In this document: one piece after another, positions 1-53,593 of the stretch
Position numbering within the stretch: position 1 is the first letter of the stretch
Layout: each line of letters begins with the position of its first letter
From: a virus
Reading direction: 5' to 3' (one strand)
Length of the DNA stretch: 53,593 nucleotides
Virus record (IMG/VR): IMGVR_UViG_3300007511_001472
Location: 1 to 53,593 of that record
Made by a program: the position numbers and the translations under genes
The notes under the pieces: generated by a model
The model's input: the letters and a program-made list of their open reading frames with translations, nothing else
Databases searched by the model: none
What the model was told of the DNA's origin: nothing

Positions 1-180
1 GAGAAAGGAGACATAGTGTTTGATTCTCAGACGAGCCGCACAAAGCCCAATGGCATTCCCAAGGCAGATTACTATGATATATATCAGCCAGAGCCACACG
101 AAGAATACACCGCAGAAGAAACGATACTCAAGTGTATGAAGACGGGGCACAAAGGTCCGTGGAATCGCATAAAGAGGTAA
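1..180 (+). CDS. C-terminal fragment of an unidentified protein
   Basis: An open frame enters from the left edge and ends at TAA (178-180), giving 59 residues of a C terminus. It is hydrophilic, ends in a basic stretch (TGHKGPWNRIKR) and has no motif I recognise. The next gene starts four bases after the stop, so the two are probably co-transcribed. The true start lies outside the window. No function can be assigned. Confidence 0.6.
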   Translation, partial: EKGDIVFDSQTSRTKPNGIPKADYYDIYQPEPHEEYTAEETILKCMKTGHKGPWNRIKR

Positions 181-184
181 ATGA

Positions 185-754
185 ATGAAACTCCTACTTG
201 AAAATTGGCGACAGTTCTTAAATGAGTCAAAGCTCCGTGTCTTTGATTTTGACGATACGATAGCAAAATCCGATTCGAACATCCACATCACAACCGACAC
301 TGGTGACAGGATCACAATGACACCAGCCGAATACGCAACGCACGATTTTAACCCAGACTATGATTATGACTTTTCAGAGTTTGATGAAGTGATTAACCCA
401 AGAGAAATTAAACAAATTACCAACATTGTTCGCAATGCAATCAATGCCGGCACAGAGGGGCGCGAGATTGCTATCTTGACGGCGAGGGCGGCAGGCGCAG
501 AAGGCGCGATTCGAGATTATCTTGAGAGCATCGGGCTTGATACCTCGAAAATTACATTCGGGCTTTTAGGAGACTCAGACCCTGACGCTAAGGCAGCATG
601 GATAGTTGACCGAATAGAGCAGGGAGTTACAGATGTATTGTTTTTCGATGATTCGGGGAAGAACGTGGAAGCTATCAACTCTTTATCCGCTCAATACCCA
701 GAAATTAAGATCAGAGCAAGAAGGGTAAAGTATGCCGAAGACGTGGCACAGTAA
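185..754 (+). CDS. HAD-superfamily phosphatase with capsid-targeting-like N terminus
   Basis: This 189-residue protein has HAD phosphatase motifs: FDFDDT with the nucleophile and acid aspartates near D21/D23, a TAR motif II near residue 98, and FFDDS near 153 as the metal-binding motif. Members hydrolyse small phosphoesters, and the substrate cannot be read from sequence. The first 14 residues (MKLLLENWRQFLNE) precede the domain and end in L-N-E. This resembles the short T4 capsid-targeting peptides that the prohead protease removes after a Leu/Ile-x-Glu site, so the enzyme may be packaged. AGAGG about seven bases upstream supports this start. Confidence 0.75.
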   Translation: MKLLLENWRQFLNESKLRVFDFDDTIAKSDSNIHITTDTGDRITMTPAEYATHDFNPDYDYDFSEFDEVINPREIKQITNIVRNAINAGTEGREIAILTARAAGAEGAIRDYLESIGLDTSKITFGLLGDSDPDAKAAWIVDRIEQGVTDVLFFDDSGKNVEAINSLSAQYPEIKIRARRVKYAEDVAQ

Positions 755-878
755 GTCTGTGACAAAAAACTTAGCGAAATAAACAATACATTTTTTAGCT
801 AATATTCAAGAAACCAGTGAAAACCGAGACCAGTTAACATTTGGAATAAATGACTTATAGCAAATGACTTGCTAACCA

Positions 879-886
879 CTATTTAT
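879..886 (+). promoter_or_regulatory. CTATTTAT motif, candidate phage late promoter
   Basis: CTATTTAT lies in the 166-base gap (755-920) before the 921 gene, 35 bases ahead of its ATG. I see no other gene or RNA in that gap. The same 8-mer recurs in several other short gaps of this window and may be read by the phage gp55-like sigma factor. A weak TTGCTA/TATGCC pair also overlaps here, so a host-type promoter is possible. Confidence 0.4.
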
Positions 887-920
887 CATTGTATGCCATG
901 GCGCGGGAGGCTGTTTTATT

Positions 921-1241
921 ATGCAAGATGATAATGGGTGGGATCAATACTCAAAACTAGTTTTAAAACAACTAGAGACTCTTTCTCTTACTATCGAGGA
1001 TTTGAGATCAGAACTTCAAGACATAAAAGAGAAATTGGCTGAACTGCGTGTGCGAGAAGAGAGAATTGAAGATATACGTACGTGGAAAAACAAAGTAGAC
1101 GAAGTTGTTTCACCCACTCAGCTGAGCATGTATATCAAAGAGATAGAAGAGCTTAAAATATTTAAAACCAAGGCAATTGCTGTATTTGCTACTGTTCAAT
1201 TTATAATGGCTATAGCAATTGCTTGGCCAAAACTATTCTAA
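921..1241 (+). CDS. Small coiled-coil protein with C-terminal membrane anchor (XhlA/holin-like)
   Basis: This 106-residue protein has a long charged helix, probably a coiled coil (about 10-82), followed by one hydrophobic segment (about 84-102) at its C terminus. The layout matches XhlA-type hemolysin proteins and holin accessory proteins, which work with small membrane proteins in lysis. That is an analogy of architecture, not a motif match. GGGAGG lies about 11 bases upstream of the ATG. Two small genes follow directly, one a short membrane protein, which makes a membrane or lysis role plausible. Confidence 0.55.
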   Translation: MQDDNGWDQYSKLVLKQLETLSLTIEDLRSELQDIKEKLAELRVREERIEDIRTWKNKVDEVVSPTQLSMYIKEIEELKIFKTKAIAVFATVQFIMAIAIAWPKLF

Positions 1242-1242
1242 A

Positions 1243-1533
1243 ATGGCGTGGGATAATGTTGACGCCAAGAAGTTTAAAGTCTTAGTTAAACAAATCTCTG
1301 GCACTATAAAGGACGCCGACGGTGCACTGACACCCTTTCACATAATTAAGGGAACTGGTGAGATTTGGTGTTTTCAACCATCTACGAAACAAGTTGTGAA
1401 GCTATTTCGAGGCAAAGATATCTATATTCTAGATTTTGGAACAGAAGAAGATGAACAATGTCTGGCCATGTCTTCAGATGGTATTGTTTTTGTGATCGAT
1501 AAAGACGAGATAGAAGAAATAGGCTTTAATTAA
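1243..1533 (+). CDS. Hypothetical beta-rich small protein
   Basis: A 96-residue protein starting at the ATG one base after the previous stop; an upstream TTG at 1219 is in frame but would overlap the previous gene. The sequence looks like an all-beta fold with segments such as GEIWCFQPSTKQVVKLFRG and IVFVIDKDEIEEI. I recognise no catalytic motif. The stop TAA overlaps the next ATG (TAATG), so translation of the following small membrane protein is probably coupled to it. Confidence 0.6.
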   Translation: MAWDNVDAKKFKVLVKQISGTIKDADGALTPFHIIKGTGEIWCFQPSTKQVVKLFRGKDIYILDFGTEEDEQCLAMSSDGIVFVIDKDEIEEIGFN

Positions 1534-1676
1534 TGTTGTTTACGTTTAATAACGCACCTTGGAAATATCTACTTGTGTGTTGTGGTTCTTGGGGATTATA
1601 CGCCCTTTGTGGTTTTGAATTCACAGTTATCACCCTTTTATCCCTTAGTATAGTCAATGTGAATCCAAAAAGATGA
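1533..1676 (+). CDS. Very small hydrophobic membrane protein
   Basis: A 47-residue frame starts at the ATG overlapping the previous stop (TAATG) and ends at TGA 1674-1676. Residues about 12-41 are strongly hydrophobic and contain three cysteines, then a short basic tail (NPKR) follows. This suggests one long or two short membrane segments. The translational coupling and the position next to a coiled-coil/membrane protein fit a holin or spanin partner, but size and hydrophobicity are the only evidence. Confidence 0.45.
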   Translation: MLFTFNNAPWKYLLVCCGSWGLYALCGFEFTVITLLSLSIVNVNPKR

Positions 1677-1706
1677 ACTTTTTTATTTCCAATAGAAAAT
1701 TGTGCG

Positions 1707-1714
1707 CTATTTAT
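1707..1714 (+). promoter_or_regulatory. CTATTTAT motif, candidate phage late promoter
   Basis: A second copy of CTATTTAT follows the 1533 gene's stop. It overlaps the ATG at 1713, which suggests that the downstream protein starts at the second ATG (1722), or that the motif serves the gene at 1924. Sequence recurrence is the only support. Confidence 0.35.
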
Positions 1715-1931
1715 GACACATATGAGACTTGATAAAAGAAAGACAAAAACTCTAATTCCAAATGAGCCGGCAATGCGTGGAAAGACGCTTTATATACTGT
1801 ACAAGTATGATCTTGAGAGTGAGGAGTTAGCTTCCGATGGCCCATTTTTAAGCAAAGACGAAGCTTATGAAAAAATGAATTCTTTTCTGCAGCAAAAGGT
1901 TTGTTCATGGGTTGTCGTCTATAATGGATGA
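1713..1931 (+). CDS. Hypothetical small protein
   Basis: A 72-residue soluble protein, basic at the N terminus and acidic in the middle. The part from RGKTLYILYKYDLESEELA onwards resembles short phage proteins with an alpha/beta fold, but I cannot name a family. The start is uncertain: ATG 1713 overlaps the CTATTTAT motif, ATG 1722 is three codons further on, and neither has a clear Shine-Dalgarno sequence. It overlaps the next gene by eight bases. Confidence 0.5.
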   Translation: MTHMRLDKRKTKTLIPNEPAMRGKTLYILYKYDLESEELASDGPFLSKDEAYEKMNSFLQQKVCSWVVVYNG

Positions 1932-2214
1932 GAAACCGGTTTTTGGAGAGTTATCTGCCGAAAATTTAGAAGTTGGCGATATTGTAGAATGGAAAAAATG
2001 GTGCTATAAGGTGCGTGAATGGCAGCCTCACTATGGAGTGATTACTAGCATCAAAAATGAGATAAAAGGTAATCGAATGGTGTCGATTTCAAATGTGATG
2101 CCCCTTTCTAATAGTAATCAGGTTGAGGTGGAGTTCTTTACCCCTAGCTTAAAATTAGTGTCAAAAGTGCAGAGGTCTGATCAAATAAACCCAAAGTTTG
2201 TGGAAAAGGGGTGA
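1924..2214 (+). CDS. SH3-like small beta-barrel protein
   Basis: This 96-residue protein has the pattern LEVGDIVEWKKWCYKVR ... YGVITSI ... EVEFFTPSLKLV, typical of small SH3-like or KOW-like beta barrels common in T4-like phages and often unassigned. The genes at 10350 and 10592 look alike. I chose ATG 1924 over the in-frame TTG 1912 because ATG gives only an eight-base overlap with the previous gene. The partner or substrate is unknown. Confidence 0.55.
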   Translation: MDEKPVFGELSAENLEVGDIVEWKKWCYKVREWQPHYGVITSIKNEIKGNRMVSISNVMPLSNSNQVEVEFFTPSLKLVSKVQRSDQINPKFVEKG

Positions 2215-2221
2215 GTTGTAA

Positions 2222-2229
2222 CTATTTAT
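2222..2229 (+). promoter_or_regulatory. CTATTTAT motif, candidate phage late promoter
   Basis: CTATTTATA sits in the 62-base gap before the 2277 gene, 48 bases ahead of its ATG. A TATAAT at 2250-2255 in the same gap has no convincing -35 partner. It is one of a set of intergenic copies of the motif in this window. Confidence 0.4.
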
Positions 2230-2276
2230 ACTAGTAGTTTACAATACTCTATAATCTTGACTTGGTTTGTTTCTAA

Positions 2277-3185
2277 ATGATCGATATTATCAACCCTATG
2301 ATTAAAAGATTTCTTCCTTATGCACAAGAGAAGATGGGTTTTAATGAACCTCCAAAATTATTCCTCAAAGGTTCTGCGGAGAACGCAGAAGATCCTTTAG
2401 GAAAGACAGCTTTTTATGATCCCGCGGCAAAAGCAATCACAGTTTTCATAACAGGGCGCCATCCAAAAGATATCATGCGCTCTATTTCTCACGAATTAGT
2501 ACATCATGCACAAAATTGTCGTGGGGAGTTCGACTGCCCCGGGGAAATGGGAGCAGGATACGCTCAAACCAATGATCATTTGCGAAATATGGAGCGAGAA
2601 GCCTACGAAAAAGGAAACATGTGCTTCCGAGATTGGGAAGATAGCATAAAGAGTACTATTTATTTTGAACATCTACAAAAAGGAGACAGTAGAATAATGT
2701 CTACAAAACAATGGAAGAACGGAGAACTCAAGGGTCTCCTTTCAGAAGCCTGGGGTCTAAAAATGGATCTTAGCAAATTAAACGAAAATCAGGATTTTGC
2801 AGCTGCGCATCGCACGGCTGGAGTATCATTAGAGGAATCAGAAGAACTTGAAGAAGGTGATACTGGTGCTTCTAAAGGCGATAAGGGTAAGGATAAAGAT
2901 GACCCAGAAGCCAAAGATTACACCGACGGCGGTGACCGCAAAGGTGATGAGTCCAAGACCCACCCGGGTGAAAAGGATTATACCACCAAGAAGGGCGACA
3001 AAACAAAGAAAGGCGAAAAGGCTTTCGAAGATCCCAGCAAAGGCGAGAAAATCACGACTAGTGATAGCGACAAGCGCGGATCTAAGAAAGGCGATGAGGC
3101 TTATAAAAACGAGGGCGTCGAAGCACGATTGCAAGAGATTGTAAAGCACGCTGTTAAACAACTTAAGGAGAAGAAAAATGGGTAA
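2277..3185 (+). CDS. HExxH zinc metallopeptidase-like protein with charged tail
   Basis: This 302-residue protein has an N-terminal metallopeptidase-like domain with SHELVHHAQ at residues 71-79, where His72, Glu73 and His76 form HExxH. SprT/ImmA-type zinc peptidases share this signature, but I cannot name the third ligand with confidence. Residues about 195-280 are a low-complexity Lys/Asp/Gly linker with repeated units such as KDYT and KGDE. A short amphipathic end follows (RLQEIVKHAVKQLKE), a style of C terminus also seen near the end of the 3638 product. It heads a run of short-gap genes and may act in head maturation, which is inference. Confidence 0.65.
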   Translation: MIDIINPMIKRFLPYAQEKMGFNEPPKLFLKGSAENAEDPLGKTAFYDPAAKAITVFITGRHPKDIMRSISHELVHHAQNCRGEFDCPGEMGAGYAQTNDHLRNMEREAYEKGNMCFRDWEDSIKSTIYFEHLQKGDSRIMSTKQWKNGELKGLLSEAWGLKMDLSKLNENQDFAAAHRTAGVSLEESEELEEGDTGASKGDKGKDKDDPEAKDYTDGGDRKGDESKTHPGEKDYTTKKGDKTKKGEKAFEDPSKGEKITTSDSDKRGSKKGDEAYKNEGVEARLQEIVKHAVKQLKEKKNG

Positions 3186-3375
3186 AAAATGGAAAAGATT
3201 GCTTATTGCAAGAAGAAATGCAGCTAAAGCAGTTGTGGAAACTGTACAAGAAGAACAACCTGTCGCCAAACCAGAAAAGGCGGTTGTACCGGCTGCTGAT
3301 GAAGCGGTGGAGAAGAGACAATCTATCAAAAAAGCACCAAAAGTAAAAAAAGCCTTTAAACCCAAAAAGAAGTAA
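3178..3375 (+). CDS. Small lysine-rich basic protein
   Basis: A 65-residue, very basic protein with an Ala/Val/Lys-rich middle and a KKAPKVKKAFKPKKK tail. It overlaps the previous gene by eight bases and sits behind AAGGAG. Its composition resembles packaged DNA-binding or internal head proteins, but no family motif is visible. A frame on the opposite strand (2838-3365) is only the complement of the low-complexity sequence. Confidence 0.55.
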   Translation: MGKKWKRLLIARRNAAKAVVETVQEEQPVAKPEKAVVPAADEAVEKRQSIKKAPKVKKAFKPKKK

Positions 3376-3382
3376 ATAAACG

Positions 3383-3637
3383 ATGTCGCTAGATAAAAAT
3401 TGGAGTGACTTTATTTTAGGAGAAGGTGTAGATAGGAATATCTTTACTTATCTTCACGGGTTGCAGGAAATAATCACAGCAATTAAGCCTCGTTCTATAA
3501 CAGAGGAACACCGCTTAACTTTAGCTAAACAACATATTAAAGAAGTTCGTCGTTCTGCTCGTAAGATGCAAAACGAAATGAAGTTGTTGGAAGAGAGGCT
3601 GAATATCTTAGAAGAAAGTTTAAACGAGGGAAAATAA
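3383..3637 (+). CDS. Small helical protein with possible capsid-targeting N terminus
   Basis: An 84-residue, mostly helical protein with a coiled-coil-like C-terminal half (KQHIKEVRRSARKMQNEMK). Its start, MSLDKNWSDFILGE, resembles that of the 185 protein (ENWRQFLNE): an N-W, two residues, F, an aliphatic residue, then Glu. That fits a shared prohead-core targeting signal. It ends directly before the 3638 gene, whose ATG follows its stop, so the two are co-transcribed. The function is otherwise unknown. Confidence 0.55.
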   Translation: MSLDKNWSDFILGEGVDRNIFTYLHGLQEIITAIKPRSITEEHRLTLAKQHIKEVRRSARKMQNEMKLLEERLNILEESLNEGK

Positions 3638-5983
3638 ATGCCCACACTTTTAAAAGAAGGCAGTGCCAACACACACCTTACTCACCTCGAAGAGTTAGTT
3701 CTCACGCAAGGTCCAGCCGGCTATAAAATGGCCCGGGCATTTCTGTTAGAACTTCTTGAAACCCTAAAGGGGAATTCTAAATCGCATGTGCAAACATCTG
3801 TTAAATGGGATGGAGCGCCGGCGATGTTTGTTGGTATCAACCCCGAGAATGGTAAGTTTTTTGTAGGAACTAAATCAATCTTTAATAAGGTTCCTAAAAT
3901 TAACTACACTGAAGAGGATATTGTCAGAAACCACGGGCATGCACCCGGGCTTGTTGATAAATTATCGAAAGCATTAAAATATCTCCCTTCCCTTGGGATC
4001 AAAAATATTCTGCAGGGTGATTTCATGTTCGATGATGAAATGCTCGATGTTGTTCAAATAGATGGAGAACCACACTACCGCTTTAAGCCAAACACGATAG
4101 TTTATGCGGTACCGGTTGATTCAGACTTAGGTAGAGAGATTGGACAATCGAAATTTGGTATTGTATTTCACACTACATATGATAGCCTAGATAGCGGCGC
4201 TAGCTTTGGTGCGGATGTGAGCCAACTTAATAGAGTACCGGGGATTTGGTTCGATGATGCTTTCTTTACAGATGACACCGGTACAGTAACTCTTACTGCT
4301 GGTGAAGAGAAGAGAATTCTTTCTTTAGTTAAAGAGGCTGACGCGGTTAATGAAAGTATAGACTATAATAATTTGCCCTCTGCGCTACTGAATATCTATA
4401 TTAACAGCGAAATTAAAGGCGGACAGTTTTTGGAGGATCCAGAACGTTCTTTTGATGGCTTTAAGAACTGGTATTTCGAGCGTTCTGAAAAGAAAATCAG
4501 TAAGCTAAAAAGCGAGAAAGGTCGCGCCAAAGCCGAAACAAAAGCTCTGCAAGATATTCAGCTGCTCGATAGCAAAAAAGAAGATATTCTTAATCTCTTT
4601 CAGGTATCTCGTCTATTGTTTGAAGCCAAAAACATTTTTATTGAGAAATACAACAATGCTGTGTATAATACAAAGCACTTTGTAGATGATGGCTCTGGAG
4701 ATCTGGTTGCGACGAATCCAGAGGGATATGTAGCAGTAGATCATGCGGGTAATGGAGTGAAATTTGTAGATCGTCTGGAATTTAGCCGCGCTAACTTTAT
4801 GGTAGATAAAACTGCCAAATTTACTGGTGAATCCGTTGATCGCCGAAACTTTACTGTTCAAATCTCAAAAAATAAACAAATAACGAAAACTATAGCCGAG
4901 TGGTTGACAGAAATTAAGGCCGCAGGGCACAAACACCAGAAACTCCCACAAATGGTTTATAAGGACGTCTTGGCAGGTACCCCTATCGTAGACATTGTTG
5001 TTCAAGAGAACGCCGAGAGAACCATCTACAACGCCGTTATGGACTATGCCAATAGTCTAAAGGAACAGTTCGAAGAAGGACCTCCAGAAGACGAATGGTA
5101 TAGTGATGAATATGAGACGCTAGGGGATCGCAAGTTTGCAGATACTCCGGGTCAGACCATCGCTCTTGTCCCAGGTGCATTTAAGCCACCACACAGAGGG
5201 CATGCCGATATGGTACGTCGTTACGCTACCGGCGACGGTGTACCAAAAGCAGACAGAACAATTATTTTGATTTCCAATCCCAAGGGCGCGCTACGCACGC
5301 TGCCGCATGATGGTTCAGAAGTTAGTGCAGAACATTCCCGACGAATTTGGGAAACAGTCTTCTCTGATGTTACAAACCTGCCGGGTGTTGAAATACAAGT
5401 TGCAGACTCAGAGATGAGATCACCAGTAAGCATCGCTTATGAATATATTAGTGAAACATCTCCGCTAGATATCAAGGCGGGAGACGATATTATTTTGGGG
5501 GCTAGCAGAAAAGATCGTGATTTCATGCGATGGAAAGGCGCCTCTGAATATAAAAAGAAGAAGAGAGGGGTTAATGTCTTAGCTGGTGAGGAATACGCTG
5601 TAGTGCCTTCTGAGCGCTCTGATAACAAACCTTTTAGCGCCGGCGATTCGAGACAGTTGGTCAGCAATTTAGTAACCAACCCAGAAGATGTGGAATCATT
5701 GCGGCAGCTAACTGAGTATATTCCACAAGATAAGATCGATGAGTTATTCAATATCTTAGGACAACCATCTCCAGTTTCTACAATGGAACAAGATCCTGTG
5801 AATGAAACGTCACTTGGGGGTGGCGGACCCGGTGGGGCGCCGGGGAATGTGACCGGTTACTCAGGCCCTTTGCAATCTGGGTCGGGTAAACCCAAGAAAA
5901 AACCCAGAAAGAAAAAGAATGAAAATTTAGTTATCGTGAACGAAGTTATGAAACTAATTATGGAAAGAGGCATACAAAGATGA
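3638..5983 (+). CDS. Large protein: ligase-like nucleotidyltransferase fused to HxGH nucleotidyltransferase
   Basis: This 781-residue protein appears to join two nucleotidyl-transfer modules. Residues about 50-210 show VKWDGA (Lys56), like the KxDG motif I of covalent ATP-dependent ligases. ILQGDFMF follows where ligases have a GE-type motif, and FGIVFH resembles motif IV. Residues about 507-700 begin with VPGAFKPPHRGHADM, an HxGH nucleotidyltransferase signature, and contain FSAGDSRQL in the place of the usual ISSTxIR-type loop. The tail is Gly/Lys-rich. It resembles large uncharacterised proteins of marine T4-like phages (DUF6267-like, from memory). Roles in RNA repair, NAD metabolism or end capping are all open. 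The motif calls are by eye. Confidence 0.6.
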   Translation: MPTLLKEGSANTHLTHLEELVLTQGPAGYKMARAFLLELLETLKGNSKSHVQTSVKWDGAPAMFVGINPENGKFFVGTKSIFNKVPKINYTEEDIVRNHGHAPGLVDKLSKALKYLPSLGIKNILQGDFMFDDEMLDVVQIDGEPHYRFKPNTIVYAVPVDSDLGREIGQSKFGIVFHTTYDSLDSGASFGADVSQLNRVPGIWFDDAFFTDDTGTVTLTAGEEKRILSLVKEADAVNESIDYNNLPSALLNIYINSEIKGGQFLEDPERSFDGFKNWYFERSEKKISKLKSEKGRAKAETKALQDIQLLDSKKEDILNLFQVSRLLFEAKNIFIEKYNNAVYNTKHFVDDGSGDLVATNPEGYVAVDHAGNGVKFVDRLEFSRANFMVDKTAKFTGESVDRRNFTVQISKNKQITKTIAEWLTEIKAAGHKHQKLPQMVYKDVLAGTPIVDIVVQENAERTIYNAVMDYANSLKEQFEEGPPEDEWYSDEYETLGDRKFADTPGQTIALVPGAFKPPHRGHADMVRRYATGDGVPKADRTIILISNPKGALRTLPHDGSEVSAEHSRRIWETVFSDVTNLPGVEIQVADSEMRSPVSIAYEYISETSPLDIKAGDDIILGASRKDRDFMRWKGASEYKKKKRGVNVLAGEEYAVVPSERSDNKPFSAGDSRQLVSNLVTNPEDVESLRQLTEYIPQDKIDELFNILGQPSPVSTMEQDPVNETSLGGGGPGGAPGNVTGYSGPLQSGSGKPKKKPRKKKNENLVIVNEVMKLIMERGIQR

Positions 5984-6780
5984 TCCCCAAGCAAGAGCAA
6001 AGACTCAGAGAAAATATTAGACAGTTGATTGAAGTTGTTAAACAGAGAAGAGAATCTGCTGCAGCTAAGATCATAGAAGAAGAAGCTAGATTACGTGGCA
6101 TAGTAAGAGATCTTTTAAATATAGAGCTTTCTAACCTGTCTGAAGGTGTTACACCCGATAACGATCCCACACCTAATAAATCTACCGGCATCAATGTGCT
6201 GGAGGATCTCCTCAAAAAGATTATTCCCGTTCTGCAGACTGACTTCAAGCTCCTGACAACTGATGGTTCCCAAAGACAATCGTTTAGAGCCCACATTATT
6301 AATGCGGTCATTGGCGCTCTTACGCCCGCAGAAGTAAATAACGAGGCTGGTGATGATATTGAAGCACTTGCCGAGATTGTTGATGTCGATCTCGGAGGAC
6401 CCGCCGATGCAGACAAGTTTATCGATATCCGCACAGACGCAGAGAAGTCTGCAGATGAAGAAGAGCCCGAAGAGTCTGATCCTAGAGATGAATTTGGAAT
6501 GGACGGCGCAGATGAGACCGGTCGAAACGTTGCTTTCAATGCGTTCAAAAAGATTCAAACCTCAATTATTGATTCTTATGAGCTGCTGTCTAACAATGAA
6601 GACCAAGAGTTATTCTACGATTATCTTATAGCCAATCTAAAATTGTATTTTGATAAGTTCGAAGATGAGCTATCCCCAGAGGTTGAAGAACCCACAAACC
6701 AAGCTTACCAAGACGCTGTAGATGTTGGCGAAGAAGATGCCATGGCTGCCGGCGAAGAGGAAATGGGACTTGAGTTTTAG
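5980..6780 (+). CDS. Acidic helical protein, possibly virion-associated
   Basis: A 266-residue protein whose ATG overlaps the previous stop (ATGA). The N terminus is rich in amphipathic helices (RLRENIRQLIEVVKQ and ARLRGIVRDLL). The middle is folded and the last 100 residues are very acidic (for example KSADEEEPEESDPRDEFG). Such charged proteins next to head genes are often scaffold or core components, but no family is recognisable here. Co-transcription with the ligase-like fusion suggests a shared function. Confidence 0.55.
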   Translation: MIPKQEQRLRENIRQLIEVVKQRRESAAAKIIEEEARLRGIVRDLLNIELSNLSEGVTPDNDPTPNKSTGINVLEDLLKKIIPVLQTDFKLLTTDGSQRQSFRAHIINAVIGALTPAEVNNEAGDDIEALAEIVDVDLGGPADADKFIDIRTDAEKSADEEEPEESDPRDEFGMDGADETGRNVAFNAFKKIQTSIIDSYELLSNNEDQELFYDYLIANLKLYFDKFEDELSPEVEEPTNQAYQDAVDVGEEDAMAAGEEEMGLEF

Positions 6781-6787
6781 GTGATTT

Positions 6788-7156
6788 GTGAGAAAAAGTT
6801 CAAAAAAGAATTTGACAACTCAGAATAAGAGTGTTATTTTTAAATTGAAAGCAAAAAACCTTATTAATGATAGTTTATTAGTTAGTATTAATAATTTAAC
6901 ATTAGAAGACTTAATCTCAATTAAATTAGAACTCTCAGCTAACCATATTAATAATAGACCATATGGATTTAGTTTGTGGTCTAAGGCTTCATACATAATG
7001 AAAGACTCTTTAATAAGGTTTGCACTTTCAACAACTAACTCGAAGAAAAGCGCAGCCAGGTTCCTAGGCATTACAGATAGTGAATTATATCAAGCTATCA
7101 AAAGGTATGAAGTGGCTGAACTATTAAAGGATAATGATAATGTGGAAGCTTTATAA
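6788..7156 (+). CDS. Probable helix-turn-helix DNA-binding protein (Fis-like), AT-rich gene
   Basis: A 122-residue basic protein starting at GTG with an AGGTG Shine-Dalgarno sequence upstream. The C-terminal third contains KKSAARFLGITDSELYQAIK, which reads like the helix-turn-helix of Fis/NtrC-type proteins. The gene is markedly richer in A and T than its neighbours, using TTA, ATT and AAT heavily, which suggests separate acquisition. It lies two genes upstream of the tmRNA and could regulate that region. Family assignment is by pattern only. Confidence 0.55.
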   Translation: MRKSSKKNLTTQNKSVIFKLKAKNLINDSLLVSINNLTLEDLISIKLELSANHINNRPYGFSLWSKASYIMKDSLIRFALSTTNSKKSAARFLGITDSELYQAIKRYEVAELLKDNDNVEAL

Positions 7157-7361
7157 ATACAACGGACGCTATATTATGGGAGATTTAATCAGCTCTCATA
7201 AAACTGAATCTGCTGCCATGAAAAAAGCTAAGAAAGAACTCACATTTAAACATACCGAAAAAGAAAAGAAATCAACCGGACTTTATATCTGGCTAGATGA
7301 TCAAAATCATGCACCAGTTGGTGTTATATTTCAAAAGAAGAAAGATAAAAAGGGGGTGTAA
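7134..7361 (+). CDS. Hypothetical small basic protein overlapping the tmRNA 5' end
   Basis: A 75-residue, lysine-rich protein; a second in-frame Met two codons in (WKLYKYNGRYIMGD follows it) is an alternative start. It overlaps the HTH gene by 23 bases. Its last codons and stop (TAA 7359-7361) lie inside the predicted acceptor stem of the tmRNA, which is unusual and implies that the mature tmRNA is cut from a longer transcript. I recognise no function. Confidence 0.5.
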   Translation: MIMWKLYKYNGRYIMGDLISSHKTESAAMKKAKKELTFKHTEKEKKSTGLYIWLDDQNHAPVGVIFQKKKDKKGV

Positions 7362-7695
7362 GGGTTTCGACAGGGTAAAAAAGAAGAATAGTGCAAGTAG
7401 TCAAACGTACCAGCAGACTTTAAATGCAGATACAAAACAATAATTGCTAATAATAATAACAATTTCGAATCTGTCCGCTTAGCGGCTTAATCGGGAGGTT
7501 GCTTAGGACCTTCTTTTCAATCTAAGCAAACAACAGACAAGTTGTAAAAATCAAAACCATCTAATGCAACAGGACGGTAAGCAATAGATTATAACCGTAT
7601 AGCTTTTCAGTTTGTGACTAAAACTGAATAAACTTGTGAATGACTTGAATTGTGATTTATCTTGGACGCCAGTTCGACTCTGGCCACCTCTACCA
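7352..7695 (+). ncRNA. ssrA: tmRNA (one-piece)
   Basis: This is a complete one-piece tmRNA of about 344 nt. The 5' end (GGGGGTG, followed by AAGGGTTTCGACAGGG) pairs with CACCTCT near the 3' end and gives the G3-U70 wobble recognised by alanyl-tRNA synthetase. A perfect 5-bp T arm (GCCAG/CTGGC) encloses TTCGACT, and CCA is encoded at 7693-7695. The tag frame runs 7446-7490 and reads ANNNNNFESVRLAA then stop; the LAA end is a typical proteolysis signal. tmRNA with SmpB frees stalled ribosomes and tags the unfinished protein. I see no smpB here, so host SmpB would be needed. Confidence 0.93.
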
Positions 7696-7744
7696 CTTAC
7701 ATAACAACAAAGCAGATTTATAACTCTGCAAAAACGAGAAAATA

Positions 7745-9643
7745 ATGACAAAAACACTTATAATCGCAGCACTGTTAACTTTGACAGGCTGTTTTAACTC
7801 TGACAATACCGATACCGTCCTCCCCGATGATCCTATTGAAACACAACCTATAGGAAGAATTGGCGGATTTGTTGAGGACCTTTCGGGGCAACCTCTATCG
7901 AATGTTTTGGTGTCCACCGAAACCGAAGTAGCTTACACCGCCGATGACGGCTCATATACGCTTGAAAATGTATCACCTGGCACTGACATCGTTATCAAGT
8001 TCACCAGGGCAGGCTATGCTTCAAACTATGAGGTTGTTGAACTGATTAGTTGGGAAACGGTAACTTCTAATACGTCTCTCATGAGCATTGGTGGCGTAGC
8101 AACTTTTAATAGTGCGGAAGCTTCACAAGTTACTCTTGATGATGTTACAGTAGACTTTCAGGCAAACAGCTTTATCGATGGAGATTCTGGAGCCCCTTAT
8201 ACTGGTAATGTGATGGTAGAGATTACTCATGTCGACCCCACTACTGATGAACTTGATGCTGCACCCCGAGATCTTTCTGCGATTGGCTCTGATGGCTCCT
8301 CACAGCTTGTATCTTATGGTATGGTTGATATAACTCTTTATGGTGTTGATGGAGAAATCTTAACAGTTAATCCAGACATGCCAGCAAACATTAAAATCCC
8401 AATTACTAATGGTAACCTAAATGAAGATTACCAGCTTTCCGTAGGTGACACCCAATCAACGTGGTCATTCAGTCCTGAGCGAGGTATTTGGGTTGAAGAA
8501 TCTGTAGGAACTATCACTGGTGATGAAAACGGTCTTTTCTTTACCTTTGAAGCGCCTCATTTCTCATGGTGGAACTGCGATCAAGGATTTGTACCTTCAT
8601 GTGCATCAGGACGCGTCATTGATTTTGTCGGTTTCCCAGTTAGAAGCGCCGAGGTTACCTGCGCCGGCGGACAAACAACGTCTACAGTCACCACTGATGA
8701 GGACGGCTATTACGTTTGTTCTGTGATGGTCGGTGACTATGTTAGCTTTACTGGCAGCACTTTTGTAGGCGGCCGCGACTGGCACAAGACGAAGGGAGCA
8801 ATCTTTATGGACAGCGAGGGCTCCTCTGCAGCAGATTGTGAACCCATCCCAGATATCCAAATTGATGTTTGTCGTATTGCCGGCGCCGTTAATGTGGAGA
8901 ATTACGAGGCTAGTCTTAGTGAAGACAGTTCAGAAACAGTAGCAGCTGATGGCTTGTCCGCAGTCTTTTGGGAACCACCCGGAGACATCTCATATTGTAA
9001 TAATCCGCTTGATTCATTGCAAGTTGGCGAATGCTGGTCAGGTACTAATGATGAAATAATCTCTAACTATCCCGAAAGCTCATGGCCTGGAATTCCAGCC
9101 TCTGCTCGCTCTGCAGGACTTTGGTTTGAAGTTTCTAATGCGCACGGATCTTATCGTATGGAAAGAACTCTTCAGGGAGTACTCCCCTTCTATGCATGGC
9201 AAACTCATAGCGATGAAAATGGAGATATTGTTACGGATAGACCCGAGTTTAACCAAGGAGACCTTCTTGCTGTCTCTGCAGCCGGTGATTCCGGGGCTTA
9301 TTTTGGTCCCTGGGCTGTCGCTGACATCGCAGAGATACCTAGCCAAGTATTCTTCTCTAGCAACAGTCTGACGGCAACTGGTGGCAATCTATTAGTAGAC
9401 TATGCCAATGCTAGCGGAGACGATGTTTTCTTCGCCGCCGCAGCAGGTGATGAACAAGTACTTTGTAGATTTGAAGACGCTGGCGCATTTAGTGTGCCGG
9501 CACATGCATTGTCAGGCTTGCCTGCAGGCTTCGGTGGAGCATCTGTCTTTAATCTGTCGCTGGAGCTAGCACCCGGACCAGATGGGCTGCCTATCTATAC
9601 ACAAATATACTCTGGACAATCTGTATCTCTCTCAATTGAATAA
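7745..9643 (+). CDS. Large secreted lipoprotein with carboxypeptidase-regulatory-like domain
   Basis: A 632-residue protein with a lipoprotein signal peptide (lipobox LTGC, Cys16). The residue after the Cys is Phe rather than Asp, so by the E. coli Lol rule it should reach the outer membrane. Residues about 38-100 form a carboxypeptidase-regulatory-like beta sandwich (FVEDLSGQPLSNVLVSTETE, then DDGSYTLENVSPG). A second such unit appears near 295-340 (GRVIDFVGFPVRSAEVTC). The rest is beta-rich with many acidic residues and scattered cysteines. The style is bacterial rather than phage-structural. A plausible role is altering the infected cell surface or blocking superinfection. It starts 49 bases after the tmRNA. 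Confidence 0.75.
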   Translation: MTKTLIIAALLTLTGCFNSDNTDTVLPDDPIETQPIGRIGGFVEDLSGQPLSNVLVSTETEVAYTADDGSYTLENVSPGTDIVIKFTRAGYASNYEVVELISWETVTSNTSLMSIGGVATFNSAEASQVTLDDVTVDFQANSFIDGDSGAPYTGNVMVEITHVDPTTDELDAAPRDLSAIGSDGSSQLVSYGMVDITLYGVDGEILTVNPDMPANIKIPITNGNLNEDYQLSVGDTQSTWSFSPERGIWVEESVGTITGDENGLFFTFEAPHFSWWNCDQGFVPSCASGRVIDFVGFPVRSAEVTCAGGQTTSTVTTDEDGYYVCSVMVGDYVSFTGSTFVGGRDWHKTKGAIFMDSEGSSAADCEPIPDIQIDVCRIAGAVNVENYEASLSEDSSETVAADGLSAVFWEPPGDISYCNNPLDSLQVGECWSGTNDEIISNYPESSWPGIPASARSAGLWFEVSNAHGSYRMERTLQGVLPFYAWQTHSDENGDIVTDRPEFNQGDLLAVSAAGDSGAYFGPWAVADIAEIPSQVFFSSNSLTATGGNLLVDYANASGDDVFFAAAAGDEQVLCRFEDAGAFSVPAHALSGLPAGFGGASVFNLSLELAPGPDGLPIYTQIYSGQSVSLSIE

Positions 9644-9656
9644 ATATTAAAAAATA

Positions 9657-9684
9657 TTGCGCTTGCTTCGTGGAGTGGTATAAC
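9657..9684 (+). promoter_or_regulatory. Sigma70-like promoter for 9703
   Basis: TTGCGC (9657-9662) and TATAAC (9679-9684) are separated by 16 bases in the 59-base gap after the lipoprotein gene. A start site near 9691 and AGGAAG before the ATG at 9703 fit. This is a host-type promoter. Confidence 0.5.
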
Positions 9685-9702
9685 TACTATAGGAAGTAAA
9701 AA

Positions 9703-10371
9703 ATGAAAAGACTAATAATATCAGACATTCATATTGGAAGTAGATATTACAAAGCGGATCAAGTGAAAGCTTTATTGCAGACGATCAAGTATGATCAGTT
9801 AATCCTAAATGGAGACATACTCGATCTTATAAAAGTGCCCATCTTTACGGATCGGGCACTTTGTCTTTTAAAGGCGATAGATCCCTCGAAAGAAATAATA
9901 TATGTTGTAGGTAACCATGATATATTATTTAAGGGGTTCGTAGGAAATTCTATTGGTCCCGTTAAGTTTGTGAACTCATACGAGTTTGAAGAAAAAGGTA
10001 GAACATTTAGAGTAGAACATGGTGACGCTTACGATAAGGGCTGGATTAAAGATAGCTTCTGGATAAAGCTTTTGTCCCTCGTTCAGAACTCTATAGAGAA
10101 TTACTTTAATATTGATTTAACATCTTGGTACGTTTCGCGTAAAATAAAAAAGCGCAAACTAAAAAGAATTTGGGATTTACTAGATGCAAATAGCGACGTT
10201 GATGTTATAATATTAGGACACACACATATCCCAGAGGCAGTTATATGGGTTAATGAAAGGGAAGAGATAAAAACCTATATTAATTGCGGAGATTGGGTAT
10301 CACATACTTCATATGTGTTAATCGACGATGGGGTTGCTCGCTTAAAAGAATGGAAACCATCAAGAAGCTAA
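9703..10371 (+). CDS. Calcineurin-like metallophosphoesterase (LpxH-like)
   Basis: This 222-residue enzyme carries the dinuclear-metal phosphoesterase motifs in order: SDIHIGS (D8, H10), NGDILD (about 35-40), VGNHD (about 70), VEHGDAYDKGW (about 105) and LGHTHIP (about 171). The His-Gly-Asp element followed by another Asp, and the small size, point to UDP-2,3-diacylglucosamine hydrolase (LpxH)-like members acting on lipid A precursors. Other phosphodiesterases share the fold. The surrounding lipoproteins and the sugar operon make an envelope substrate attractive, but that is inference. Confidence 0.8.
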   Translation: MKRLIISDIHIGSRYYKADQVKALLQTIKYDQLILNGDILDLIKVPIFTDRALCLLKAIDPSKEIIYVVGNHDILFKGFVGNSIGPVKFVNSYEFEEKGRTFRVEHGDAYDKGWIKDSFWIKLLSLVQNSIENYFNIDLTSWYVSRKIKKRKLKRIWDLLDANSDVDVIILGHTHIPEAVIWVNEREEIKTYINCGDWVSHTSYVLIDDGVARLKEWKPSRS

Positions 10372-10595
10372 AGAAAGATATATCAGTCGGCGATTTGGTG
10401 CGCTTGCGTACCCGAAAGAAGACAGCTAGGAAATCTATAGCAATTGTATTAGAGCTTATAGATCCAGATGATTTTAAACGTAAAGAAGAAAATACAATTT
10501 GGTTAAACTATGCATATAAGGTCCATTCCAAGGGAAAGATCTTATATATTTCCTCTGGACAAATTGAATGTGTCCTAAGTAGTGGCGCCCCATGA
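10350..10595 (+). CDS. SH3-like small beta-barrel protein
   Basis: An 81-residue protein starting at ATG 10350 inside the end of the phosphoesterase gene (22-base overlap). The upstream in-frame ATG at 10284 would overlap far more and add unlike sequence. The pattern DISVGDLVRLRTRKK ... SIAIVLELI ... GKILYISSGQIECV suggests a five-strand SH3-like barrel, similar to the 1924 and 10592 products. Function unknown. Confidence 0.55.
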   Translation: METIKKLKKDISVGDLVRLRTRKKTARKSIAIVLELIDPDDFKRKEENTIWLNYAYKVHSKGKILYISSGQIECVLSSGAP

Positions 10596-10798
10596 AGGTT
10601 TATGATTATAAAATCGATGATTGGGTGATTTACAGACCACAGGGAAATACTTATGAACATATACCAGAAAATAGGTGTGTTATTTTAGAGGTCTTATATG
10701 ATGATCCGTTTTATGATTACAAAATTTTTATCGACGTACGTGGGATTATTAGAAATGTCCGGGAAAGCGACTTGTTTCCTTACGAACAAACTAAATAA
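10592..10798 (+). CDS. SH3-like small protein
   Basis: A 68-residue protein whose ATG overlaps the previous stop (ATGA). It opens with YDYKIDDWVIYRPQGNTYE and continues with NRCVILEVLYDDPFYDYKI, again a small barrel pattern, and has many aromatic and acidic residues. Together with 10350 it forms a pair of adjacent small barrels that may act as a complex. I recognise no specific family. Confidence 0.55.
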   Translation: MKVYDYKIDDWVIYRPQGNTYEHIPENRCVILEVLYDDPFYDYKIFIDVRGIIRNVRESDLFPYEQTK

Positions 10799-10865
10799 TA
10801 TAGAAGAGCCCCCTTTTAGGTGCCCCTGCTGCGGGTACACGCCGTGCGACTGTGATGACCATTAA
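10755..10865 (+). CDS. Cys-rich zinc-binding microprotein
   Basis: A 36-residue frame from ATG 10755 to TAA 10863-10865. Its C-terminal half reads RCPCCGYTPCDCDDH: CPCC plus CDC and a final His offer enough ligands for one zinc ion. The frame overlaps the end of the 10592 gene and the start of the 10852 gene in another phase. There is no clear Shine-Dalgarno sequence, and translation may follow from the upstream gene. The compact Cys pattern is unlikely by chance and is the main evidence. Confidence 0.45.
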   Translation: MSGKATCFLTNKLNNIEEPPFRCPCCGYTPCDCDDH

Positions 10866-11769
10866 AGAAAACAAAATACTGAAAACACTAACATCATTTT
10901 TAATGATGTGTATGGTTTTCCTATCGTGTTCTCCAGATTATGGTGTAAAGTATGATCTCATAGAAGAGATACAACCAACCACAGTGGTGATAGATTCTTT
11001 TCTGCAGCGCTCTCCCCCAGAGCATCTAGACGTTTTAATAATACTTGATACATCCGGTTCGATGAATGATAACTATGATAGTGTTAGTGCGGGCGTAGAA
11101 CTTTTAAGAGCAGACATTGAAAAGCTCACTTCCGATTATAAAATTGGATATATCAACACCAGTCTTCGCGAACCTTATTTTAATGGACCTTACGATCAAA
11201 ATAGTTCTGTTCTTGACATGCTTATGGCACCGTATACTTTGGGAAATGATAGTACAGAAGAAGCATTCGCAGCCATGTACGAGTTTACAACACAGACCCC
11301 TGAAGGTACCGATTTCTTCCGCGATGGTGCTGACAAATTATTTATTTTTGTTTCCGATGAAGATGAGCAGAGTGCAATACCGACAAACATATTCCATGAC
11401 TGGTTAATGTCAGAGTTTTCTGAAGTACAGCAAGACGCTGTTACCATTGTTCTCACTGAGGACTCTATGTGTGATAGTGCCTACACTGCTATGATAGGTA
11501 CAAAATATATAGAACTTTCAACTCGATTTTATAAAGAAGCGGTTGACCTCTGCAGCGATTGGAGCCTATGGCTAGCCGACAGCACTTTTCTTGTTGGAAT
11601 AGTGGATGAAATACCACTAACGAGAATACCGGTTATAGAAAGTCTTGTAGTTTATTTAAATGGCACAGAGATTACAGAGTGGAACTATGATGCCGCAGCA
11701 AATATGATTCTACTAGACTTTGAGCCATCCCCCGGCGATTTAATCGAAGTGGGTTATGTTATTCTATAA
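10852..11769 (+). CDS. Lipoprotein with von Willebrand factor A domain
   Basis: This 305-residue protein starts at GTG 10852 or ATG 10855. A signal peptide ends in the lipobox VFLSC (Cys26); Ser follows the Cys, so outer-membrane sorting is expected. A von Willebrand A domain begins near residue 60 with VLIILDTSGSM, the D-x-S-x-S metal-ion adhesion site (D66, S68, S70), and FIFVSDEDEQS comes later. Such domains bind protein partners through a divalent metal. The C-terminal ~50 residues look like a separate beta domain (IESLVVYLNGTEITEWNYD). A phage gene with this design probably changes the host surface, perhaps to shield receptors. Confidence 0.8.
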   Translation: MMTIKENKILKTLTSFLMMCMVFLSCSPDYGVKYDLIEEIQPTTVVIDSFLQRSPPEHLDVLIILDTSGSMNDNYDSVSAGVELLRADIEKLTSDYKIGYINTSLREPYFNGPYDQNSSVLDMLMAPYTLGNDSTEEAFAAMYEFTTQTPEGTDFFRDGADKLFIFVSDEDEQSAIPTNIFHDWLMSEFSEVQQDAVTIVLTEDSMCDSAYTAMIGTKYIELSTRFYKEAVDLCSDWSLWLADSTFLVGIVDEIPLTRIPVIESLVVYLNGTEITEWNYDAAANMILLDFEPSPGDLIEVGYVIL

Positions 11770-11825
11770 AGCGCTCGCTTTGAAACAATTTAAATTACTA
11801 CTAATTATATTTTAAGGAGTATAAA

Positions 11826-12320
11826 ATGGCAATCCATAGGGATATGATTGACAAGAAAAAAGAAGAAAAACCTACTGTAATGGTTTCTGGTGGTTTTGAT
11901 CCGGTTCACGCTGGGCACATAAAATTAATTAGAGCCGCGGCAGAGCATGGTAAAGTAATTGTGATCGCCAATTCTGACGAATGGTTATTTCGCAAAAAGG
12001 GTTTTGTGTTTATGGACTTTGAGGCCCGGGCCCTGATATTAAACGCTATCAAAGGTGTTATACTGGTTGATTCTGTAAATGATAGCGATGGCACTGTTTG
12101 CGAAGCAATCCGTCGACATAAACCAACATTTTTCGCTAATGGTGGAGACCGCGGCCGCGACAACACGCCCGAGCAGCATGTGTGCGAGGAACTCGGAGTT
12201 AAACTTTTGTGGAGCATCGGCGGTGACAAAAAATTAGCAAGTTCATCAGACTTGGTAGAAAATGTCCGACAATTTGAAACACCACCCCACAGATATACCT
12301 CCAAGGTGTCAGAAAAATAA
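11826..12320 (+). CDS. Cytidylyltransferase-like nucleotidyltransferase (RfaE2-type)
   Basis: This 164-residue enzyme has VSGGFDPVHAGHIKLI at residues 20-35 with the HxGH motif (28-31), then ANGGDRGRDNTPE near 100 and LASSSDLV near 140 in the place of the ISSTxI loop. The family joins a nucleotide to a phosphorylated small molecule, as in HldE/RfaE2, TagD and PanC-like enzymes. It is one of three HxGH enzymes in this window (with 3638 and 35650). AAGGAG precedes the ATG. The substrate may be a sugar phosphate for the downstream glycan locus, which I infer from context. Confidence 0.75.
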   Translation: MAIHRDMIDKKKEEKPTVMVSGGFDPVHAGHIKLIRAAAEHGKVIVIANSDEWLFRKKGFVFMDFEARALILNAIKGVILVDSVNDSDGTVCEAIRRHKPTFFANGGDRGRDNTPEQHVCEELGVKLLWSIGGDKKLASSSDLVENVRQFETPPHRYTSKVSEK

Positions 12321-12352
12321 AAGAAAACGTCAACTGGAGCCCTAACTATAGT

Positions 12353-12871
12353 ATGGGACACTCTACTTTGACTCTGAAACTCGATGCGTCATACCGTCCG
12401 ATAGGGGTGATTGATGCGGTTGAGGCTTTTGTTTTGTGTCTTGTCGGCAAAGCCACTCCCGTTGAAAATTACGGGAAAAAGATAAACACCGTAAATAAGA
12501 GTTTTACACTACCAGCTGTCATCGTCTTACACAGAGTTATAAAATTTAGGTTATATAACTTAACACCAAATCGAAGAAACATTTTATTGAGAGACAATAA
12601 CCAGTGTCAATATTGTCGACAAATGTTTCCTCCTCTTGAACTAACACTAGATCACATAGTGCCGAAGTCTCTCGGAGGAACCAATACGTGGCTAAACTTG
12701 GTAGCGGCATGTAAATCATGCAACCAGAAGAAAGGAAATAAACTTTTAAGAGACACGGCAATGACCTTATTACGAAAGCCATACTCACCAAAATACAGCA
12801 TTTTTACGTCTATGTTAAATGATAAACAAGTATCAGATTTGTGGTCTGATTATTTGTGGGAAAAAAGTTGA
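12353..12871 (+). CDS. HNH endonuclease
   Basis: This 172-residue protein has a full HNH core: CQYC, then LTLDHIVPKSLGG, an Asn (WLNLVAAC) and CKSCNQKKGN, so two CxxC pairs frame the His-Asn catalytic elements (about residues 83-128). It is free-standing and close in layout to HNH proteins encoded beside phage and bacterial genes. It may cut host or competing phage DNA, act in packaging, or home. The neighbours are intact, so it has not interrupted a gene. The N-terminal 70 residues are of no known family. Confidence 0.85.
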   Translation: MGHSTLTLKLDASYRPIGVIDAVEAFVLCLVGKATPVENYGKKINTVNKSFTLPAVIVLHRVIKFRLYNLTPNRRNILLRDNNQCQYCRQMFPPLELTLDHIVPKSLGGTNTWLNLVAACKSCNQKKGNKLLRDTAMTLLRKPYSPKYSIFTSMLNDKQVSDLWSDYLWEKS

Positions 12872-12896
12872 CACAACAGTTCTCCCATGTTAAAAT
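12868..12896 (+). promoter_or_regulatory. Strong sigma70-like promoter for 12924
   Basis: TTGACA (12868-12873), a 17-base spacer and TAAAAT (12891-12896) form a near-consensus promoter. It overlaps the stop of the HNH gene. AAGGAG lies before the ATG at 12924. This is one of the best host-type promoters in the window and probably an early one. Confidence 0.75.
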
Positions 12897-12923
12897 AACA
12901 TTATACTTTATAAAGGAGAACAA

Positions 12924-13412
12924 ATGAGTATAATCAACAAAATCAAAAACCTAAACCTTTCAAACGACACTCAAGTTACGTTGAGCTATGAAGAAGCATG
13001 CGATGTATTTGTACATAATGAAACAGCAATCGATACGGCACTGTCCGATACTGATGTGATTTCAACGCTAGCAGAACTAATCACAGAGCACCCGAAACTG
13101 AATGTGTTCACTATCTACGGATCAGATACCGACGGAATTCTAAACCACTTGCGTACCGAGGGCTTTCTCGATGATTATCAGCGCGGCGATTTTGAATTCA
13201 CGGATTATGTAACTGAAGTATTAACTGAGAACTTCTATGATCAAGATTTTGTAGATTCTTCTGTTCGTGCATACGATTATAAGCGCGGAGAATGCACTTT
13301 ATCAACGCAAGTATTGACAACCGTCGGCGAAATACTGTCAGAAGAGTATATTTCTTTGTCCCCTTGGACTGTCAGCGTACCCACGGAAAATGGTACCCTG
13401 ACATTTAACTAG
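12924..13412 (+). CDS. Hypothetical acidic protein under a strong promoter
   Basis: A 162-residue acidic protein (for example LSYEEACDVFVHNETAIDT and VTEVLTENFYDQDFVDSSV) with no motif I know. Its own near-consensus promoter, good ribosome site and early-type setting suggest a host-takeover or protective role, as for other small acidic early phage proteins, but this is inference. It is followed by the structured non-coding stretch and tRNA-Thr. Confidence 0.6.
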   Translation: MSIINKIKNLNLSNDTQVTLSYEEACDVFVHNETAIDTALSDTDVISTLAELITEHPKLNVFTIYGSDTDGILNHLRTEGFLDDYQRGDFEFTDYVTEVLTENFYDQDFVDSSVRAYDYKRGECTLSTQVLTTVGEILSEEYISLSPWTVSVPTENGTLTFN

Positions 13413-13516
13413 CCACCGCGTCCGCTGCACCGTCGGGTAAATAATAACGGTGCGTGGCTGCCGAACGTCACGCAGGCAGGGGTTTGTGGTTTCCTGAGAC
13501 GTCGAAAACCACTTTA
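13413..13516 (+). ncRNA. Structured intergenic RNA candidate (three hairpins)
   Basis: The 104 bases between the 12924 gene and tRNA-Thr hold three consecutive inverted repeats: GCACCGT/ACGGTGC (13427-13433 with 13447-13453), CTGCC/GGCAG (13458-13462 with 13475-13479) and GTGGTTT/AAACCAC (13486-13492 with 13506-13512). The stretch is richer in G and C than its surroundings. GGGG at 13479-13482 could also pair with the CCCC of the tRNA acceptor strand. It may be a small RNA, a tRNA-processing leader or a terminator-like element; there is no T tract. I do not recognise a known RNA family. Confidence 0.4.
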
Positions 13517-13591
13517 GCCCCTATAGTTTATCTGGTAAAACAGCGGATTTGTAACCCGCAGTGCTTTGTTCAAGTCAAGGTGGGGGCACCA
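13517..13591 (+). tRNA. tRNA-Thr (anticodon UGU)
   Basis: A 75-base cloverleaf. Acceptor strands GCCCCTA (13517-13523) and TGGGGGC (13581-13587) pair with one G-T wobble. The loop TTTGTAA gives anticodon TGT, and the T loop is TTCAAGT. CCA is encoded at 13589-13591. The anticodon stem GCGGA/CCCGC has one A-C mismatch. The tRNA reads ACA codons and probably other ACN. Confidence 0.85.
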
Positions 13592-13631
13592 TTATGGTGT
13601 GATATAAAAGAAGATTTGTTTGAGTAAGAGA

Positions 13632-13639
13632 CTATTTAT
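13632..13639 (+). promoter_or_regulatory. CTATTTAT motif upstream of phoH-like gene
   Basis: CTATTTATC lies in the 75-base gap after the tRNA, 35 bases ahead of the ATG at 13667, the same spacing as the copy before 921. It is one of the intergenic copies of the candidate phage promoter motif. Confidence 0.4.
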
Positions 13640-13666
13640 CGATAGTACCCTTGAATGTAGGATTAC

Positions 13667-15022
13667 ATGAGCAAAAAGAAGAATTATGTATTAGACACCA
13701 GCGTCTATTTAACGGACGCAGAAGCAATATACAAGTTTAGCAATCATGATATTTTTATACCCCTTAAGGTATTAGAAGAAATTGATAAGCATAAAAAGCG
13801 ACAAGATTCTGTCGGAGTCAATGCGCGCCGTATAATCCGTATCCTCGACGAAATCCGGACCCGCGGGAATCTTAACACAGGTGTGAGGATTGAAAAGGGG
13901 AAAGGGTTAGTAACAGTGATGTCTTATTCCTGTGTAACTTCTTCTATCTCCTTTCCCCCGGATCTAGATCTTCGAGTGCCCGATCATGTTATAATCGCCA
14001 CAGCACAAGCGATCATAACCAAAGAACACCTTAAAGAATCAAAGCGAACACCCAGAGAGACGATTTTAGTCTCTCGTGATATCAACATGAGGGTTATTTG
14101 TGATTCGATTGGAATAAAGTCAGAAGATTATAATACAGATAAAGCGTTGGAAAGCTCGGCAGAGTTATATCAGGGGTTCGCAGAACATCTTGTCGATGAT
14201 GCTGTGATCGATCGATTCTACAATGACGAAGATGTATTTATTTCTGATAGTGAAATGGAAACCGAGTGGTATCCAAACCAATATGTTATGATGGTTTCTA
14301 ACGCTAATCCTAAAAAGACAGCCTTGGCGCGTTTTAGAGATATTCACAGCCCCCTTCGGAAAGTTATTCACGCAGCAATACCAGACTGGAAAATCAAGTC
14401 TCGCAACAAAGAACAAGCTTTCGCCATCGATCTTTTATTAAATCCGGACGTAAAGGTCGTCTCTCTTGTCGGAATGGCTGGGAGTGGTAAGACCCTTCTT
14501 GCCATAGCAGCCGGACTACAACAGACCATAGGGCTCCGGGAAAACCCATATACACGTATGATTGTCTCGCGCCCTGTCCAACCGCTGGGAAAGGACATAG
14601 GATTCCTTCCGGGCACAGTGGATGAGAAAATGCTTCCATGGCTTATGCCGATTCAAGATAATCTTAAGTTCTTGATGGGAGATAAAGCGTCGGTTGAGAT
14701 GTATATGGAGAAAGGCAAGATTGAAATCGAAGCTCTTACATATATTCGTGGTCGCTCGATTGCAAATGCGTTCATGATTATTGACGAAGCTCAAAACCTT
14801 ACCATGCACGAGATTAAAACAATTATCACACGCGTCGGAGACGGAACCAAGGTGATACTCACAGGTGATATTGAACAGATTGACAATATTTATGTCAATG
14901 AAACATCAAATGGGCTCGCTCATGCAGTGGAAAAGTTTAAAGAGTTTCCAATTGCAGGGCATGTTACATTTAAAAAGGGTGAAAGAAGCGAAGTTGCGAC
15001 GATGGCAGCTAAGGTTTTATAG
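13667..15022 (+). CDS. phoH: PIN domain-PhoH ATPase
   Basis: This 451-residue protein fuses an N-terminal PIN nuclease domain (VLDTSVYL with Asp10; FIPLKVLEEIDKHKK) to a C-terminal PhoH ATPase. Walker A is GMAGSGKT near 270 and Walker B is FMIIDEAQN near 368, followed by an Ile-Leu-Thr-Gly-Asp sensor segment. The layout matches PhoH2-type proteins, which combine RNA helicase and ribonuclease activities in bacteria. PhoH-type genes are common in marine phages, where a link to phosphate stress has been proposed but not proved. A CTATTTAT motif precedes it. Confidence 0.9.
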   Translation: MSKKKNYVLDTSVYLTDAEAIYKFSNHDIFIPLKVLEEIDKHKKRQDSVGVNARRIIRILDEIRTRGNLNTGVRIEKGKGLVTVMSYSCVTSSISFPPDLDLRVPDHVIIATAQAIITKEHLKESKRTPRETILVSRDINMRVICDSIGIKSEDYNTDKALESSAELYQGFAEHLVDDAVIDRFYNDEDVFISDSEMETEWYPNQYVMMVSNANPKKTALARFRDIHSPLRKVIHAAIPDWKIKSRNKEQAFAIDLLLNPDVKVVSLVGMAGSGKTLLAIAAGLQQTIGLRENPYTRMIVSRPVQPLGKDIGFLPGTVDEKMLPWLMPIQDNLKFLMGDKASVEMYMEKGKIEIEALTYIRGRSIANAFMIIDEAQNLTMHEIKTIITRVGDGTKVILTGDIEQIDNIYVNETSNGLAHAVEKFKEFPIAGHVTFKKGERSEVATMAAKVL

Positions 15023-15060
15023 ATAATTCACCCACCGATTAATATATTTAATAAATATAC

Positions 15061-15088
15061 TTGCAAATAAGATTTAATGTGTTATACT
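15061..15088 (+). promoter_or_regulatory. Sigma70-like promoter for 15108
   Basis: TTGCAA (15061-15066) and TATACT (15083-15088) are separated by 16 bases in the 85-base gap after the PhoH gene. AGGAGC follows before the ATG at 15108. This fits a host-type promoter. Confidence 0.6.
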
Positions 15089-15107
15089 ATTAATAGGAGC
15101 AAATAAC

Positions 15108-15410
15108 ATGACAACCAAAGAAACAAATGTGATTACTGAAGAAGAAGTACACACCAACCCTATGCTAGCGACAACTCCGGACAATAATTCGGAACTAAAA
15201 CAATATCTCATTAATTATACCGGTGCTAAACTACAACCGGACAATGAGAAGGTAACGGCCCATATGATTATTGAGACTGTGGCTGCTGACTTTCCGGAAT
15301 TAGTTTATGTTATCGCAGAGGAGAACTTTCTAAGAGGATATCAATTAGGACTAAATGATGCAGGAACACTTAAGACAGAAACAGATGAAACTGAACCAGC
15401 CGGGACATGA
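15108..15410 (+). CDS. Hypothetical small acidic protein
   Basis: A 100-residue acidic protein with a disordered N terminus and a predicted helical middle (HMIIETVAADFPELVYVIAEE). It has a good ribosome site (AGGAGC) and a sigma70-like promoter. The next gene overlaps its 3' end, implying that the two are made together. I recognise no domain. Confidence 0.6.
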   Translation: MTTKETNVITEEEVHTNPMLATTPDNNSELKQYLINYTGAKLQPDNEKVTAHMIIETVAADFPELVYVIAEENFLRGYQLGLNDAGTLKTETDETEPAGT

Positions 15411-16056
15411 TTTTTATACCAGCCGCGGCACCCATGTTTATTTTAAAAATCAGCTAAAAAATCCAAACATCAGCCCTGAAGCAGTTGTTGCTTCAGTTGA
15501 AGAAAAGATCCCCGATCACCTATTGTCAGAAATGGAGATGATCATAATCGGGCATTTTAAAGAATTTGAAGAAAGGTACATTAGTGCCTTTTATAAAGAC
15601 GGCATCTTACACATATCAAACGTTCAGGAAAGTGAAGAAGATCTGATAGACGATATAGTACATGAGATCGCACACTCGATTGAAGCACCGTACGGTTACG
15701 AGATATATGCAGACCAAAGAATAAAATCTGAGTTCTTGCAAAAAAGAGGCTCACTCTATAATAAATTAAACGCTCTTGGTTATAAGGCTCCCAAAAGCTG
15801 GTTTACCAATACAGAGTATGATGAAGATTTCGATAACTTCTTGTTTCAAACAGTGGGAAGAGATAAGCTGAGGATGATATGCACTGGGCTATTTATAAAT
15901 GCTTATGCAGCAACCTCACTAAGAGAATACTTTGCAACGGGGTTTACCGATTTTTATCTTTACGCGAATAAAACACTGCTTAAAACGATATCTCCGCTGC
16001 TAGCGCAAAAACTTTTTTTCCTTCACGACATAAAAAACCTTGACGAAAGCATCTGA
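15355..16056 (+). CDS. HExxH zinc metallopeptidase-like protein
   Basis: This 233-residue protein (223 if the ATG at 15385 is used) has HEIAHSIE near residue 102, with His-Glu-x-x-His for zinc and catalysis. The downstream REYFATGFTDFYL is a plausible place for a third ligand. The first start is favoured by AGGA a few bases upstream; the second reduces the overlap with the previous gene. It is the second metallopeptidase-like protein in the window and unrelated in sequence to the 2277 product. Its target is unknown. Confidence 0.65.
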   Translation: MMQEHLRQKQMKLNQPGHDFYTSRGTHVYFKNQLKNPNISPEAVVASVEEKIPDHLLSEMEMIIIGHFKEFEERYISAFYKDGILHISNVQESEEDLIDDIVHEIAHSIEAPYGYEIYADQRIKSEFLQKRGSLYNKLNALGYKAPKSWFTNTEYDEDFDNFLFQTVGRDKLRMICTGLFINAYAATSLREYFATGFTDFYLYANKTLLKTISPLLAQKLFFLHDIKNLDESI

Positions 16057-16068
16057 TGTGGTTATAAT
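16040..16068 (+). promoter_or_regulatory. Strong sigma70-like promoter leading into the nuclease/glycan operon
   Basis: TTGACG (16040-16045), a 17-base spacer and TATAAT (16063-16068) are nearly consensus. The -35 lies inside the end of the metallopeptidase gene. No comparable promoter is obvious in the next 20 kb, so it may drive much of the glycan operon. Confidence 0.75.
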
Positions 16069-16089
16069 AATAAGAAACATGGAGTTTGT

Positions 16090-16863
16090 GTGCCGCACAT
16101 AAGTTATAGTGAGCTAAAAGATTGGGCGTTTTGCGCCTTTTACCATAAATTAACAAGAGTAGATAAGATAGATGGCTTCAAGGGTAATGCTTACACTGCT
16201 TTCGGCTCTGCTATTCATGATGTATGTGAAAAGAAGCTTCTAAAAGAGAGTTTTAATGAAGAAGAACACTTTATTAAGGCATTCGAGGAAAACCTTGCTA
16301 ACTTACCAGGTGATGTTGATGTAGATCCTAAGATGACTTCAGATATGCATGTACAAGGCAAGGCAATTTTGCCTGAGATTGAGGATGCTCTGAGCGAATA
16401 CTTTGGTGAATACGAAGTGTTAGCAACAGAGCTTCCACTTTATGAACCTATAAAGGACGAAAAAGAACATAACTTTAAGGGATATATCGATGCAATCGTT
16501 GCAACGCCCGATGGAAAGGTTCACATTTTTGATTGGAAGACTTGTTCTTGGGGGTGGAACCAACGGCGCAAAAGTGAAAAGATGACAACTTATCAGCTAA
16601 CCCTTTACAAGCACTTCTTCGCACAAAAGACAGACACAGATCCAAAATATATTGAAACACACTTTGCTCTACTCAAAAGAACAGCTAAAAACAATAGAGT
16701 TGAATTCTTTCGAGTAACAAGTGGCCCAAAGAAAACTGAAAACGCTTTAAAGGTTTTAAGAACCGCGCTTTGGAACATCAAGAAAGGACGAACTATCAAG
16801 AATAAGGCGTCCTGTACATCCGGCTTCGGATGCAAATTTTATAACACAGAACACTGTAAGTGA
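16090..16863 (+). CDS. PD-(D/E)XK nuclease, Cas4/RecB-like, possible Fe-S cluster
   Basis: This 257-residue protein starts at GTG with ATGGAG upstream. It has FGSAIHDVCEKKL (the conserved His region), GYIDAIV followed by VHIFDWKTCSW (the D...DWK core of PD-(D/E)XK nucleases) and a QLTLYKHFF motif. One Cys near the N terminus (FCAF) and three at the C terminus (C-x5-C-x7-C) mirror the four-Cys Fe-S site of Cas4/AddB-type nucleases. It is probably a single-strand exonuclease used in phage recombination or repair. No cas genes or CRISPR array are present. It opens the operon that continues into glycosyltransferases. Confidence 0.8.
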   Translation: MPHISYSELKDWAFCAFYHKLTRVDKIDGFKGNAYTAFGSAIHDVCEKKLLKESFNEEEHFIKAFEENLANLPGDVDVDPKMTSDMHVQGKAILPEIEDALSEYFGEYEVLATELPLYEPIKDEKEHNFKGYIDAIVATPDGKVHIFDWKTCSWGWNQRRKSEKMTTYQLTLYKHFFAQKTDTDPKYIETHFALLKRTAKNNRVEFFRVTSGPKKTENALKVLRTALWNIKKGRTIKNKASCTSGFGCKFYNTEHCK

Positions 16864-16873
16864 GGATAATTTA

Positions 16874-18157
16874 ATGAAGAAAAAGAAAGTTTTGGTGCTC
16901 TCCGATCACCCGCTTTCGCCATCCGGGGTTGGAACCCAAACCCGGTATATGATCGAGGCGCTCCTTAAAACAGGGCGCTATCAATTTGTTTGTTTAGGCG
17001 GAGCAGTAAAACACAGAGAATACCAGATGCAGAAGGTTGATCCCTATGGGGAAGACTGGCGAATATTCCCTGTCGATGGATACGGAAACCCGGAAATCAT
17101 ACGTTCAATACTCCAGAAAGAAAGACCGGATGTATTATGGTTTATGACAGATCCTCGTTTTTATACGTGGCTATGGGAAATCGAGAATGAAGTGAGGATC
17201 AATGTCCCAATGGTTTATTATCATGTGTGGGATAACAACCCGGCGCCGTTCTACAATGCAAATTACTACAAATCTAATGATAAGGTAGTTTGTATATCAA
17301 AGGTTACAAAAGGCATTCTAGATACAGTTGCCCCAGACGTAGACAGCGAGTATCTTCCACATGCGGTAGACTCCGAGTCTTTCTATAAGTTCAAGACAGA
17401 AGAAGATCTCGCAAGAACCGCTGTTATTCGTGACCGCGTCGTAGGCGCCTCAACACAGTTCGCAAACCCGGAGAAGAAAATCTTTTTCTGGAATAATAGA
17501 AATGCACGCAGAAAACAGTCTGGAACACTTATTTGGTGGTTTAAAGAGTTCTTAGATGAAGTAGGTCATGACAAAGCGACTCTGCTTATGCATACTGATG
17601 CGCGAGACCCTCACGGACAAGACTTACCTCATATTTTGAACCACCTTAATATAACAGACGGACAGGTTTTGCTTTCAACTGATAAGGTTTCTCCACAAGA
17701 CCTCGCAGCAATGTACAACGCTGCGCATTTTACCATTAATATCTCGGATGCGGAAGGATTTGGACTAGGAACGTTAGAATCTTTAGCATGCGGAACTCCT
17801 ATTATTGTTAATATGACAGGTGGCTTACAAGAACAGGTTACCGATGGAAAGAACTGGTTTGGCTACGGCTTAGAACCTTCTTCAAAGGCGATTATTGGTT
17901 CTCTGCAAGTGCCATACATCTACGAGGATCGTATCACCCAGAAAGATTTTACAAGTGCTCTCAAAAAGGCGCTGAATATTTCACCAAAGACTTACAAGAA
18001 GATGTCGATACAAGGTAGAGAACATGTTCGTGCAAACTATAACTTTGACGATTATGAGAAAAACTGGGTTAAGATTATGGATGATGTTGTTGAAACATAC
18101 GGATCATGGAATGAAAGAAAACAATATAAACGCTGGCATTTGCTGGAGGTAGCATAA
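16874..18157 (+). CDS. GT4-type glycosyltransferase
   Basis: This 427-residue protein has a GT-B fold with the GT4 nucleotide-sugar site near residues 290-315: DAEGFGLGTLESLACGTPII, with Glu...Glu spaced as in the E-x7-E motif. The N terminus (VLVLSDHPLSPSGVGTQTR) is the usual Gly-rich acceptor-domain loop. It transfers a sugar, with retention, to a lipid-linked or protein acceptor in the cytoplasm. It is the first sugar gene of the operon and its stop overlaps the next ATG by one base. Donor and acceptor are unknown. Confidence 0.85.
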   Translation: MKKKKVLVLSDHPLSPSGVGTQTRYMIEALLKTGRYQFVCLGGAVKHREYQMQKVDPYGEDWRIFPVDGYGNPEIIRSILQKERPDVLWFMTDPRFYTWLWEIENEVRINVPMVYYHVWDNNPAPFYNANYYKSNDKVVCISKVTKGILDTVAPDVDSEYLPHAVDSESFYKFKTEEDLARTAVIRDRVVGASTQFANPEKKIFFWNNRNARRKQSGTLIWWFKEFLDEVGHDKATLLMHTDARDPHGQDLPHILNHLNITDGQVLLSTDKVSPQDLAAMYNAAHFTINISDAEGFGLGTLESLACGTPIIVNMTGGLQEQVTDGKNWFGYGLEPSSKAIIGSLQVPYIYEDRITQKDFTSALKKALNISPKTYKKMSIQGREHVRANYNFDDYEKNWVKIMDDVVETYGSWNERKQYKRWHLLEVA

Positions 18158-19419
18158 TGAAAAAGAAAGTATTCTTTAGAGGACCCCTTCTAACAAGATC
18201 GGGATACGGAGAGCAGGCTAGGTTCGCCATGCGGGCATTAGCTTCCCGACCAGATCTTTTCGATATTTATATTCAGCCTTTAGAGTGGGGAAAAACCTCG
18301 TGGACCAACGAGGATACCCCTGAGAGGGCTTGGATTGATAGAACTATAGAAAAGACCCTGCAATACATCCAACAAAACGGACAGTTTGATATATCGTTCC
18401 AAGTTACAATTCCAAATGAATGGGACAAACCAGCGCCGATTAATATTGGATACACAGCCGGGATTGAAACTACGAAAACATCACACCAATGGATTCAAAA
18501 GGGTAATGAGATGGACGGTATTATTGTAGTTTCCAACCACGCCAAAAATACTTTTTTAGCTACGGACTACCAACTCGTCAATCAACAAACAAACCAAACA
18601 ATGATTCTCAAGTTAGATACCCCAATCGAAGCAGTCAACTATCCAGCAAAGAAGTTTGATACTCTTCCGGATGTTGACTTGGATTTAGAATATGAACACA
18701 ATTTTCTCGTCGCTGCACAACTGGGTCCACGCAAAAACTTGCAAAATACTATTAAATGGTTTGTTGAGGAATTCCGAGAAGAAGAAGTAGGACTTGTTGT
18801 AAAGTGCTACGCTGCGAAGAACTGCCTATTAGATCGCGAGATGACAATGCAGAATCTTAGACAGTTAATCTCCTCATTGGGACAAAAGAAGTGTAAAGTG
18901 TATCTTCTGCATGGCGACATGACAGACGAAGAAATGCACTCCCTCCAAACACATCCTAAGATTTCCGCATTCTTATCCCTAGCTCATGGCGAGGGCTTTG
19001 GTTTGCCGATTTTTGAAGCAGCCTATTCTGGCAACCCTGTCATTGCAACTGGCTGGTCCGGTCAACTGGACTTTCTTGTTGACGAAGAGGGCAAGTCAAA
19101 CTTTTACAATGTAAATTTCGATCTTAACCAAGTACAACCAGCAGTTGTTTGGGATGGTGTCTTGATTGCTGACTCAATGTGGGCTTACCCTCGTGAACAA
19201 TCTGCAAAGAAGTGTATGCGCGACTGTTATAACGATATTGTAAATCAAACAGAAGGAAGCGTTGCAACATCTGCCCGCACCTTTGCTGAATCCGTGCAGG
19301 AGAGATTTTCGCAAGAAAAACAATATAAAGCTATGGTCGACGCCGTTCTCAAATTCTCTGGAAATCCAGAAGAAGAACAATGGAGAGATGTGTTGGACCA
19401 AGTGGTAGAGTATGATTAG
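18157..19419 (+). CDS. GT4-type glycosyltransferase
   Basis: This 420-residue GT-B protein starts at TAATG with the previous stop. The N-terminal loop (RGPLLTRSGYGEQARFAM) and the C-terminal donor motif near residue 275 (AHGEGFGLPIFEAAYSGNPV) are typical of GT4. It is similar in design to the 16874 product but clearly diverged, so the two probably use different donors or acceptors. The frame overlaps the next gene by eight bases. Specificity cannot be read. Confidence 0.85.
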   Translation: MKKKVFFRGPLLTRSGYGEQARFAMRALASRPDLFDIYIQPLEWGKTSWTNEDTPERAWIDRTIEKTLQYIQQNGQFDISFQVTIPNEWDKPAPINIGYTAGIETTKTSHQWIQKGNEMDGIIVVSNHAKNTFLATDYQLVNQQTNQTMILKLDTPIEAVNYPAKKFDTLPDVDLDLEYEHNFLVAAQLGPRKNLQNTIKWFVEEFREEEVGLVVKCYAAKNCLLDREMTMQNLRQLISSLGQKKCKVYLLHGDMTDEEMHSLQTHPKISAFLSLAHGEGFGLPIFEAAYSGNPVIATGWSGQLDFLVDEEGKSNFYNVNFDLNQVQPAVVWDGVLIADSMWAYPREQSAKKCMRDCYNDIVNQTEGSVATSARTFAESVQERFSQEKQYKAMVDAVLKFSGNPEEEQWRDVLDQVVEYD

Positions 19420-21079
19420 CAAAGAAGTAATCTTTATATCCGACTTCTTTATCAATGAGGTAATGGGTGGCGCAGAGTTTTGTAATGATGCTCTGATGAA
19501 ACTTTTAAGTCCGGATGTAAAGATTGCTAGTTTAAAGTCTGACCGTGCAACTGTTCAACTTGTTGAGAATAATCTTGATAAGTTCTTCATTGTCGCGAAC
19601 TTCTTTCAACTTGCTGAAAACGTAAAAGTAGCTTTAGCAAAAACGACGTACGTCATATTAGAGCACGATCACAAATATGTCCGCTCCAATAATCCTTCCT
19701 TATATAAAGATTTCCTTGCACCCGAAAGACAAATACAAAACAAGGCATTTTATAAGAACGCGTTAGCAGTGCTGTGTCAATCTAAAAAACACGCCGGCGT
19801 CGTTCAACGGAACCTCCTAATAAACAACATTGTAAATTTAGGCGGCAACATATGGAATGAGGAGCAACTCGCCACCTTAGAAAGCAATCTGCATGCTGAG
19901 AAAGTAATTAAGTATGGAATTCTTCAGTCTAATAATCGCAATAAAGGCATGCCAGCAGCGATCGCCTATTGTCAGAGAAATGGGATAGACTTTAAGTTAA
20001 TCGAACCCAAGCCATTTCCCGAGTTTATTAGAGACATTTCCCAAGTAGAAACATTAGTATTCTTTCCTCAATGGTTAGAAACATATAGTCGTTTTGCTAT
20101 CGAGTCAAGGATCCTTGGCTGCAAACTTATAACAAACAGCTTGATAGGCGCCACCAGCGAAGACTACTTTAAGCTAAAAGGTAAAGAGCTTTTAGATTTT
20201 ATAAGACAAAACAACCAGAATCTTCGTCAACGCTGGATTAAACTAATCGACAAGAGTGAGATAAAATACTTCCCGCCCTTAGATTTGCCAAAGATTACAG
20301 TATTTTGCCCTCTATATGCCGGCGAACAATATATCGAAGGCTTTCTGAAGTCTATGCAAGAGCAGACAATCTTTAACCAGTGCGAACTGATCATTATTGA
20401 TGCCAACTCTCCCGAAAATGAGAGCCAGCACATCGAAGAGTTTATGAAAGAGCATGAAAATGTAATTTACAAGCGATTAGATTATAGGGCGTCAGTAATG
20501 GAAACTGAAAATATGGCAATCCATATGGCAACGGGCGAGTTCTTTGCTCAAGCATGCGTTGATGATAGACATCATAGAGAATATCTTGAGATTATGGCAA
20601 AACATCTCCACTATCACGAGGACATAGATCTTGTTTATACAGATTGCCTCCAGACTAAAAAGCCAAATGAGACTGTGGAGACAAACTCTTCGTCTGGAAA
20701 CTATTACGAGCATTCGCGAAATGAGTTTTCTCCAGAGAACATGATCAAATGTCTGCCGGGCCCAATGCCTATGTGGAAGCTGAGTGTACACGAAAAATGT
20801 GGATATTTTGATGAAGGTTTATCGTATGCAGGAGATTGGGACATTTTTCTAAGAATGGTCGCAGCAGGTTCTAAATTTAAGAAAATTGATATTCCGCTGG
20901 GGCTATATTACTTTAATTCTGAGGGGTTATCAACCTCAACAGAAAACCAAATCCCTAGGGGAAAAGAAGAAGCAGAAGTCTTCTTTAAACATAAAAATGT
21001 ATTCGGTGAAGCGAACTACAATAAATATAAAAATTACTTCTCACAATTTATAAGGAATGAAAATGAGTCAACAACGTAA
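19412..21079 (+). CDS. Two-domain glycosyltransferase (GT-B-like N terminus, GT2 C terminus)
   Basis: This 555-residue protein seems bifunctional. Residues 1-285 resemble a GT-B sugar transferase with a weak donor site (RFAIESRILGCKLITNSLIG). Residues about 294-555 are a GT2 domain: ITVFCPLYAGEQYIEGFL, then IIIDANSPENES, with ACVDDRH near 382 as the metal-binding aspartates. Such fusions add two sugars in sequence. It shares little with the three GT2-like paralogues further down. The assignment of the C-terminal half is firm and of the N-terminal half moderate. Confidence 0.75.
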   Translation: MISKEVIFISDFFINEVMGGAEFCNDALMKLLSPDVKIASLKSDRATVQLVENNLDKFFIVANFFQLAENVKVALAKTTYVILEHDHKYVRSNNPSLYKDFLAPERQIQNKAFYKNALAVLCQSKKHAGVVQRNLLINNIVNLGGNIWNEEQLATLESNLHAEKVIKYGILQSNNRNKGMPAAIAYCQRNGIDFKLIEPKPFPEFIRDISQVETLVFFPQWLETYSRFAIESRILGCKLITNSLIGATSEDYFKLKGKELLDFIRQNNQNLRQRWIKLIDKSEIKYFPPLDLPKITVFCPLYAGEQYIEGFLKSMQEQTIFNQCELIIIDANSPENESQHIEEFMKEHENVIYKRLDYRASVMETENMAIHMATGEFFAQACVDDRHHREYLEIMAKHLHYHEDIDLVYTDCLQTKKPNETVETNSSSGNYYEHSRNEFSPENMIKCLPGPMPMWKLSVHEKCGYFDEGLSYAGDWDIFLRMVAAGSKFKKIDIPLGLYYFNSEGLSTSTENQIPRGKEEAEVFFKHKNVFGEANYNKYKNYFSQFIRNENESTT

Positions 21080-21476
21080 ATACCTCCCTACACTTTCTGA
21101 GCTATGCGATAGGTTGTCTATTGCTCAACTCAAAGAAGTGTTCATCCCCGAACACAAAGTAGAATATGCCCAAGAGATATCAGACATTTGTCATGATATA
21201 CAGCTTATTCTAAATGAAAGCCCCTCCAGTGTGAACGCAGAAACAATCAGGGCGATTGTCGTTCTTTCACAGATGAACCTGCACATTTGGCACAACGAAT
21301 CTCAAGTTCGTGCTGGTACTGGTGACGGCGACTTAGCACTTACTCATGGGCTTAACGGTTTAAGGAATGTGGCAAAGAACAAGATTCAAGAGATTAATGG
21401 CGGAAGAAAAGATTATAAGATTGATTGTCTAGCGGCAGATTTTAAAGATTGGGAAATCAGCTGGGATAATGACTGA
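21063..21476 (+). CDS. Hypothetical helical protein of the glycan locus
   Basis: A 137-residue protein starting at ATG 21063 with AAGGA six bases upstream; an ATG at 21057 is also in frame. It opens with LPTLSELCDRLSIAQLKEVF and includes a NLHIWHNESQVR stretch. Small all-helical proteins of this style often sit in polysaccharide clusters, but I cannot assign a family or catalytic residue. It overlaps both neighbours, so it is part of the operon. It might be a chaperone or regulator of the adjacent transferases. Confidence 0.55.
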   Translation: MSQQRKYLPTLSELCDRLSIAQLKEVFIPEHKVEYAQEISDICHDIQLILNESPSSVNAETIRAIVVLSQMNLHIWHNESQVRAGTGDGDLALTHGLNGLRNVAKNKIQEINGGRKDYKIDCLAADFKDWEISWDND

Positions 21477-22560
21477 GGTTTATGATTTTGATGTTGTCAT
21501 TATTGGAGCCGGACTTGTAGGATTAGCTGTAGCTAGAGAATTATCCTCGGTATATGATAATATTATATTAGTTGAAAAAGAGTCAAGTTTCGGGCAGCAC
21601 GTTTCGAGTCATAATAGCGAAGTTATCCACTCCGGCATATATTATCCCAAGGACGCCCTTAAAACTAAGCTATGTGTTGAGGGCAATAAATTGCTTTATA
21701 AATTTGCACAAAAATATGATATACCGCATAAGAAATGTGGAAAATTGATTGTGGCTACCTGCGCAGAAGAAGAACCTATTCTTGATCAACTTTATGAGCA
21801 GGGGAAGAAAAACGCGGTAGTAGGTATGTCAATGATTGGCAAATCAGAGATCGCCAAAATAGAGCCAGCCGTTAAAGCAACAAAGGCACTCCACGTAGAA
21901 TCTACAGGAATAATAGACAGCCATTCAGTTATGCAGCTGCTTGAGGCGTCAGTCTTAAATGCGGGGGTGATCACTCTGTATAATACTGAAATAACATCGA
22001 TTGATAAAAAAAATAACATTTATAAGTTGACAACTGATACAAATAATGATATTATACAAACAAGAATAGTAATTAACGCTGCAGGGCTCTGGAGCGACAC
22101 TATTGCGGCAATGGTGGGAATAAATGATTATAAGATCCATTGGTGTAAAGGCGAGTATTATAAAACCAACAAACATAGGAATATGAAAAAGCTGATTTAT
22201 CCGGTACCGGATCCTCAAGGCAAGTATTTGGGAATTCATACGGTACTAGATTTAAATGGCGGACTTCTTTTCGGACCAAATGCATATTATGTAGACAATC
22301 TCTCTTATGATATGAAAGAGAATAACAAGTCCCAGTTTTATGAGGCGATTAATCGATATTTAGATATTGGTTGGTGCGAGATAGAACCAGCGTTAACTGG
22401 CATAAGACCAAAACTTCAAGCTCCCGGCGAGAAATTTAGAGATTTTGTAATAGAAAATAACCAAAAACATGAGAATTTTATCAACATAGTAGGAATAGAA
22501 TCACCGGGCTTGACAGCCTGTCTTGCTATTGCTAAACATACAAGGGGAATTATTAGATGA
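21469..22560 (+). CDS. FAD-dependent oxidoreductase (DAO family, LhgO-like)
   Basis: This 363-residue protein begins with a Rossmann FAD site (FDVVIIGAGLVGLAVARELS) and then VSSHNSEVIHSGIYYPKDA, the hallmark of L-2-hydroxyglutarate oxidase-like members of the DAO family. The C terminus (NIVGIESPGLTACLAIAKH) also matches. These enzymes oxidise a hydroxy or amino acid to the keto acid. In a sugar cluster it may oxidise a hydroxy-acid substituent. It starts eight bases inside the previous gene and overlaps the next by four. Confidence 0.8.
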   Translation: MTEVYDFDVVIIGAGLVGLAVARELSSVYDNIILVEKESSFGQHVSSHNSEVIHSGIYYPKDALKTKLCVEGNKLLYKFAQKYDIPHKKCGKLIVATCAEEEPILDQLYEQGKKNAVVGMSMIGKSEIAKIEPAVKATKALHVESTGIIDSHSVMQLLEASVLNAGVITLYNTEITSIDKKNNIYKLTTDTNNDIIQTRIVINAAGLWSDTIAAMVGINDYKIHWCKGEYYKTNKHRNMKKLIYPVPDPQGKYLGIHTVLDLNGGLLFGPNAYYVDNLSYDMKENNKSQFYEAINRYLDIGWCEIEPALTGIRPKLQAPGEKFRDFVIENNQKHENFINIVGIESPGLTACLAIAKHTRGIIR

Positions 22561-23495
22561 AAAAAGAACACGTATTAGTCACAGGAGGCGCCGGTTATAT
22601 AGGCTCTGAACTGATCGATTACTTACTCCACGCAGGATATACTGTAACAGCGCTCGATAACTTAATGTATGATCCGACATCGTTGCTGCGCTATACCAAC
22701 AATCCAGATTTTGGCTTCATCAAGGGGGACGTTAGAAACGTTCTATTGATGGAACGCCTTATGGCAGAAGCAGACATTATTATACCTTTGGCGGCATTGG
22801 TTGGCTTTCCTTTGTGCGATGAGGACCCCCGCGGTGCCCAAGAGATTAACCATGACGTTAATACTTGGATAGCAAAAAACAAAAAGCCAAATCAAAAGGT
22901 TATCTACCCCTGCACTAACTCTGGCTATGGTGTCAGTGTTGACGGCTCTGTCTGTACAGAAGAATCACCCCTTAATCCTATTTCGCTCTACGGACGCACC
23001 AAAGTGGCGGCAGAGAAAGAATATCAAGATGTTGATAACTGTATAACGTTTAGATTGGCTACTGTTTTCGGCCCGGGCTCTCGCATGCGTACTGACCTCC
23101 TTGTAAACAACTTTGTTCTTAAGACATTGCGTGAGAGAGTTCTGGTGTTATATGAGTGTGAGTTCATGCGCAACTATGTGCATCTTCATGATGTTTGCCG
23201 CGGCTTTATGTTTATGCTCCGTAACTGGGAAGATTGTAAAAATGAAACATATAATCTTGGAAATGACGAACTGAATATGAACAAGCTCCAGTTAGCCGAA
23301 AAGATTCAAGAGCATCTTCCTCTGGAGATTATCCGCGCGGAGATTAACAGTGATCCTGATACCCGCGACTACATTGTTAGTAGCGATAAGATTTATAATA
23401 AAGGCTACAAGTGTAAATATGATCTCGATGATGGAATCAGACAACTCATAACTGCATATGCTATCATAGAAAGCCCCTGGTACGCAAACTATTAA
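22557..23495 (+). CDS. NAD-dependent epimerase/dehydratase (extended SDR)
   Basis: This 312-residue enzyme has GGAGYIGSELIDYLL (NAD-binding, residues 10-24), TNSGYG in the Ser/Thr position and SLYGRTKVAAEKEY with the catalytic Tyr-x3-Lys near residue 145. It belongs to the extended SDR sugar-nucleotide epimerase family, but I cannot tell 4-epimerase from reductase. RNYVHLHDVC fits the usual late conserved segment. It is one of four SDR sugar enzymes in the locus. Confidence 0.85.
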   Translation: MKKEHVLVTGGAGYIGSELIDYLLHAGYTVTALDNLMYDPTSLLRYTNNPDFGFIKGDVRNVLLMERLMAEADIIIPLAALVGFPLCDEDPRGAQEINHDVNTWIAKNKKPNQKVIYPCTNSGYGVSVDGSVCTEESPLNPISLYGRTKVAAEKEYQDVDNCITFRLATVFGPGSRMRTDLLVNNFVLKTLRERVLVLYECEFMRNYVHLHDVCRGFMFMLRNWEDCKNETYNLGNDELNMNKLQLAEKIQEHLPLEIIRAEINSDPDTRDYIVSSDKIYNKGYKCKYDLDDGIRQLITAYAIIESPWYANY

Positions 23496-23496
23496 T

Positions 23497-25005
23497 ATGA
23501 AACAGATAGATGTATTATTCGTCCATCCCAACGGCGCCCAGATAATTTATCAAGAGTTGAGTAAAAACTATTCAGCGATTGAGCCGCCTATATGGGCAGC
23601 GCTGCTGGCAAAAAATGCCCTCACAAAGGGGTTTACTACAAATATTCTTGACTGTGAAGCAGAAAGAATAGACGCATCAGAATCAGCAAAACGAGTAAAA
23701 GAGCAGAATCCTCGTTTGGTGGCGATAGTGGTATACGGACAACAGCCCTCGGCATCAACTCAAAATATGATTGGTGCTCGAATGTTGATAGAACAACTGA
23801 ACGTGATTGCTCCAGAGCTTAAGACGATTCTCATCGGATTACACCCCTCAGCCGTTGCTCGACACACACTGGAAACCGAAGGCTCTGATTTTGTTTGCCA
23901 AGGTGAAGGTCCTTACACTATTCAAAAGCTCTTAGAAATCGATATGGACGATCCCGACGCTCTAAGCACCGTCCCCGGGCTTTGGTATCGAGTTGATGGC
24001 AAGACCCTTTGCACACGCCCTGCGCCGATTATACCGCAAGAGAAGCTCTCTACGGAGCTACCCGGGATGGCATGGGACTTGCTTCCGATGGATAAGTACC
24101 GCACATCTAACTGGCATGCAATGACAAATGGAGACGACCGTCAGCCGTTCGCTTCTTTATATACAAGCCTAGGCTGTCCGTTCCGCTGTAGTTTTTGTTG
24201 TATTAACGCGCCATTCGGCAACAATAACTTGGAAAATTGGGACTACGGGCGTAATAAGTTTAGATATTGGGAGCCAGAATTTATGATTGAAGAGTTTGAG
24301 ACTCTCCATAAAATGGGAATCCGGAATATTAAACTAGCTGATGAAATGTTTGTCTTAAATCAAGACCATTTCATGAAGCTATGCAACTTGATTATTGAGA
24401 GAGGCTACGACTTTAACTTTTGGGCGTATGCTCGCGTAGATACCGTTAAAGAAGAATATCTTGAAACATTAAAGAAAGCCGGCGTTAACTGGCTAGCCTT
24501 GGGAATTGAGTCGGGAAACACCGCAGTTCGAAAAGATGTAACCAAGGGTAAGTTCACAGATGTGAAGATCCAAGATCTAGTAAAGAAGATCCAAGATGCT
24601 GGCATTGACGTCATCGGTAACTATATCTTTGGGCTCCCCGAGGATACTATCGAGACCATGCAAGATACACTGGATATGGCAATGGAACTCAACTGTGAGT
24701 TTGCAAACTTCTATTCAACCATGGCTTACCCCGGATCACAACTATATCTTGATGCGTTGAGAGAGGGTTGGGAACTGCCTGAAACATACGTGGGATTTTC
24801 ACAACATTCATATGAGACACACCCGCTGTCAACAAAATACATATCTGCAGCCGAAGTGTTGGGTTTCAGAGACGAAGCGTTTACAAGATACTACACCAGC
24901 GATAGATATTTGGATATGATTGAGGAAAAGCGAGGAAAAGCCACACGCCAGTCTATTGAAGATATGACAAAAATAAAACTTAAAAGAAAACTATTGGGAG
25001 ATTGA
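23497..25005 (+). CDS. B12-binding-domain radical SAM protein
   Basis: This 502-residue protein has an N-terminal cobalamin-binding-like domain (about 1-150, including TILIGLHPSAVARHTLETEG and CQGEGPYTI) and a radical SAM barrel whose cluster motif is GCPFRCSFC (C-x3-C-x2-C, near 227-234). The family includes methyltransferases and ring-rearranging enzymes. The B12-domain His motif is not clear, so cobalamin use is uncertain. In this locus it could C-methylate or rearrange a sugar or acyl group. It sits directly before the thiamine-diphosphate pair. Confidence 0.85.
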   Translation: MKQIDVLFVHPNGAQIIYQELSKNYSAIEPPIWAALLAKNALTKGFTTNILDCEAERIDASESAKRVKEQNPRLVAIVVYGQQPSASTQNMIGARMLIEQLNVIAPELKTILIGLHPSAVARHTLETEGSDFVCQGEGPYTIQKLLEIDMDDPDALSTVPGLWYRVDGKTLCTRPAPIIPQEKLSTELPGMAWDLLPMDKYRTSNWHAMTNGDDRQPFASLYTSLGCPFRCSFCCINAPFGNNNLENWDYGRNKFRYWEPEFMIEEFETLHKMGIRNIKLADEMFVLNQDHFMKLCNLIIERGYDFNFWAYARVDTVKEEYLETLKKAGVNWLALGIESGNTAVRKDVTKGKFTDVKIQDLVKKIQDAGIDVIGNYIFGLPEDTIETMQDTLDMAMELNCEFANFYSTMAYPGSQLYLDALREGWELPETYVGFSQHSYETHPLSTKYISAAEVLGFRDEAFTRYYTSDRYLDMIEEKRGKATRQSIEDMTKIKLKRKLLGD

Positions 25006-25006
25006 T

Positions 25007-25618
25007 ATGTTAACGAAAGAAGATTTGATTGATTTTGAGAACGACATTGCAGCCTGTTTTGATGACGCACAAATCCGCGCCCCCGTTCACTTATATAACG
25101 GTAATGAAGAGCAAATGTTGGAGATATTTCGAAAACATGATATTGGCGATGATGATTGGGTCTTCGGATCTTGGAGGAGTCACTATCAGTGTCTTCTCAA
25201 AGGTGTTCCTCCTGAAAAGCTTAAAGCAGCTATCCTCAAGGGTCGCTCTATTTCATTGTGTTTTGCTGAGCAAAAGGTTCTATGCTCTGGGATCGTAACT
25301 GGTGTTATTCCAATTGCGGTAGGTGCTGCACTGGACATTAAGAGAAGAGGTCTTCCCGGTAAGGTATATTGTTTTATGGGTGATATGACATCTGAGACCG
25401 CCGCGGCACATGTAAATATAAAATACGCCAGAAACCATAAGCTTCCTATTCACTTTATCATTGAAGATAATGGCAAATCAGTTTGTACCGACACCAGAGC
25501 CACGTGGGGAACTGAGAAGCTAACCTATGAAGATGTCAACGACGAGTACATAACATATTATAGCTACGACGCAAGTAAGTGGCCACACGCTGGAGCCGGC
25601 AAGAGGGTACAATTCTAA
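25007..25618 (+). CDS. Thiamine-diphosphate enzyme, E1-alpha/transketolase-N-like subunit
   Basis: This 203-residue protein resembles the alpha subunit of the pyruvate dehydrogenase E1/transketolase group: GDDDWVFGSWRSHYQCLLKG, then a diphosphate/Mg site beginning YCFMGDMTSETAAAHVNIKY (about 120-139, the GDG-like start with Met) and an IIEDN segment with the Asn. It is much shorter than normal E1-alpha (about 320-400). It overlaps its partner by one base, so both subunits are probably made in equal amounts. The reaction is likely transfer or decarboxylation of a two-carbon unit. Confidence 0.75.
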   Translation: MLTKEDLIDFENDIAACFDDAQIRAPVHLYNGNEEQMLEIFRKHDIGDDDWVFGSWRSHYQCLLKGVPPEKLKAAILKGRSISLCFAEQKVLCSGIVTGVIPIAVGAALDIKRRGLPGKVYCFMGDMTSETAAAHVNIKYARNHKLPIHFIIEDNGKSVCTDTRATWGTEKLTYEDVNDEYITYYSYDASKWPHAGAGKRVQF

Positions 25619-26157
25619 TGGGTAAATATTTTGATGAACTGCAACGAGCAATGACTTATCTCGGAGAGCAAGAAGATACAGTGTTCATAGGACAAGCAGT
25701 GGCTTATGCTGGCACCGCAATGACAAACACTCTTAAGGGTGTAGACAGAGATAAACTAATTGAAATGCCAGTCGACGAAGAAATGCAGATGGGAATCACC
25801 AATGGACTCGCAGTCAACGGTTCTGTCCCAGTTAGCATCTATCCGCGCTGGAACTTTCTTCTATGCGCCATAAATCAACTGGTTAACCACTTGGATCGCA
25901 TGCCAGCTTTTTCACACGGCGAATATACACCCAAGGCGATTATAAGGGTGGGCATCGGATCAGAAAGACCGCTAAACCCTCAAGCACAACATACAGGTGA
26001 CTTTACACAGTCGATTCGAGGCATGTTAAGAAACATTGAAGTTATCCGCTGCGAAGAACCAGAAGATGTGTTCCCAGCGTATTATAAGGCATATCACAGA
26101 ACTGATGGCAAATGCACAATTGTGGTAGAATATGGTGATTATTATGGCGAAAAGTGA
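25618..26157 (+). CDS. Thiamine-diphosphate enzyme, E1-beta/transketolase-Pyr-like subunit
   Basis: A 179-residue partner starting at the TAATG overlap. It carries the Pyr-domain pattern: DTVFIGQAVAYAGTAM, then MPVDEEMQMGITNGLAVNG, in which the Glu is the expected residue that activates the cofactor. It ends before the C-terminal transketolase domain that E1-beta proteins (about 325 residues) normally have. Together with 25007 it should form a compact heterotetramer. The substrate may be a keto-sugar nucleotide or a keto acid, which I infer only from the neighbouring genes. Confidence 0.75.
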   Translation: MGKYFDELQRAMTYLGEQEDTVFIGQAVAYAGTAMTNTLKGVDRDKLIEMPVDEEMQMGITNGLAVNGSVPVSIYPRWNFLLCAINQLVNHLDRMPAFSHGEYTPKAIIRVGIGSERPLNPQAQHTGDFTQSIRGMLRNIEVIRCEEPEDVFPAYYKAYHRTDGKCTIVVEYGDYYGEK

Positions 26158-27115
26158 TAAAAACGTACTTTTTATTACCGAGAAGTGGTGTGATGCAGAT
26201 CCCAAAAAAGGACTAACCAACAATTACCATAATCTCTTTAAGACATTTAAAGCAGTATACCCAGATACAGAGTTTAATATTGTGCACTTAGATGAATATT
26301 CAATGCTGAAAAAGAAGCATATTGATACGTTCATACCAAAACTTATAGATAATTTGTCCCCGGATATTGTAGTTTTCTCTCTTTTAGGGAAATCTCACCT
26401 CAACCCAACAGATGACAGCTATAAATGTATTAAATCTTCAGGTGCTAAAACAGTCTTTATGTGGCCCGACGTATTCGATGAGTGGGGATTACCAGAGATT
26501 CAAGAGTTAAATGATAAAGAGTTCGCGGATTTACATGTTTGTTGGGGTTCTGAGAGGAACGCCAAAGTCCAACATGATAATTTGGTCTGGCTATGGGCTC
26601 CCCAAGACGAGACTCTGTATCACCCACTACATGAAAAGATAGAACAAAGAATCCCGGTTAGCTTCTTAGGCAGCGTCAGGTATCCTGAAAGACAAAAATA
26701 TCTACAACACTTGATAGATAACAAGTCGCCTATCTATATTGACGGTGGGCAAAGAGAAAAGGGGCTCTCTGCTGCACGATATGCAGAGTTAATGAGAAAT
26801 AGTAAAATAAGCTTGAACTTCCCGCAAGGCCCACAAGGATACGACCAGTGTAAAGGTCGCGTTTGGGAGATTCTAGCTAGTAAATCGTTGCTTTTTGAGC
26901 GCAAAAACGAAGCAACCCAGAACTTTTTAAAGCCCGGTGTACACTATGTTGAGTTTAGTGATGAACAAGATTTAGTAGATAAAATACAATACTATCTTGA
27001 CAACGAGAACGAAAGGGATTATATTATAAATAAAGGTTATAAGATTTTTAAGAAGAAGTTTAATGCGACAGTATTCTGGGAATCGATAATGAAGGAGATT
27101 GATTGTGAGCTATAA
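26144..27115 (+). CDS. Glycosyltransferase-like protein (CgeB/GT-B type)
   Basis: A 323-residue protein starting at ATG 26144 (an in-frame ATG also exists at 26132). The C-terminal half is like the glycosyltransferase group-1-like domain of CgeB-type proteins: ISLNF-like core (NSKISLNFPQGPQGYDQCKG), VWEILASKSLLFERKN, then GVHYVEFSDEQDLVDKIQYY. The N-terminal half looks like a Rossmann domain (VLFITEKWCDADPKKGL). It probably adds a sugar; donor and acceptor are unknown. It overlaps the previous gene by 14 bases. Confidence 0.7.
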   Translation: MAKSDKNVLFITEKWCDADPKKGLTNNYHNLFKTFKAVYPDTEFNIVHLDEYSMLKKKHIDTFIPKLIDNLSPDIVVFSLLGKSHLNPTDDSYKCIKSSGAKTVFMWPDVFDEWGLPEIQELNDKEFADLHVCWGSERNAKVQHDNLVWLWAPQDETLYHPLHEKIEQRIPVSFLGSVRYPERQKYLQHLIDNKSPIYIDGGQREKGLSAARYAELMRNSKISLNFPQGPQGYDQCKGRVWEILASKSLLFERKNEATQNFLKPGVHYVEFSDEQDLVDKIQYYLDNENERDYIINKGYKIFKKKFNATVFWESIMKEIDCEL

Positions 27116-27935
27116 ATACGATGTCTCAATAATGATGCCGGCGATTAGAACAAGTCAGTGGCTAATGATGTATGGAAGCATTCTAAACTCATGCAAGAAA
27201 TATAGTTGGGAGTTGGTGCTTGTTAGCCCCTTCGATCTGCCCGATAACATGAAACATTTTGAAAACATTAAAATGATTAAAGATTACAGCGCCCCAAGCC
27301 GTTGTGCACAAGTCGGTGCAATCGCTTGCGAAGGCGAATTCTTGTATCACTGTGTCGACGACGCTATTTTTCTTCCCGATGCAATTGACAACGCCGTGGA
27401 GTTTCACAGAAATAACTGCACAAATAAAGATGTTGTCAACATGAGGTACCGAGAAGGTGCTTTGTTTGGTGGTCCAACTTGGCCTCAACAATTCTGGCTC
27501 GCATGGTATCATGATGAGCTACGCTTGCCGGGTATTCCGCAACATTATAAGATTTCCTGCCATCATTTTATGAAGCTTGATTATTTTAGAGAACTCGGTG
27601 GCTGGGACTGTCGCTATGAATACGTAAATCACTCACTGCACGATTTAATGTTTCGAGTGCAAGCCGATGGCGGCAGACTTTATGATTCCCAGACGGATGC
27701 AACGACATGCAATCACTATGTTGATAAAACAGGGGACCATGCACCCATCTACGATGCGCAAACATTCTTTGATAAGCCACAGTTTGATGAGATTTACTCT
27801 GTCCCAAACGCAGCTAATAAGAGAATCAAGATTCCGCTCGACAACTGGAAACAGCAACCCGATGTATGGGAAAGAAGATTTAAGAAAAATGATGAAGGCG
27901 AACTGCCTGAAAGTTATGAGGAGTTAGGATACTAA
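27105..27935 (+). CDS. GT2-like glycosyltransferase, paralogue 1
   Basis: A 276-residue protein read from GTG 27105, seven bases behind AGGAG; the in-frame TTG at 27099 is too close to that site. It has DVSIMMPAIRTSQWLMMYGS (GT-A start), EGEFLYHCVDDAIFLPDAI (the DxD-like metal site) and RELGGWDCRYEYV. Two further genes (29724, 30509) share the same order of motifs and an ending W-x5-W-x-RRF, so the three form a paralogous set. Each may add one sugar of the same oligosaccharide. Confidence 0.75.
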   Translation: MSYKYDVSIMMPAIRTSQWLMMYGSILNSCKKYSWELVLVSPFDLPDNMKHFENIKMIKDYSAPSRCAQVGAIACEGEFLYHCVDDAIFLPDAIDNAVEFHRNNCTNKDVVNMRYREGALFGGPTWPQQFWLAWYHDELRLPGIPQHYKISCHHFMKLDYFRELGGWDCRYEYVNHSLHDLMFRVQADGGRLYDSQTDATTCNHYVDKTGDHAPIYDAQTFFDKPQFDEIYSVPNAANKRIKIPLDNWKQQPDVWERRFKKNDEGELPESYEELGY

Positions 27936-28720
27936 TGGATGTAGGAGTAATTGGTGTTGGTGTCGTTGGAGGCGCCTGTAAATTTGGATTTGAGTTAGCT
28001 GGACATAACGTGTTGGTGCACGACATCGCGCTTGAAACCACGATCGATGATGTATTGCCATCAGAGGTCGTCTATATCTGTGTGCCAACCCCGCGTGATG
28101 ACGACGGTTCATGTGATATATCAATCGTCCGGCAGGTAATATTTGACCTCAAGGATCGAGGATATGAGGGCGTTGTCGCAATCAAGTCAACCGTTGTCCC
28201 GGGCACAACAGAGATACTAAGAATGCAAACTGGCATGAATATTATATTTGTTCCAGAGTTCCTTCGCGAACGCTGCGCAATCACAGATTTTACTGAGAAC
28301 CACGATGTATGTATTATTGGTTGTTCAGACGATGAAACTTTCGAAATAGTGAAAGATTGTCACGGACCATTCCCAGAAAAGTTTGTTAGATTATCCCATG
28401 CTGAAGCGGAGTTCTGTAAATATTTTAACAATGTGTATAATGCAATGTTGATTATCTTCGCAAATAGTTTCTATGAAGCTTGCAAGGAACAGGGAGTTAA
28501 CTATACCAAGGTAAAGAATGCGGTAGTGAATCGCCGGCATATCCATGGCAACTACCTCGAATGTAATGATAACTTCAGAGGCTTTGGGGGAATGTGTCTG
28601 CCAAAGGACGTATCTGCCATGGCCAAGTTAATGGAAAATACCAATGTAAACTTTTTCCAAAATCTTTTAGACGAAAATAACAATTATGAAGTAACTGTAT
28701 TCGACGGGATGCGAAAATGA
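27935..28720 (+). CDS. Short UDP-glucose/GDP-mannose 6-dehydrogenase-like enzyme
   Basis: A 261-residue protein of the nucleotide-sugar 6-dehydrogenase family. It has GVIGVGVVGGACKFG (NAD site), VYICVPTPRDDDGSCD, IKSTVVPGTTE, PEFLRE and FGGMCLPKD, whose Cys near 220 is the catalytic thiol. The C-terminal sugar-nucleotide-binding domain (another 100-150 residues) is missing and the gene ends cleanly in an ATGA overlap, so this is a natural short form, not a broken gene. It may act on an unusual substrate or be reduced in activity. Confidence 0.8.
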   Translation: MDVGVIGVGVVGGACKFGFELAGHNVLVHDIALETTIDDVLPSEVVYICVPTPRDDDGSCDISIVRQVIFDLKDRGYEGVVAIKSTVVPGTTEILRMQTGMNIIFVPEFLRERCAITDFTENHDVCIIGCSDDETFEIVKDCHGPFPEKFVRLSHAEAEFCKYFNNVYNAMLIIFANSFYEACKEQGVNYTKVKNAVVNRRHIHGNYLECNDNFRGFGGMCLPKDVSAMAKLMENTNVNFFQNLLDENNNYEVTVFDGMRK

Positions 28721-29727
28721 AAAAGATCCTTATTACCGGCAGCCAAGGTTTTATCGGCTCATACCTCTGCGCAGAGTTTTTGTCAAAGGGATACAGTGTT
28801 ATCGGCATTGACAACTTCTCAAAGTATGGTCCAATAACTCGTCCCCACGATAATCATCCCAATTTCAAGCTTATTGAAATGGATGTAATAGATCTCCCAA
28901 ATGATAAGATCCTTCCCGAACTAGAGGAAGTAGAATATATTATTTCTGGCGCCGCTATGATCGGGGGCATTACTTATTTTCACAAATATGCATATGATCT
29001 GTTAGCGACAAATGAAAGAATTATGGCATCGACATTCGATTTAGCCATTAAGCTTCACGAGAAAGGTATTCTTAAAAGAATCGTTGCTATCTCAAGCAGC
29101 ATGGTTTTTGAAAATACAACCATATATCCGACACCTGAGATAAATGTTAAGACATGCGCACCCCCACTAAGCACCTACGGCTTTCAAAAGCTGGCAGTCG
29201 AATACTTCTGCAAAGGTGCTAGTGAACAATATGGCGTACCGTATACGATTATCCGACCGTTTAACTGCGTAGGAGTCGGAGAAGAGGATGCGATTGGAGA
29301 ACATGAAGTAAAATCAGGAAACATTAAGCTCATGATGAGTCATGTACTTCCGGATATTATTAATAAGATTTTGAAAGGGCAAGACCCCTTGCATATTCTC
29401 GGCACTGGCGAACAAGTCAGATGCTATACCAATGGCAAAGATATCGCCCGCGGCATCCGAATGGCTCTCGAAAGCGACTGTGCCCTGAACGAGGACTTTA
29501 ATATATCAACTCCAGTAGCTACGTCAGTAAAAGAGTTATCAAAGGTAGTATGGAATATTCTCAATCCCGGAAAAGAGTTTAGCACAGTATCTGACGAAGC
29601 CTACGAATACGATGTTCAAAAACGCATACCTAATACATCTAAAGCACTAGCTTTGTTAGGGTTTCAAGCAGAGATCGGTCTCGAAGAATCGGTTAGAGAA
29701 GTTATAGAATATATGAGGAACAAATGA
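28717..29727 (+). CDS. NAD-dependent epimerase/dehydratase (extended SDR)
   Basis: This 336-residue SDR has GSQGFIGSYLCAEFL, SSSMVF in the Ser position, and STYGFQKLAVEYF with the Tyr-x3-Lys near 154. IIRPFNCVG and a segment ending GTGEQVRCYTNGKDIARG follow the pattern of UDP-glucuronate decarboxylase/4-epimerase-like enzymes. Because it follows the 6-dehydrogenase directly, it may act on the uronic acid product. The exact reaction cannot be read. Confidence 0.8.
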   Translation: MKKILITGSQGFIGSYLCAEFLSKGYSVIGIDNFSKYGPITRPHDNHPNFKLIEMDVIDLPNDKILPELEEVEYIISGAAMIGGITYFHKYAYDLLATNERIMASTFDLAIKLHEKGILKRIVAISSSMVFENTTIYPTPEINVKTCAPPLSTYGFQKLAVEYFCKGASEQYGVPYTIIRPFNCVGVGEEDAIGEHEVKSGNIKLMMSHVLPDIINKILKGQDPLHILGTGEQVRCYTNGKDIARGIRMALESDCALNEDFNISTPVATSVKELSKVVWNILNPGKEFSTVSDEAYEYDVQKRIPNTSKALALLGFQAEIGLEESVREVIEYMRNK

Positions 29728-30509
29728 GACCAGAGTTATCAATAATACTCCCCAGCATCCGCCCGGATCGCTTAGAGAAGTTGTACGATTCAATACTCAC
29801 ATCGACAGAGCGCACATTTGAGCTAATCATAGTTGGACCATATCCATTACCAGAGAAGCTCTCCGAACTTAAGAATGTAAAATACGTTAAGGATTTTGGA
29901 TCTCCCGTCCGAGCCTCGAACATTGCGGCTTCTTTGTGTGAGGGAGAAGTCTATACATGGTTTGCTGACGACTGCATTCTATTTGAAAACAGCTTAGACA
30001 AGTGCCTAGACGAATATCGCGCCATGGGAACTGACAACAAAAATGTCCTTGTGGCGAAGTATTATGAAGGACAAGAAGGTTCTAGAGAGCGAGAGACGCT
30101 CCAGCCCGATAGCTACTTTAGAGTTAACGGCACACCTGCAGGATCACCACACATACCAGACGATTGGTGGCTTTTTAATATTGCCTTTCTTTCAGCCGAG
30201 TTCTTCCATACTCTAGGAGGCTGGGACTGCTCTTACGAGGGAACGTGGGCATCACATGCAGATATGGCTATCCGAGCCCAATACCTTGGCGCCAATGTAA
30301 AAATGGCACAGATTCCCCTCTTTACTTGCGATCACATGCCCGGTGGCACCGGCGATCACATGCCGATCTTTCAGTGTCAGCATCAGCATGATGAACCGCT
30401 GTTACAAAGCAAGTTTAGAGACCCAAATTGGTCTACGAATGTAAACCCAAGATTAAAAATAGATAATTGGAAATCGGCCCCCGCAGTTTGGGGAAGGAGA
30501 TTTAAATAA
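29724..30509 (+). CDS. GT2-like glycosyltransferase, paralogue 2
   Basis: A 261-residue protein with LSIILPSIRPDRLEKLYDS, EGEVYTWFADDCILFENSL (acidic metal site), HTLGGWDCSYEG, a GTGDHMPIFQCQHQHDE stretch and an ending WKSAPAVWGRRFK. The order and spacing match paralogues 27105 and 30509. It overlaps the epimerase by four bases and the next gene by one. As a set the three could glycosylate adjacent positions or successive units. Confidence 0.75.
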   Translation: MRPELSIILPSIRPDRLEKLYDSILTSTERTFELIIVGPYPLPEKLSELKNVKYVKDFGSPVRASNIAASLCEGEVYTWFADDCILFENSLDKCLDEYRAMGTDNKNVLVAKYYEGQEGSRERETLQPDSYFRVNGTPAGSPHIPDDWWLFNIAFLSAEFFHTLGGWDCSYEGTWASHADMAIRAQYLGANVKMAQIPLFTCDHMPGGTGDHMPIFQCQHQHDEPLLQSKFRDPNWSTNVNPRLKIDNWKSAPAVWGRRFK

Positions 30510-31285
30510 TGGCTCGTTATGATTTATCGATATGCCTCCCCGCTCACCGTACGCACTTGTGGCAGCGCCTATATGACAGCGCTGCAGAGGCAGTTGGCGA
30601 AGACTACACATGGGAGATGGTTCTTGTCGGACCAAATGATCCACCACCTGAGTTAGCGGCAAAAGATAACTTTAAGTTTTTTAAGGACAAAGGGTCTCCT
30701 GCACGCTGTGGACAGTTGTCAACAGTGTTAGCTGAAGGCGAACTAATGATGTGGGCATCAGATGATGGCTACTTCCTTAAAGATTCGATTAAAGAGTGTA
30801 TAGAACTTCACGAAGACTTGCCATATAAAGATCTTGTGATAGTAAAATACGCCGAAGGAAGAGGTATTTCCGGCAAATGCCCGGAAGATAGCTATTGGAC
30901 AGCATGGACACACCCAGACTTGCGCCTGCAGGGAGTACCAGAAGACTTCCAGATCCACTTGTTGGCGATGTATAAGCTTGACTATTTTAGAGAGCTTGGC
31001 GGATTTGACTGCCGTTGGGAGCATTTGAACATGAATACTCATGACTTAGCTTTCCGCGCACAACGTGATGGCAGCAAGTTTCACTTTAGTCCCAATCTGG
31101 TCCTCACATGTGATTGGAACCCAAATGAAGGAGACCACATTCCTGTGCAACAAGCCTACCATGCAAATGACGCGCCGTTGTTTCATCAAGTATATTCTCA
31201 GGATCAAAGCGACAGAATAATCATTGATTATCATAACTGGGTAAAGAGCGATGCAGCTTGGAAAAGGAGGTTCCCCGATGGCTAA
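30509..31285 (+). CDS. GT2-like glycosyltransferase, paralogue 3
   Basis: A 258-residue protein starting at a TAATG overlap. Its motifs are DLSICLPAHRTHLWQRLYDS, EGELMMWASDDGYFLKDSI, RELGGFDCRWEHL, NEGDHIPVQQAYH and WVKSDAAWKRRF at the end, in the same order as the two paralogues. The gene carries AAGGAGG near its 3' end, which serves the next ATG (31278), an eight-base overlap. Function beyond sugar transfer is not known. Confidence 0.75.
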   Translation: MARYDLSICLPAHRTHLWQRLYDSAAEAVGEDYTWEMVLVGPNDPPPELAAKDNFKFFKDKGSPARCGQLSTVLAEGELMMWASDDGYFLKDSIKECIELHEDLPYKDLVIVKYAEGRGISGKCPEDSYWTAWTHPDLRLQGVPEDFQIHLLAMYKLDYFRELGGFDCRWEHLNMNTHDLAFRAQRDGSKFHFSPNLVLTCDWNPNEGDHIPVQQAYHANDAPLFHQVYSQDQSDRIIIDYHNWVKSDAAWKRRFPDG

Positions 31286-32210
31286 AACCATTTTGGTAAC
31301 AGGCGCCAATGGACTAGTAGGTTCGGCGATTAGAGATTTAGAAGAACAATATCCTCAATATAGTTTTGTGTTCTCTGGGCACAAAGAGCATGATCTAACA
31401 AATGAAGATGATGTCAAGAGACTGTTCGAAGAAGTAAAACCACAGTATGTAATACACACTGCCGCCAGAGTCGGCGGAATAGGCAGAAACCTAGCATCCC
31501 CAGCACAACAATATTACTGCAACATCTTAATGAATACGTTTGTGATTCACTATGCTCAACTCCACGGCGTTGATAAGCTGCTAGCTTTCTCGTCTGTATG
31601 CGCTTTCCCCGCGGGCTCACCGATGTTACACGAGGATAACCTACATGCAGGTGCTCCATATCCTGCGCACGGCTCTTACGCCTATTCAAAGCGTATGGTT
31701 GACGTACAAATTGAGGCGTATAAAGCTCAACACAACGTCAACTTCTGCTCTGTGATTCCGGGCAATATTTTTGGCGAGAACGACAACTTCAATCTAGAAG
31801 ATGGGCACGTTGTGCCTTCTCTCGTTCACAAAGCCTTCGTTGCCAAGAGGGATGGCGGAAGCTTGACTGTCTGGGGTGATGGAACTCCCCAACGTGAGTT
31901 TTTGTACGCCGGCGATGTCGCCCGCGTCTGCATGGAGCTTCTTCAAACAGACGGTGACTTGCCGCAAAGATTGATTGTCTCAGGACAAGAAGAGACAGAA
32001 ATAAAAGAGTTAGTATCAATGATCACAGACGCAACCGGGTACGACAATATAACATGGTTAACTGATAAGCCAAACGGACAAATGAGAAGACCAACAAACA
32101 AAGATGTGTTCAACAGTACGCTCCCCGATTTTGAATATACAGATCTCCGCGAATCAATCCAGAAGACAGTCGACTGGTTTGCTGACAACTACCCAACTGT
32201 GAGGCTATAA
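31278..32210 (+). CDS. GDP-L-fucose synthase / GDP-colitose synthase homologue
   Basis: This 310-residue SDR starts at ATG 31278 with AAGGAGG upstream. It has LVTGANGLVGSAIRDLEEQY, HTAARVGGIGRNLASPAQQ, SSVCAFPAG and SYAYSKRMVD (Tyr-x3-Lys near 134), the marks of GDP-4-keto-6-deoxymannose 3,5-epimerase-4-reductase (Fcl/WcaG). ColC of the colitose pathway is a close relative. With a ColD-like enzyme two genes downstream, either GDP-fucose or GDP-colitose is a possible product. Confidence 0.85.
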   Translation: MAKTILVTGANGLVGSAIRDLEEQYPQYSFVFSGHKEHDLTNEDDVKRLFEEVKPQYVIHTAARVGGIGRNLASPAQQYYCNILMNTFVIHYAQLHGVDKLLAFSSVCAFPAGSPMLHEDNLHAGAPYPAHGSYAYSKRMVDVQIEAYKAQHNVNFCSVIPGNIFGENDNFNLEDGHVVPSLVHKAFVAKRDGGSLTVWGDGTPQREFLYAGDVARVCMELLQTDGDLPQRLIVSGQEETEIKELVSMITDATGYDNITWLTDKPNGQMRRPTNKDVFNSTLPDFEYTDLRESIQKTVDWFADNYPTVRL

Positions 32211-33185
32211 ATGGCGAAAAAAGCATTAATAACAGGTATCAATGGACAGGATGGTTCCTATCTCAGTGAGTTTTTATTAGAAGAGGGTTATGAAGTTTAT
32301 GGCACTCTCAAGCGCAACTCTATTGCCGAGAACCAAAGTGCCCGAATCCAACACATATATCCGGAGATAAAGAATAACTTATATCATGCGGATGTTACAG
32401 ACATGTCCTCTCTGCTTTCGGTAGTGAGTAAGGTGCAGCCGGATGAGATATACAATCTTGCTGCACAAAGTCATGTACGCGTTAGTTTTGATCAACCCAT
32501 ATATACAATGGATTCGGTCGGCAGAGGAGTGCTTAACCTGCTGGAAGTAATAAGACTTACCGATTCTAAAGCAAGAATCTACCAAGCCAGTAGCTCAGAG
32601 ATGTTCGGAAACTGCATTGATCCAGACGGATTCCAACGAGAAGATACTCCCATGCACCCGGTCAGCCCATATGCTTGTTCGAAATTACTTGCATATAGTC
32701 TTATAAGATGTTATAGAGATTCATATGGTATATTTGCTAGCAATGGTATTTTGTTTAACCACGAATCTCCCCGCCGCGGCATAAACTTCGTTACTAACAA
32801 GGTAGCCCTCGGAGCAGCGAGAATCAAGAAAGGATTGCAGACTGAATTGGCATTAGGAAACCTAGACAGCACACGCGACTGGGGGCATGCCAAGGACTAT
32901 GTGAAAATCATGTGGCAAATACTACAACTTGACGAACCCGGCGACTATGTTTGTGCGACAGGCACATCACACAGCGTAAGAGATTTGTGTGAGTATGCCT
33001 TTCGACGCGTCGGATTAGATTACCGCGATTATGTTATACAGGATCCAAAGTTTTTTAGACCGACTGAGCTTCGCGATCTAAAGGGTTCTACAAAAAAGCT
33101 TGAGTCTGCGATAGATTTAAACTTTGAATACACTTTTGAGAAAATGATCGATGAAATGGTTGATCATTGGATGGAGACACTTTAA
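32211..33185 (+). CDS. gmd: GDP-mannose 4,6-dehydratase
   Basis: This 324-residue enzyme has ITGINGQDGSYLSEFLLEEG (NADP site), GTLKRNS, NLAAQSHVRVSFDQP, QASSSEMFG and SPYACSKLLA (Tyr-x3-Lys near 153), plus NHESPRRG and NLDSTRDWGHAKDYV, all diagnostic of GMD. It makes GDP-4-keto-6-deoxy-D-mannose from GDP-mannose, the common precursor of fucose, colitose, perosamine and rhamnose. The ATG directly follows the previous stop and its own stop overlaps the next ATG. Confidence 0.95.
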   Translation: MAKKALITGINGQDGSYLSEFLLEEGYEVYGTLKRNSIAENQSARIQHIYPEIKNNLYHADVTDMSSLLSVVSKVQPDEIYNLAAQSHVRVSFDQPIYTMDSVGRGVLNLLEVIRLTDSKARIYQASSSEMFGNCIDPDGFQREDTPMHPVSPYACSKLLAYSLIRCYRDSYGIFASNGILFNHESPRRGINFVTNKVALGAARIKKGLQTELALGNLDSTRDWGHAKDYVKIMWQILQLDEPGDYVCATGTSHSVRDLCEYAFRRVGLDYRDYVIQDPKFFRPTELRDLKGSTKKLESAIDLNFEYTFEKMIDEMVDHWMETL

Positions 33186-33736
33186 TGATAAAATTGAATT
33201 TAGGTTGCGGCGATAGAAAAATACACGGATTTATCAACGTCGATGCGAGAGCGGATCTTAATCCCGATGAAGTGTGCGATGTTACACTTATACATGAGAA
33301 GTTTAAGAACGCAGATCTAATCTACGCATGCCATGTGTTAGAACACTTTCCCAATAAACCATTTGAATATCAGCCCCGTACATGGGAAGACGTACTTAAA
33401 AGCTGGCACCAGGCCCTCAAAGAGGGAGGTATCCTGAGACTCTCAGTACCGGATATCAAAGCAGCTTGTGAACACTATTTGAGAACCAACGATTTCCAAT
33501 CAGTTCAGGCTTTCTTTTATGGTGGACAGAAGTACGATTTCGACTTTCATTACCACGGTTGGTCTGAAGAAACTCTAACTAAAGCTCTTTTGGGTATAGG
33601 GTTCCGCGAGGTCAGGCTATATGATTGGCAAAAGACGGAGCATTACTATGTTGATGATTATAGTCAGGCTTATCTACCTCACATGGATAAGGCGAATGGA
33701 AAACTAATGAGCTTAAATATTGAAGCGATAAAATAA
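33185..33736 (+). CDS. SAM-dependent methyltransferase-like protein
   Basis: A 183-residue class I methyltransferase-like protein starting at the TAATG overlap. LNLGCGDRKIHGFINVDAR (SAM loop, near the start), IYACHVLEHFP (motif II region) and LKEGGILRLSVPDIKA follow. Proteins of this type occur in polysaccharide clusters, where some methylate sugars. The C-terminal part is short and no substrate site is clear, so sugar O-methylation is a guess. Confidence 0.75.
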   Translation: MIKLNLGCGDRKIHGFINVDARADLNPDEVCDVTLIHEKFKNADLIYACHVLEHFPNKPFEYQPRTWEDVLKSWHQALKEGGILRLSVPDIKAACEHYLRTNDFQSVQAFFYGGQKYDFDFHYHGWSEETLTKALLGIGFREVRLYDWQKTEHYYVDDYSQAYLPHMDKANGKLMSLNIEAIK

Positions 33737-33746
33737 GGATAATAAA

Positions 33747-34916
33747 ATGGAAATTGTATACCCACTAGCAAAAGAAACTATTAATGATGAAGATGTTGAC
33801 GCGTTGTGTACATGGCTCAAGAGTTACCCGCGCCTTACAAAAGGTGCGTTGACTTGGCAGGTCGAAGAAGACTGGGCAAAGTACATCGGAACCAGATACT
33901 CAGTTTTTAATAACTCAGGATCCTCAGCAAACCTCTTAATGGTTGCTGCAGCAGTCCAAGCCGGACGCATCCCAAACAAGAAGATCGCAGTACCATCTGT
34001 AGGATGGGTTACTACTATCTCTCCAGCGATGCAACTTGGATTAGAGCCAATCATGGTCGGCGCTGACCCAGAAACATACGGCATGGATTTAGACCAGTTG
34101 GAGGCAGTTTGCGAACGCGACCGTCCTGACGCTGTTATCTTTGTCCAAGTATTGGGCGTACCGCACTACAAAGAGCGTCTGCTGGCGTTGAAGGAGAAAT
34201 ACGGGTTCATACTCCTTGAAGACGCCTGCGCGGCTCTAGGAGCCTCCTACGCCGACGGAAGCATGGTTGGGACAGTCGGCGACATGTCTTCATTCTCGTT
34301 CTACTTTGGGCACCAGTTGTCAACTATCGAGGGCGGAATGGTTAACGTAAACGACCCAGAACTATATGAAATGCTACTAATGCTTCGCTCTCACGGCTGG
34401 GCTAAGGATTTGCCGAAAGATTCATATGACGAACTGATGTCTGAACACGGCGTTGATGATTTTCATAGCCCGTTTACATTTTTTATCCCGGGATACAACC
34501 TAAGATCGACAGATTTGCAGGCATTCTTGGGTATTCGCCAGATTAAAAAGGCTGATTGGGCTGCAAGAAGGCGATACGAGAACCACTGTTTATATGCTGA
34601 AAAGCTCGAAGGATATGTAGAGTTTCAGAAGTGGGGAGACAATACTCCTGTGTCGATTTCATTTGGAGCCTTGGCTAGCAGCACCGAACATCGCCGAGAA
34701 ATAGTCGAAAGACTTGTCGCAAACGGCGTCGAAACTAGGATATATAGCGCTGGTAATCTTGGTCGGCATCCTTTCTGGACAGCCAAGTATGAAGAGTTTG
34801 TTGATGAACACAGTGACAAGATCCACTCTCAAGGCTTTTTTATCCCAAACTATCCCGAGTTGACAGCAGATGAGATTGACTTTATCTGCAACGTAGTCAA
34901 AGGCGAAGTCGAATGA
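33747..34916 (+). CDS. colD: ColD-like PLP-dependent GDP-4-keto-6-deoxymannose 3-dehydratase
   Basis: This 389-residue protein belongs to the DegT/DnrJ/EryC1 fold. The cofactor-binding motif reads SFSFYFGHQLSTIEGGM, with His at residue 189 where aminotransferases carry the Schiff-base Lys. His at that position is the hallmark of ColD (His188 in the E. coli enzyme, from memory; similar length), which removes the 3-hydroxyl of GDP-4-keto-6-deoxymannose. LLEDACAALGASY and NNSGSSANL are also typical. With GMD and the Fcl/ColC homologue just upstream, the colitose (3,6-dideoxyhexose) branch is complete. A sugar aminotransferase is excluded if the Lys is truly absent. Confidence 0.85.
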   Translation: MEIVYPLAKETINDEDVDALCTWLKSYPRLTKGALTWQVEEDWAKYIGTRYSVFNNSGSSANLLMVAAAVQAGRIPNKKIAVPSVGWVTTISPAMQLGLEPIMVGADPETYGMDLDQLEAVCERDRPDAVIFVQVLGVPHYKERLLALKEKYGFILLEDACAALGASYADGSMVGTVGDMSSFSFYFGHQLSTIEGGMVNVNDPELYEMLLMLRSHGWAKDLPKDSYDELMSEHGVDDFHSPFTFFIPGYNLRSTDLQAFLGIRQIKKADWAARRRYENHCLYAEKLEGYVEFQKWGDNTPVSISFGALASSTEHRREIVERLVANGVETRIYSAGNLGRHPFWTAKYEEFVDEHSDKIHSQGFFIPNYPELTADEIDFICNVVKGEVE

Positions 34917-35650
34917 GGATTCTCGTAATAGGAGAAAGTTGCAAAGATGTTTATCAGTACGGCGATTGTGTCAGGCTCTGCCCTGAAGCACCCGTGCCGG
35001 TCTTCCAAAGTAATCGACACCAAACGATTAATGGTGGAATGGCGATGAACGTTTACAACAATGTGTCCTCTTTATGCGAGTACCCTGTTGATCTGATTAC
35101 GAACGAGAATTGGACAGAGATCTTAAAAACAAGACTAGTCGATTTCCGTACAAATTATATAGTTTTGCGCGTAGATCAAAATGACGCCGATTATGAAAAG
35201 AGTGATATAACAAAGATCGAGTTTGAAAAATACGATGCAGTTATAATCTCGGACTATAATAAAGGATATTTGTCCGAGGATGACATTGAATATATTGCAA
35301 CGCAGCATCCAATAACATTTCTTGATACAAAAAAGATTTTAGGAAACTGGTGTCGCAATATTATGTTTATTAAGATAAATGAATTTGAATATGAGCGCAC
35401 TCGACATCGTTTGGAAGAGGATATGATTGATAAGATGATTATTACTCTTGGTCCAAACGGCGCCAAATATAAAGACGAGCTTTATAAGGTTCCCAAAGTA
35501 GAGATAAAAGATACTTCTGGCGCCGGCGATACATTTATTTCCGGACTTGTTGTAAAATATGTAGAGACCAACTCCATTGACGCGGCGATTAAATATGCGA
35601 ACGAGTGTGCCACTGCTGTTGTGCAAAAGAAAGGGGTAACAATAGTATAA
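34913..35650 (+). CDS. PfkB-family sugar kinase, HldE-N/HldA-like
   Basis: This 245-residue kinase overlaps the previous gene by four bases. It has LVIGESCKDVYQYG, INGGMAMNVYNNVSS, DAVIISDYNKGYLS and KDTSGAGDTFISGLV (the catalytic GAGD near 203). The pattern resembles the kinase half of HldE, which makes D,D-heptose 1,7-bisphosphate. It is shorter than the usual 310-330. The next gene encodes a nucleotidyltransferase like the other half of HldE, so the fused enzyme occurs here as two coupled genes. Confidence 0.75.
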   Translation: MRILVIGESCKDVYQYGDCVRLCPEAPVPVFQSNRHQTINGGMAMNVYNNVSSLCEYPVDLITNENWTEILKTRLVDFRTNYIVLRVDQNDADYEKSDITKIEFEKYDAVIISDYNKGYLSEDDIEYIATQHPITFLDTKKILGNWCRNIMFIKINEFEYERTRHRLEEDMIDKMIITLGPNGAKYKDELYKVPKVEIKDTSGAGDTFISGLVVKYVETNSIDAAIKYANECATAVVQKKGVTIV

Positions 35651-36048
35651 TGCAAAACAAAACCACCATATGGACGAACGGCTGTTTTGACGTTCTCCAC
35701 CGAGGACATTTTGAGATGCTTAAGTATGCGAAGTCTTTAGGAGACTATTTAATTGTGGGCATAGATACTGATGAGAAAGTCAAGGAGGATAAGGGGCAGA
35801 ATAGACCTTATAACCATCAGAATGATCGAAAGTTTGCGCTTGAATCAATAAGATATGTTGACGAGGTAATACTTTTTAATTCATCAAATGAATTAAAAAA
35901 CTTGATAAAAGTATTAAAACCGGATATAATGGTTATAGGTTCTGATTGGAAAGGAAAAACAGTTGTGGGGCAGGAGTTTTCACATGTGAAGTTTTTTGAT
36001 AGAATTGGCGATTATTCAACCACAAACATTTTGGAGAACAAAGGATGA
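35650..36048 (+). CDS. HldE-C/HldC-like nucleotidyltransferase
   Basis: A 132-residue enzyme starting at ATG 35650 (TAATG overlap); an upstream in-frame ATG at 35605 is unlikely. It has TNGCFDVLHRGHFEML with HxGH at 17-20, IVGIDTDEKVKEDKG, IMVIGSDWKGK and an STTNILE end. This matches the ADP-heptose-type and glycerol-3-phosphate-type cytidylyl/adenylyltransferases. Downstream of the PfkB kinase it probably activates a sugar phosphate to a nucleotide sugar. Confidence 0.8.
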   Translation: MQNKTTIWTNGCFDVLHRGHFEMLKYAKSLGDYLIVGIDTDEKVKEDKGQNRPYNHQNDRKFALESIRYVDEVILFNSSNELKNLIKVLKPDIMVIGSDWKGKTVVGQEFSHVKFFDRIGDYSTTNILENKG

Positions 36049-36386
36049 CATATGTATTCGATATTGATGGAACAATTTGTACGAAAGCAGTTGACTACGA
36101 TTACGAAGCCTCAGAACCAATACAAGAAAGAATAGATTATATTAATAGGTTATTTGAAGCCGGTCACACCGTAATATTTCAAACAGCCAGAGGTATGGGT
36201 AGGAGTAAAAACTCGGCAGCATATGCAAACGCAGCATTTTATATTATGACCCAAGAGCAGCTTAAGAGTTGGGGCGTGAAATATCACGATTTATTTTTAG
36301 GCAAGCCCGCCGGCGATATTTATATCGATGATAAAGGTGTTAGAGACACGGATTTTTTTGATAACTTAGGAGTAGAAGCTAAATGA
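36045..36386 (+). CDS. HAD-family phosphatase, small
   Basis: A 113-residue HAD protein: VFDIDGTICTKAVDYD (D6 and D8), FQTARGMGRSKNS (motif II) and FLGKPAGDIYIDDKG (Lys and the acidic motif). It overlaps the previous gene by four bases and the next by four. In heptose pathways a HAD enzyme (GmhB) removes the 7-phosphate between the kinase and nucleotidyltransferase steps; this protein fits that place by order, but its sequence type is closer to capsule-locus HAD phosphatases. Confidence 0.7.
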   Translation: MTYVFDIDGTICTKAVDYDYEASEPIQERIDYINRLFEAGHTVIFQTARGMGRSKNSAAYANAAFYIMTQEQLKSWGVKYHDLFLGKPAGDIYIDDKGVRDTDFFDNLGVEAK

Positions 36387-36751
36387 GTAAACCAACACAC
36401 GAATTGCCAATGGTTCACGTCGACAAAGGTTGGGGCTGGGAACGTTGGGTCGTAAACACCGAAGAATATTGCGGTAAACTACTATTTTTCAATAAGTCTA
36501 AGCGCTGCTCGTGGCATTACCACAAGCTAAAAGACGAGGTTTTTTATCTGCAGTCTGGAAAAATGATGATTTATTTTTCTGACAGTGATGATCTTGAAAA
36601 CGCCAACCAACTCATCTTAAACCCCGGCGATAACTTTCATGTTTATCGAGGGCTGCGCCACCAAATGGTAGCGCTGGAGGACTCGGAGCTATTCGAGTTT
36701 TCAACACAACATTTTGACTCTGATTCCTACAGAGTAATCAAAGGAGATTAA
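36383..36751 (+). CDS. Cupin-fold sugar-nucleotide/sugar-phosphate protein
   Basis: A 122-residue cupin with VDKGWGWERWVV, CSWHYHKLKDEVFYLQSGKM (metal-binding His pair and Glu) and LNPGDNFHVYRGLRHQM. It resembles the cupin domain of type II mannose-6-phosphate isomerase and related proteins of polysaccharide loci. Such a domain could isomerise fructose-6-phosphate to feed GDP-mannose to GMD, but without the nucleotidyltransferase half this is unproved. It is the last sugar gene; an AAAGGAGA ribosome site follows for 36757. Confidence 0.65.
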   Translation: MSKPTHELPMVHVDKGWGWERWVVNTEEYCGKLLFFNKSKRCSWHYHKLKDEVFYLQSGKMMIYFSDSDDLENANQLILNPGDNFHVYRGLRHQMVALEDSELFEFSTQHFDSDSYRVIKGD

Positions 36752-36756
36752 TTATT

Positions 36757-36975
36757 ATGGAAACCAAAAAACTGCAGCTATCTAACCAAGCCCTAGGCGC
36801 CATCATGATGGCACTACAAGAATCGCTTCTCAATGAGCTAGATATCGTGCCTATCCTTCGCGGATTTGAACTAACAGAGACTAATGAAGGACTTGTTGTT
36901 GAAAACCCACCAACCGTGCGCGTAACGAACAATGAGGCGATCACTAACGAAACTCTTGAAGGGCTTGTTAAATAA
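36757..36975 (+). CDS. Hypothetical small protein
   Basis: A 72-residue protein with an amphipathic helix (NQALGAIMMALQESLLNEL) followed by a beta segment (ELTETNEGLVVENPPTV). The style is like small conserved proteins in T4-like marine phages, and I cannot name the family. Its stop overlaps the next ATG (TAATG). Confidence 0.6.
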   Translation: METKKLQLSNQALGAIMMALQESLLNELDIVPILRGFELTETNEGLVVENPPTVRVTNNEAITNETLEGLVK

Positions 36976-37244
36976 TGCCTCGCTACCGATATAAATGTCG
37001 GGAATGTGAACAAGAGCAAATTATCTTTCATAAGATAGAAGAAGCCCCCACTGAATGTACTAAGTGCACTAAAGTAGGTGCTCTAGATAAAATGCTTACC
37101 ACACCATTTGTTAAGTCGCGAAGTTTGGAAGAAGAGCAGGATCCCAATGTTGGGACACTGACTCACGAATATATCGAAGCAAACCGAGATATATTAAAGA
37201 AGCAACAAGAAGAACTAAAGAAGAAATCACATGAGCCGTCTTGA
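36975..37244 (+). CDS. FmdB-like zinc-ribbon protein
   Basis: An 89-residue protein beginning PRYRYKCRECEQEQIIFHK and continuing CTKCTKVGALDKML: two CxxC pairs in the first 40 residues, the pattern of FmdB-type putative regulatory zinc ribbons. The C-terminal half is charged and probably disordered or helical. It lies between the sugar operon and the sigma factor and might act in transcription, which is inference. Confidence 0.7.
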   Translation: MPRYRYKCRECEQEQIIFHKIEEAPTECTKCTKVGALDKMLTTPFVKSRSLEEEQDPNVGTLTHEYIEANRDILKKQQEELKKKSHEPS

Positions 37245-37581
37245 AATAACACTATCAGTAATACTGACCTTATCTGTATTAATTAATATAGGTATTGGGC
37301 TCTATACACGCCTTTTAATCATCAATCTCCTGTCTGTATCAGAAGAGTTGGGTGATCTGCAGATTATGGCTAAGGGCTTCTCATCTCATCTTAAATCCGT
37401 ATATGAGTTAGAGACCTTTTATGGCGACGATACTCTTAAGAGATTATTAGATCACGCAATTTCTTTCGACGAACAGATGAAAACATTTGAATTTATTATA
37501 AACCTTACGGAAGAAGACCAAGAAACAGATGACGACTACACCAACGAATCAGAAGACGAAGCCAGCGCGCAAAACGAGTAA
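37231..37581 (+). CDS. Small membrane-anchored acidic protein
   Basis: A 116-residue protein with one N-terminal membrane segment (TLSVILTLSVLINIGIGLY, about 7-25) and an acidic cytoplasmic tail (EEDQETDDDYTNESEDEASA). Proteins of this shape sit upstream of late genes in T4-like phages, and I have no functional label. It overlaps both neighbours, by 14 and 53 bases. Confidence 0.55.
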   Translation: MSRLEITLSVILTLSVLINIGIGLYTRLLIINLLSVSEELGDLQIMAKGFSSHLKSVYELETFYGDDTLKRLLDHAISFDEQMKTFEFIINLTEEDQETDDDYTNESEDEASAQNE

Positions 37582-38263
37582 GAGCAAAAAGTCCCGTAAA
37601 AACTACTATTTTACATCTGTCCACGAAAACGCGATTATCGAATATGTTCAAACAGATTCGCCGCGACGAAAAACAGAACTGTACATAAACTTTATACAAC
37701 CAGCTTTTGACGAGATGGTTGATAAAATAGTCTTTACTTATAAGTTTACTAACTTGCCCAATATCGACAGTTTAAGAGAAGAGTGCAAGATTTGGCTTAT
37801 AACAATATTAGATAAATATGACTCTTCGAAAGGCACAAAAGCTTTTTCATATTTTTCTGTGATTACAAAAAATTGGTTTATTCACAAGGTAAAACAACAG
37901 CAGAAAAGACAAAGAAGAGAAATAAATTATAGCTCTATCCCAAAACACTATGAAGAGCAATTTTTATCAACCAATGAATCATATCTTTCAAAACGCGTAG
38001 AGAGAGAATTCTGGACATCGTTTCATCGCGAAATGCAATCTTGGGATGTAAACCTTATGAAAGAAAACGATCTCAAGGTTTATAAAGCTATCAACATCCT
38101 TTTTGAGTCGAAAGAGGACATCGATATCTTTAATAAAAAGGCTATTTATCTATATTTGCGAGAAATAACTGGGCTGAATACAAAACAAATTGTCAATTCG
38201 CTTAAGAAGTTCCGGAAACGATATCATAATTTTAAAGATGATTGGAATCACGGTAACCTGTAA
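37529..38263 (+). CDS. Late-transcription sigma factor, gp55-like
   Basis: This 244-residue basic protein has an N-terminal Lys-rich stretch, then YYFTSVHENAIIEYVQTD, IWLITILDKYDSSKGTKAF and SYFSVITKNWFIHKV, where aromatic and basic residues fit sigma region 2, which opens promoter DNA. The C-terminal part (REITGLNTKQIVNSLKKFRK) looks like an HTH. This matches gp55-type sigma factors that direct late transcription in T4-like phages. The start gives a 53-base overlap with the previous gene. The CTATTTAT motif is its candidate target. Confidence 0.75.
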   Translation: MTTTPTNQKTKPARKTSKSKKSRKNYYFTSVHENAIIEYVQTDSPRRKTELYINFIQPAFDEMVDKIVFTYKFTNLPNIDSLREECKIWLITILDKYDSSKGTKAFSYFSVITKNWFIHKVKQQQKRQRREINYSSIPKHYEEQFLSTNESYLSKRVEREFWTSFHREMQSWDVNLMKENDLKVYKAINILFESKEDIDIFNKKAIYLYLREITGLNTKQIVNSLKKFRKRYHNFKDDWNHGNL

Positions 38264-38277
38264 AATTGGTTATATTT

Positions 38278-38285
38278 CTATTTAA
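38278..38285 (+). promoter_or_regulatory. CTATTTAA motif, variant of the candidate late promoter
   Basis: CTATTTAA lies in the 45-base gap between the sigma factor gene and 38309, 31 bases ahead of the ATG. It differs by one base from the CTATTTAT copies. If the motif is a promoter, this copy would start the structural operon. Confidence 0.3.
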
Positions 38286-38308
38286 AGTATTGGAGGGAAA
38301 ATATAATT

Positions 38309-38611
38309 ATGAGTAAGAAAGATTTAGATACACTGATTGATGAAGCACTTGATAATATTCGCTCCGATCGCAAAAGCGCGAAAGAGTTCCTCAATGAGAT
38401 AGCAAACCATATAGCAAAAGATCCAGAACAGAACAAGTATCTAAGCCCTGTCGCCGCGAAACATGTAGAAACAATGCAGCGCTCTAACGAGCAGTTGGTA
38501 AAGATTATAGGTATCCGACAGAAAGGACAGGCTAGTAAGATGTCCTTAAGCGATGAGGACAAAGATAGTATATTCGATTTGATTCAGGATAGCCCCACAG
38601 ATGTCAACTAA
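38309..38611 (+). CDS. Hypothetical small protein preceding the baseplate genes
   Basis: A 100-residue soluble helical protein (TLIDEALDNIRSDRKSAKEF, then AAKHVETMQRSNEQLVKIIG). GGAGGG lies upstream. It sits right after the late sigma factor; a late co-activator (gp33-like) or small terminase-like role are possibilities, but I see no diagnostic motif for either. The next gene starts 11 bases before its stop. Confidence 0.55.
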   Translation: MSKKDLDTLIDEALDNIRSDRKSAKEFLNEIANHIAKDPEQNKYLSPVAAKHVETMQRSNEQLVKIIGIRQKGQASKMSLSDEDKDSIFDLIQDSPTDVN

Positions 38612-39809
38612 TGTATATGACTGGACTACTGTAACTTCGCCATCTGAGGCTTTAGACTGGTTTAATAACTCAATCCGGAAGGCTGCAGAATACAACGTAT
38701 TTGGAAACAAGACAGTTTTTGAAGCGATTGTTCTGGCAGACGCATACCCTTTGTCTGTGAATGCTGCCGGCACACCCGGGTATCCCCCACCCGCAGACGG
38801 TGATACGGGACCAACATGGGGAGTTAACACGCGCTTTGCGTTTAAAGCTAGAATAGTTGGTAACCCATCACCACATGCGTTCCTTCCCGATCCTTGTAAT
38901 CCGGAGTGGGCGACAGGAACTTCATTTGTCAATACAAGCATTATTGATTCACACACAACGTTTATATCACAAGTGGGGTATTCTACTGATGCTGCCAAAC
39001 GCCCCAAAACGGGAGATATCGTGCAAGTCCGGCTAAGACCGGGCTCGAACGGATATGATCTGCAATATGGTGATTTTATAAAAGTATTAGACTCTTACCG
39101 CCATGGCGCAGAAGAAAACGTACGCCCACAGTGCATGAGCATGGAGACTCTTTTTCGAGTATCCCCAAATAGTGCCGCCCTTCTGCACACAGAACCCACA
39201 CCACATTTTGATTCTATAATTCCCGACAACACGATAGCACAATATCCAACATCTGGCACTGTGACCTCGGGATTCACTTATTTGCGTATTGATCCACTTA
39301 AGCCTGAAAAAGGCGGCCGCCCCCATCCCGGGCAAGATATTGGCGCTGCAGAGGGAACCTCTGTATATCCGGCATTGGGTAGCGGAAAAGTTATTTCCAG
39401 GAACACCGGCTGCACGGCACCCCCCGACGGGGCTAGCGATGAACAGATTAACACAGCCCGGGCCTGCGGCTCCGGTTTTGGTAATTGGGTTCGGATAGAA
39501 CATACTCTCTCGAACAGCAACAAAATCTATACATCGTATAGCCACCTACTCTCAATCGACGTCACTGTCGGCGATATCGTAGAATTGACTACAAAAATAG
39601 GGGAGGTAGGACATACCGGCTGGAGTACTGGCGCCCACTTACACTGGGAAGTTTCAACTACTAGTAACTTCGCTCGTCCAACTCTCCCGAATGCCAACCA
39701 TAAAATTAGAAGAGGAGATCCAGCTAGGATGAAGCAGGTGGATCCAGCCCAGGGACTTGGACTCTCAAGGGATAGCAGCGCTGTTTCGCCAAATTCAAAT
39801 AATACTTAG
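38601..39809 (+). CDS. Baseplate-associated M23-family peptidase
   Basis: This 402-residue protein has a C-terminal LytM/M23 domain: PHPGQDIGAAEGTSVYPALG (H-x3-D zinc site near 240) and GHTGWSTGAHLHWEVS (the HLH site near 343). Such peptidases cut peptide cross-links of peptidoglycan. In T4-like phages cell-wall enzymes sit at the tail tip and open the wall during injection, and the baseplate genes downstream support that place. The N-terminal ~220 residues are a separate domain that I do not recognise. Confidence 0.85.
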   Translation: MSTNVYDWTTVTSPSEALDWFNNSIRKAAEYNVFGNKTVFEAIVLADAYPLSVNAAGTPGYPPPADGDTGPTWGVNTRFAFKARIVGNPSPHAFLPDPCNPEWATGTSFVNTSIIDSHTTFISQVGYSTDAAKRPKTGDIVQVRLRPGSNGYDLQYGDFIKVLDSYRHGAEENVRPQCMSMETLFRVSPNSAALLHTEPTPHFDSIIPDNTIAQYPTSGTVTSGFTYLRIDPLKPEKGGRPHPGQDIGAAEGTSVYPALGSGKVISRNTGCTAPPDGASDEQINTARACGSGFGNWVRIEHTLSNSNKIYTSYSHLLSIDVTVGDIVELTTKIGEVGHTGWSTGAHLHWEVSTTSNFARPTLPNANHKIRRGDPARMKQVDPAQGLGLSRDSSAVSPNSNNT

Positions 39810-39821
39810 GAGAATTAAAAT

Positions 39822-40757
39822 ATGTCAATTGACGCCGAAGCATGGCTTAGAAAGCTCGAAAACAATAAACCAACAAGCACTCCCTCTAACAGTCCCTTCT
39901 TCCATTCAGATGTTAATCCCGCAGGTCCAATTTTCATTCCTTCGAAAGCGGAGAAAATTGTTGGACAAGGAAACTCACAAATTGTATTTGGTAGAGATCG
40001 TTCGGGAAATCTTGCGTCCGGACAGGGAGCATTCTTAGAATCACCCACGATTGACATTGTGGTTGGCAGAGGCGCCTCGTCTCCGGATGGCGCCGCCGGA
40101 ACATTAGTGCACAATAACTTCTTCGCAGACGCAGCGAGAATATATGTTAGCGAGAACACCCGCGCAGATAGGAATTTTGATTTAGCTCTAGGGAGCATCG
40201 GGCATATGTCTTCCACAGGCTGCTCTGCTATAGTCTTGAAAGCTGATAACACGCGCATTATTGGGCGCGGAGGAGTAAAAATAATCACAGGTAAAGCCCC
40301 TCGTGTTGCTGGTTTTGGCGGCACCGGCGAGACCTTATCAACAGGAGAATCAATACTCCCAGCCCCCCCGATTGATTTAATCGCTGGCAACTATACCGGC
40401 ATCCAAACAGTTAAAGGTCCACTAGGGATCGGAACACAAGAAATCCCAGCACTACAACCCGTTATAAGAGGAAAGAATCTAGAACATGGATTGAAGGAGT
40501 TGATTGGGATCGTGGGAGAACTCTGGAGCGCCGTGTTTAACTTGAGTCTGATTCAGACAGGGTTCAACGGAGTTATTGGAGTCGACCCTTGGCGTCCATG
40601 GGTCGCCGCCGCAGCAGCCCCTGTGACAACACAGCAATTAACAAGTGTTATAAACAGTTTATATCATACTAAGGCTAATGCAATAGTTTGGGAAACAAAC
40701 TATTTATCTCGCGCAGGGTACAAATATATTTGCAGCCCCAACGTTAACGCGACATAG
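39822..40757 (+). CDS. Virion structural protein, possible spike/baseplate hub component
   Basis: A 311-residue protein with AGGAGA before its ATG. The central part has strand repeats (SQIVFGRDRSGNLASG, IDIVVGRGASS, NTRIIGRGGVKIITG) reminiscent of beta-prism or OB/spike proteins such as gp5/VgrG C termini. The C-terminal 90 residues are helical (LKELIGIVGELWSAVFNLSL). Position between the peptidase and the giant structural protein supports a tail role. No firm family. Confidence 0.6.
   Translation: MSIDAEAWLRKLENNKPTSTPSNSPFFHSDVNPAGPIFIPSKAEKIVGQGNSQIVFGRDRSGNLASGQGAFLESPTIDIVVGRGASSPDGAAGTLVHNNFFADAARIYVSENTRADRNFDLALGSIGHMSSTGCSAIVLKADNTRIIGRGGVKIITGKAPRVAGFGGTGETLSTGESILPAPPIDLIAGNYTGIQTVKGPLGIGTQEIPALQPVIRGKNLEHGLKELIGIVGELWSAVFNLSLIQTGFNGVIGVDPWRPWVAAAAAPVTTQQLTSVINSLYHTKANAIVWETNYLSRAGYKYICSPNVNAT
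40700..40707 (+). promoter_or_regulatory. CTATTTAT motif inside the 39822 gene
   Basis: CTATTTATC occurs within the last codons of the 39822 gene, 65 bases ahead of the ATG of the giant gene at 40765. It could be an internal late promoter. Copies within coding sequence are less convincing than intergenic ones. Confidence 0.2.
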
Positions 40758-40764
40758 GAGAGTT

Positions 40765-43700
40765 ATGTCTGAATCAAAGTTTATTAAATGGCAAGATAGA
40801 GACAACGATGGGTTAATTGACGTTTGCGAAGATACTATAGTAGATGTCCAAGAATCCTGTTCGGCTTGCAAACCAGATCCATCAGCAAACATCCCTAATT
40901 GGAAAGATCTCACAATAGATGAACCTTTCTTAAACGGACAAAACTGCACATACCAGATTACGGTAAAGACTTCCCTCACAACCACTGGTGCTCCAGAAGG
41001 CTCTTCTGATCAAGAGCATACTGACGCCCTCACTGCAACTTATGAGTTATACGCAACCGATGCGATTAAATCATTACTGGCAGTTTACGAGAAAGAAAAC
41101 ACCGCGGAAACACGAGATTTTGCTAGCAAAGGATTATATGCATCTAACTTTGATCTAGCCCCTTATCCCGGCTCAAGACTCAAACTACAATATTCAATTC
41201 CGACAATCGTTTTAGATTCCATTGCCGCGAGAACAGACGCGTCAGATGACGAGGAAGAAGAAACAGAAAACACCGGTGGCGGCTCAGTAACATATAACAC
41301 CACAGAAATATATAACAAAGTAATGACCGTCAGAAAGGCGCTATGGTTATACAACAATTATCTTAAGATTTATAGGTTTGTTGAAAACGGAAACCTATTC
41401 TTTGTCGATTCAAATAGATTATTTGAATTGGGCAACTATGGAGATTCGGGCTTTGGCGATTCTCTTATGGCGGATATCCTGCCTCAATTAGAATCGTTCC
41501 TTAACACGAAAGATTTTAAGATACCGGGCATCGGTTGGCCAGGCTTTCAAAATGTGGTTGAGAAGTTATCATTCGTATTTGATGGTGAAAACAAGCTAAC
41601 TAAACTTGAAGTCTTCACTGCCGGCTGCGGGGGTAACCCTAGGGTCTTTGAAGGTACTCGATTGCGCGCCCTAAATAGCAAATCATCTTTTAAAGATCCG
41701 ACTGCTATGGGCTATTTCATGAATATGGATAAAATGGAACAAGATCTTAAGGCAAGAGTTCCAAAGTACTGGCTAGACTTCATCTTAGAATATACATACC
41801 CAGCAGTATATTCCCCAATAGAATCAACAAGCACCCTCCCGGGACAAGTAGAGTCTAGATATGAAACATCACAAACCATCGCAAGCTGTGTCAAAGACGC
41901 ATTAATATCCGAAGGAAAAGAACTAGGACAAGATCTTCTTGACGAGACTTTCGGAATTGCTGATGCAATAATGTATAAGTTTCATCGAAACCTATGTTAC
42001 AAAGACTCGGAGAAATTAGACGAAGAACTACAAAAACTTGGGTTATTTGAGTATGCCGATCCAAATAACCCAGATACTGAAGAGTTCAGAGAAAATCTAT
42101 TCGCAGTTGCTCAAGCACGTGCCTATGAATCTCTAGAGAAAAACGGCGATGGCAGCATATGCGCCATTTTCTCCTCCCGAGACAGCAACGCGCCAGAGGG
42201 CACATCTGCCGATACGCTTGACGATATGTACAACAAGCTCGACAGGATAAAAGCATGCGGACTATCTTCGATGCTGATGTCTGCAATTCAATGCCTCTTT
42301 AAGGGGATGACGTTAGAACAGGCACTGTCAAAAGTCACGCTAGCAGCCTTAGAAGCAATGGATCCCACAGACCTATCGTCGTTGTTCATTCTGCTGCCCC
42401 CGGACAAACAAGCTCAAATTGAACAGCTTGTAAGAGAAAACCTAGCTTCCGGCGATCTATTTTCTGTCGTTGGTGGCACCGGCGCCAAACAGTTTAGCGA
42501 TGTCATGGCTGGTAATGAAGACGCATATATTACTGATTCAAGCCAGCCTGAAGAGTTTGGAGAAGGAGACACTTTTCAAACCCCCGTCCTTGCCACCGAT
42601 GATGTAAGCCTCGCTGTAGCTACCGAAAATCTATCAGCTGAAGCCTCTGGAAGAGGGCAAAGCCAGCGACAAGTTCGAACATTGGCACAACAGTTTTCTC
42701 TATCCGGACAACTCTCCGGAGGCTTTAGTAATAAATCGGTTGTAGGGGCATATGTCCACGCGATAATAGAAGTATATCAGGATAATTATCTGGCACTAAT
42801 CGACTACCTAAACAAGTTCCCGGGCGCGGATATTATCGCGAAAGTTATAGCAACACTAGATTGCCCCGTTCCGCCTGTCTTGGGCGAAGAAGGTGGACTT
42901 GAAATAATCAAAGAAGAGGACCTTCCATCGTGTTTAAACATCGACGGGATAGCCTTACCAGAACTAAAGAACCCATTTGGGTGGTTGCCAAAACGCCACG
43001 ATCTACTCGCTGCATTGCAGGCTGCAGCCATTGAGGCGATTAACGAAGCAATCCTGAGAATGATTCAGAACGTTCTCCTTAGAGCTTGCAAGACTTTGAG
43101 CAGCGCCGCATGTAAAACTGTTGAGATAGCAACAGACGTTGCGCAAGCTGCATTCACCGAAGCTACTTTTGGAGATCTCCTTCAAGAAACAATTTGTGGT
43201 GGCGATGAAGCTTCAAGCTCGGATCAGGCAGTGATTGACGTTCTTGGCGCCTTGGGCCCCGGGGCGGTAGCATTAGCAGATGAGCAACAAGCTTTGAGCT
43301 TTAGCCACGACCTGTCGATGTCGACTACCCGCACAGAGTTGAGCGAAGCAACGCTGGGCAATCCGTCGGACACCCTTTTAGAAATTGTACTAAACTTAGT
43401 CCAATATGAATATCCCGAGTATGAGCCGGCCTTTAACAACAAGCAATCGATAGCTGCTTTCTTTAAAAATGTTGGAAGCTTGATGCCCATGTCTGCGCGC
43501 AAACAGCTAAGAGATCACCTGACCACATTACCAGAGGATGAGCAGGTGCCCGCAAACCCTTGCGCATGCGCAACTCCTGAGCAATTTGAAGATTTTTGTA
43601 ATCGTCGAACCGCGATTCTCGAAGGAAGAGCCAGCCAAGTTCAGATCTCACACATGTGTGAAGTAGAGGACGAACTGGGTCCCCTCGCCAAAGCTCTACA

Positions 43701-46700
43701 ATCGGGACCCTTCACAGACATACCGCTTATGGGCTCACCCGGTTGCGATGATGGACTACTCCCGTTCGAACCCAAAGAAGCAGTAGCGGTGTCCACTGCG
43801 GTCCTCGATACTCATCTTAAACAGATAAAGACAGATTTCACACAAGATATGTTGGGTTCGGGTCCCTTCTTTGAATCAGATTGGGGATTGCTAAATATGG
43901 TTCTCTCTGATACTCTGGGGAACCCTTTAAGTACCCACAATAGGAAGAAGAAGTGGGACATCGGAAGAAAACAATACGTTGATTATTATGTAGAATCCCC
44001 CGGTTGGTTTTGGAATACCTATGATGATGCTAGCGATCAAAAGGGTGGCTATCCGATTAAGGTAGCCGAACGCCTTCAAGAACAGATGGCTGGCTCTGCG
44101 GTTGTCTATAACTCTAATAACGAAATCGCTCCGGAAACAACTTTTACGAGATCATTTGATTCGCTGAATATTGGACAAGGGTTCAATCTATTCGACACAG
44201 ACATAAACCTCACAGAACTTCCAGACTTTGGCTATGACATCGACATAGAAGTTGATTGGTCGAATGACGCTATCAAACTAATACAAAGCGCAAGAAAGAA
44301 AAACCCGGACGTGGTTCTGAAATATTATAATCACTTGGAAGGATACGGCTCCCTTATGGACCAAAACCCTCTGTATAACTGGGCAGCTTCCCCAGAAAAT
44401 CGATGGAACTTCGCATTTGACTTAGAGGTATATACAGCCGAAATGACCGATGCAGATGTTCAAGTATCTGCCCGGGCCCGTCTTGGTCCGTTTGGTCGAG
44501 TTTTTGAATCGGGGTTATCCGGACCAAGAAACAGACCCGGGGATATCACAAGAATTAAACTAGTAGAATATAACAAAGTTACCGATGAGTCCGCTGCATC
44601 AAACGCTCAGTATAATGAAGGCGGCGCAGCCACAGAAGAAGATGACGATAAGCCGCTTCCTCCAAACATGATCACGGACGAAAGCGCCGTTAGTGAAACA
44701 GTCGCGTTTGAGTTTGCTGCATCCGACGATTCTTTTAAGGGTGTTAACTTGCTTAAATACCCCAAATTAGTAGGAGCCTTCACACACGAAAGTGCTTACG
44801 CACCACAGGTAGTTTTGCTGCATGAAATGATGGAGAAAAATGGGCAAGAGATTTCGATCGATGACGTAAAGTCATTTTATGATAAGAGCACCTCAGAGAT
44901 GTATAACTCGTTATTGCAAACGGTTTCTGATGACAAAAACAGTGCATGGAAATATGGTGCTGAGTGGGATAATATAACTTCCGCTGATTTGGAATATGTT
45001 CTCGATGAGTCGACTGGTTCGCCTAAGTCTTATTACGATTCTGATTATAAGGAAGAAGACGGAGTATTGGGAATAAGTGGGTATCAGTGGCAAATGAAAT
45101 ACAACGGAAGACCGGGGCCAAACCGGGTTTATTACCTTCCTCCTGCTAAATTTGGCGGCTCTTATATGAGTCCTCCCATCTATATCGCACCAGTACAAAA
45201 TAAAGGCTGGCTCGGTTTCCTTGATGTATTATTTCCGGAACCTAGTTCATGTAAACCATCCAAGCAGGAGTTGGTGGATTTTGTTGATATCCAAGAAAAC
45301 ATGTCGAAGACGTATCCATCTATCCCAGAAGACGAGAGGCTGAGAGGAAACACAGATTGTGCACTTGAGCTTCCATATAATCGAATAATGGAACGTCCAG
45401 CAATTTCTGGTATGGAAGCACTTATAACTGCGACAATCAGGATCTATGCGACTACTCACTTTATAAAGACCCTAGCAACGTTTGCAACTATTAAGCCAGA
45501 CTTTGATCAGAACTATAGCAATATTTTCGCTGCTTATGTTGTTGAAGATATGGAATATTCATTAAAAGACGCGCAGACTGCTTTTTGGGAGTTCTTTACT
45601 TTATTTAAAGATGAAGAATTCTGGTTTGCCTTCTTGGAACAAAGTGTGCAAGCATATTCTAGAAGGATCGATAGCGACGAAACTACAGAGCCTCCACCTG
45701 CGGTACTAGCTGCTTTTGAGAGGATTAACGATTACCAAGAGAATTACAAATACCCCACACAAAAAGATTTAGATAACGCCCCTGATGGTGAAACAGGCTG
45801 GACAACTTCCCTAAGCAGCTACCGCGAAGAGAAAAACTTTGAAGCTATCCGCGACACAGAAGAAGATGCCAAAATTATTCTTGCTGAGATGGTAAAAGAG
45901 CAGTTAAATATAATTGGTGAGAGTTTAGTGAATAACTTTGATATCATTGGAGTTAAACCAGAGATAAACGACTTGGCACTTTATATGATTGAGCAGTTTG
46001 CTGATGGCGGCATAGATCTTAATGTAGATCAAAAAGAGATTGTGGAACAAATGCCCTCCTTCCCAACAGAAGGTGATGGGCATTATACTAATGGTGGTGA
46101 GTTTGTAACAGAAAATGCAGAAGATTACCAAGGCTATTACCACGTTATGACGGACGCCAACAACAAGATAACATATATGCAGGGAGAATACCACTCAGAT
46201 GCAGAGTATGGGCTCCTGAGCCCCATGGCTGACAGAATGGTTGTGGAGATAGGAGATATACAAGATTATGATTACACCGGCACAGGCGCCAAACCGTTCG
46301 TAATAGAAAAATACACCAGTATTAACGGAGAAAAGTATTCAACTCGCCGCGCCATGGAAATTATAAAGACAAACACCAGCACGTTAAATGTCTCTGATGT
46401 TTATCCTGGCACGATGGATTTGGTAACTGATGATAGTGGTCAAGTTGTGGGACTGCAAGGGGAACTTGGTGTTCGCCACGGACTTCAGTTTTCAGTATTT
46501 ATGTCGGGCAAGAAATATCCGGTAGCTACCACTGAAGTCGATATGCTGGATACCACAATTGAGAATGCACAGTCTTTAGACGGTGATACCAAACTACTTC
46601 TGTGTCTTCTCCGACAGCTGAAATCTGAGGAAGAGTTCAAACTCCTATATCAATATATCTACGGAGTGCCGAAGATGGCATCCACTATCGCCGTATATAA

Positions 46701-47148
46701 CGATGTGGCATTTTTAAATGCCATAGGTGAGAAAATGGTGACATTAGATGATGCCACTTCCGGAAACAGTGCCATGGCCAACAAGCCGGGCCACTATGTA
46801 GGCATAGATGAAAATGGTAATCCGATCCTTTTAGAAGGAAAAGAAGGCTGGGACCCCCGAAGCCTCAATGCCGGCGAATGGTTCTCGGTTGAATGGCGCA
46901 AGTGGGATAAAATATTACTTCGAAATTCAAAGGCTCGAATCAAAAGAACGTTTAAAACATACTATTATTCTGCTCGAAAATTTGATTTTAGCTTTGACCT
47001 TGGGTTTGATTTTGGTTGGTCTTGGACAAAGAACCTTCGTTCTAAGTTATCCTTTCCTATGGGTGCTCAAATGCTTCCTTGGTGGAAAAAGGCGAAACTT
47101 CGTTCCAATCCGTTTGATGCTAATGGGAAAATGTGTGAAAAGAAATAA
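40765..47148 (+). CDS. Giant virion structural protein (2,127 residues)
   Basis: One frame of 2,127 residues with AGGAGA upstream. It opens with KWQDRDNDGLIDVCEDT, a D-x-D-x-D-G-x-x-D type calcium-binding loop, and is acidic and mostly helical with scattered cysteines. There is no membrane segment. The last ~60 residues are basic and aromatic (FDFSFDLGFDFGWSW). It lies just upstream of gp25 and gp6 homologues, so it is probably a tail or baseplate protein. Very large proteins of this kind are known in marine T4-like phages, but no specific relative is recognisable to me. Calcium binding is a prediction from the loop only. Confidence 0.7.
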   Translation: MSESKFIKWQDRDNDGLIDVCEDTIVDVQESCSACKPDPSANIPNWKDLTIDEPFLNGQNCTYQITVKTSLTTTGAPEGSSDQEHTDALTATYELYATDAIKSLLAVYEKENTAETRDFASKGLYASNFDLAPYPGSRLKLQYSIPTIVLDSIAARTDASDDEEEETENTGGGSVTYNTTEIYNKVMTVRKALWLYNNYLKIYRFVENGNLFFVDSNRLFELGNYGDSGFGDSLMADILPQLESFLNTKDFKIPGIGWPGFQNVVEKLSFVFDGENKLTKLEVFTAGCGGNPRVFEGTRLRALNSKSSFKDPTAMGYFMNMDKMEQDLKARVPKYWLDFILEYTYPAVYSPIESTSTLPGQVESRYETSQTIASCVKDALISEGKELGQDLLDETFGIADAIMYKFHRNLCYKDSEKLDEELQKLGLFEYADPNNPDTEEFRENLFAVAQARAYESLEKNGDGSICAIFSSRDSNAPEGTSADTLDDMYNKLDRIKACGLSSMLMSAIQCLFKGMTLEQALSKVTLAALEAMDPTDLSSLFILLPPDKQAQIEQLVRENLASGDLFSVVGGTGAKQFSDVMAGNEDAYITDSSQPEEFGEGDTFQTPVLATDDVSLAVATENLSAEASGRGQSQRQVRTLAQQFSLSGQLSGGFSNKSVVGAYVHAIIEVYQDNYLALIDYLNKFPGADIIAKVIATLDCPVPPVLGEEGGLEIIKEEDLPSCLNIDGIALPELKNPFGWLPKRHDLLAALQAAAIEAINEAILRMIQNVLLRACKTLSSAACKTVEIATDVAQAAFTEATFGDLLQETICGGDEASSSDQAVIDVLGALGPGAVALADEQQALSFSHDLSMSTTRTELSEATLGNPSDTLLEIVLNLVQYEYPEYEPAFNNKQSIAAFFKNVGSLMPMSARKQLRDHLTTLPEDEQVPANPCACATPEQFEDFCNRRTAILEGRASQVQISHMCEVEDELGPLAKALQSGPFTDIPLMGSPGCDDGLLPFEPKEAVAVSTAVLDTHLKQIKTDFTQDMLGSGPFFESDWGLLNMVLSDTLGNPLSTHNRKKKWDIGRKQYVDYYVESPGWFWNTYDDASDQKGGYPIKVAERLQEQMAGSAVVYNSNNEIAPETTFTRSFDSLNIGQGFNLFDTDINLTELPDFGYDIDIEVDWSNDAIKLIQSARKKNPDVVLKYYNHLEGYGSLMDQNPLYNWAASPENRWNFAFDLEVYTAEMTDADVQVSARARLGPFGRVFESGLSGPRNRPGDITRIKLVEYNKVTDESAASNAQYNEGGAATEEDDDKPLPPNMITDESAVSETVAFEFAASDDSFKGVNLLKYPKLVGAFTHESAYAPQVVLLHEMMEKNGQEISIDDVKSFYDKSTSEMYNSLLQTVSDDKNSAWKYGAEWDNITSADLEYVLDESTGSPKSYYDSDYKEEDGVLGISGYQWQMKYNGRPGPNRVYYLPPAKFGGSYMSPPIYIAPVQNKGWLGFLDVLFPEPSSCKPSKQELVDFVDIQENMSKTYPSIPEDERLRGNTDCALELPYNRIMERPAISGMEALITATIRIYATTHFIKTLATFATIKPDFDQNYSNIFAAYVVEDMEYSLKDAQTAFWEFFTLFKDEEFWFAFLEQSVQAYSRRIDSDETTEPPPAVLAAFERINDYQENYKYPTQKDLDNAPDGETGWTTSLSSYREEKNFEAIRDTEEDAKIILAEMVKEQLNIIGESLVNNFDIIGVKPEINDLALYMIEQFADGGIDLNVDQKEIVEQMPSFPTEGDGHYTNGGEFVTENAEDYQGYYHVMTDANNKITYMQGEYHSDAEYGLLSPMADRMVVEIGDIQDYDYTGTGAKPFVIEKYTSINGEKYSTRRAMEIIKTNTSTLNVSDVYPGTMDLVTDDSGQVVGLQGELGVRHGLQFSVFMSGKKYPVATTEVDMLDTTIENAQSLDGDTKLLLCLLRQLKSEEEFKLLYQYIYGVPKMASTIAVYNDVAFLNAIGEKMVTLDDATSGNSAMANKPGHYVGIDENGNPILLEGKEGWDPRSLNAGEWFSVEWRKWDKILLRNSKARIKRTFKTYYYSARKFDFSFDLGFDFGWSWTKNLRSKLSFPMGAQMLPWWKKAKLRSNPFDANGKMCEKK

Positions 47149-47156
47149 TTATAATT

Positions 47157-47164
47157 CTATTTAT
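47157..47164 (+). promoter_or_regulatory. CTATTTAT motif before the baseplate operon
   Basis: CTATTTATAAAA lies in the 30-base gap between the giant gene and gp25, 22 bases ahead of the ATG. It is a good candidate for a late promoter driving gp25, the J-like gene and the appendage genes. Confidence 0.45.
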
Positions 47165-47178
47165 AAAAAGAGCAAGTT

Positions 47179-47547
47179 ATGTCATCAATAGCAGTAAAAT
47201 TACCATTAATGTATGATTCGGACGGGGGATATCAAATGTTGAGAACCCTTGCGTCAACAGCGCACCAAAATCTTAAAATGCTAATTCTGACAGAACCGGG
47301 CGAAAGAATCATGATCCCAGAGTATGGAGTAGGATTAAAGAGGTTCCTATTTGAAAATTCACACAGTGGGATTGAGTCAGACATTTCCTCGAAAATACAC
47401 CAGCAAGTACGTAGATATATGCCGTATATAAAAATTAGACATATAGCCTTCGATCAACAGGAAATTGACAGAGGGATATTACAGATGAGAATAAACTATA
47501 GTATTCCCAAATTGAACTTCAATTCTCAGCTTGATATATCGACATAA
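47179..47547 (+). CDS. 25: Baseplate wedge protein, gp25-like
   Basis: A 122-residue protein of the GPW/gp25 family: LRTLASTAHQNLKMLILTEP, then GERIMIPEYGVGLKRFLFEN and YMPYIKIRHIAF. This is the lysozyme-like fold found in T4 gp25 and P2 gpW, a core part of the wedge that links tail tube and sheath start. Order gp25 then gp6/J is kept in contractile tails. No enzymatic activity is expected. Confidence 0.92.
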   Translation: MSSIAVKLPLMYDSDGGYQMLRTLASTAHQNLKMLILTEPGERIMIPEYGVGLKRFLFENSHSGIESDISSKIHQQVRRYMPYIKIRHIAFDQQEIDRGILQMRINYSIPKLNFNSQLDIST

Positions 47548-47563
47548 GGAGTTACCTAAATAA

Positions 47564-49360
47564 ATGGCCGACGAACAGAAAAAGATTTTACCAATAGACT
47601 ACACTCATCGTGAATATGAAAGTATTCGTGATGATTTAATGGGAATTGTAGAAAGGTTCTACCCTGATACTCTTCAAGACTTTTCCGAAGGTTCATTTGG
47701 CTCAATGATGCTTGATGCAGTGGCTTACGTCGGTGATCAGTTGTCATTTTATTTAGATTACAATGTAAATGAGTGTTTCCTCGACACGGCATATCAATAT
47801 GATAATGTTGTTCGTCATGGTCGCATCTTAGGGTACAAGGCACAAGGGCGCCCCTCGACCTATGGAGAGGTGTCGCTGTTCGTCATGGTCCCAGCGTCTA
47901 GCACAGGTATCGGACCAGATACTGTTTATATTCCAATTCTCTCAAAAGGAACAACCTTTACGTCAGGAAACGGATTAGCATATATTCTGACAGAGAATGT
48001 TGACTTTTCGCTCCCCACAAACACGACGATTGTTGCACAAGTAAACGAAGATACTGGTGCTCCAACTTGGTATGCGATAAAAGCACCCGGTACAGTGGTA
48101 TCAGGAAGACTCGGAAAACAGTCGATAAAAGTAAACAACTACCAAAGATTTTTAAAACTACAACTGTCTGCAGGGAATATCTCCGAGATCATCTCGGTAA
48201 CTGACACTGAGGGCAACGAATACTATGAAGTTGATTATTTGGCTCAAGATATGGTGTTCAAAGAGATCGCAAATAAGAACTTTAAGAATGATAATGTTCC
48301 TTCAATCTTAAAACCCTATTTGGTCTCGCGCAAGTTCACCGTAGAGAGAAACAGATACGGAGTATATTTGCAGTTCGGCAGCGGCAAGTCAGGAGAAACT
48401 GATGTTATTGCCGATCCGGGTTCGGTTGCGATGGACGTCTTCGGTAAGGATTATGTAAGCAGTACAACCTTTGATCCTACACGCTTATCAAAAAACTATA
48501 GTCTAGGCTACGTTCCTTCCAACACAATATTGACAATCACATACCGAACAACTAATCCATCGAATTCTAACATTGGCGCCTCACAACTCAACAAAGTATC
48601 GAGTGCCAAGCTTAAGTTTGCTGACGAACTTTCTCTTAACTCCGGAGTTATGACAACAATCATGAACTCTGTAGAAGTGACCAACGACAAGCCTATCATT
48701 GGCGCAGTGTCATACCCCACCTCAACAGAGGTAAAGCGCCGAATCTACGACACTTTTCCCACACAAAACCGCGCTGTTACCCAGGCTGATTACGAGAATC
48801 TAGCTTACAGGATGCCGGCTAAATATGGCTCTATCGCCAGATGCAGTACACAGAAAGACCCCGACTCTCTGAAAAGAAACTTGAACATGTATATTATTTC
48901 ATCGGACAACAGGGGATTTTTGACCGAGACTAACTCAACAATCAAGAACAACCTTAAGATGTGGCTCAACCATTACAGGATGATAAATGATACTGTCGAT
49001 ATCCTAGATCCCTACATTGTTAATATCGGAATCAATTTTATAATCAAACCACAGCTTGGTGCTGACAAGTTTGTCGTATTAAATGCTGCAACCCAAGCAC
49101 TCAAAAAGAAGTACAAAACCAAATTTTATATTGGCGAGCCACTATACATCAGCGACATTTACCAAACCCTCAAGGGTGCAAAAGGTGTCCTCGATGTTAC
49201 TAAAGTTACGATCACAAACCCGCAAGGAACTAATTACTCTGGAACACAGATTAATATCAATAATAACCTTTCCCCTGATGGAAGTTATTTAGTCACCCCG
49301 AAAAATGCGATATTAGAATTGAAATATCCAGAAGTTGATGTCAAAGGGAAGGTACAATAA
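47564..49360 (+). CDS. 6: Baseplate wedge protein, gp6/J-like
   Basis: A 598-residue protein of the baseplate J/gp6 family: DFSEGSFGSMMLDAVAYVGD, LGYKAQGRPSTYGE, RAVTQADYENLAYRMPAKYG and a late ALKKKYKTKFYIGEPLYISD segment. In T4 gp6 forms the ring that holds the wedges together. It follows gp25 with AAGGAG upstream and its stop overlaps the next ATG by one base. This is one of the firmest assignments in the window. Confidence 0.9.
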   Translation: MADEQKKILPIDYTHREYESIRDDLMGIVERFYPDTLQDFSEGSFGSMMLDAVAYVGDQLSFYLDYNVNECFLDTAYQYDNVVRHGRILGYKAQGRPSTYGEVSLFVMVPASSTGIGPDTVYIPILSKGTTFTSGNGLAYILTENVDFSLPTNTTIVAQVNEDTGAPTWYAIKAPGTVVSGRLGKQSIKVNNYQRFLKLQLSAGNISEIISVTDTEGNEYYEVDYLAQDMVFKEIANKNFKNDNVPSILKPYLVSRKFTVERNRYGVYLQFGSGKSGETDVIADPGSVAMDVFGKDYVSSTTFDPTRLSKNYSLGYVPSNTILTITYRTTNPSNSNIGASQLNKVSSAKLKFADELSLNSGVMTTIMNSVEVTNDKPIIGAVSYPTSTEVKRRIYDTFPTQNRAVTQADYENLAYRMPAKYGSIARCSTQKDPDSLKRNLNMYIISSDNRGFLTETNSTIKNNLKMWLNHYRMINDTVDILDPYIVNIGINFIIKPQLGADKFVVLNAATQALKKKYKTKFYIGEPLYISDIYQTLKGAKGVLDVTKVTITNPQGTNYSGTQININNNLSPDGSYLVTPKNAILELKYPEVDVKGKVQ

Positions 49361-50985
49361 TGGCTATAAAAAAATACGTAGCTAATGCTGATACAACAAT
49401 CGTTAACGCATACAAGACCGATATGGAGACCCGCGGCACAGGCTCTAACATGGGAGCAGCCGATATAGTCGAAATCTTTTCAGTCTACGGTAGACAATCA
49501 ACTAGTTCTGCTGAACTTTCACGCGCTCTGGTAAAGTTCCCTATTCCTACAATCTCGGCAGATAGAACCGCCGGCACAATCCCGGGATCAGGCAGTGTTA
49601 GCTTTTATTTGAAAATGCACTCGGCTCCCACCTCACGCACGGCACCCTCTGGCGCATACTCAATGGTTATCGAGCCCCTTTCTCGCGATTGGCAGGAAGG
49701 CTTTGGACTTGACATGGCTGGATATACCGACGTTACCAAGGGTAATGTCGGCGCCAACTGGATGAGCGCTAGCAATACCACAGCGTGGACCAAGATCGGT
49801 GGTGATTATATTACTGATTCCAACGCAGCCTACCCCTTTGAGTGGTATTCCGTAGACATGACAACCGGATTAGAAGATATTGAAGTAGATATCACAGGAT
49901 TGGTTGAACTGTGGATGGCTGGCACTTTAAACAACTACGGCGTTGGCGTCCACCTTTCGGGCGCCTACGAGGCTAGTTCCTCGATGCCCTACGTTATAAA
50001 CAGTTCTGGAACACCGTCCGGATACACAGCCCTGTTCAACCCCACTGGTTCGACTACCTCTTATTACACCCGCCGATTTTTTGCGCGAGGATCACAATAT
50101 TGGTTCAAGAGACCAACTATTGAAGCGCGATGGAATTCATCGCGAAAAGATAACAGAGGAGAAGTATTTTACAGTAGCTCTTTAGCGGGGGTTAATGATA
50201 ATCAGAACACCCTCTTTCTTTACAACTATGTCAGAGGAAGGCTGAAGAATATACCATCGGTAGGAGTTAACGCGATTTACGTTAGTCTTTACTCAGGTTC
50301 CGCGGACAATACCGCACCCAGTGGTTCAGCAATCAGCCTCCCTAGAACACTGCCATACACTCACGTGAGTGCGCTCAACCCATATGTAATAACGGGTGGT
50401 TGGGTTGCAACAGGGATCTATTCGGCGTCATTTGCTTTGACAAGTGGTCAAGAGCCCGGAAATAACGCTCCTCTTACCCGAGTATTTGATGTTTGGCACG
50501 ATGGAACTGGTTACAACACCCCCGGCGCCAGCGCAGAGTTTGTAACGTCCTCGTTCGAACCACAACACTTTAGTGCGTCAAGTTATGTACCAAATCCGAA
50601 ATATTATATGAATATTACGAATCTAAAAGACAGCTACAGGACTGACGAAACAGCGCGCCTGAACTTGTTTGTTAGACATAAGAACTGGAGCCCAACTATT
50701 TATACTGTAGCAAACGCTGAAGTAGAGAATACGACCATTCAGAGCGCCTCCTATAGGGTGTATAGAGTATTAGACGACTACGAGGCTCTTCCATACCGAA
50801 CTGGCAGTCAGAAGGCTTCTGAGCTTTCTTATGACATATCTGGCAATTACTTTGATTTAGATATGAATCTTCTTGAGGGAGGTTATGCATATGGAATCAA
50901 GTTTGCTTTCTATGACGATGATATTAAATCATGGTCCGAACAGCCATACGTATTTAAATTCCGAGTAGAAGACTATGAGTATTAA
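49360..50985 (+). CDS. DNRLRE-domain structural protein
   Basis: A 541-residue protein with KKYVANADTTIVNAYKTD at the start and a DNRLRE-like beta-sandwich in residues about 5-200: RALVKFPIPTISAD, LSRDWQEGFG, DITGLVELWMAG. Such domains occur in surface and appendage proteins. The rest is rich in Ser, Thr and Tyr, as in tail fibres or wedge-bound appendages. Its last 11 bases overlap the next gene, so it belongs to the baseplate operon. Confidence 0.7.
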   Translation: MAIKKYVANADTTIVNAYKTDMETRGTGSNMGAADIVEIFSVYGRQSTSSAELSRALVKFPIPTISADRTAGTIPGSGSVSFYLKMHSAPTSRTAPSGAYSMVIEPLSRDWQEGFGLDMAGYTDVTKGNVGANWMSASNTTAWTKIGGDYITDSNAAYPFEWYSVDMTTGLEDIEVDITGLVELWMAGTLNNYGVGVHLSGAYEASSSMPYVINSSGTPSGYTALFNPTGSTTSYYTRRFFARGSQYWFKRPTIEARWNSSRKDNRGEVFYSSSLAGVNDNQNTLFLYNYVRGRLKNIPSVGVNAIYVSLYSGSADNTAPSGSAISLPRTLPYTHVSALNPYVITGGWVATGIYSASFALTSGQEPGNNAPLTRVFDVWHDGTGYNTPGASAEFVTSSFEPQHFSASSYVPNPKYYMNITNLKDSYRTDETARLNLFVRHKNWSPTIYTVANAEVENTTIQSASYRVYRVLDDYEALPYRTGSQKASELSYDISGNYFDLDMNLLEGGYAYGIKFAFYDDDIKSWSEQPYVFKFRVEDYEY

Positions 50986-53593
50986 GAAGTTATTTCACGC
51001 CACAGACGAGTCTAGAAATTATCTTTCAGAAGCCGAACAAAAAGATATATACAAAGCTGTTGAGTCTGAAAAAAACTTAGAAGAACTTAACGAGCTTAAA
51101 GAAACTTTTGTTCCCCAAGTAGACTATTCTAACCCTGCGCAGTTCGCTAGGTTTGGTTCTGCATATCTATACTATAAATCAGCTATTAGCAATATACTGG
51201 ATTTCTATCCTTATGATGGTTCTGATGCAGAAAAGAACCGATTCCACAATAAAACATACCCGATAGACAAATACATCTTAGACAATAACTATCCTAAATC
51301 TACAGGGTATGGTATTGTTTCCCCGGATGGCTGGGGAACTCAGTCTTCTATCTCTGGCGGTTATGGTGTACCGGCAACACAAGAGCATATAACTTTCTTT
51401 GCTGGTCCCGGTACCGGCTCGTTTCTATCAGGCACAGCTGCCACAAGCATGATGCCGGAGCCCCACAATAGCAAGTTCCAATATTCTAATGTTTATGAAG
51501 AAAACCCTTATCTTAATGCCGGACTTACTTCTGATTATGGATCTGGTTCTCGGGACTCAAACTTAAAAGCCGACTTTGATCGCGGCGTAACAATCGAGTT
51601 TTGGCTCCAGACGGGCTCTATGCCCGGTCTCACCACTCAAAAACAAGTGGTGTTCGATATGTGGAACGGCGCCGCATCATCAAGTGCTGACTATGGACGC
51701 ATTACTCTAATGATAACGGGCTCGGAACACAGCGTTTCTCCTCTCTGGACAGATTCACCGTTCCGCCTCACAGTACAATCTGGAAGTTCTGGTGATAATA
51801 CCGGCTCCTTCGAGCAGCAAATCGGTACGAATATTGAAGCATCCGATATGAGCAGTTGGCATCATTATGCAATATCGCTGCAGAATACCGGCTCACAAAT
51901 GTCTATTGCGTTTTATATAGACGGCGCACTAAATCAGACTCAGTTATTGGGCGGAGGTGAAATTGGAGAACTCAATCCTCGTGGAATGCGCGGCCGTGTG
52001 GGCGCCCTCCTAGTTGCACCATCTGGTAGTTTTGCTGAAGGAGATACAGATGGTTCAGAACTTGCCGGCGCCGGAAAGCTTTCTGGTTCCATTGACGAAT
52101 TCCGTTATTGGAAAGCCAAGCGCACCGGACATGATATCGGCAGAAACTGGATCAACCAAGTAGGTGGCGGTGTCAACACTGATATAGCGAACACCGAGCT
52201 TGGAGTTTACTACAAGTTTAACGAGGGAATCACAGGAGATTCAACCGTTGACGGCACAGTGCTAGATTACGGCGGAAGAATTTGTAATGGTCGCTGGCAA
52301 GGTTATACTGCTGACTCTAGAAATACTGGCTCCGCTATCGTATCGGCATCGGCTGCTCCATATGAGCACCTAGATCCGGTTATTCGCCCGGAACATCCCG
52401 ACATTATTTCGCTTCGAAGTAATCTGCTTTCAACTGGCTCAACCCATGATCGCCAGAACAACAATCTATTCATTAACTACATGCCAAGTTGGATACAAGA
52501 TGAATACGAACCTGACGACGCATATAACGGCGATTTAAGTCTGATGTCACATGTTATCGGATCGTATTTCGATACCATGTATCAACAAGTAAGGGCTCTC
52601 CCTAGCTTTGTGAAGGCATCATACACCAGCGGTTCTCATAAGCCTGTGCCATTTGCACAGCACTTACCGCAATCATTAGGACTCGATACACCTGAACTGT
52701 TTGTAGACTCTAGTATTATTGAGCAGTTCCTTAACCGCGACGACAAGACTCTGTTTGAGGGAGACCTCACCGAGACCAAAAACTTAATATATCTTAATCT
52801 TTACAACAACTTGGCTCACATATTTAAGAGCAAAGGCACTGAAAGAGCGGTCAGAAACACTCTAAGATGTTTTAATATAAATGATGACGTATTCAAACTT
52901 AACGTTTACAACAGAAATCACACATTTGAGTTAAGAAATAACCTCCGACAAACCCTTTCAGAAGAAACAAGGGCGAATTTTGGGAACACTAATAATCTAG
53001 AGGGAGTCATCTATCAGCGGATTAGTTCATCCAACCCAAACAGCCGCGGCTATATTTCAGGTTCTGGACCCACCGACGGCGCGTATGTTGGGACAAGAGA
53101 GCGAAAGTATGGCTTTACTCTTGAAGCGGATGTGATTTTCCCAAACTACGAGTCAGAAAGTGATCCTATTGTAAGAAACTACCTGACCTCTTCCTTGTTT
53201 GGAATGTACACAGTTAATACTGCCAGTGTCGCCGACATTGAGACAGAAGAGGTTTTTCTCGATTTTGATCCTTCTAATCTACAAGTCAGGGCTATTCGGC
53301 CTAAAGCCGGCTCTAAAGACGTATATTTCCAGCTAGACTCAGCCAACTCGCCATGGCCATTGAAGACTATTAGTGCAGAGACGAAACTTCTAACAAGTAG
53401 CGTATTTTACGATGTATATGACAATGAAAGATGGAATTTCTCGGTTCGCATAAAACCCACTAAAGACTTTGCAGCTATTGTTACAGGAGCTTTATCACCC
53501 TCATCCTATGGATACGATGTCATTTTCCGCGGAATAAACACTTTTCTTGGAGAAGTAAAGAATAGCTTTGAGCTGACAGGGGCAATAAACTTC
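50975..53593 (+). CDS. LamG-like domain tail/baseplate protein, incomplete
   Basis: A frame opens at ATG 50975, 11 bases before the previous stop, and stays open to the window edge, giving at least 873 residues with the C terminus missing. Near residues 200-400 there is a concanavalin A/LamG-like sandwich: VTIEFWLQTGSMPG, MSSWHHYAISLQNTGSQMSI, FYIDGALNQTQ and SIDEFRYWKAKRTGHD. A following part includes YNNLAHIFKSKGTERAVRNT, where KGT...A.R resembles P2 gpI-type baseplate proteins. It may thus join a glycan-binding domain to a baseplate wedge. Confidence 0.7.
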   Translation, partial: MSIKKLFHATDESRNYLSEAEQKDIYKAVESEKNLEELNELKETFVPQVDYSNPAQFARFGSAYLYYKSAISNILDFYPYDGSDAEKNRFHNKTYPIDKYILDNNYPKSTGYGIVSPDGWGTQSSISGGYGVPATQEHITFFAGPGTGSFLSGTAATSMMPEPHNSKFQYSNVYEENPYLNAGLTSDYGSGSRDSNLKADFDRGVTIEFWLQTGSMPGLTTQKQVVFDMWNGAASSSADYGRITLMITGSEHSVSPLWTDSPFRLTVQSGSSGDNTGSFEQQIGTNIEASDMSSWHHYAISLQNTGSQMSIAFYIDGALNQTQLLGGGEIGELNPRGMRGRVGALLVAPSGSFAEGDTDGSELAGAGKLSGSIDEFRYWKAKRTGHDIGRNWINQVGGGVNTDIANTELGVYYKFNEGITGDSTVDGTVLDYGGRICNGRWQGYTADSRNTGSAIVSASAAPYEHLDPVIRPEHPDIISLRSNLLSTGSTHDRQNNNLFINYMPSWIQDEYEPDDAYNGDLSLMSHVIGSYFDTMYQQVRALPSFVKASYTSGSHKPVPFAQHLPQSLGLDTPELFVDSSIIEQFLNRDDKTLFEGDLTETKNLIYLNLYNNLAHIFKSKGTERAVRNTLRCFNINDDVFKLNVYNRNHTFELRNNLRQTLSEETRANFGNTNNLEGVIYQRISSSNPNSRGYISGSGPTDGAYVGTRERKYGFTLEADVIFPNYESESDPIVRNYLTSSLFGMYTVNTASVADIETEEVFLDFDPSNLQVRAIRPKAGSKDVYFQLDSANSPWPLKTISAETKLLTSSVFYDVYDNERWNFSVRIKPTKDFAAIVTGALSPSSYGYDVIFRGINTFLGEVKNSFELTGAINF

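Follow-up and report, generated by a model that had tools for sequence, protein, structure and literature searches.

In sugar 3-dehydratases of the ColD type, a histidine replaces the lysine and glutamate recharges the enzyme, according to the excerpted text of PMC8987622. The Campylobacter protein Cj1427 is described, likewise in excerpt, as a GDP-heptose C4-dehydrogenase that forms L-2-hydroxyglutarate, and the available portion of PMC10680097 reports that Cj1427, the C. jejuni HS:5 C3-dehydratase, PLP and L-glutamate together yield GDP-D-glycero-4-keto-3-deoxy-heptose in vitro. Surface-sugar genes are known in phages; the sugar made is rarely resolved.

Gene content of the phage cassette

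The window analyzed here is the whole 53,593-nt stretch of IMG/VR virus record IMGVR_UViG_3300007511_001472. The features considered are the following:

21469..22560, + strand: LhgO-like FAD oxidoreductase (NCBIfam L-2-hydroxyglutarate oxidase)
22557..23495, + strand: Cj1427-type SDR, NDP-heptose (or hexose) C4-dehydrogenase, proposed maker of the 4-keto sugar (PDB, fold, motifs)
23497..25005, + strand: B12-binding radical SAM protein, possible late tailoring enzyme (Pfam Radical_SAM and B12-binding; CPFRCSFC motif)
25007..25618, + strand: short TPP-enzyme subunit, E1-alpha-like, PP domain only (Pfam E1_dh; PDH E1 alpha 2.5e-19, 158/203 aa)
25579..26157, + strand: short TPP-enzyme subunit, E1-beta-like, PYR domain only (Pfam Transket_pyr without Transketolase_C)
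27935..28720, + strand: UDP-glucose/GDP-mannose dehydrogenase-like protein, same cassette (Pfam UDPG_MGDP_dh_N and central domain)
31278..32210, + strand: Fcl-type SDR, proposed GDP-L-fucose synthase (C3/C5-epimerase and C4-reductase; PDB, Pfam Epimerase)
32211..33185, + strand: Gmd, GDP-mannose 4,6-dehydratase (Pfam, TIGR01472, PDB 1n7g)
33167..33736, + strand: small methyltransferase-like protein (Pfam Methyltransf_23 2.6e-07)
33747..34916, + strand: PLP 3-dehydratase of ColD type, separate subfamily (His189; Ala for ColD Glu162; sequence, fold, tree)
34913..35650, + strand: short HldE-N-like sugar-phosphate kinase (TIGR02198 9.6e-30)
35650..36048, + strand: HldE-C / glycerol-3-phosphate cytidylyltransferase-like nucleotidyltransferase (TIGR02199 2.1e-35; PDB cytidylyltransferases 1.1e-26)
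36045..36386, + strand: HAD-family phosphatase-like protein (TIGR01689 5.2e-10, below its cut-off)
36383..36751, + strand: cupin, possible sugar isomerase (Pfam Cupin_2 1.8e-06)

The Gmd, Fcl-type and ColD-like genes lie together within 3.7 kb of the window, and the open reading frames and Pfam matches confirm the gene identities and order given by the first-pass annotation, which had placed an Fcl/ColC homologue, Gmd and a PLP enzyme with His189 within four adjacent genes. Gmd matches Pfam GDP_Man_Dehyd (2.5e-112), TIGR01472 (382 bits against a cut-off of 415) and PDB 1n7g (2.3e-95). The Fcl-type gene starts with ATG at 31278, with AAAGGAGG upstream, the mechanical reading frame beginning at 31251; its product matches Pfam Epimerase (8.5e-50), and GDP-L-fucose synthases head its PDB matches (8.4e-70). 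The product shares 26% identity with ColC and 29% with Fcl of E. coli. The protein stands as an Fcl homologue and does not join the ColC branch of the tree, a weak argument because the Fcl types linked to ColD are dispersed across it; PDB match, identity and tree do not separate a ColC from an Fcl role for this product.

A ColD-type enzyme of a separate subfamily

The product of the gene at 33747 matches Pfam DegT (3.4e-65), and its four best PDB sequences by phmmer are all ColD (2gms, 1.2e-55), to the E. coli member of which it is ~32% identical. The phmmer alignment places the histidine in FSFYFGHQLSTIEGG at ColD His188, and all 54 relatives from viral contigs retain this residue (His189 in the window), with no internal stop in their matched stretches. 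Consistent with this alignment, the AlphaFold2 model (pLDDT 92) has a histidine, rather than lysine, at the PLP site. Its fold is of the DegT/aspartate aminotransferase type, lacks the Cys-rich insert of E1-type enzymes and is nearest to ColD (Z 48.6, 2.1 A over 376 residues), followed by E1 dehydrase (45.2) and then by Lys aminotransferases (at most 45.0). ColD Asp159, Ser183, Phe240, Asn248 and Trp88 are kept along with the catalytic His in the rows compared, as are Arg250 and Glu329 in the window enzyme; we take Trp88, Arg250 and Glu329 to have ascribed roles in ColD. Sequence and model thus support a phage gene for a DegT enzyme of the His type, predicted to be a 3-dehydratase, next to genes for Gmd and an Fcl homologue.

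The enzyme nevertheless departs from the ColD signature (an acidic residue at 162 and His-His at 188-189), presenting Ala and His-Gln at these positions. At the Glu162 position, Ala is found in 54/54 viral rows and in 58 of the 59 bacterial rows of the window type (Pro in the remaining one), as against Glu in all 16 other bacterial and archaeal relatives; the E1-like row in the comparison has Asp. ColD His189, the second of the pair, is Gln in 54/54 viral rows, and in the window-type bacterial rows it is Gln in 57 and His in two of 59; all 16 other relatives carry His-His. The tree separates the window phage set (16 rows) from a Gmd-linked set (15 rows) by one branch with support 100/99, 22 further rows lying in neither group, and the window enzyme falls outside the Gmd-linked group, which includes the enzyme of Synechococcus phage ACG-2014f. 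The place of E. coli ColD itself in this tree is unsure because it shares a long branch with an E1-type row. One row of the Gmd-linked set (L247) shows no Gmd in the stretch available. By alignment and tree, the window enzyme belongs to a separate subfamily of the ColD type, in which the loss of Glu162 could mean altered chemistry.

The usual partner is a Cj1427-type dehydrogenase

The gene pairing was counted in 49 of the viral records behind the 54 relatives of the ColD-like enzyme (five short contigs were dropped), all holding the ColD-like gene by choice of set, and in 59 bacterial loci of the window type (34 Nitrospira-type by title and 25 others) together with 16 other ColD-type loci. 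Gmd at 50% identity or more is present in 10 of the 49 viral records and absent from 39, and Fcl (at least 54%) occurs in exactly the 10 records that bear Gmd. A relative of the Cj1427-type gene is present in 43 of these 49 and missing from six. Five of the six have the ColD-like gene at 0-3391 b from the end of the contig on its upstream side, and the sixth (L051), whose 12.2 kb upstream would leave room enough in the window's order, may truly lack the gene. Among the window-type bacterial loci, 57 of 59 have a Cj1427-type partner (54 of them within 3 kb) and none has Gmd at 40% or more, whereas the 16 other ColD-type loci have Gmd in 12 and a Cj1427-type partner in none. These counts are not independent, because the records are fragmentary and related to one another, with Nitrospira making up most of the bacterial set. 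In the window itself the ColD-like gene is 0.6 kb from Gmd, 1.5 kb from Fcl and 10.3 kb from the C4-dehydrogenase gene. As judged from these co-occurrences, Gmd and Fcl behave as a separable module.

The Cj1427-type gene was also found without the window-type enzyme in 17 of 50 records of a kinase-based sample (eight of the 17 have a ColD type more remote from the window's), and therefore serves other pathways too. In 35 of the 59 bacterial loci the window-type enzyme has a B12-radical-SAM relative (at least 38%) nearby, and an E1-beta-like gene is present in 30 of 49 viral records. The HldE-N-like kinase gene lies directly 3' of the ColD-like gene in 40 of 54 viral loci, but it is also common without that gene: of 50 other records with the kinase, only two have the window-type enzyme; no HldE-like gene was found near the window-type enzyme in the 59 bacterial loci.

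By both sequence and fold, Cj1427 is the closest solved structure to the product of the gene at 22557 (PDB 6vo6/6vo8, 5e-90, next match 2e-24; TM 0.91-0.95 and 46-49% identity between its model and six Cj1427 chains), and one of the matched entries carries GDP-D-glycero-D-mannoheptose. With its G..G..G and YxxxK motifs, the product is proposed to be a Cj1427-type NDP-heptose (or hexose) C4-dehydrogenase. The LhgO-like gene overlaps it from upstream, and its product matches NCBIfam L-2-hydroxyglutarate oxidase (7.2e-81; 272 bits against a cut-off of 299) ahead of type 2 glycerol-3-phosphate oxidase (216 bits). This gene occurs in six of the 49 viral records, one of them (G001) a 98% copy, and in all six it adjoins the C4-dehydrogenase gene, with match ends -1 to 21 b apart. 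The LhgO-like protein is proposed to return L-2-hydroxyglutarate to alpha-ketoglutarate. The position of its gene next to that of the dehydrogenase lends indirect support to a cofactor cycle of the Cj1427 kind, in which tightly bound NADH would be re-oxidized by alpha-ketoglutarate.

Proposed pathway and alternative explanations

With moderate confidence, we propose that the product is an NDP-3-deoxy-4-keto sugar, probably a heptose, made beside a separable Gmd-Fcl module by the 33747 C3-dehydratase acting after the 22557 C4-dehydrogenase. The latter would oxidize C4 of an NDP-sugar, most likely NDP-D-glycero-manno-heptose, and pass the hydride to alpha-ketoglutarate to give L-2-hydroxyglutarate, which the LhgO-like protein would turn back into alpha-ketoglutarate. 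Glutamate would charge the PLP of the ColD-like enzyme to PMP, yielding alpha-ketoglutarate, and removal of the C3 hydroxyl would give the NDP-3-deoxy-4-keto sugar. Reduction, or addition of a two-carbon branch at C4 by the two-part TPP enzyme, might follow, then B12-radical-SAM tailoring, and glycosyltransferases would finally transfer the sugar to a surface glycan, presumably one of the host. In the same cassette, Gmd and Fcl would form a GDP-L-fucose module. The pairing of C4-dehydrogenase and C3-dehydratase offers a testable substrate and cofactor cycle. Several observations speak against this proposal: in the window Gmd and Fcl are closer to the ColD-like gene than the C4-dehydrogenase gene is, the Cj1427-type gene also occurs apart from the window-type enzyme, HldE-like genes are missing near that enzyme in the bacterial loci, and only six and 30 of the 49 viral records have the LhgO-like and E1-beta-like genes, respectively.

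The GDP-L-colitose route of the first-pass annotation, by which Gmd would form GDP-4-keto-6-deoxymannose, the ColD-like enzyme GDP-4-keto-3,6-dideoxymannose and the Fcl/ColC homologue GDP-L-colitose, appears doubtful. It keeps standing because all three gene types are present in the window, within 3.7 kb; ColD is also the nearest solved structure, its Trp88, Arg250 and Glu329 are retained, and Synechococcus phages ACG-2014f and S-CAM7 carry the trio as one contiguous run. That the trio forms one colitose pathway is argued against by the pairing (no Gmd at 50% or more in 39 of 49 viral records, none at 40% or more in 59 bacterial loci) and by the separate subfamily with its lost Glu162, and the Fcl homologue falls outside the branch of E. 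coli ColC. What holds of the proposal, a DegT enzyme of the His type next to Gmd and Fcl, is not proof of colitose; the key enzyme is usually paired with a heptose-pathway-type first enzyme, and another 3-deoxy surface sugar is therefore more likely. The contiguous genes of ACG-2014f and S-CAM7, with a His-type ColD, also weaken the expectation that such a set would be rare.

A hexose might instead enter the preferred C4-oxidation and C3-deoxygenation route, the C4-dehydrogenase oxidizing GDP-mannose (or another NDP-hexose) toward an NDP-3-deoxy-hexose that keeps its C6 hydroxyl, which we regard as slightly more doubtful still. Gmd in the window marks GDP-mannose as a likely pool, and no sequence feature fixes heptose over mannose as substrate. 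In a Nitrospira locus (L233), a GHMP kinase and a nucleotidyltransferase are encoded between the Cj1427-type and E1 genes. The nucleotidyltransferase matches mannose-1-phosphate guanylyltransferase first (147.2 bits) and HddC second (112.5), which favors a hexose, but the kinase is of heptose type (best NCBIfam HddA, 123.6 bits where the cut-off is 600; a heptose-phosphate kinase leads its PDB matches, 8.6e-36), although the HddA and HddC matches are both far under their cut-offs. The nearest solved relative of the dehydrogenase is likewise a heptose enzyme, one entry containing GDP-heptose, and the HldE-like set downstream in the phage points weakly the same way, that kinase being common without the window-type enzyme. 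It is improbable that window-type enzymes gave up 3-deoxygenation for other PLP/PMP chemistry on a 4-keto sugar: the replacement of Glu162 (Ala in all 54 viral, Ala or Pro in all 59 bacterial rows) and of the second His (Gln in 54/54 and 57/59) would suit this, whereas the rows compared retain the catalytic His, Asp159, Ser183, Phe240, Asn248 and Trp88, and the nearest fold is ColD.

As an extension of the preferred heptose route, unlikely as a whole, the product may be a C4-branched 3-deoxy-heptose, in which the PP/PYR-only TPP enzyme would add two carbons at C4 of the 3-deoxy-4-keto-heptose, followed by B12-radical-SAM tailoring, with LhgO closing the alpha-ketoglutarate/L-2-hydroxyglutarate cycle and a related route in Nitrospira and Elusimicrobia. 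By eye, the phage alpha chain has GDM where that of Nitrospira has GDG, with EDN after both, and the beta chain DEE against SED; we take these to be the TPP motif and catalytic Glu sites of E1 chains. We know of no C4-branched 3-deoxy-heptose from any organism.

Comparison with known systems

E. coli ColD (2gms, 3b8x; GDP-4-keto-6-deoxy-D-mannose 3-dehydratase) shares with the window enzyme the DegT fold, the histidine, Asp159, Ser183, Trp88, Arg250 and the lack of a Cys-rich insert, but differs in Glu162 (Ala), His189 (Gln) and the usual partner, which for the window type is a C4-dehydrogenase rather than Gmd. Synechococcus phages ACG-2014f (gp223-225) and S-CAM7 (gp232-230) carry Gmd, an Fcl type and a His-type 3-dehydratase as in the window, although their 3-dehydratase, unlike the window enzyme, has the ColD signature (CES, HH). 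In the stretches examined, a Cj1427-type query matched ACG-2014f at only 24% and S-CAM7 not at all; a tail fibre gene is part of the examined stretch.

Among T4-like marine phages, the pelagimyophage hypervariable region holds the same LPS-type gene kinds (rfaE, UDP-glucose 6-dehydrogenase, radical SAM), and its description in the excerpt of PMC7029224 names neither the 3-dehydratase nor the C4-dehydrogenase of the window. An E1 alpha/beta pair beside deoxysugar genes, as in the phage, recalls by description the PDH-like AviB1/AviB2 and Pau11/Pau12 of two-carbon sugar branches (PMC4425429, PMC4753412, both in part); the pair is full-length in the Nitrospira locus, whereas each phage chain is reduced to one domain (203 and 192 aa).

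A close parallel to the proposed route is C. jejuni heptose modification, which, in the excerpted PMC10680097, has a Cj1427-type dehydrogenase (46-49% identity to that of the phage) and a PLP 3-dehydratase. There, the HS:5 3-dehydratase, likened here by description, follows a 4,6-dehydratase and was combined with Cj1427 in vitro, whereas here the two gene types are genome-linked. The pairing would thus link C4-oxidation followed by C3-deoxygenation of GDP-heptose, reported there for a Campylobacter enzyme mixture, to naturally occurring clusters of marine phages and Nitrospira.

Gene content of the glycan cassette

The record is a linear, viral sequence of 53,593 bases; its gene products match a baseplate wedge protein, PhoH and, at a weak 3.8e-04, a late sigma factor. 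Its glycan cassette, spanning ~16.9 to 36.8 kb, encodes glycosyltransferases, an FAD oxidoreductase, several SDR enzymes, a B12-radical-SAM protein, two short TPP-enzyme subunits, a UDP-sugar dehydrogenase-like protein and the four genes singled out by the first-pass annotation, and ends with an HldE-like kinase, a nucleotidyltransferase, a HAD protein and a cupin, in that order. The genes considered here are:

21469-22560, LhgO-like gene
22557-23495, SDR, Cj1427 type
23497-25005, B12-radical SAM protein
25007-25618 and 25579-26157, E1a and E1b, short TPP-enzyme subunits
31278-32210, Fcl type
32211-33185, Gmd
33167-33736, methyltransferase-like
33747-34916, DegT-family, ColD-like PLP enzyme with His189 at the PLP-Lys site
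34913-35650, hldK, HldE-like kinase

The description of the four genes as Fcl type, Gmd, methyltransferase-like and DegT was borne out. Large clusters of LPS genes are already on record for T4-like cyanophages (PMC3037559), as are rfaE, UDP-glucose 6-dehydrogenase and radical SAM genes for pelagimyophages (PMC7029224). At megablast sensitivity, window positions 20000-40000 gave no DNA match to named phages. The record also carries a complete tmRNA gene at 7352-7695 (RF00023, 108 bits; gathering score 47; tag ANNNNNFESVRLAA) and, just upstream of the PhoH gene, a single tRNA-Thr(tgt) gene at 13517-13591.

The PLP enzyme is closest to ColD but forms a separate subfamily

The closest PDB relatives of the PLP enzyme are ColD (1.2e-55) and E1 (6.7e-40), and the PDB sequence search aligns its His with ColD His188, upholding the earlier reading of a His at the PLP site. 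The AlphaFold2 model (pLDDT 92, 23-row alignment) has ColD as its nearest fold (Z 48.6), followed by E1 (45.2) and Lys aminotransferases (at most 45.0). A Lys aminotransferase, such as a perosamine synthase, is ruled out by the His. The E1/RfbH type, which follows the CDP route and needs an Fe-S partner, was rejected because ColD leads in both phmmer and fold searches and the Cys-rich E1 insert is absent; the top NCBIfam model is RfbH, at 193 bits against a cut-off of 423.

FGHQ is read in all 54 viral relatives (51-99% identity), and the 32 window-type rows listed retain ColD Trp88, Asp159, Ser183, His188, Phe240, Asn248, Arg250 and Glu329. The position of ColD Glu162, counted over every viral (54) and bacterial (75) row, holds Ala in 54/54 viral and 58/59 window-type bacterial rows (Pro in the other one), and Glu in 16/16 other bacterial and archaeal rows. 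The His that follows ColD His188 is Gln in 54/54 viral and 57/59 window-type bacterial rows and His in the 16 others.

In a 53-row tree, a phage set (16 rows) and a Gmd-linked set (15 rows, one of which, L247, has no Gmd within its stretch) are each delimited by a branch with support 100/99; the remaining 22 rows are ungrouped, and E. coli ColD joins the E1-type row, both on long branches. ColC is not separable from Fcl in the Fcl/ColC tree, where ColD-linked members require 4 changes. A 74% relative on L175, a contig assigned to a Chlamydiia MAG, is placed among the phage sequences in the 53-row tree; the contig possibly comes from a phage and was binned with the bacterium.

Partner genes in phages and bacteria

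Because Gmd and Fcl were found to be rare near the PLP-enzyme gene, partners were counted on whole records, taking 49 of the 54 and omitting five contigs shorter than 15 kb; here and below, counts describe the sample rather than independent trials, the records being related and incomplete. A relative of the SDR (45-98% identity) is present in 43/49 records. Five of the six misses have the PLP-enzyme gene 0 to 3391 bases from the upstream contig end; the sixth, L051, has 12.2 kb upstream, enough to hold the SDR were the genes ordered as in the window, and may truly lack it. Gmd at 50% identity or more occurs in 10/49 records, with 29-32% matches in four more, and Fcl at 54% or more in the same ten, with two more at 47-48% and ten at 27-37%. 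Gmd and Fcl thus come and go together, and the SDR is the steady partner. Two phage loci, L036 and L045, carry a second ColD-type gene (12486-13625, 31% identical) downstream of the window-type gene.

When GTDB contigs were scanned with the family alignment, 76 loci emerged; L250, which holds only a fragment, was omitted. Neighbors were sought up to 8 kb on each side of the 59 window-type loci (matching at 48.5% or more over 300 residues), 34 of them Nitrospira-type by title (two titled Nitrosospira). The SDR (at least 40%) is found in 57/59, within 3 kb in 54 of these; L175 and L225 lack it. Among the other 25 loci (Elusimicrobia, Acidobacteria and others) it is present in 23. Radical SAM relatives (at least 38%) occur in 35/59, Fcl types (at least 30%) in 22/59, E1b in 5/59 and E1a-like matches (at least 24%) in 23/59, which may include unrelated E1 genes. 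Within the same 8 kb, neither Gmd at 40% or more nor HldE-like genes were found in any of the 59. The 16 loci below the 48.5% line have Gmd (at least 40%) in 12 cases and the SDR in none.

By match distance, hldK lies directly downstream of the window-type gene in 40/54 viral loci. As a control, kinase-based scans yielded 89 loci (L086-L174), 8 of them on contigs where the window-type gene had been found before; 50 of the remaining 81 were searched, hand-picked with long contigs first, though not strictly, and 31 were omitted. Since the window-type enzyme occurs in just 2 of these 50 (at 51% and 43% identity), with relatives at a greater distance in 21 and no relative in 27, the kinase belongs to the lineage and is not specific to the PLP-enzyme pathway, and its adjacency is mostly synteny; as a functional partner it was rejected, 48/50 kinase-bearing records lacking the enzyme. 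A Cj1427-type gene is present in 19/50; the window-type enzyme is missing from 17 of these, 8 of which have a ColD type that is more distant, so that use of this SDR is wider than its pairing with the window-type enzyme. Gmd-like genes (E <= 1e-30) occur in 16/50. Nine phage records (G058, G061, G064, G068, G077, G082, G087, G091 and G097) combine ColD-type genes of another group (31-33%) with a Gmd-like gene (31-35%) and lack a Cj1427-type gene, which may point to one more 4,6-dehydratase route.

A Cj1427-type dehydrogenase and its probable substrate

The sole strong PDB match of the SDR is 6vo6/6vo8 (5e-90; next 2e-24), by title Cj1427, with one entry solved with GDP-D-glycero-D-mannoheptose; its predicted model superposes on six Cj1427 chains with TM 0.91-0.95 at 46-49% identity. 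The gene upstream, overlapping it by 4 bases, is closest to L-2-hydroxyglutarate oxidase. This LhgO-like gene occurs in 6/49 phage records and lies beside the SDR in 6/6 other records that have it, among them G001, a 98% copy of the window genes. The C3-dehydratase of C. jejuni HS:5 converts glutamate to alpha-ketoglutarate and ammonia (PMC10680097). The SDR, the 3-dehydratase and the LhgO-like protein may form a cofactor cycle.

The gene order of Nitrospira sp. RSF48 (L233) runs 3-dehydratase, Fcl-type, Cj1427-type, GHMP kinase (HddA-like), nucleotidyltransferase (mannose-1-P guanylyltransferase first match, HddC second), E1 alpha, E1 beta and B12-radical SAM. This suggests a GDP-heptose.

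The first-pass annotation had proposed GDP-colitose as the product. The genes on which a colitose pathway would draw, Gmd, the ColD-like enzyme and the Fcl type, are indeed present, and that observation is confirmed; colitose itself is not favored, as the steady phage partner is the SDR and Gmd is rare, and we regard this pathway as improbable. With moderate confidence, we instead favor a 3-deoxy-4-keto sugar route opened by the Cj1427-type dehydrogenase, probably acting on a heptose, beside a separable Gmd-Fcl module.

A two-carbon branch at C4 of the phage sugar, made by the putative E1 pair, seems doubtful. Two-part E1-like enzymes are linked to such a branch in avilamycin (PMC4425429) and were proposed for it by the authors in paulomycin (PMC4753412). 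The phage genes overlap (25007-26157), and their chains (203 and 192 aa) are confined to the PP and PYR domains of a TPP enzyme of the pyruvate-dehydrogenase type, unlike the full-length counterparts in Nitrospira L233. Because these chains may be inactive and E1b, present in 30/49 records, is absent from 19/49, the branch was kept out of the favored explanation.

Comparison with known systems

Among the literature matches listed, from a licensed subset and judged by titles and abstract openings, none describes a phage pathway to colitose or a 3-deoxy-heptose, which is a weak negative. Within the stretches examined, the SDR query matched nothing in Synechococcus phage S-CAM7 or E. coli O55 and gave only a 24% match in Synechococcus phage ACG-2014f. 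In both phages Gmd, Fcl-type and ColD-signature genes stand next to one another (L002:7053-10170 in ACG-2014f; L005:6085-9143 in S-CAM7), annotated only as epimerases and an aminotransferase.
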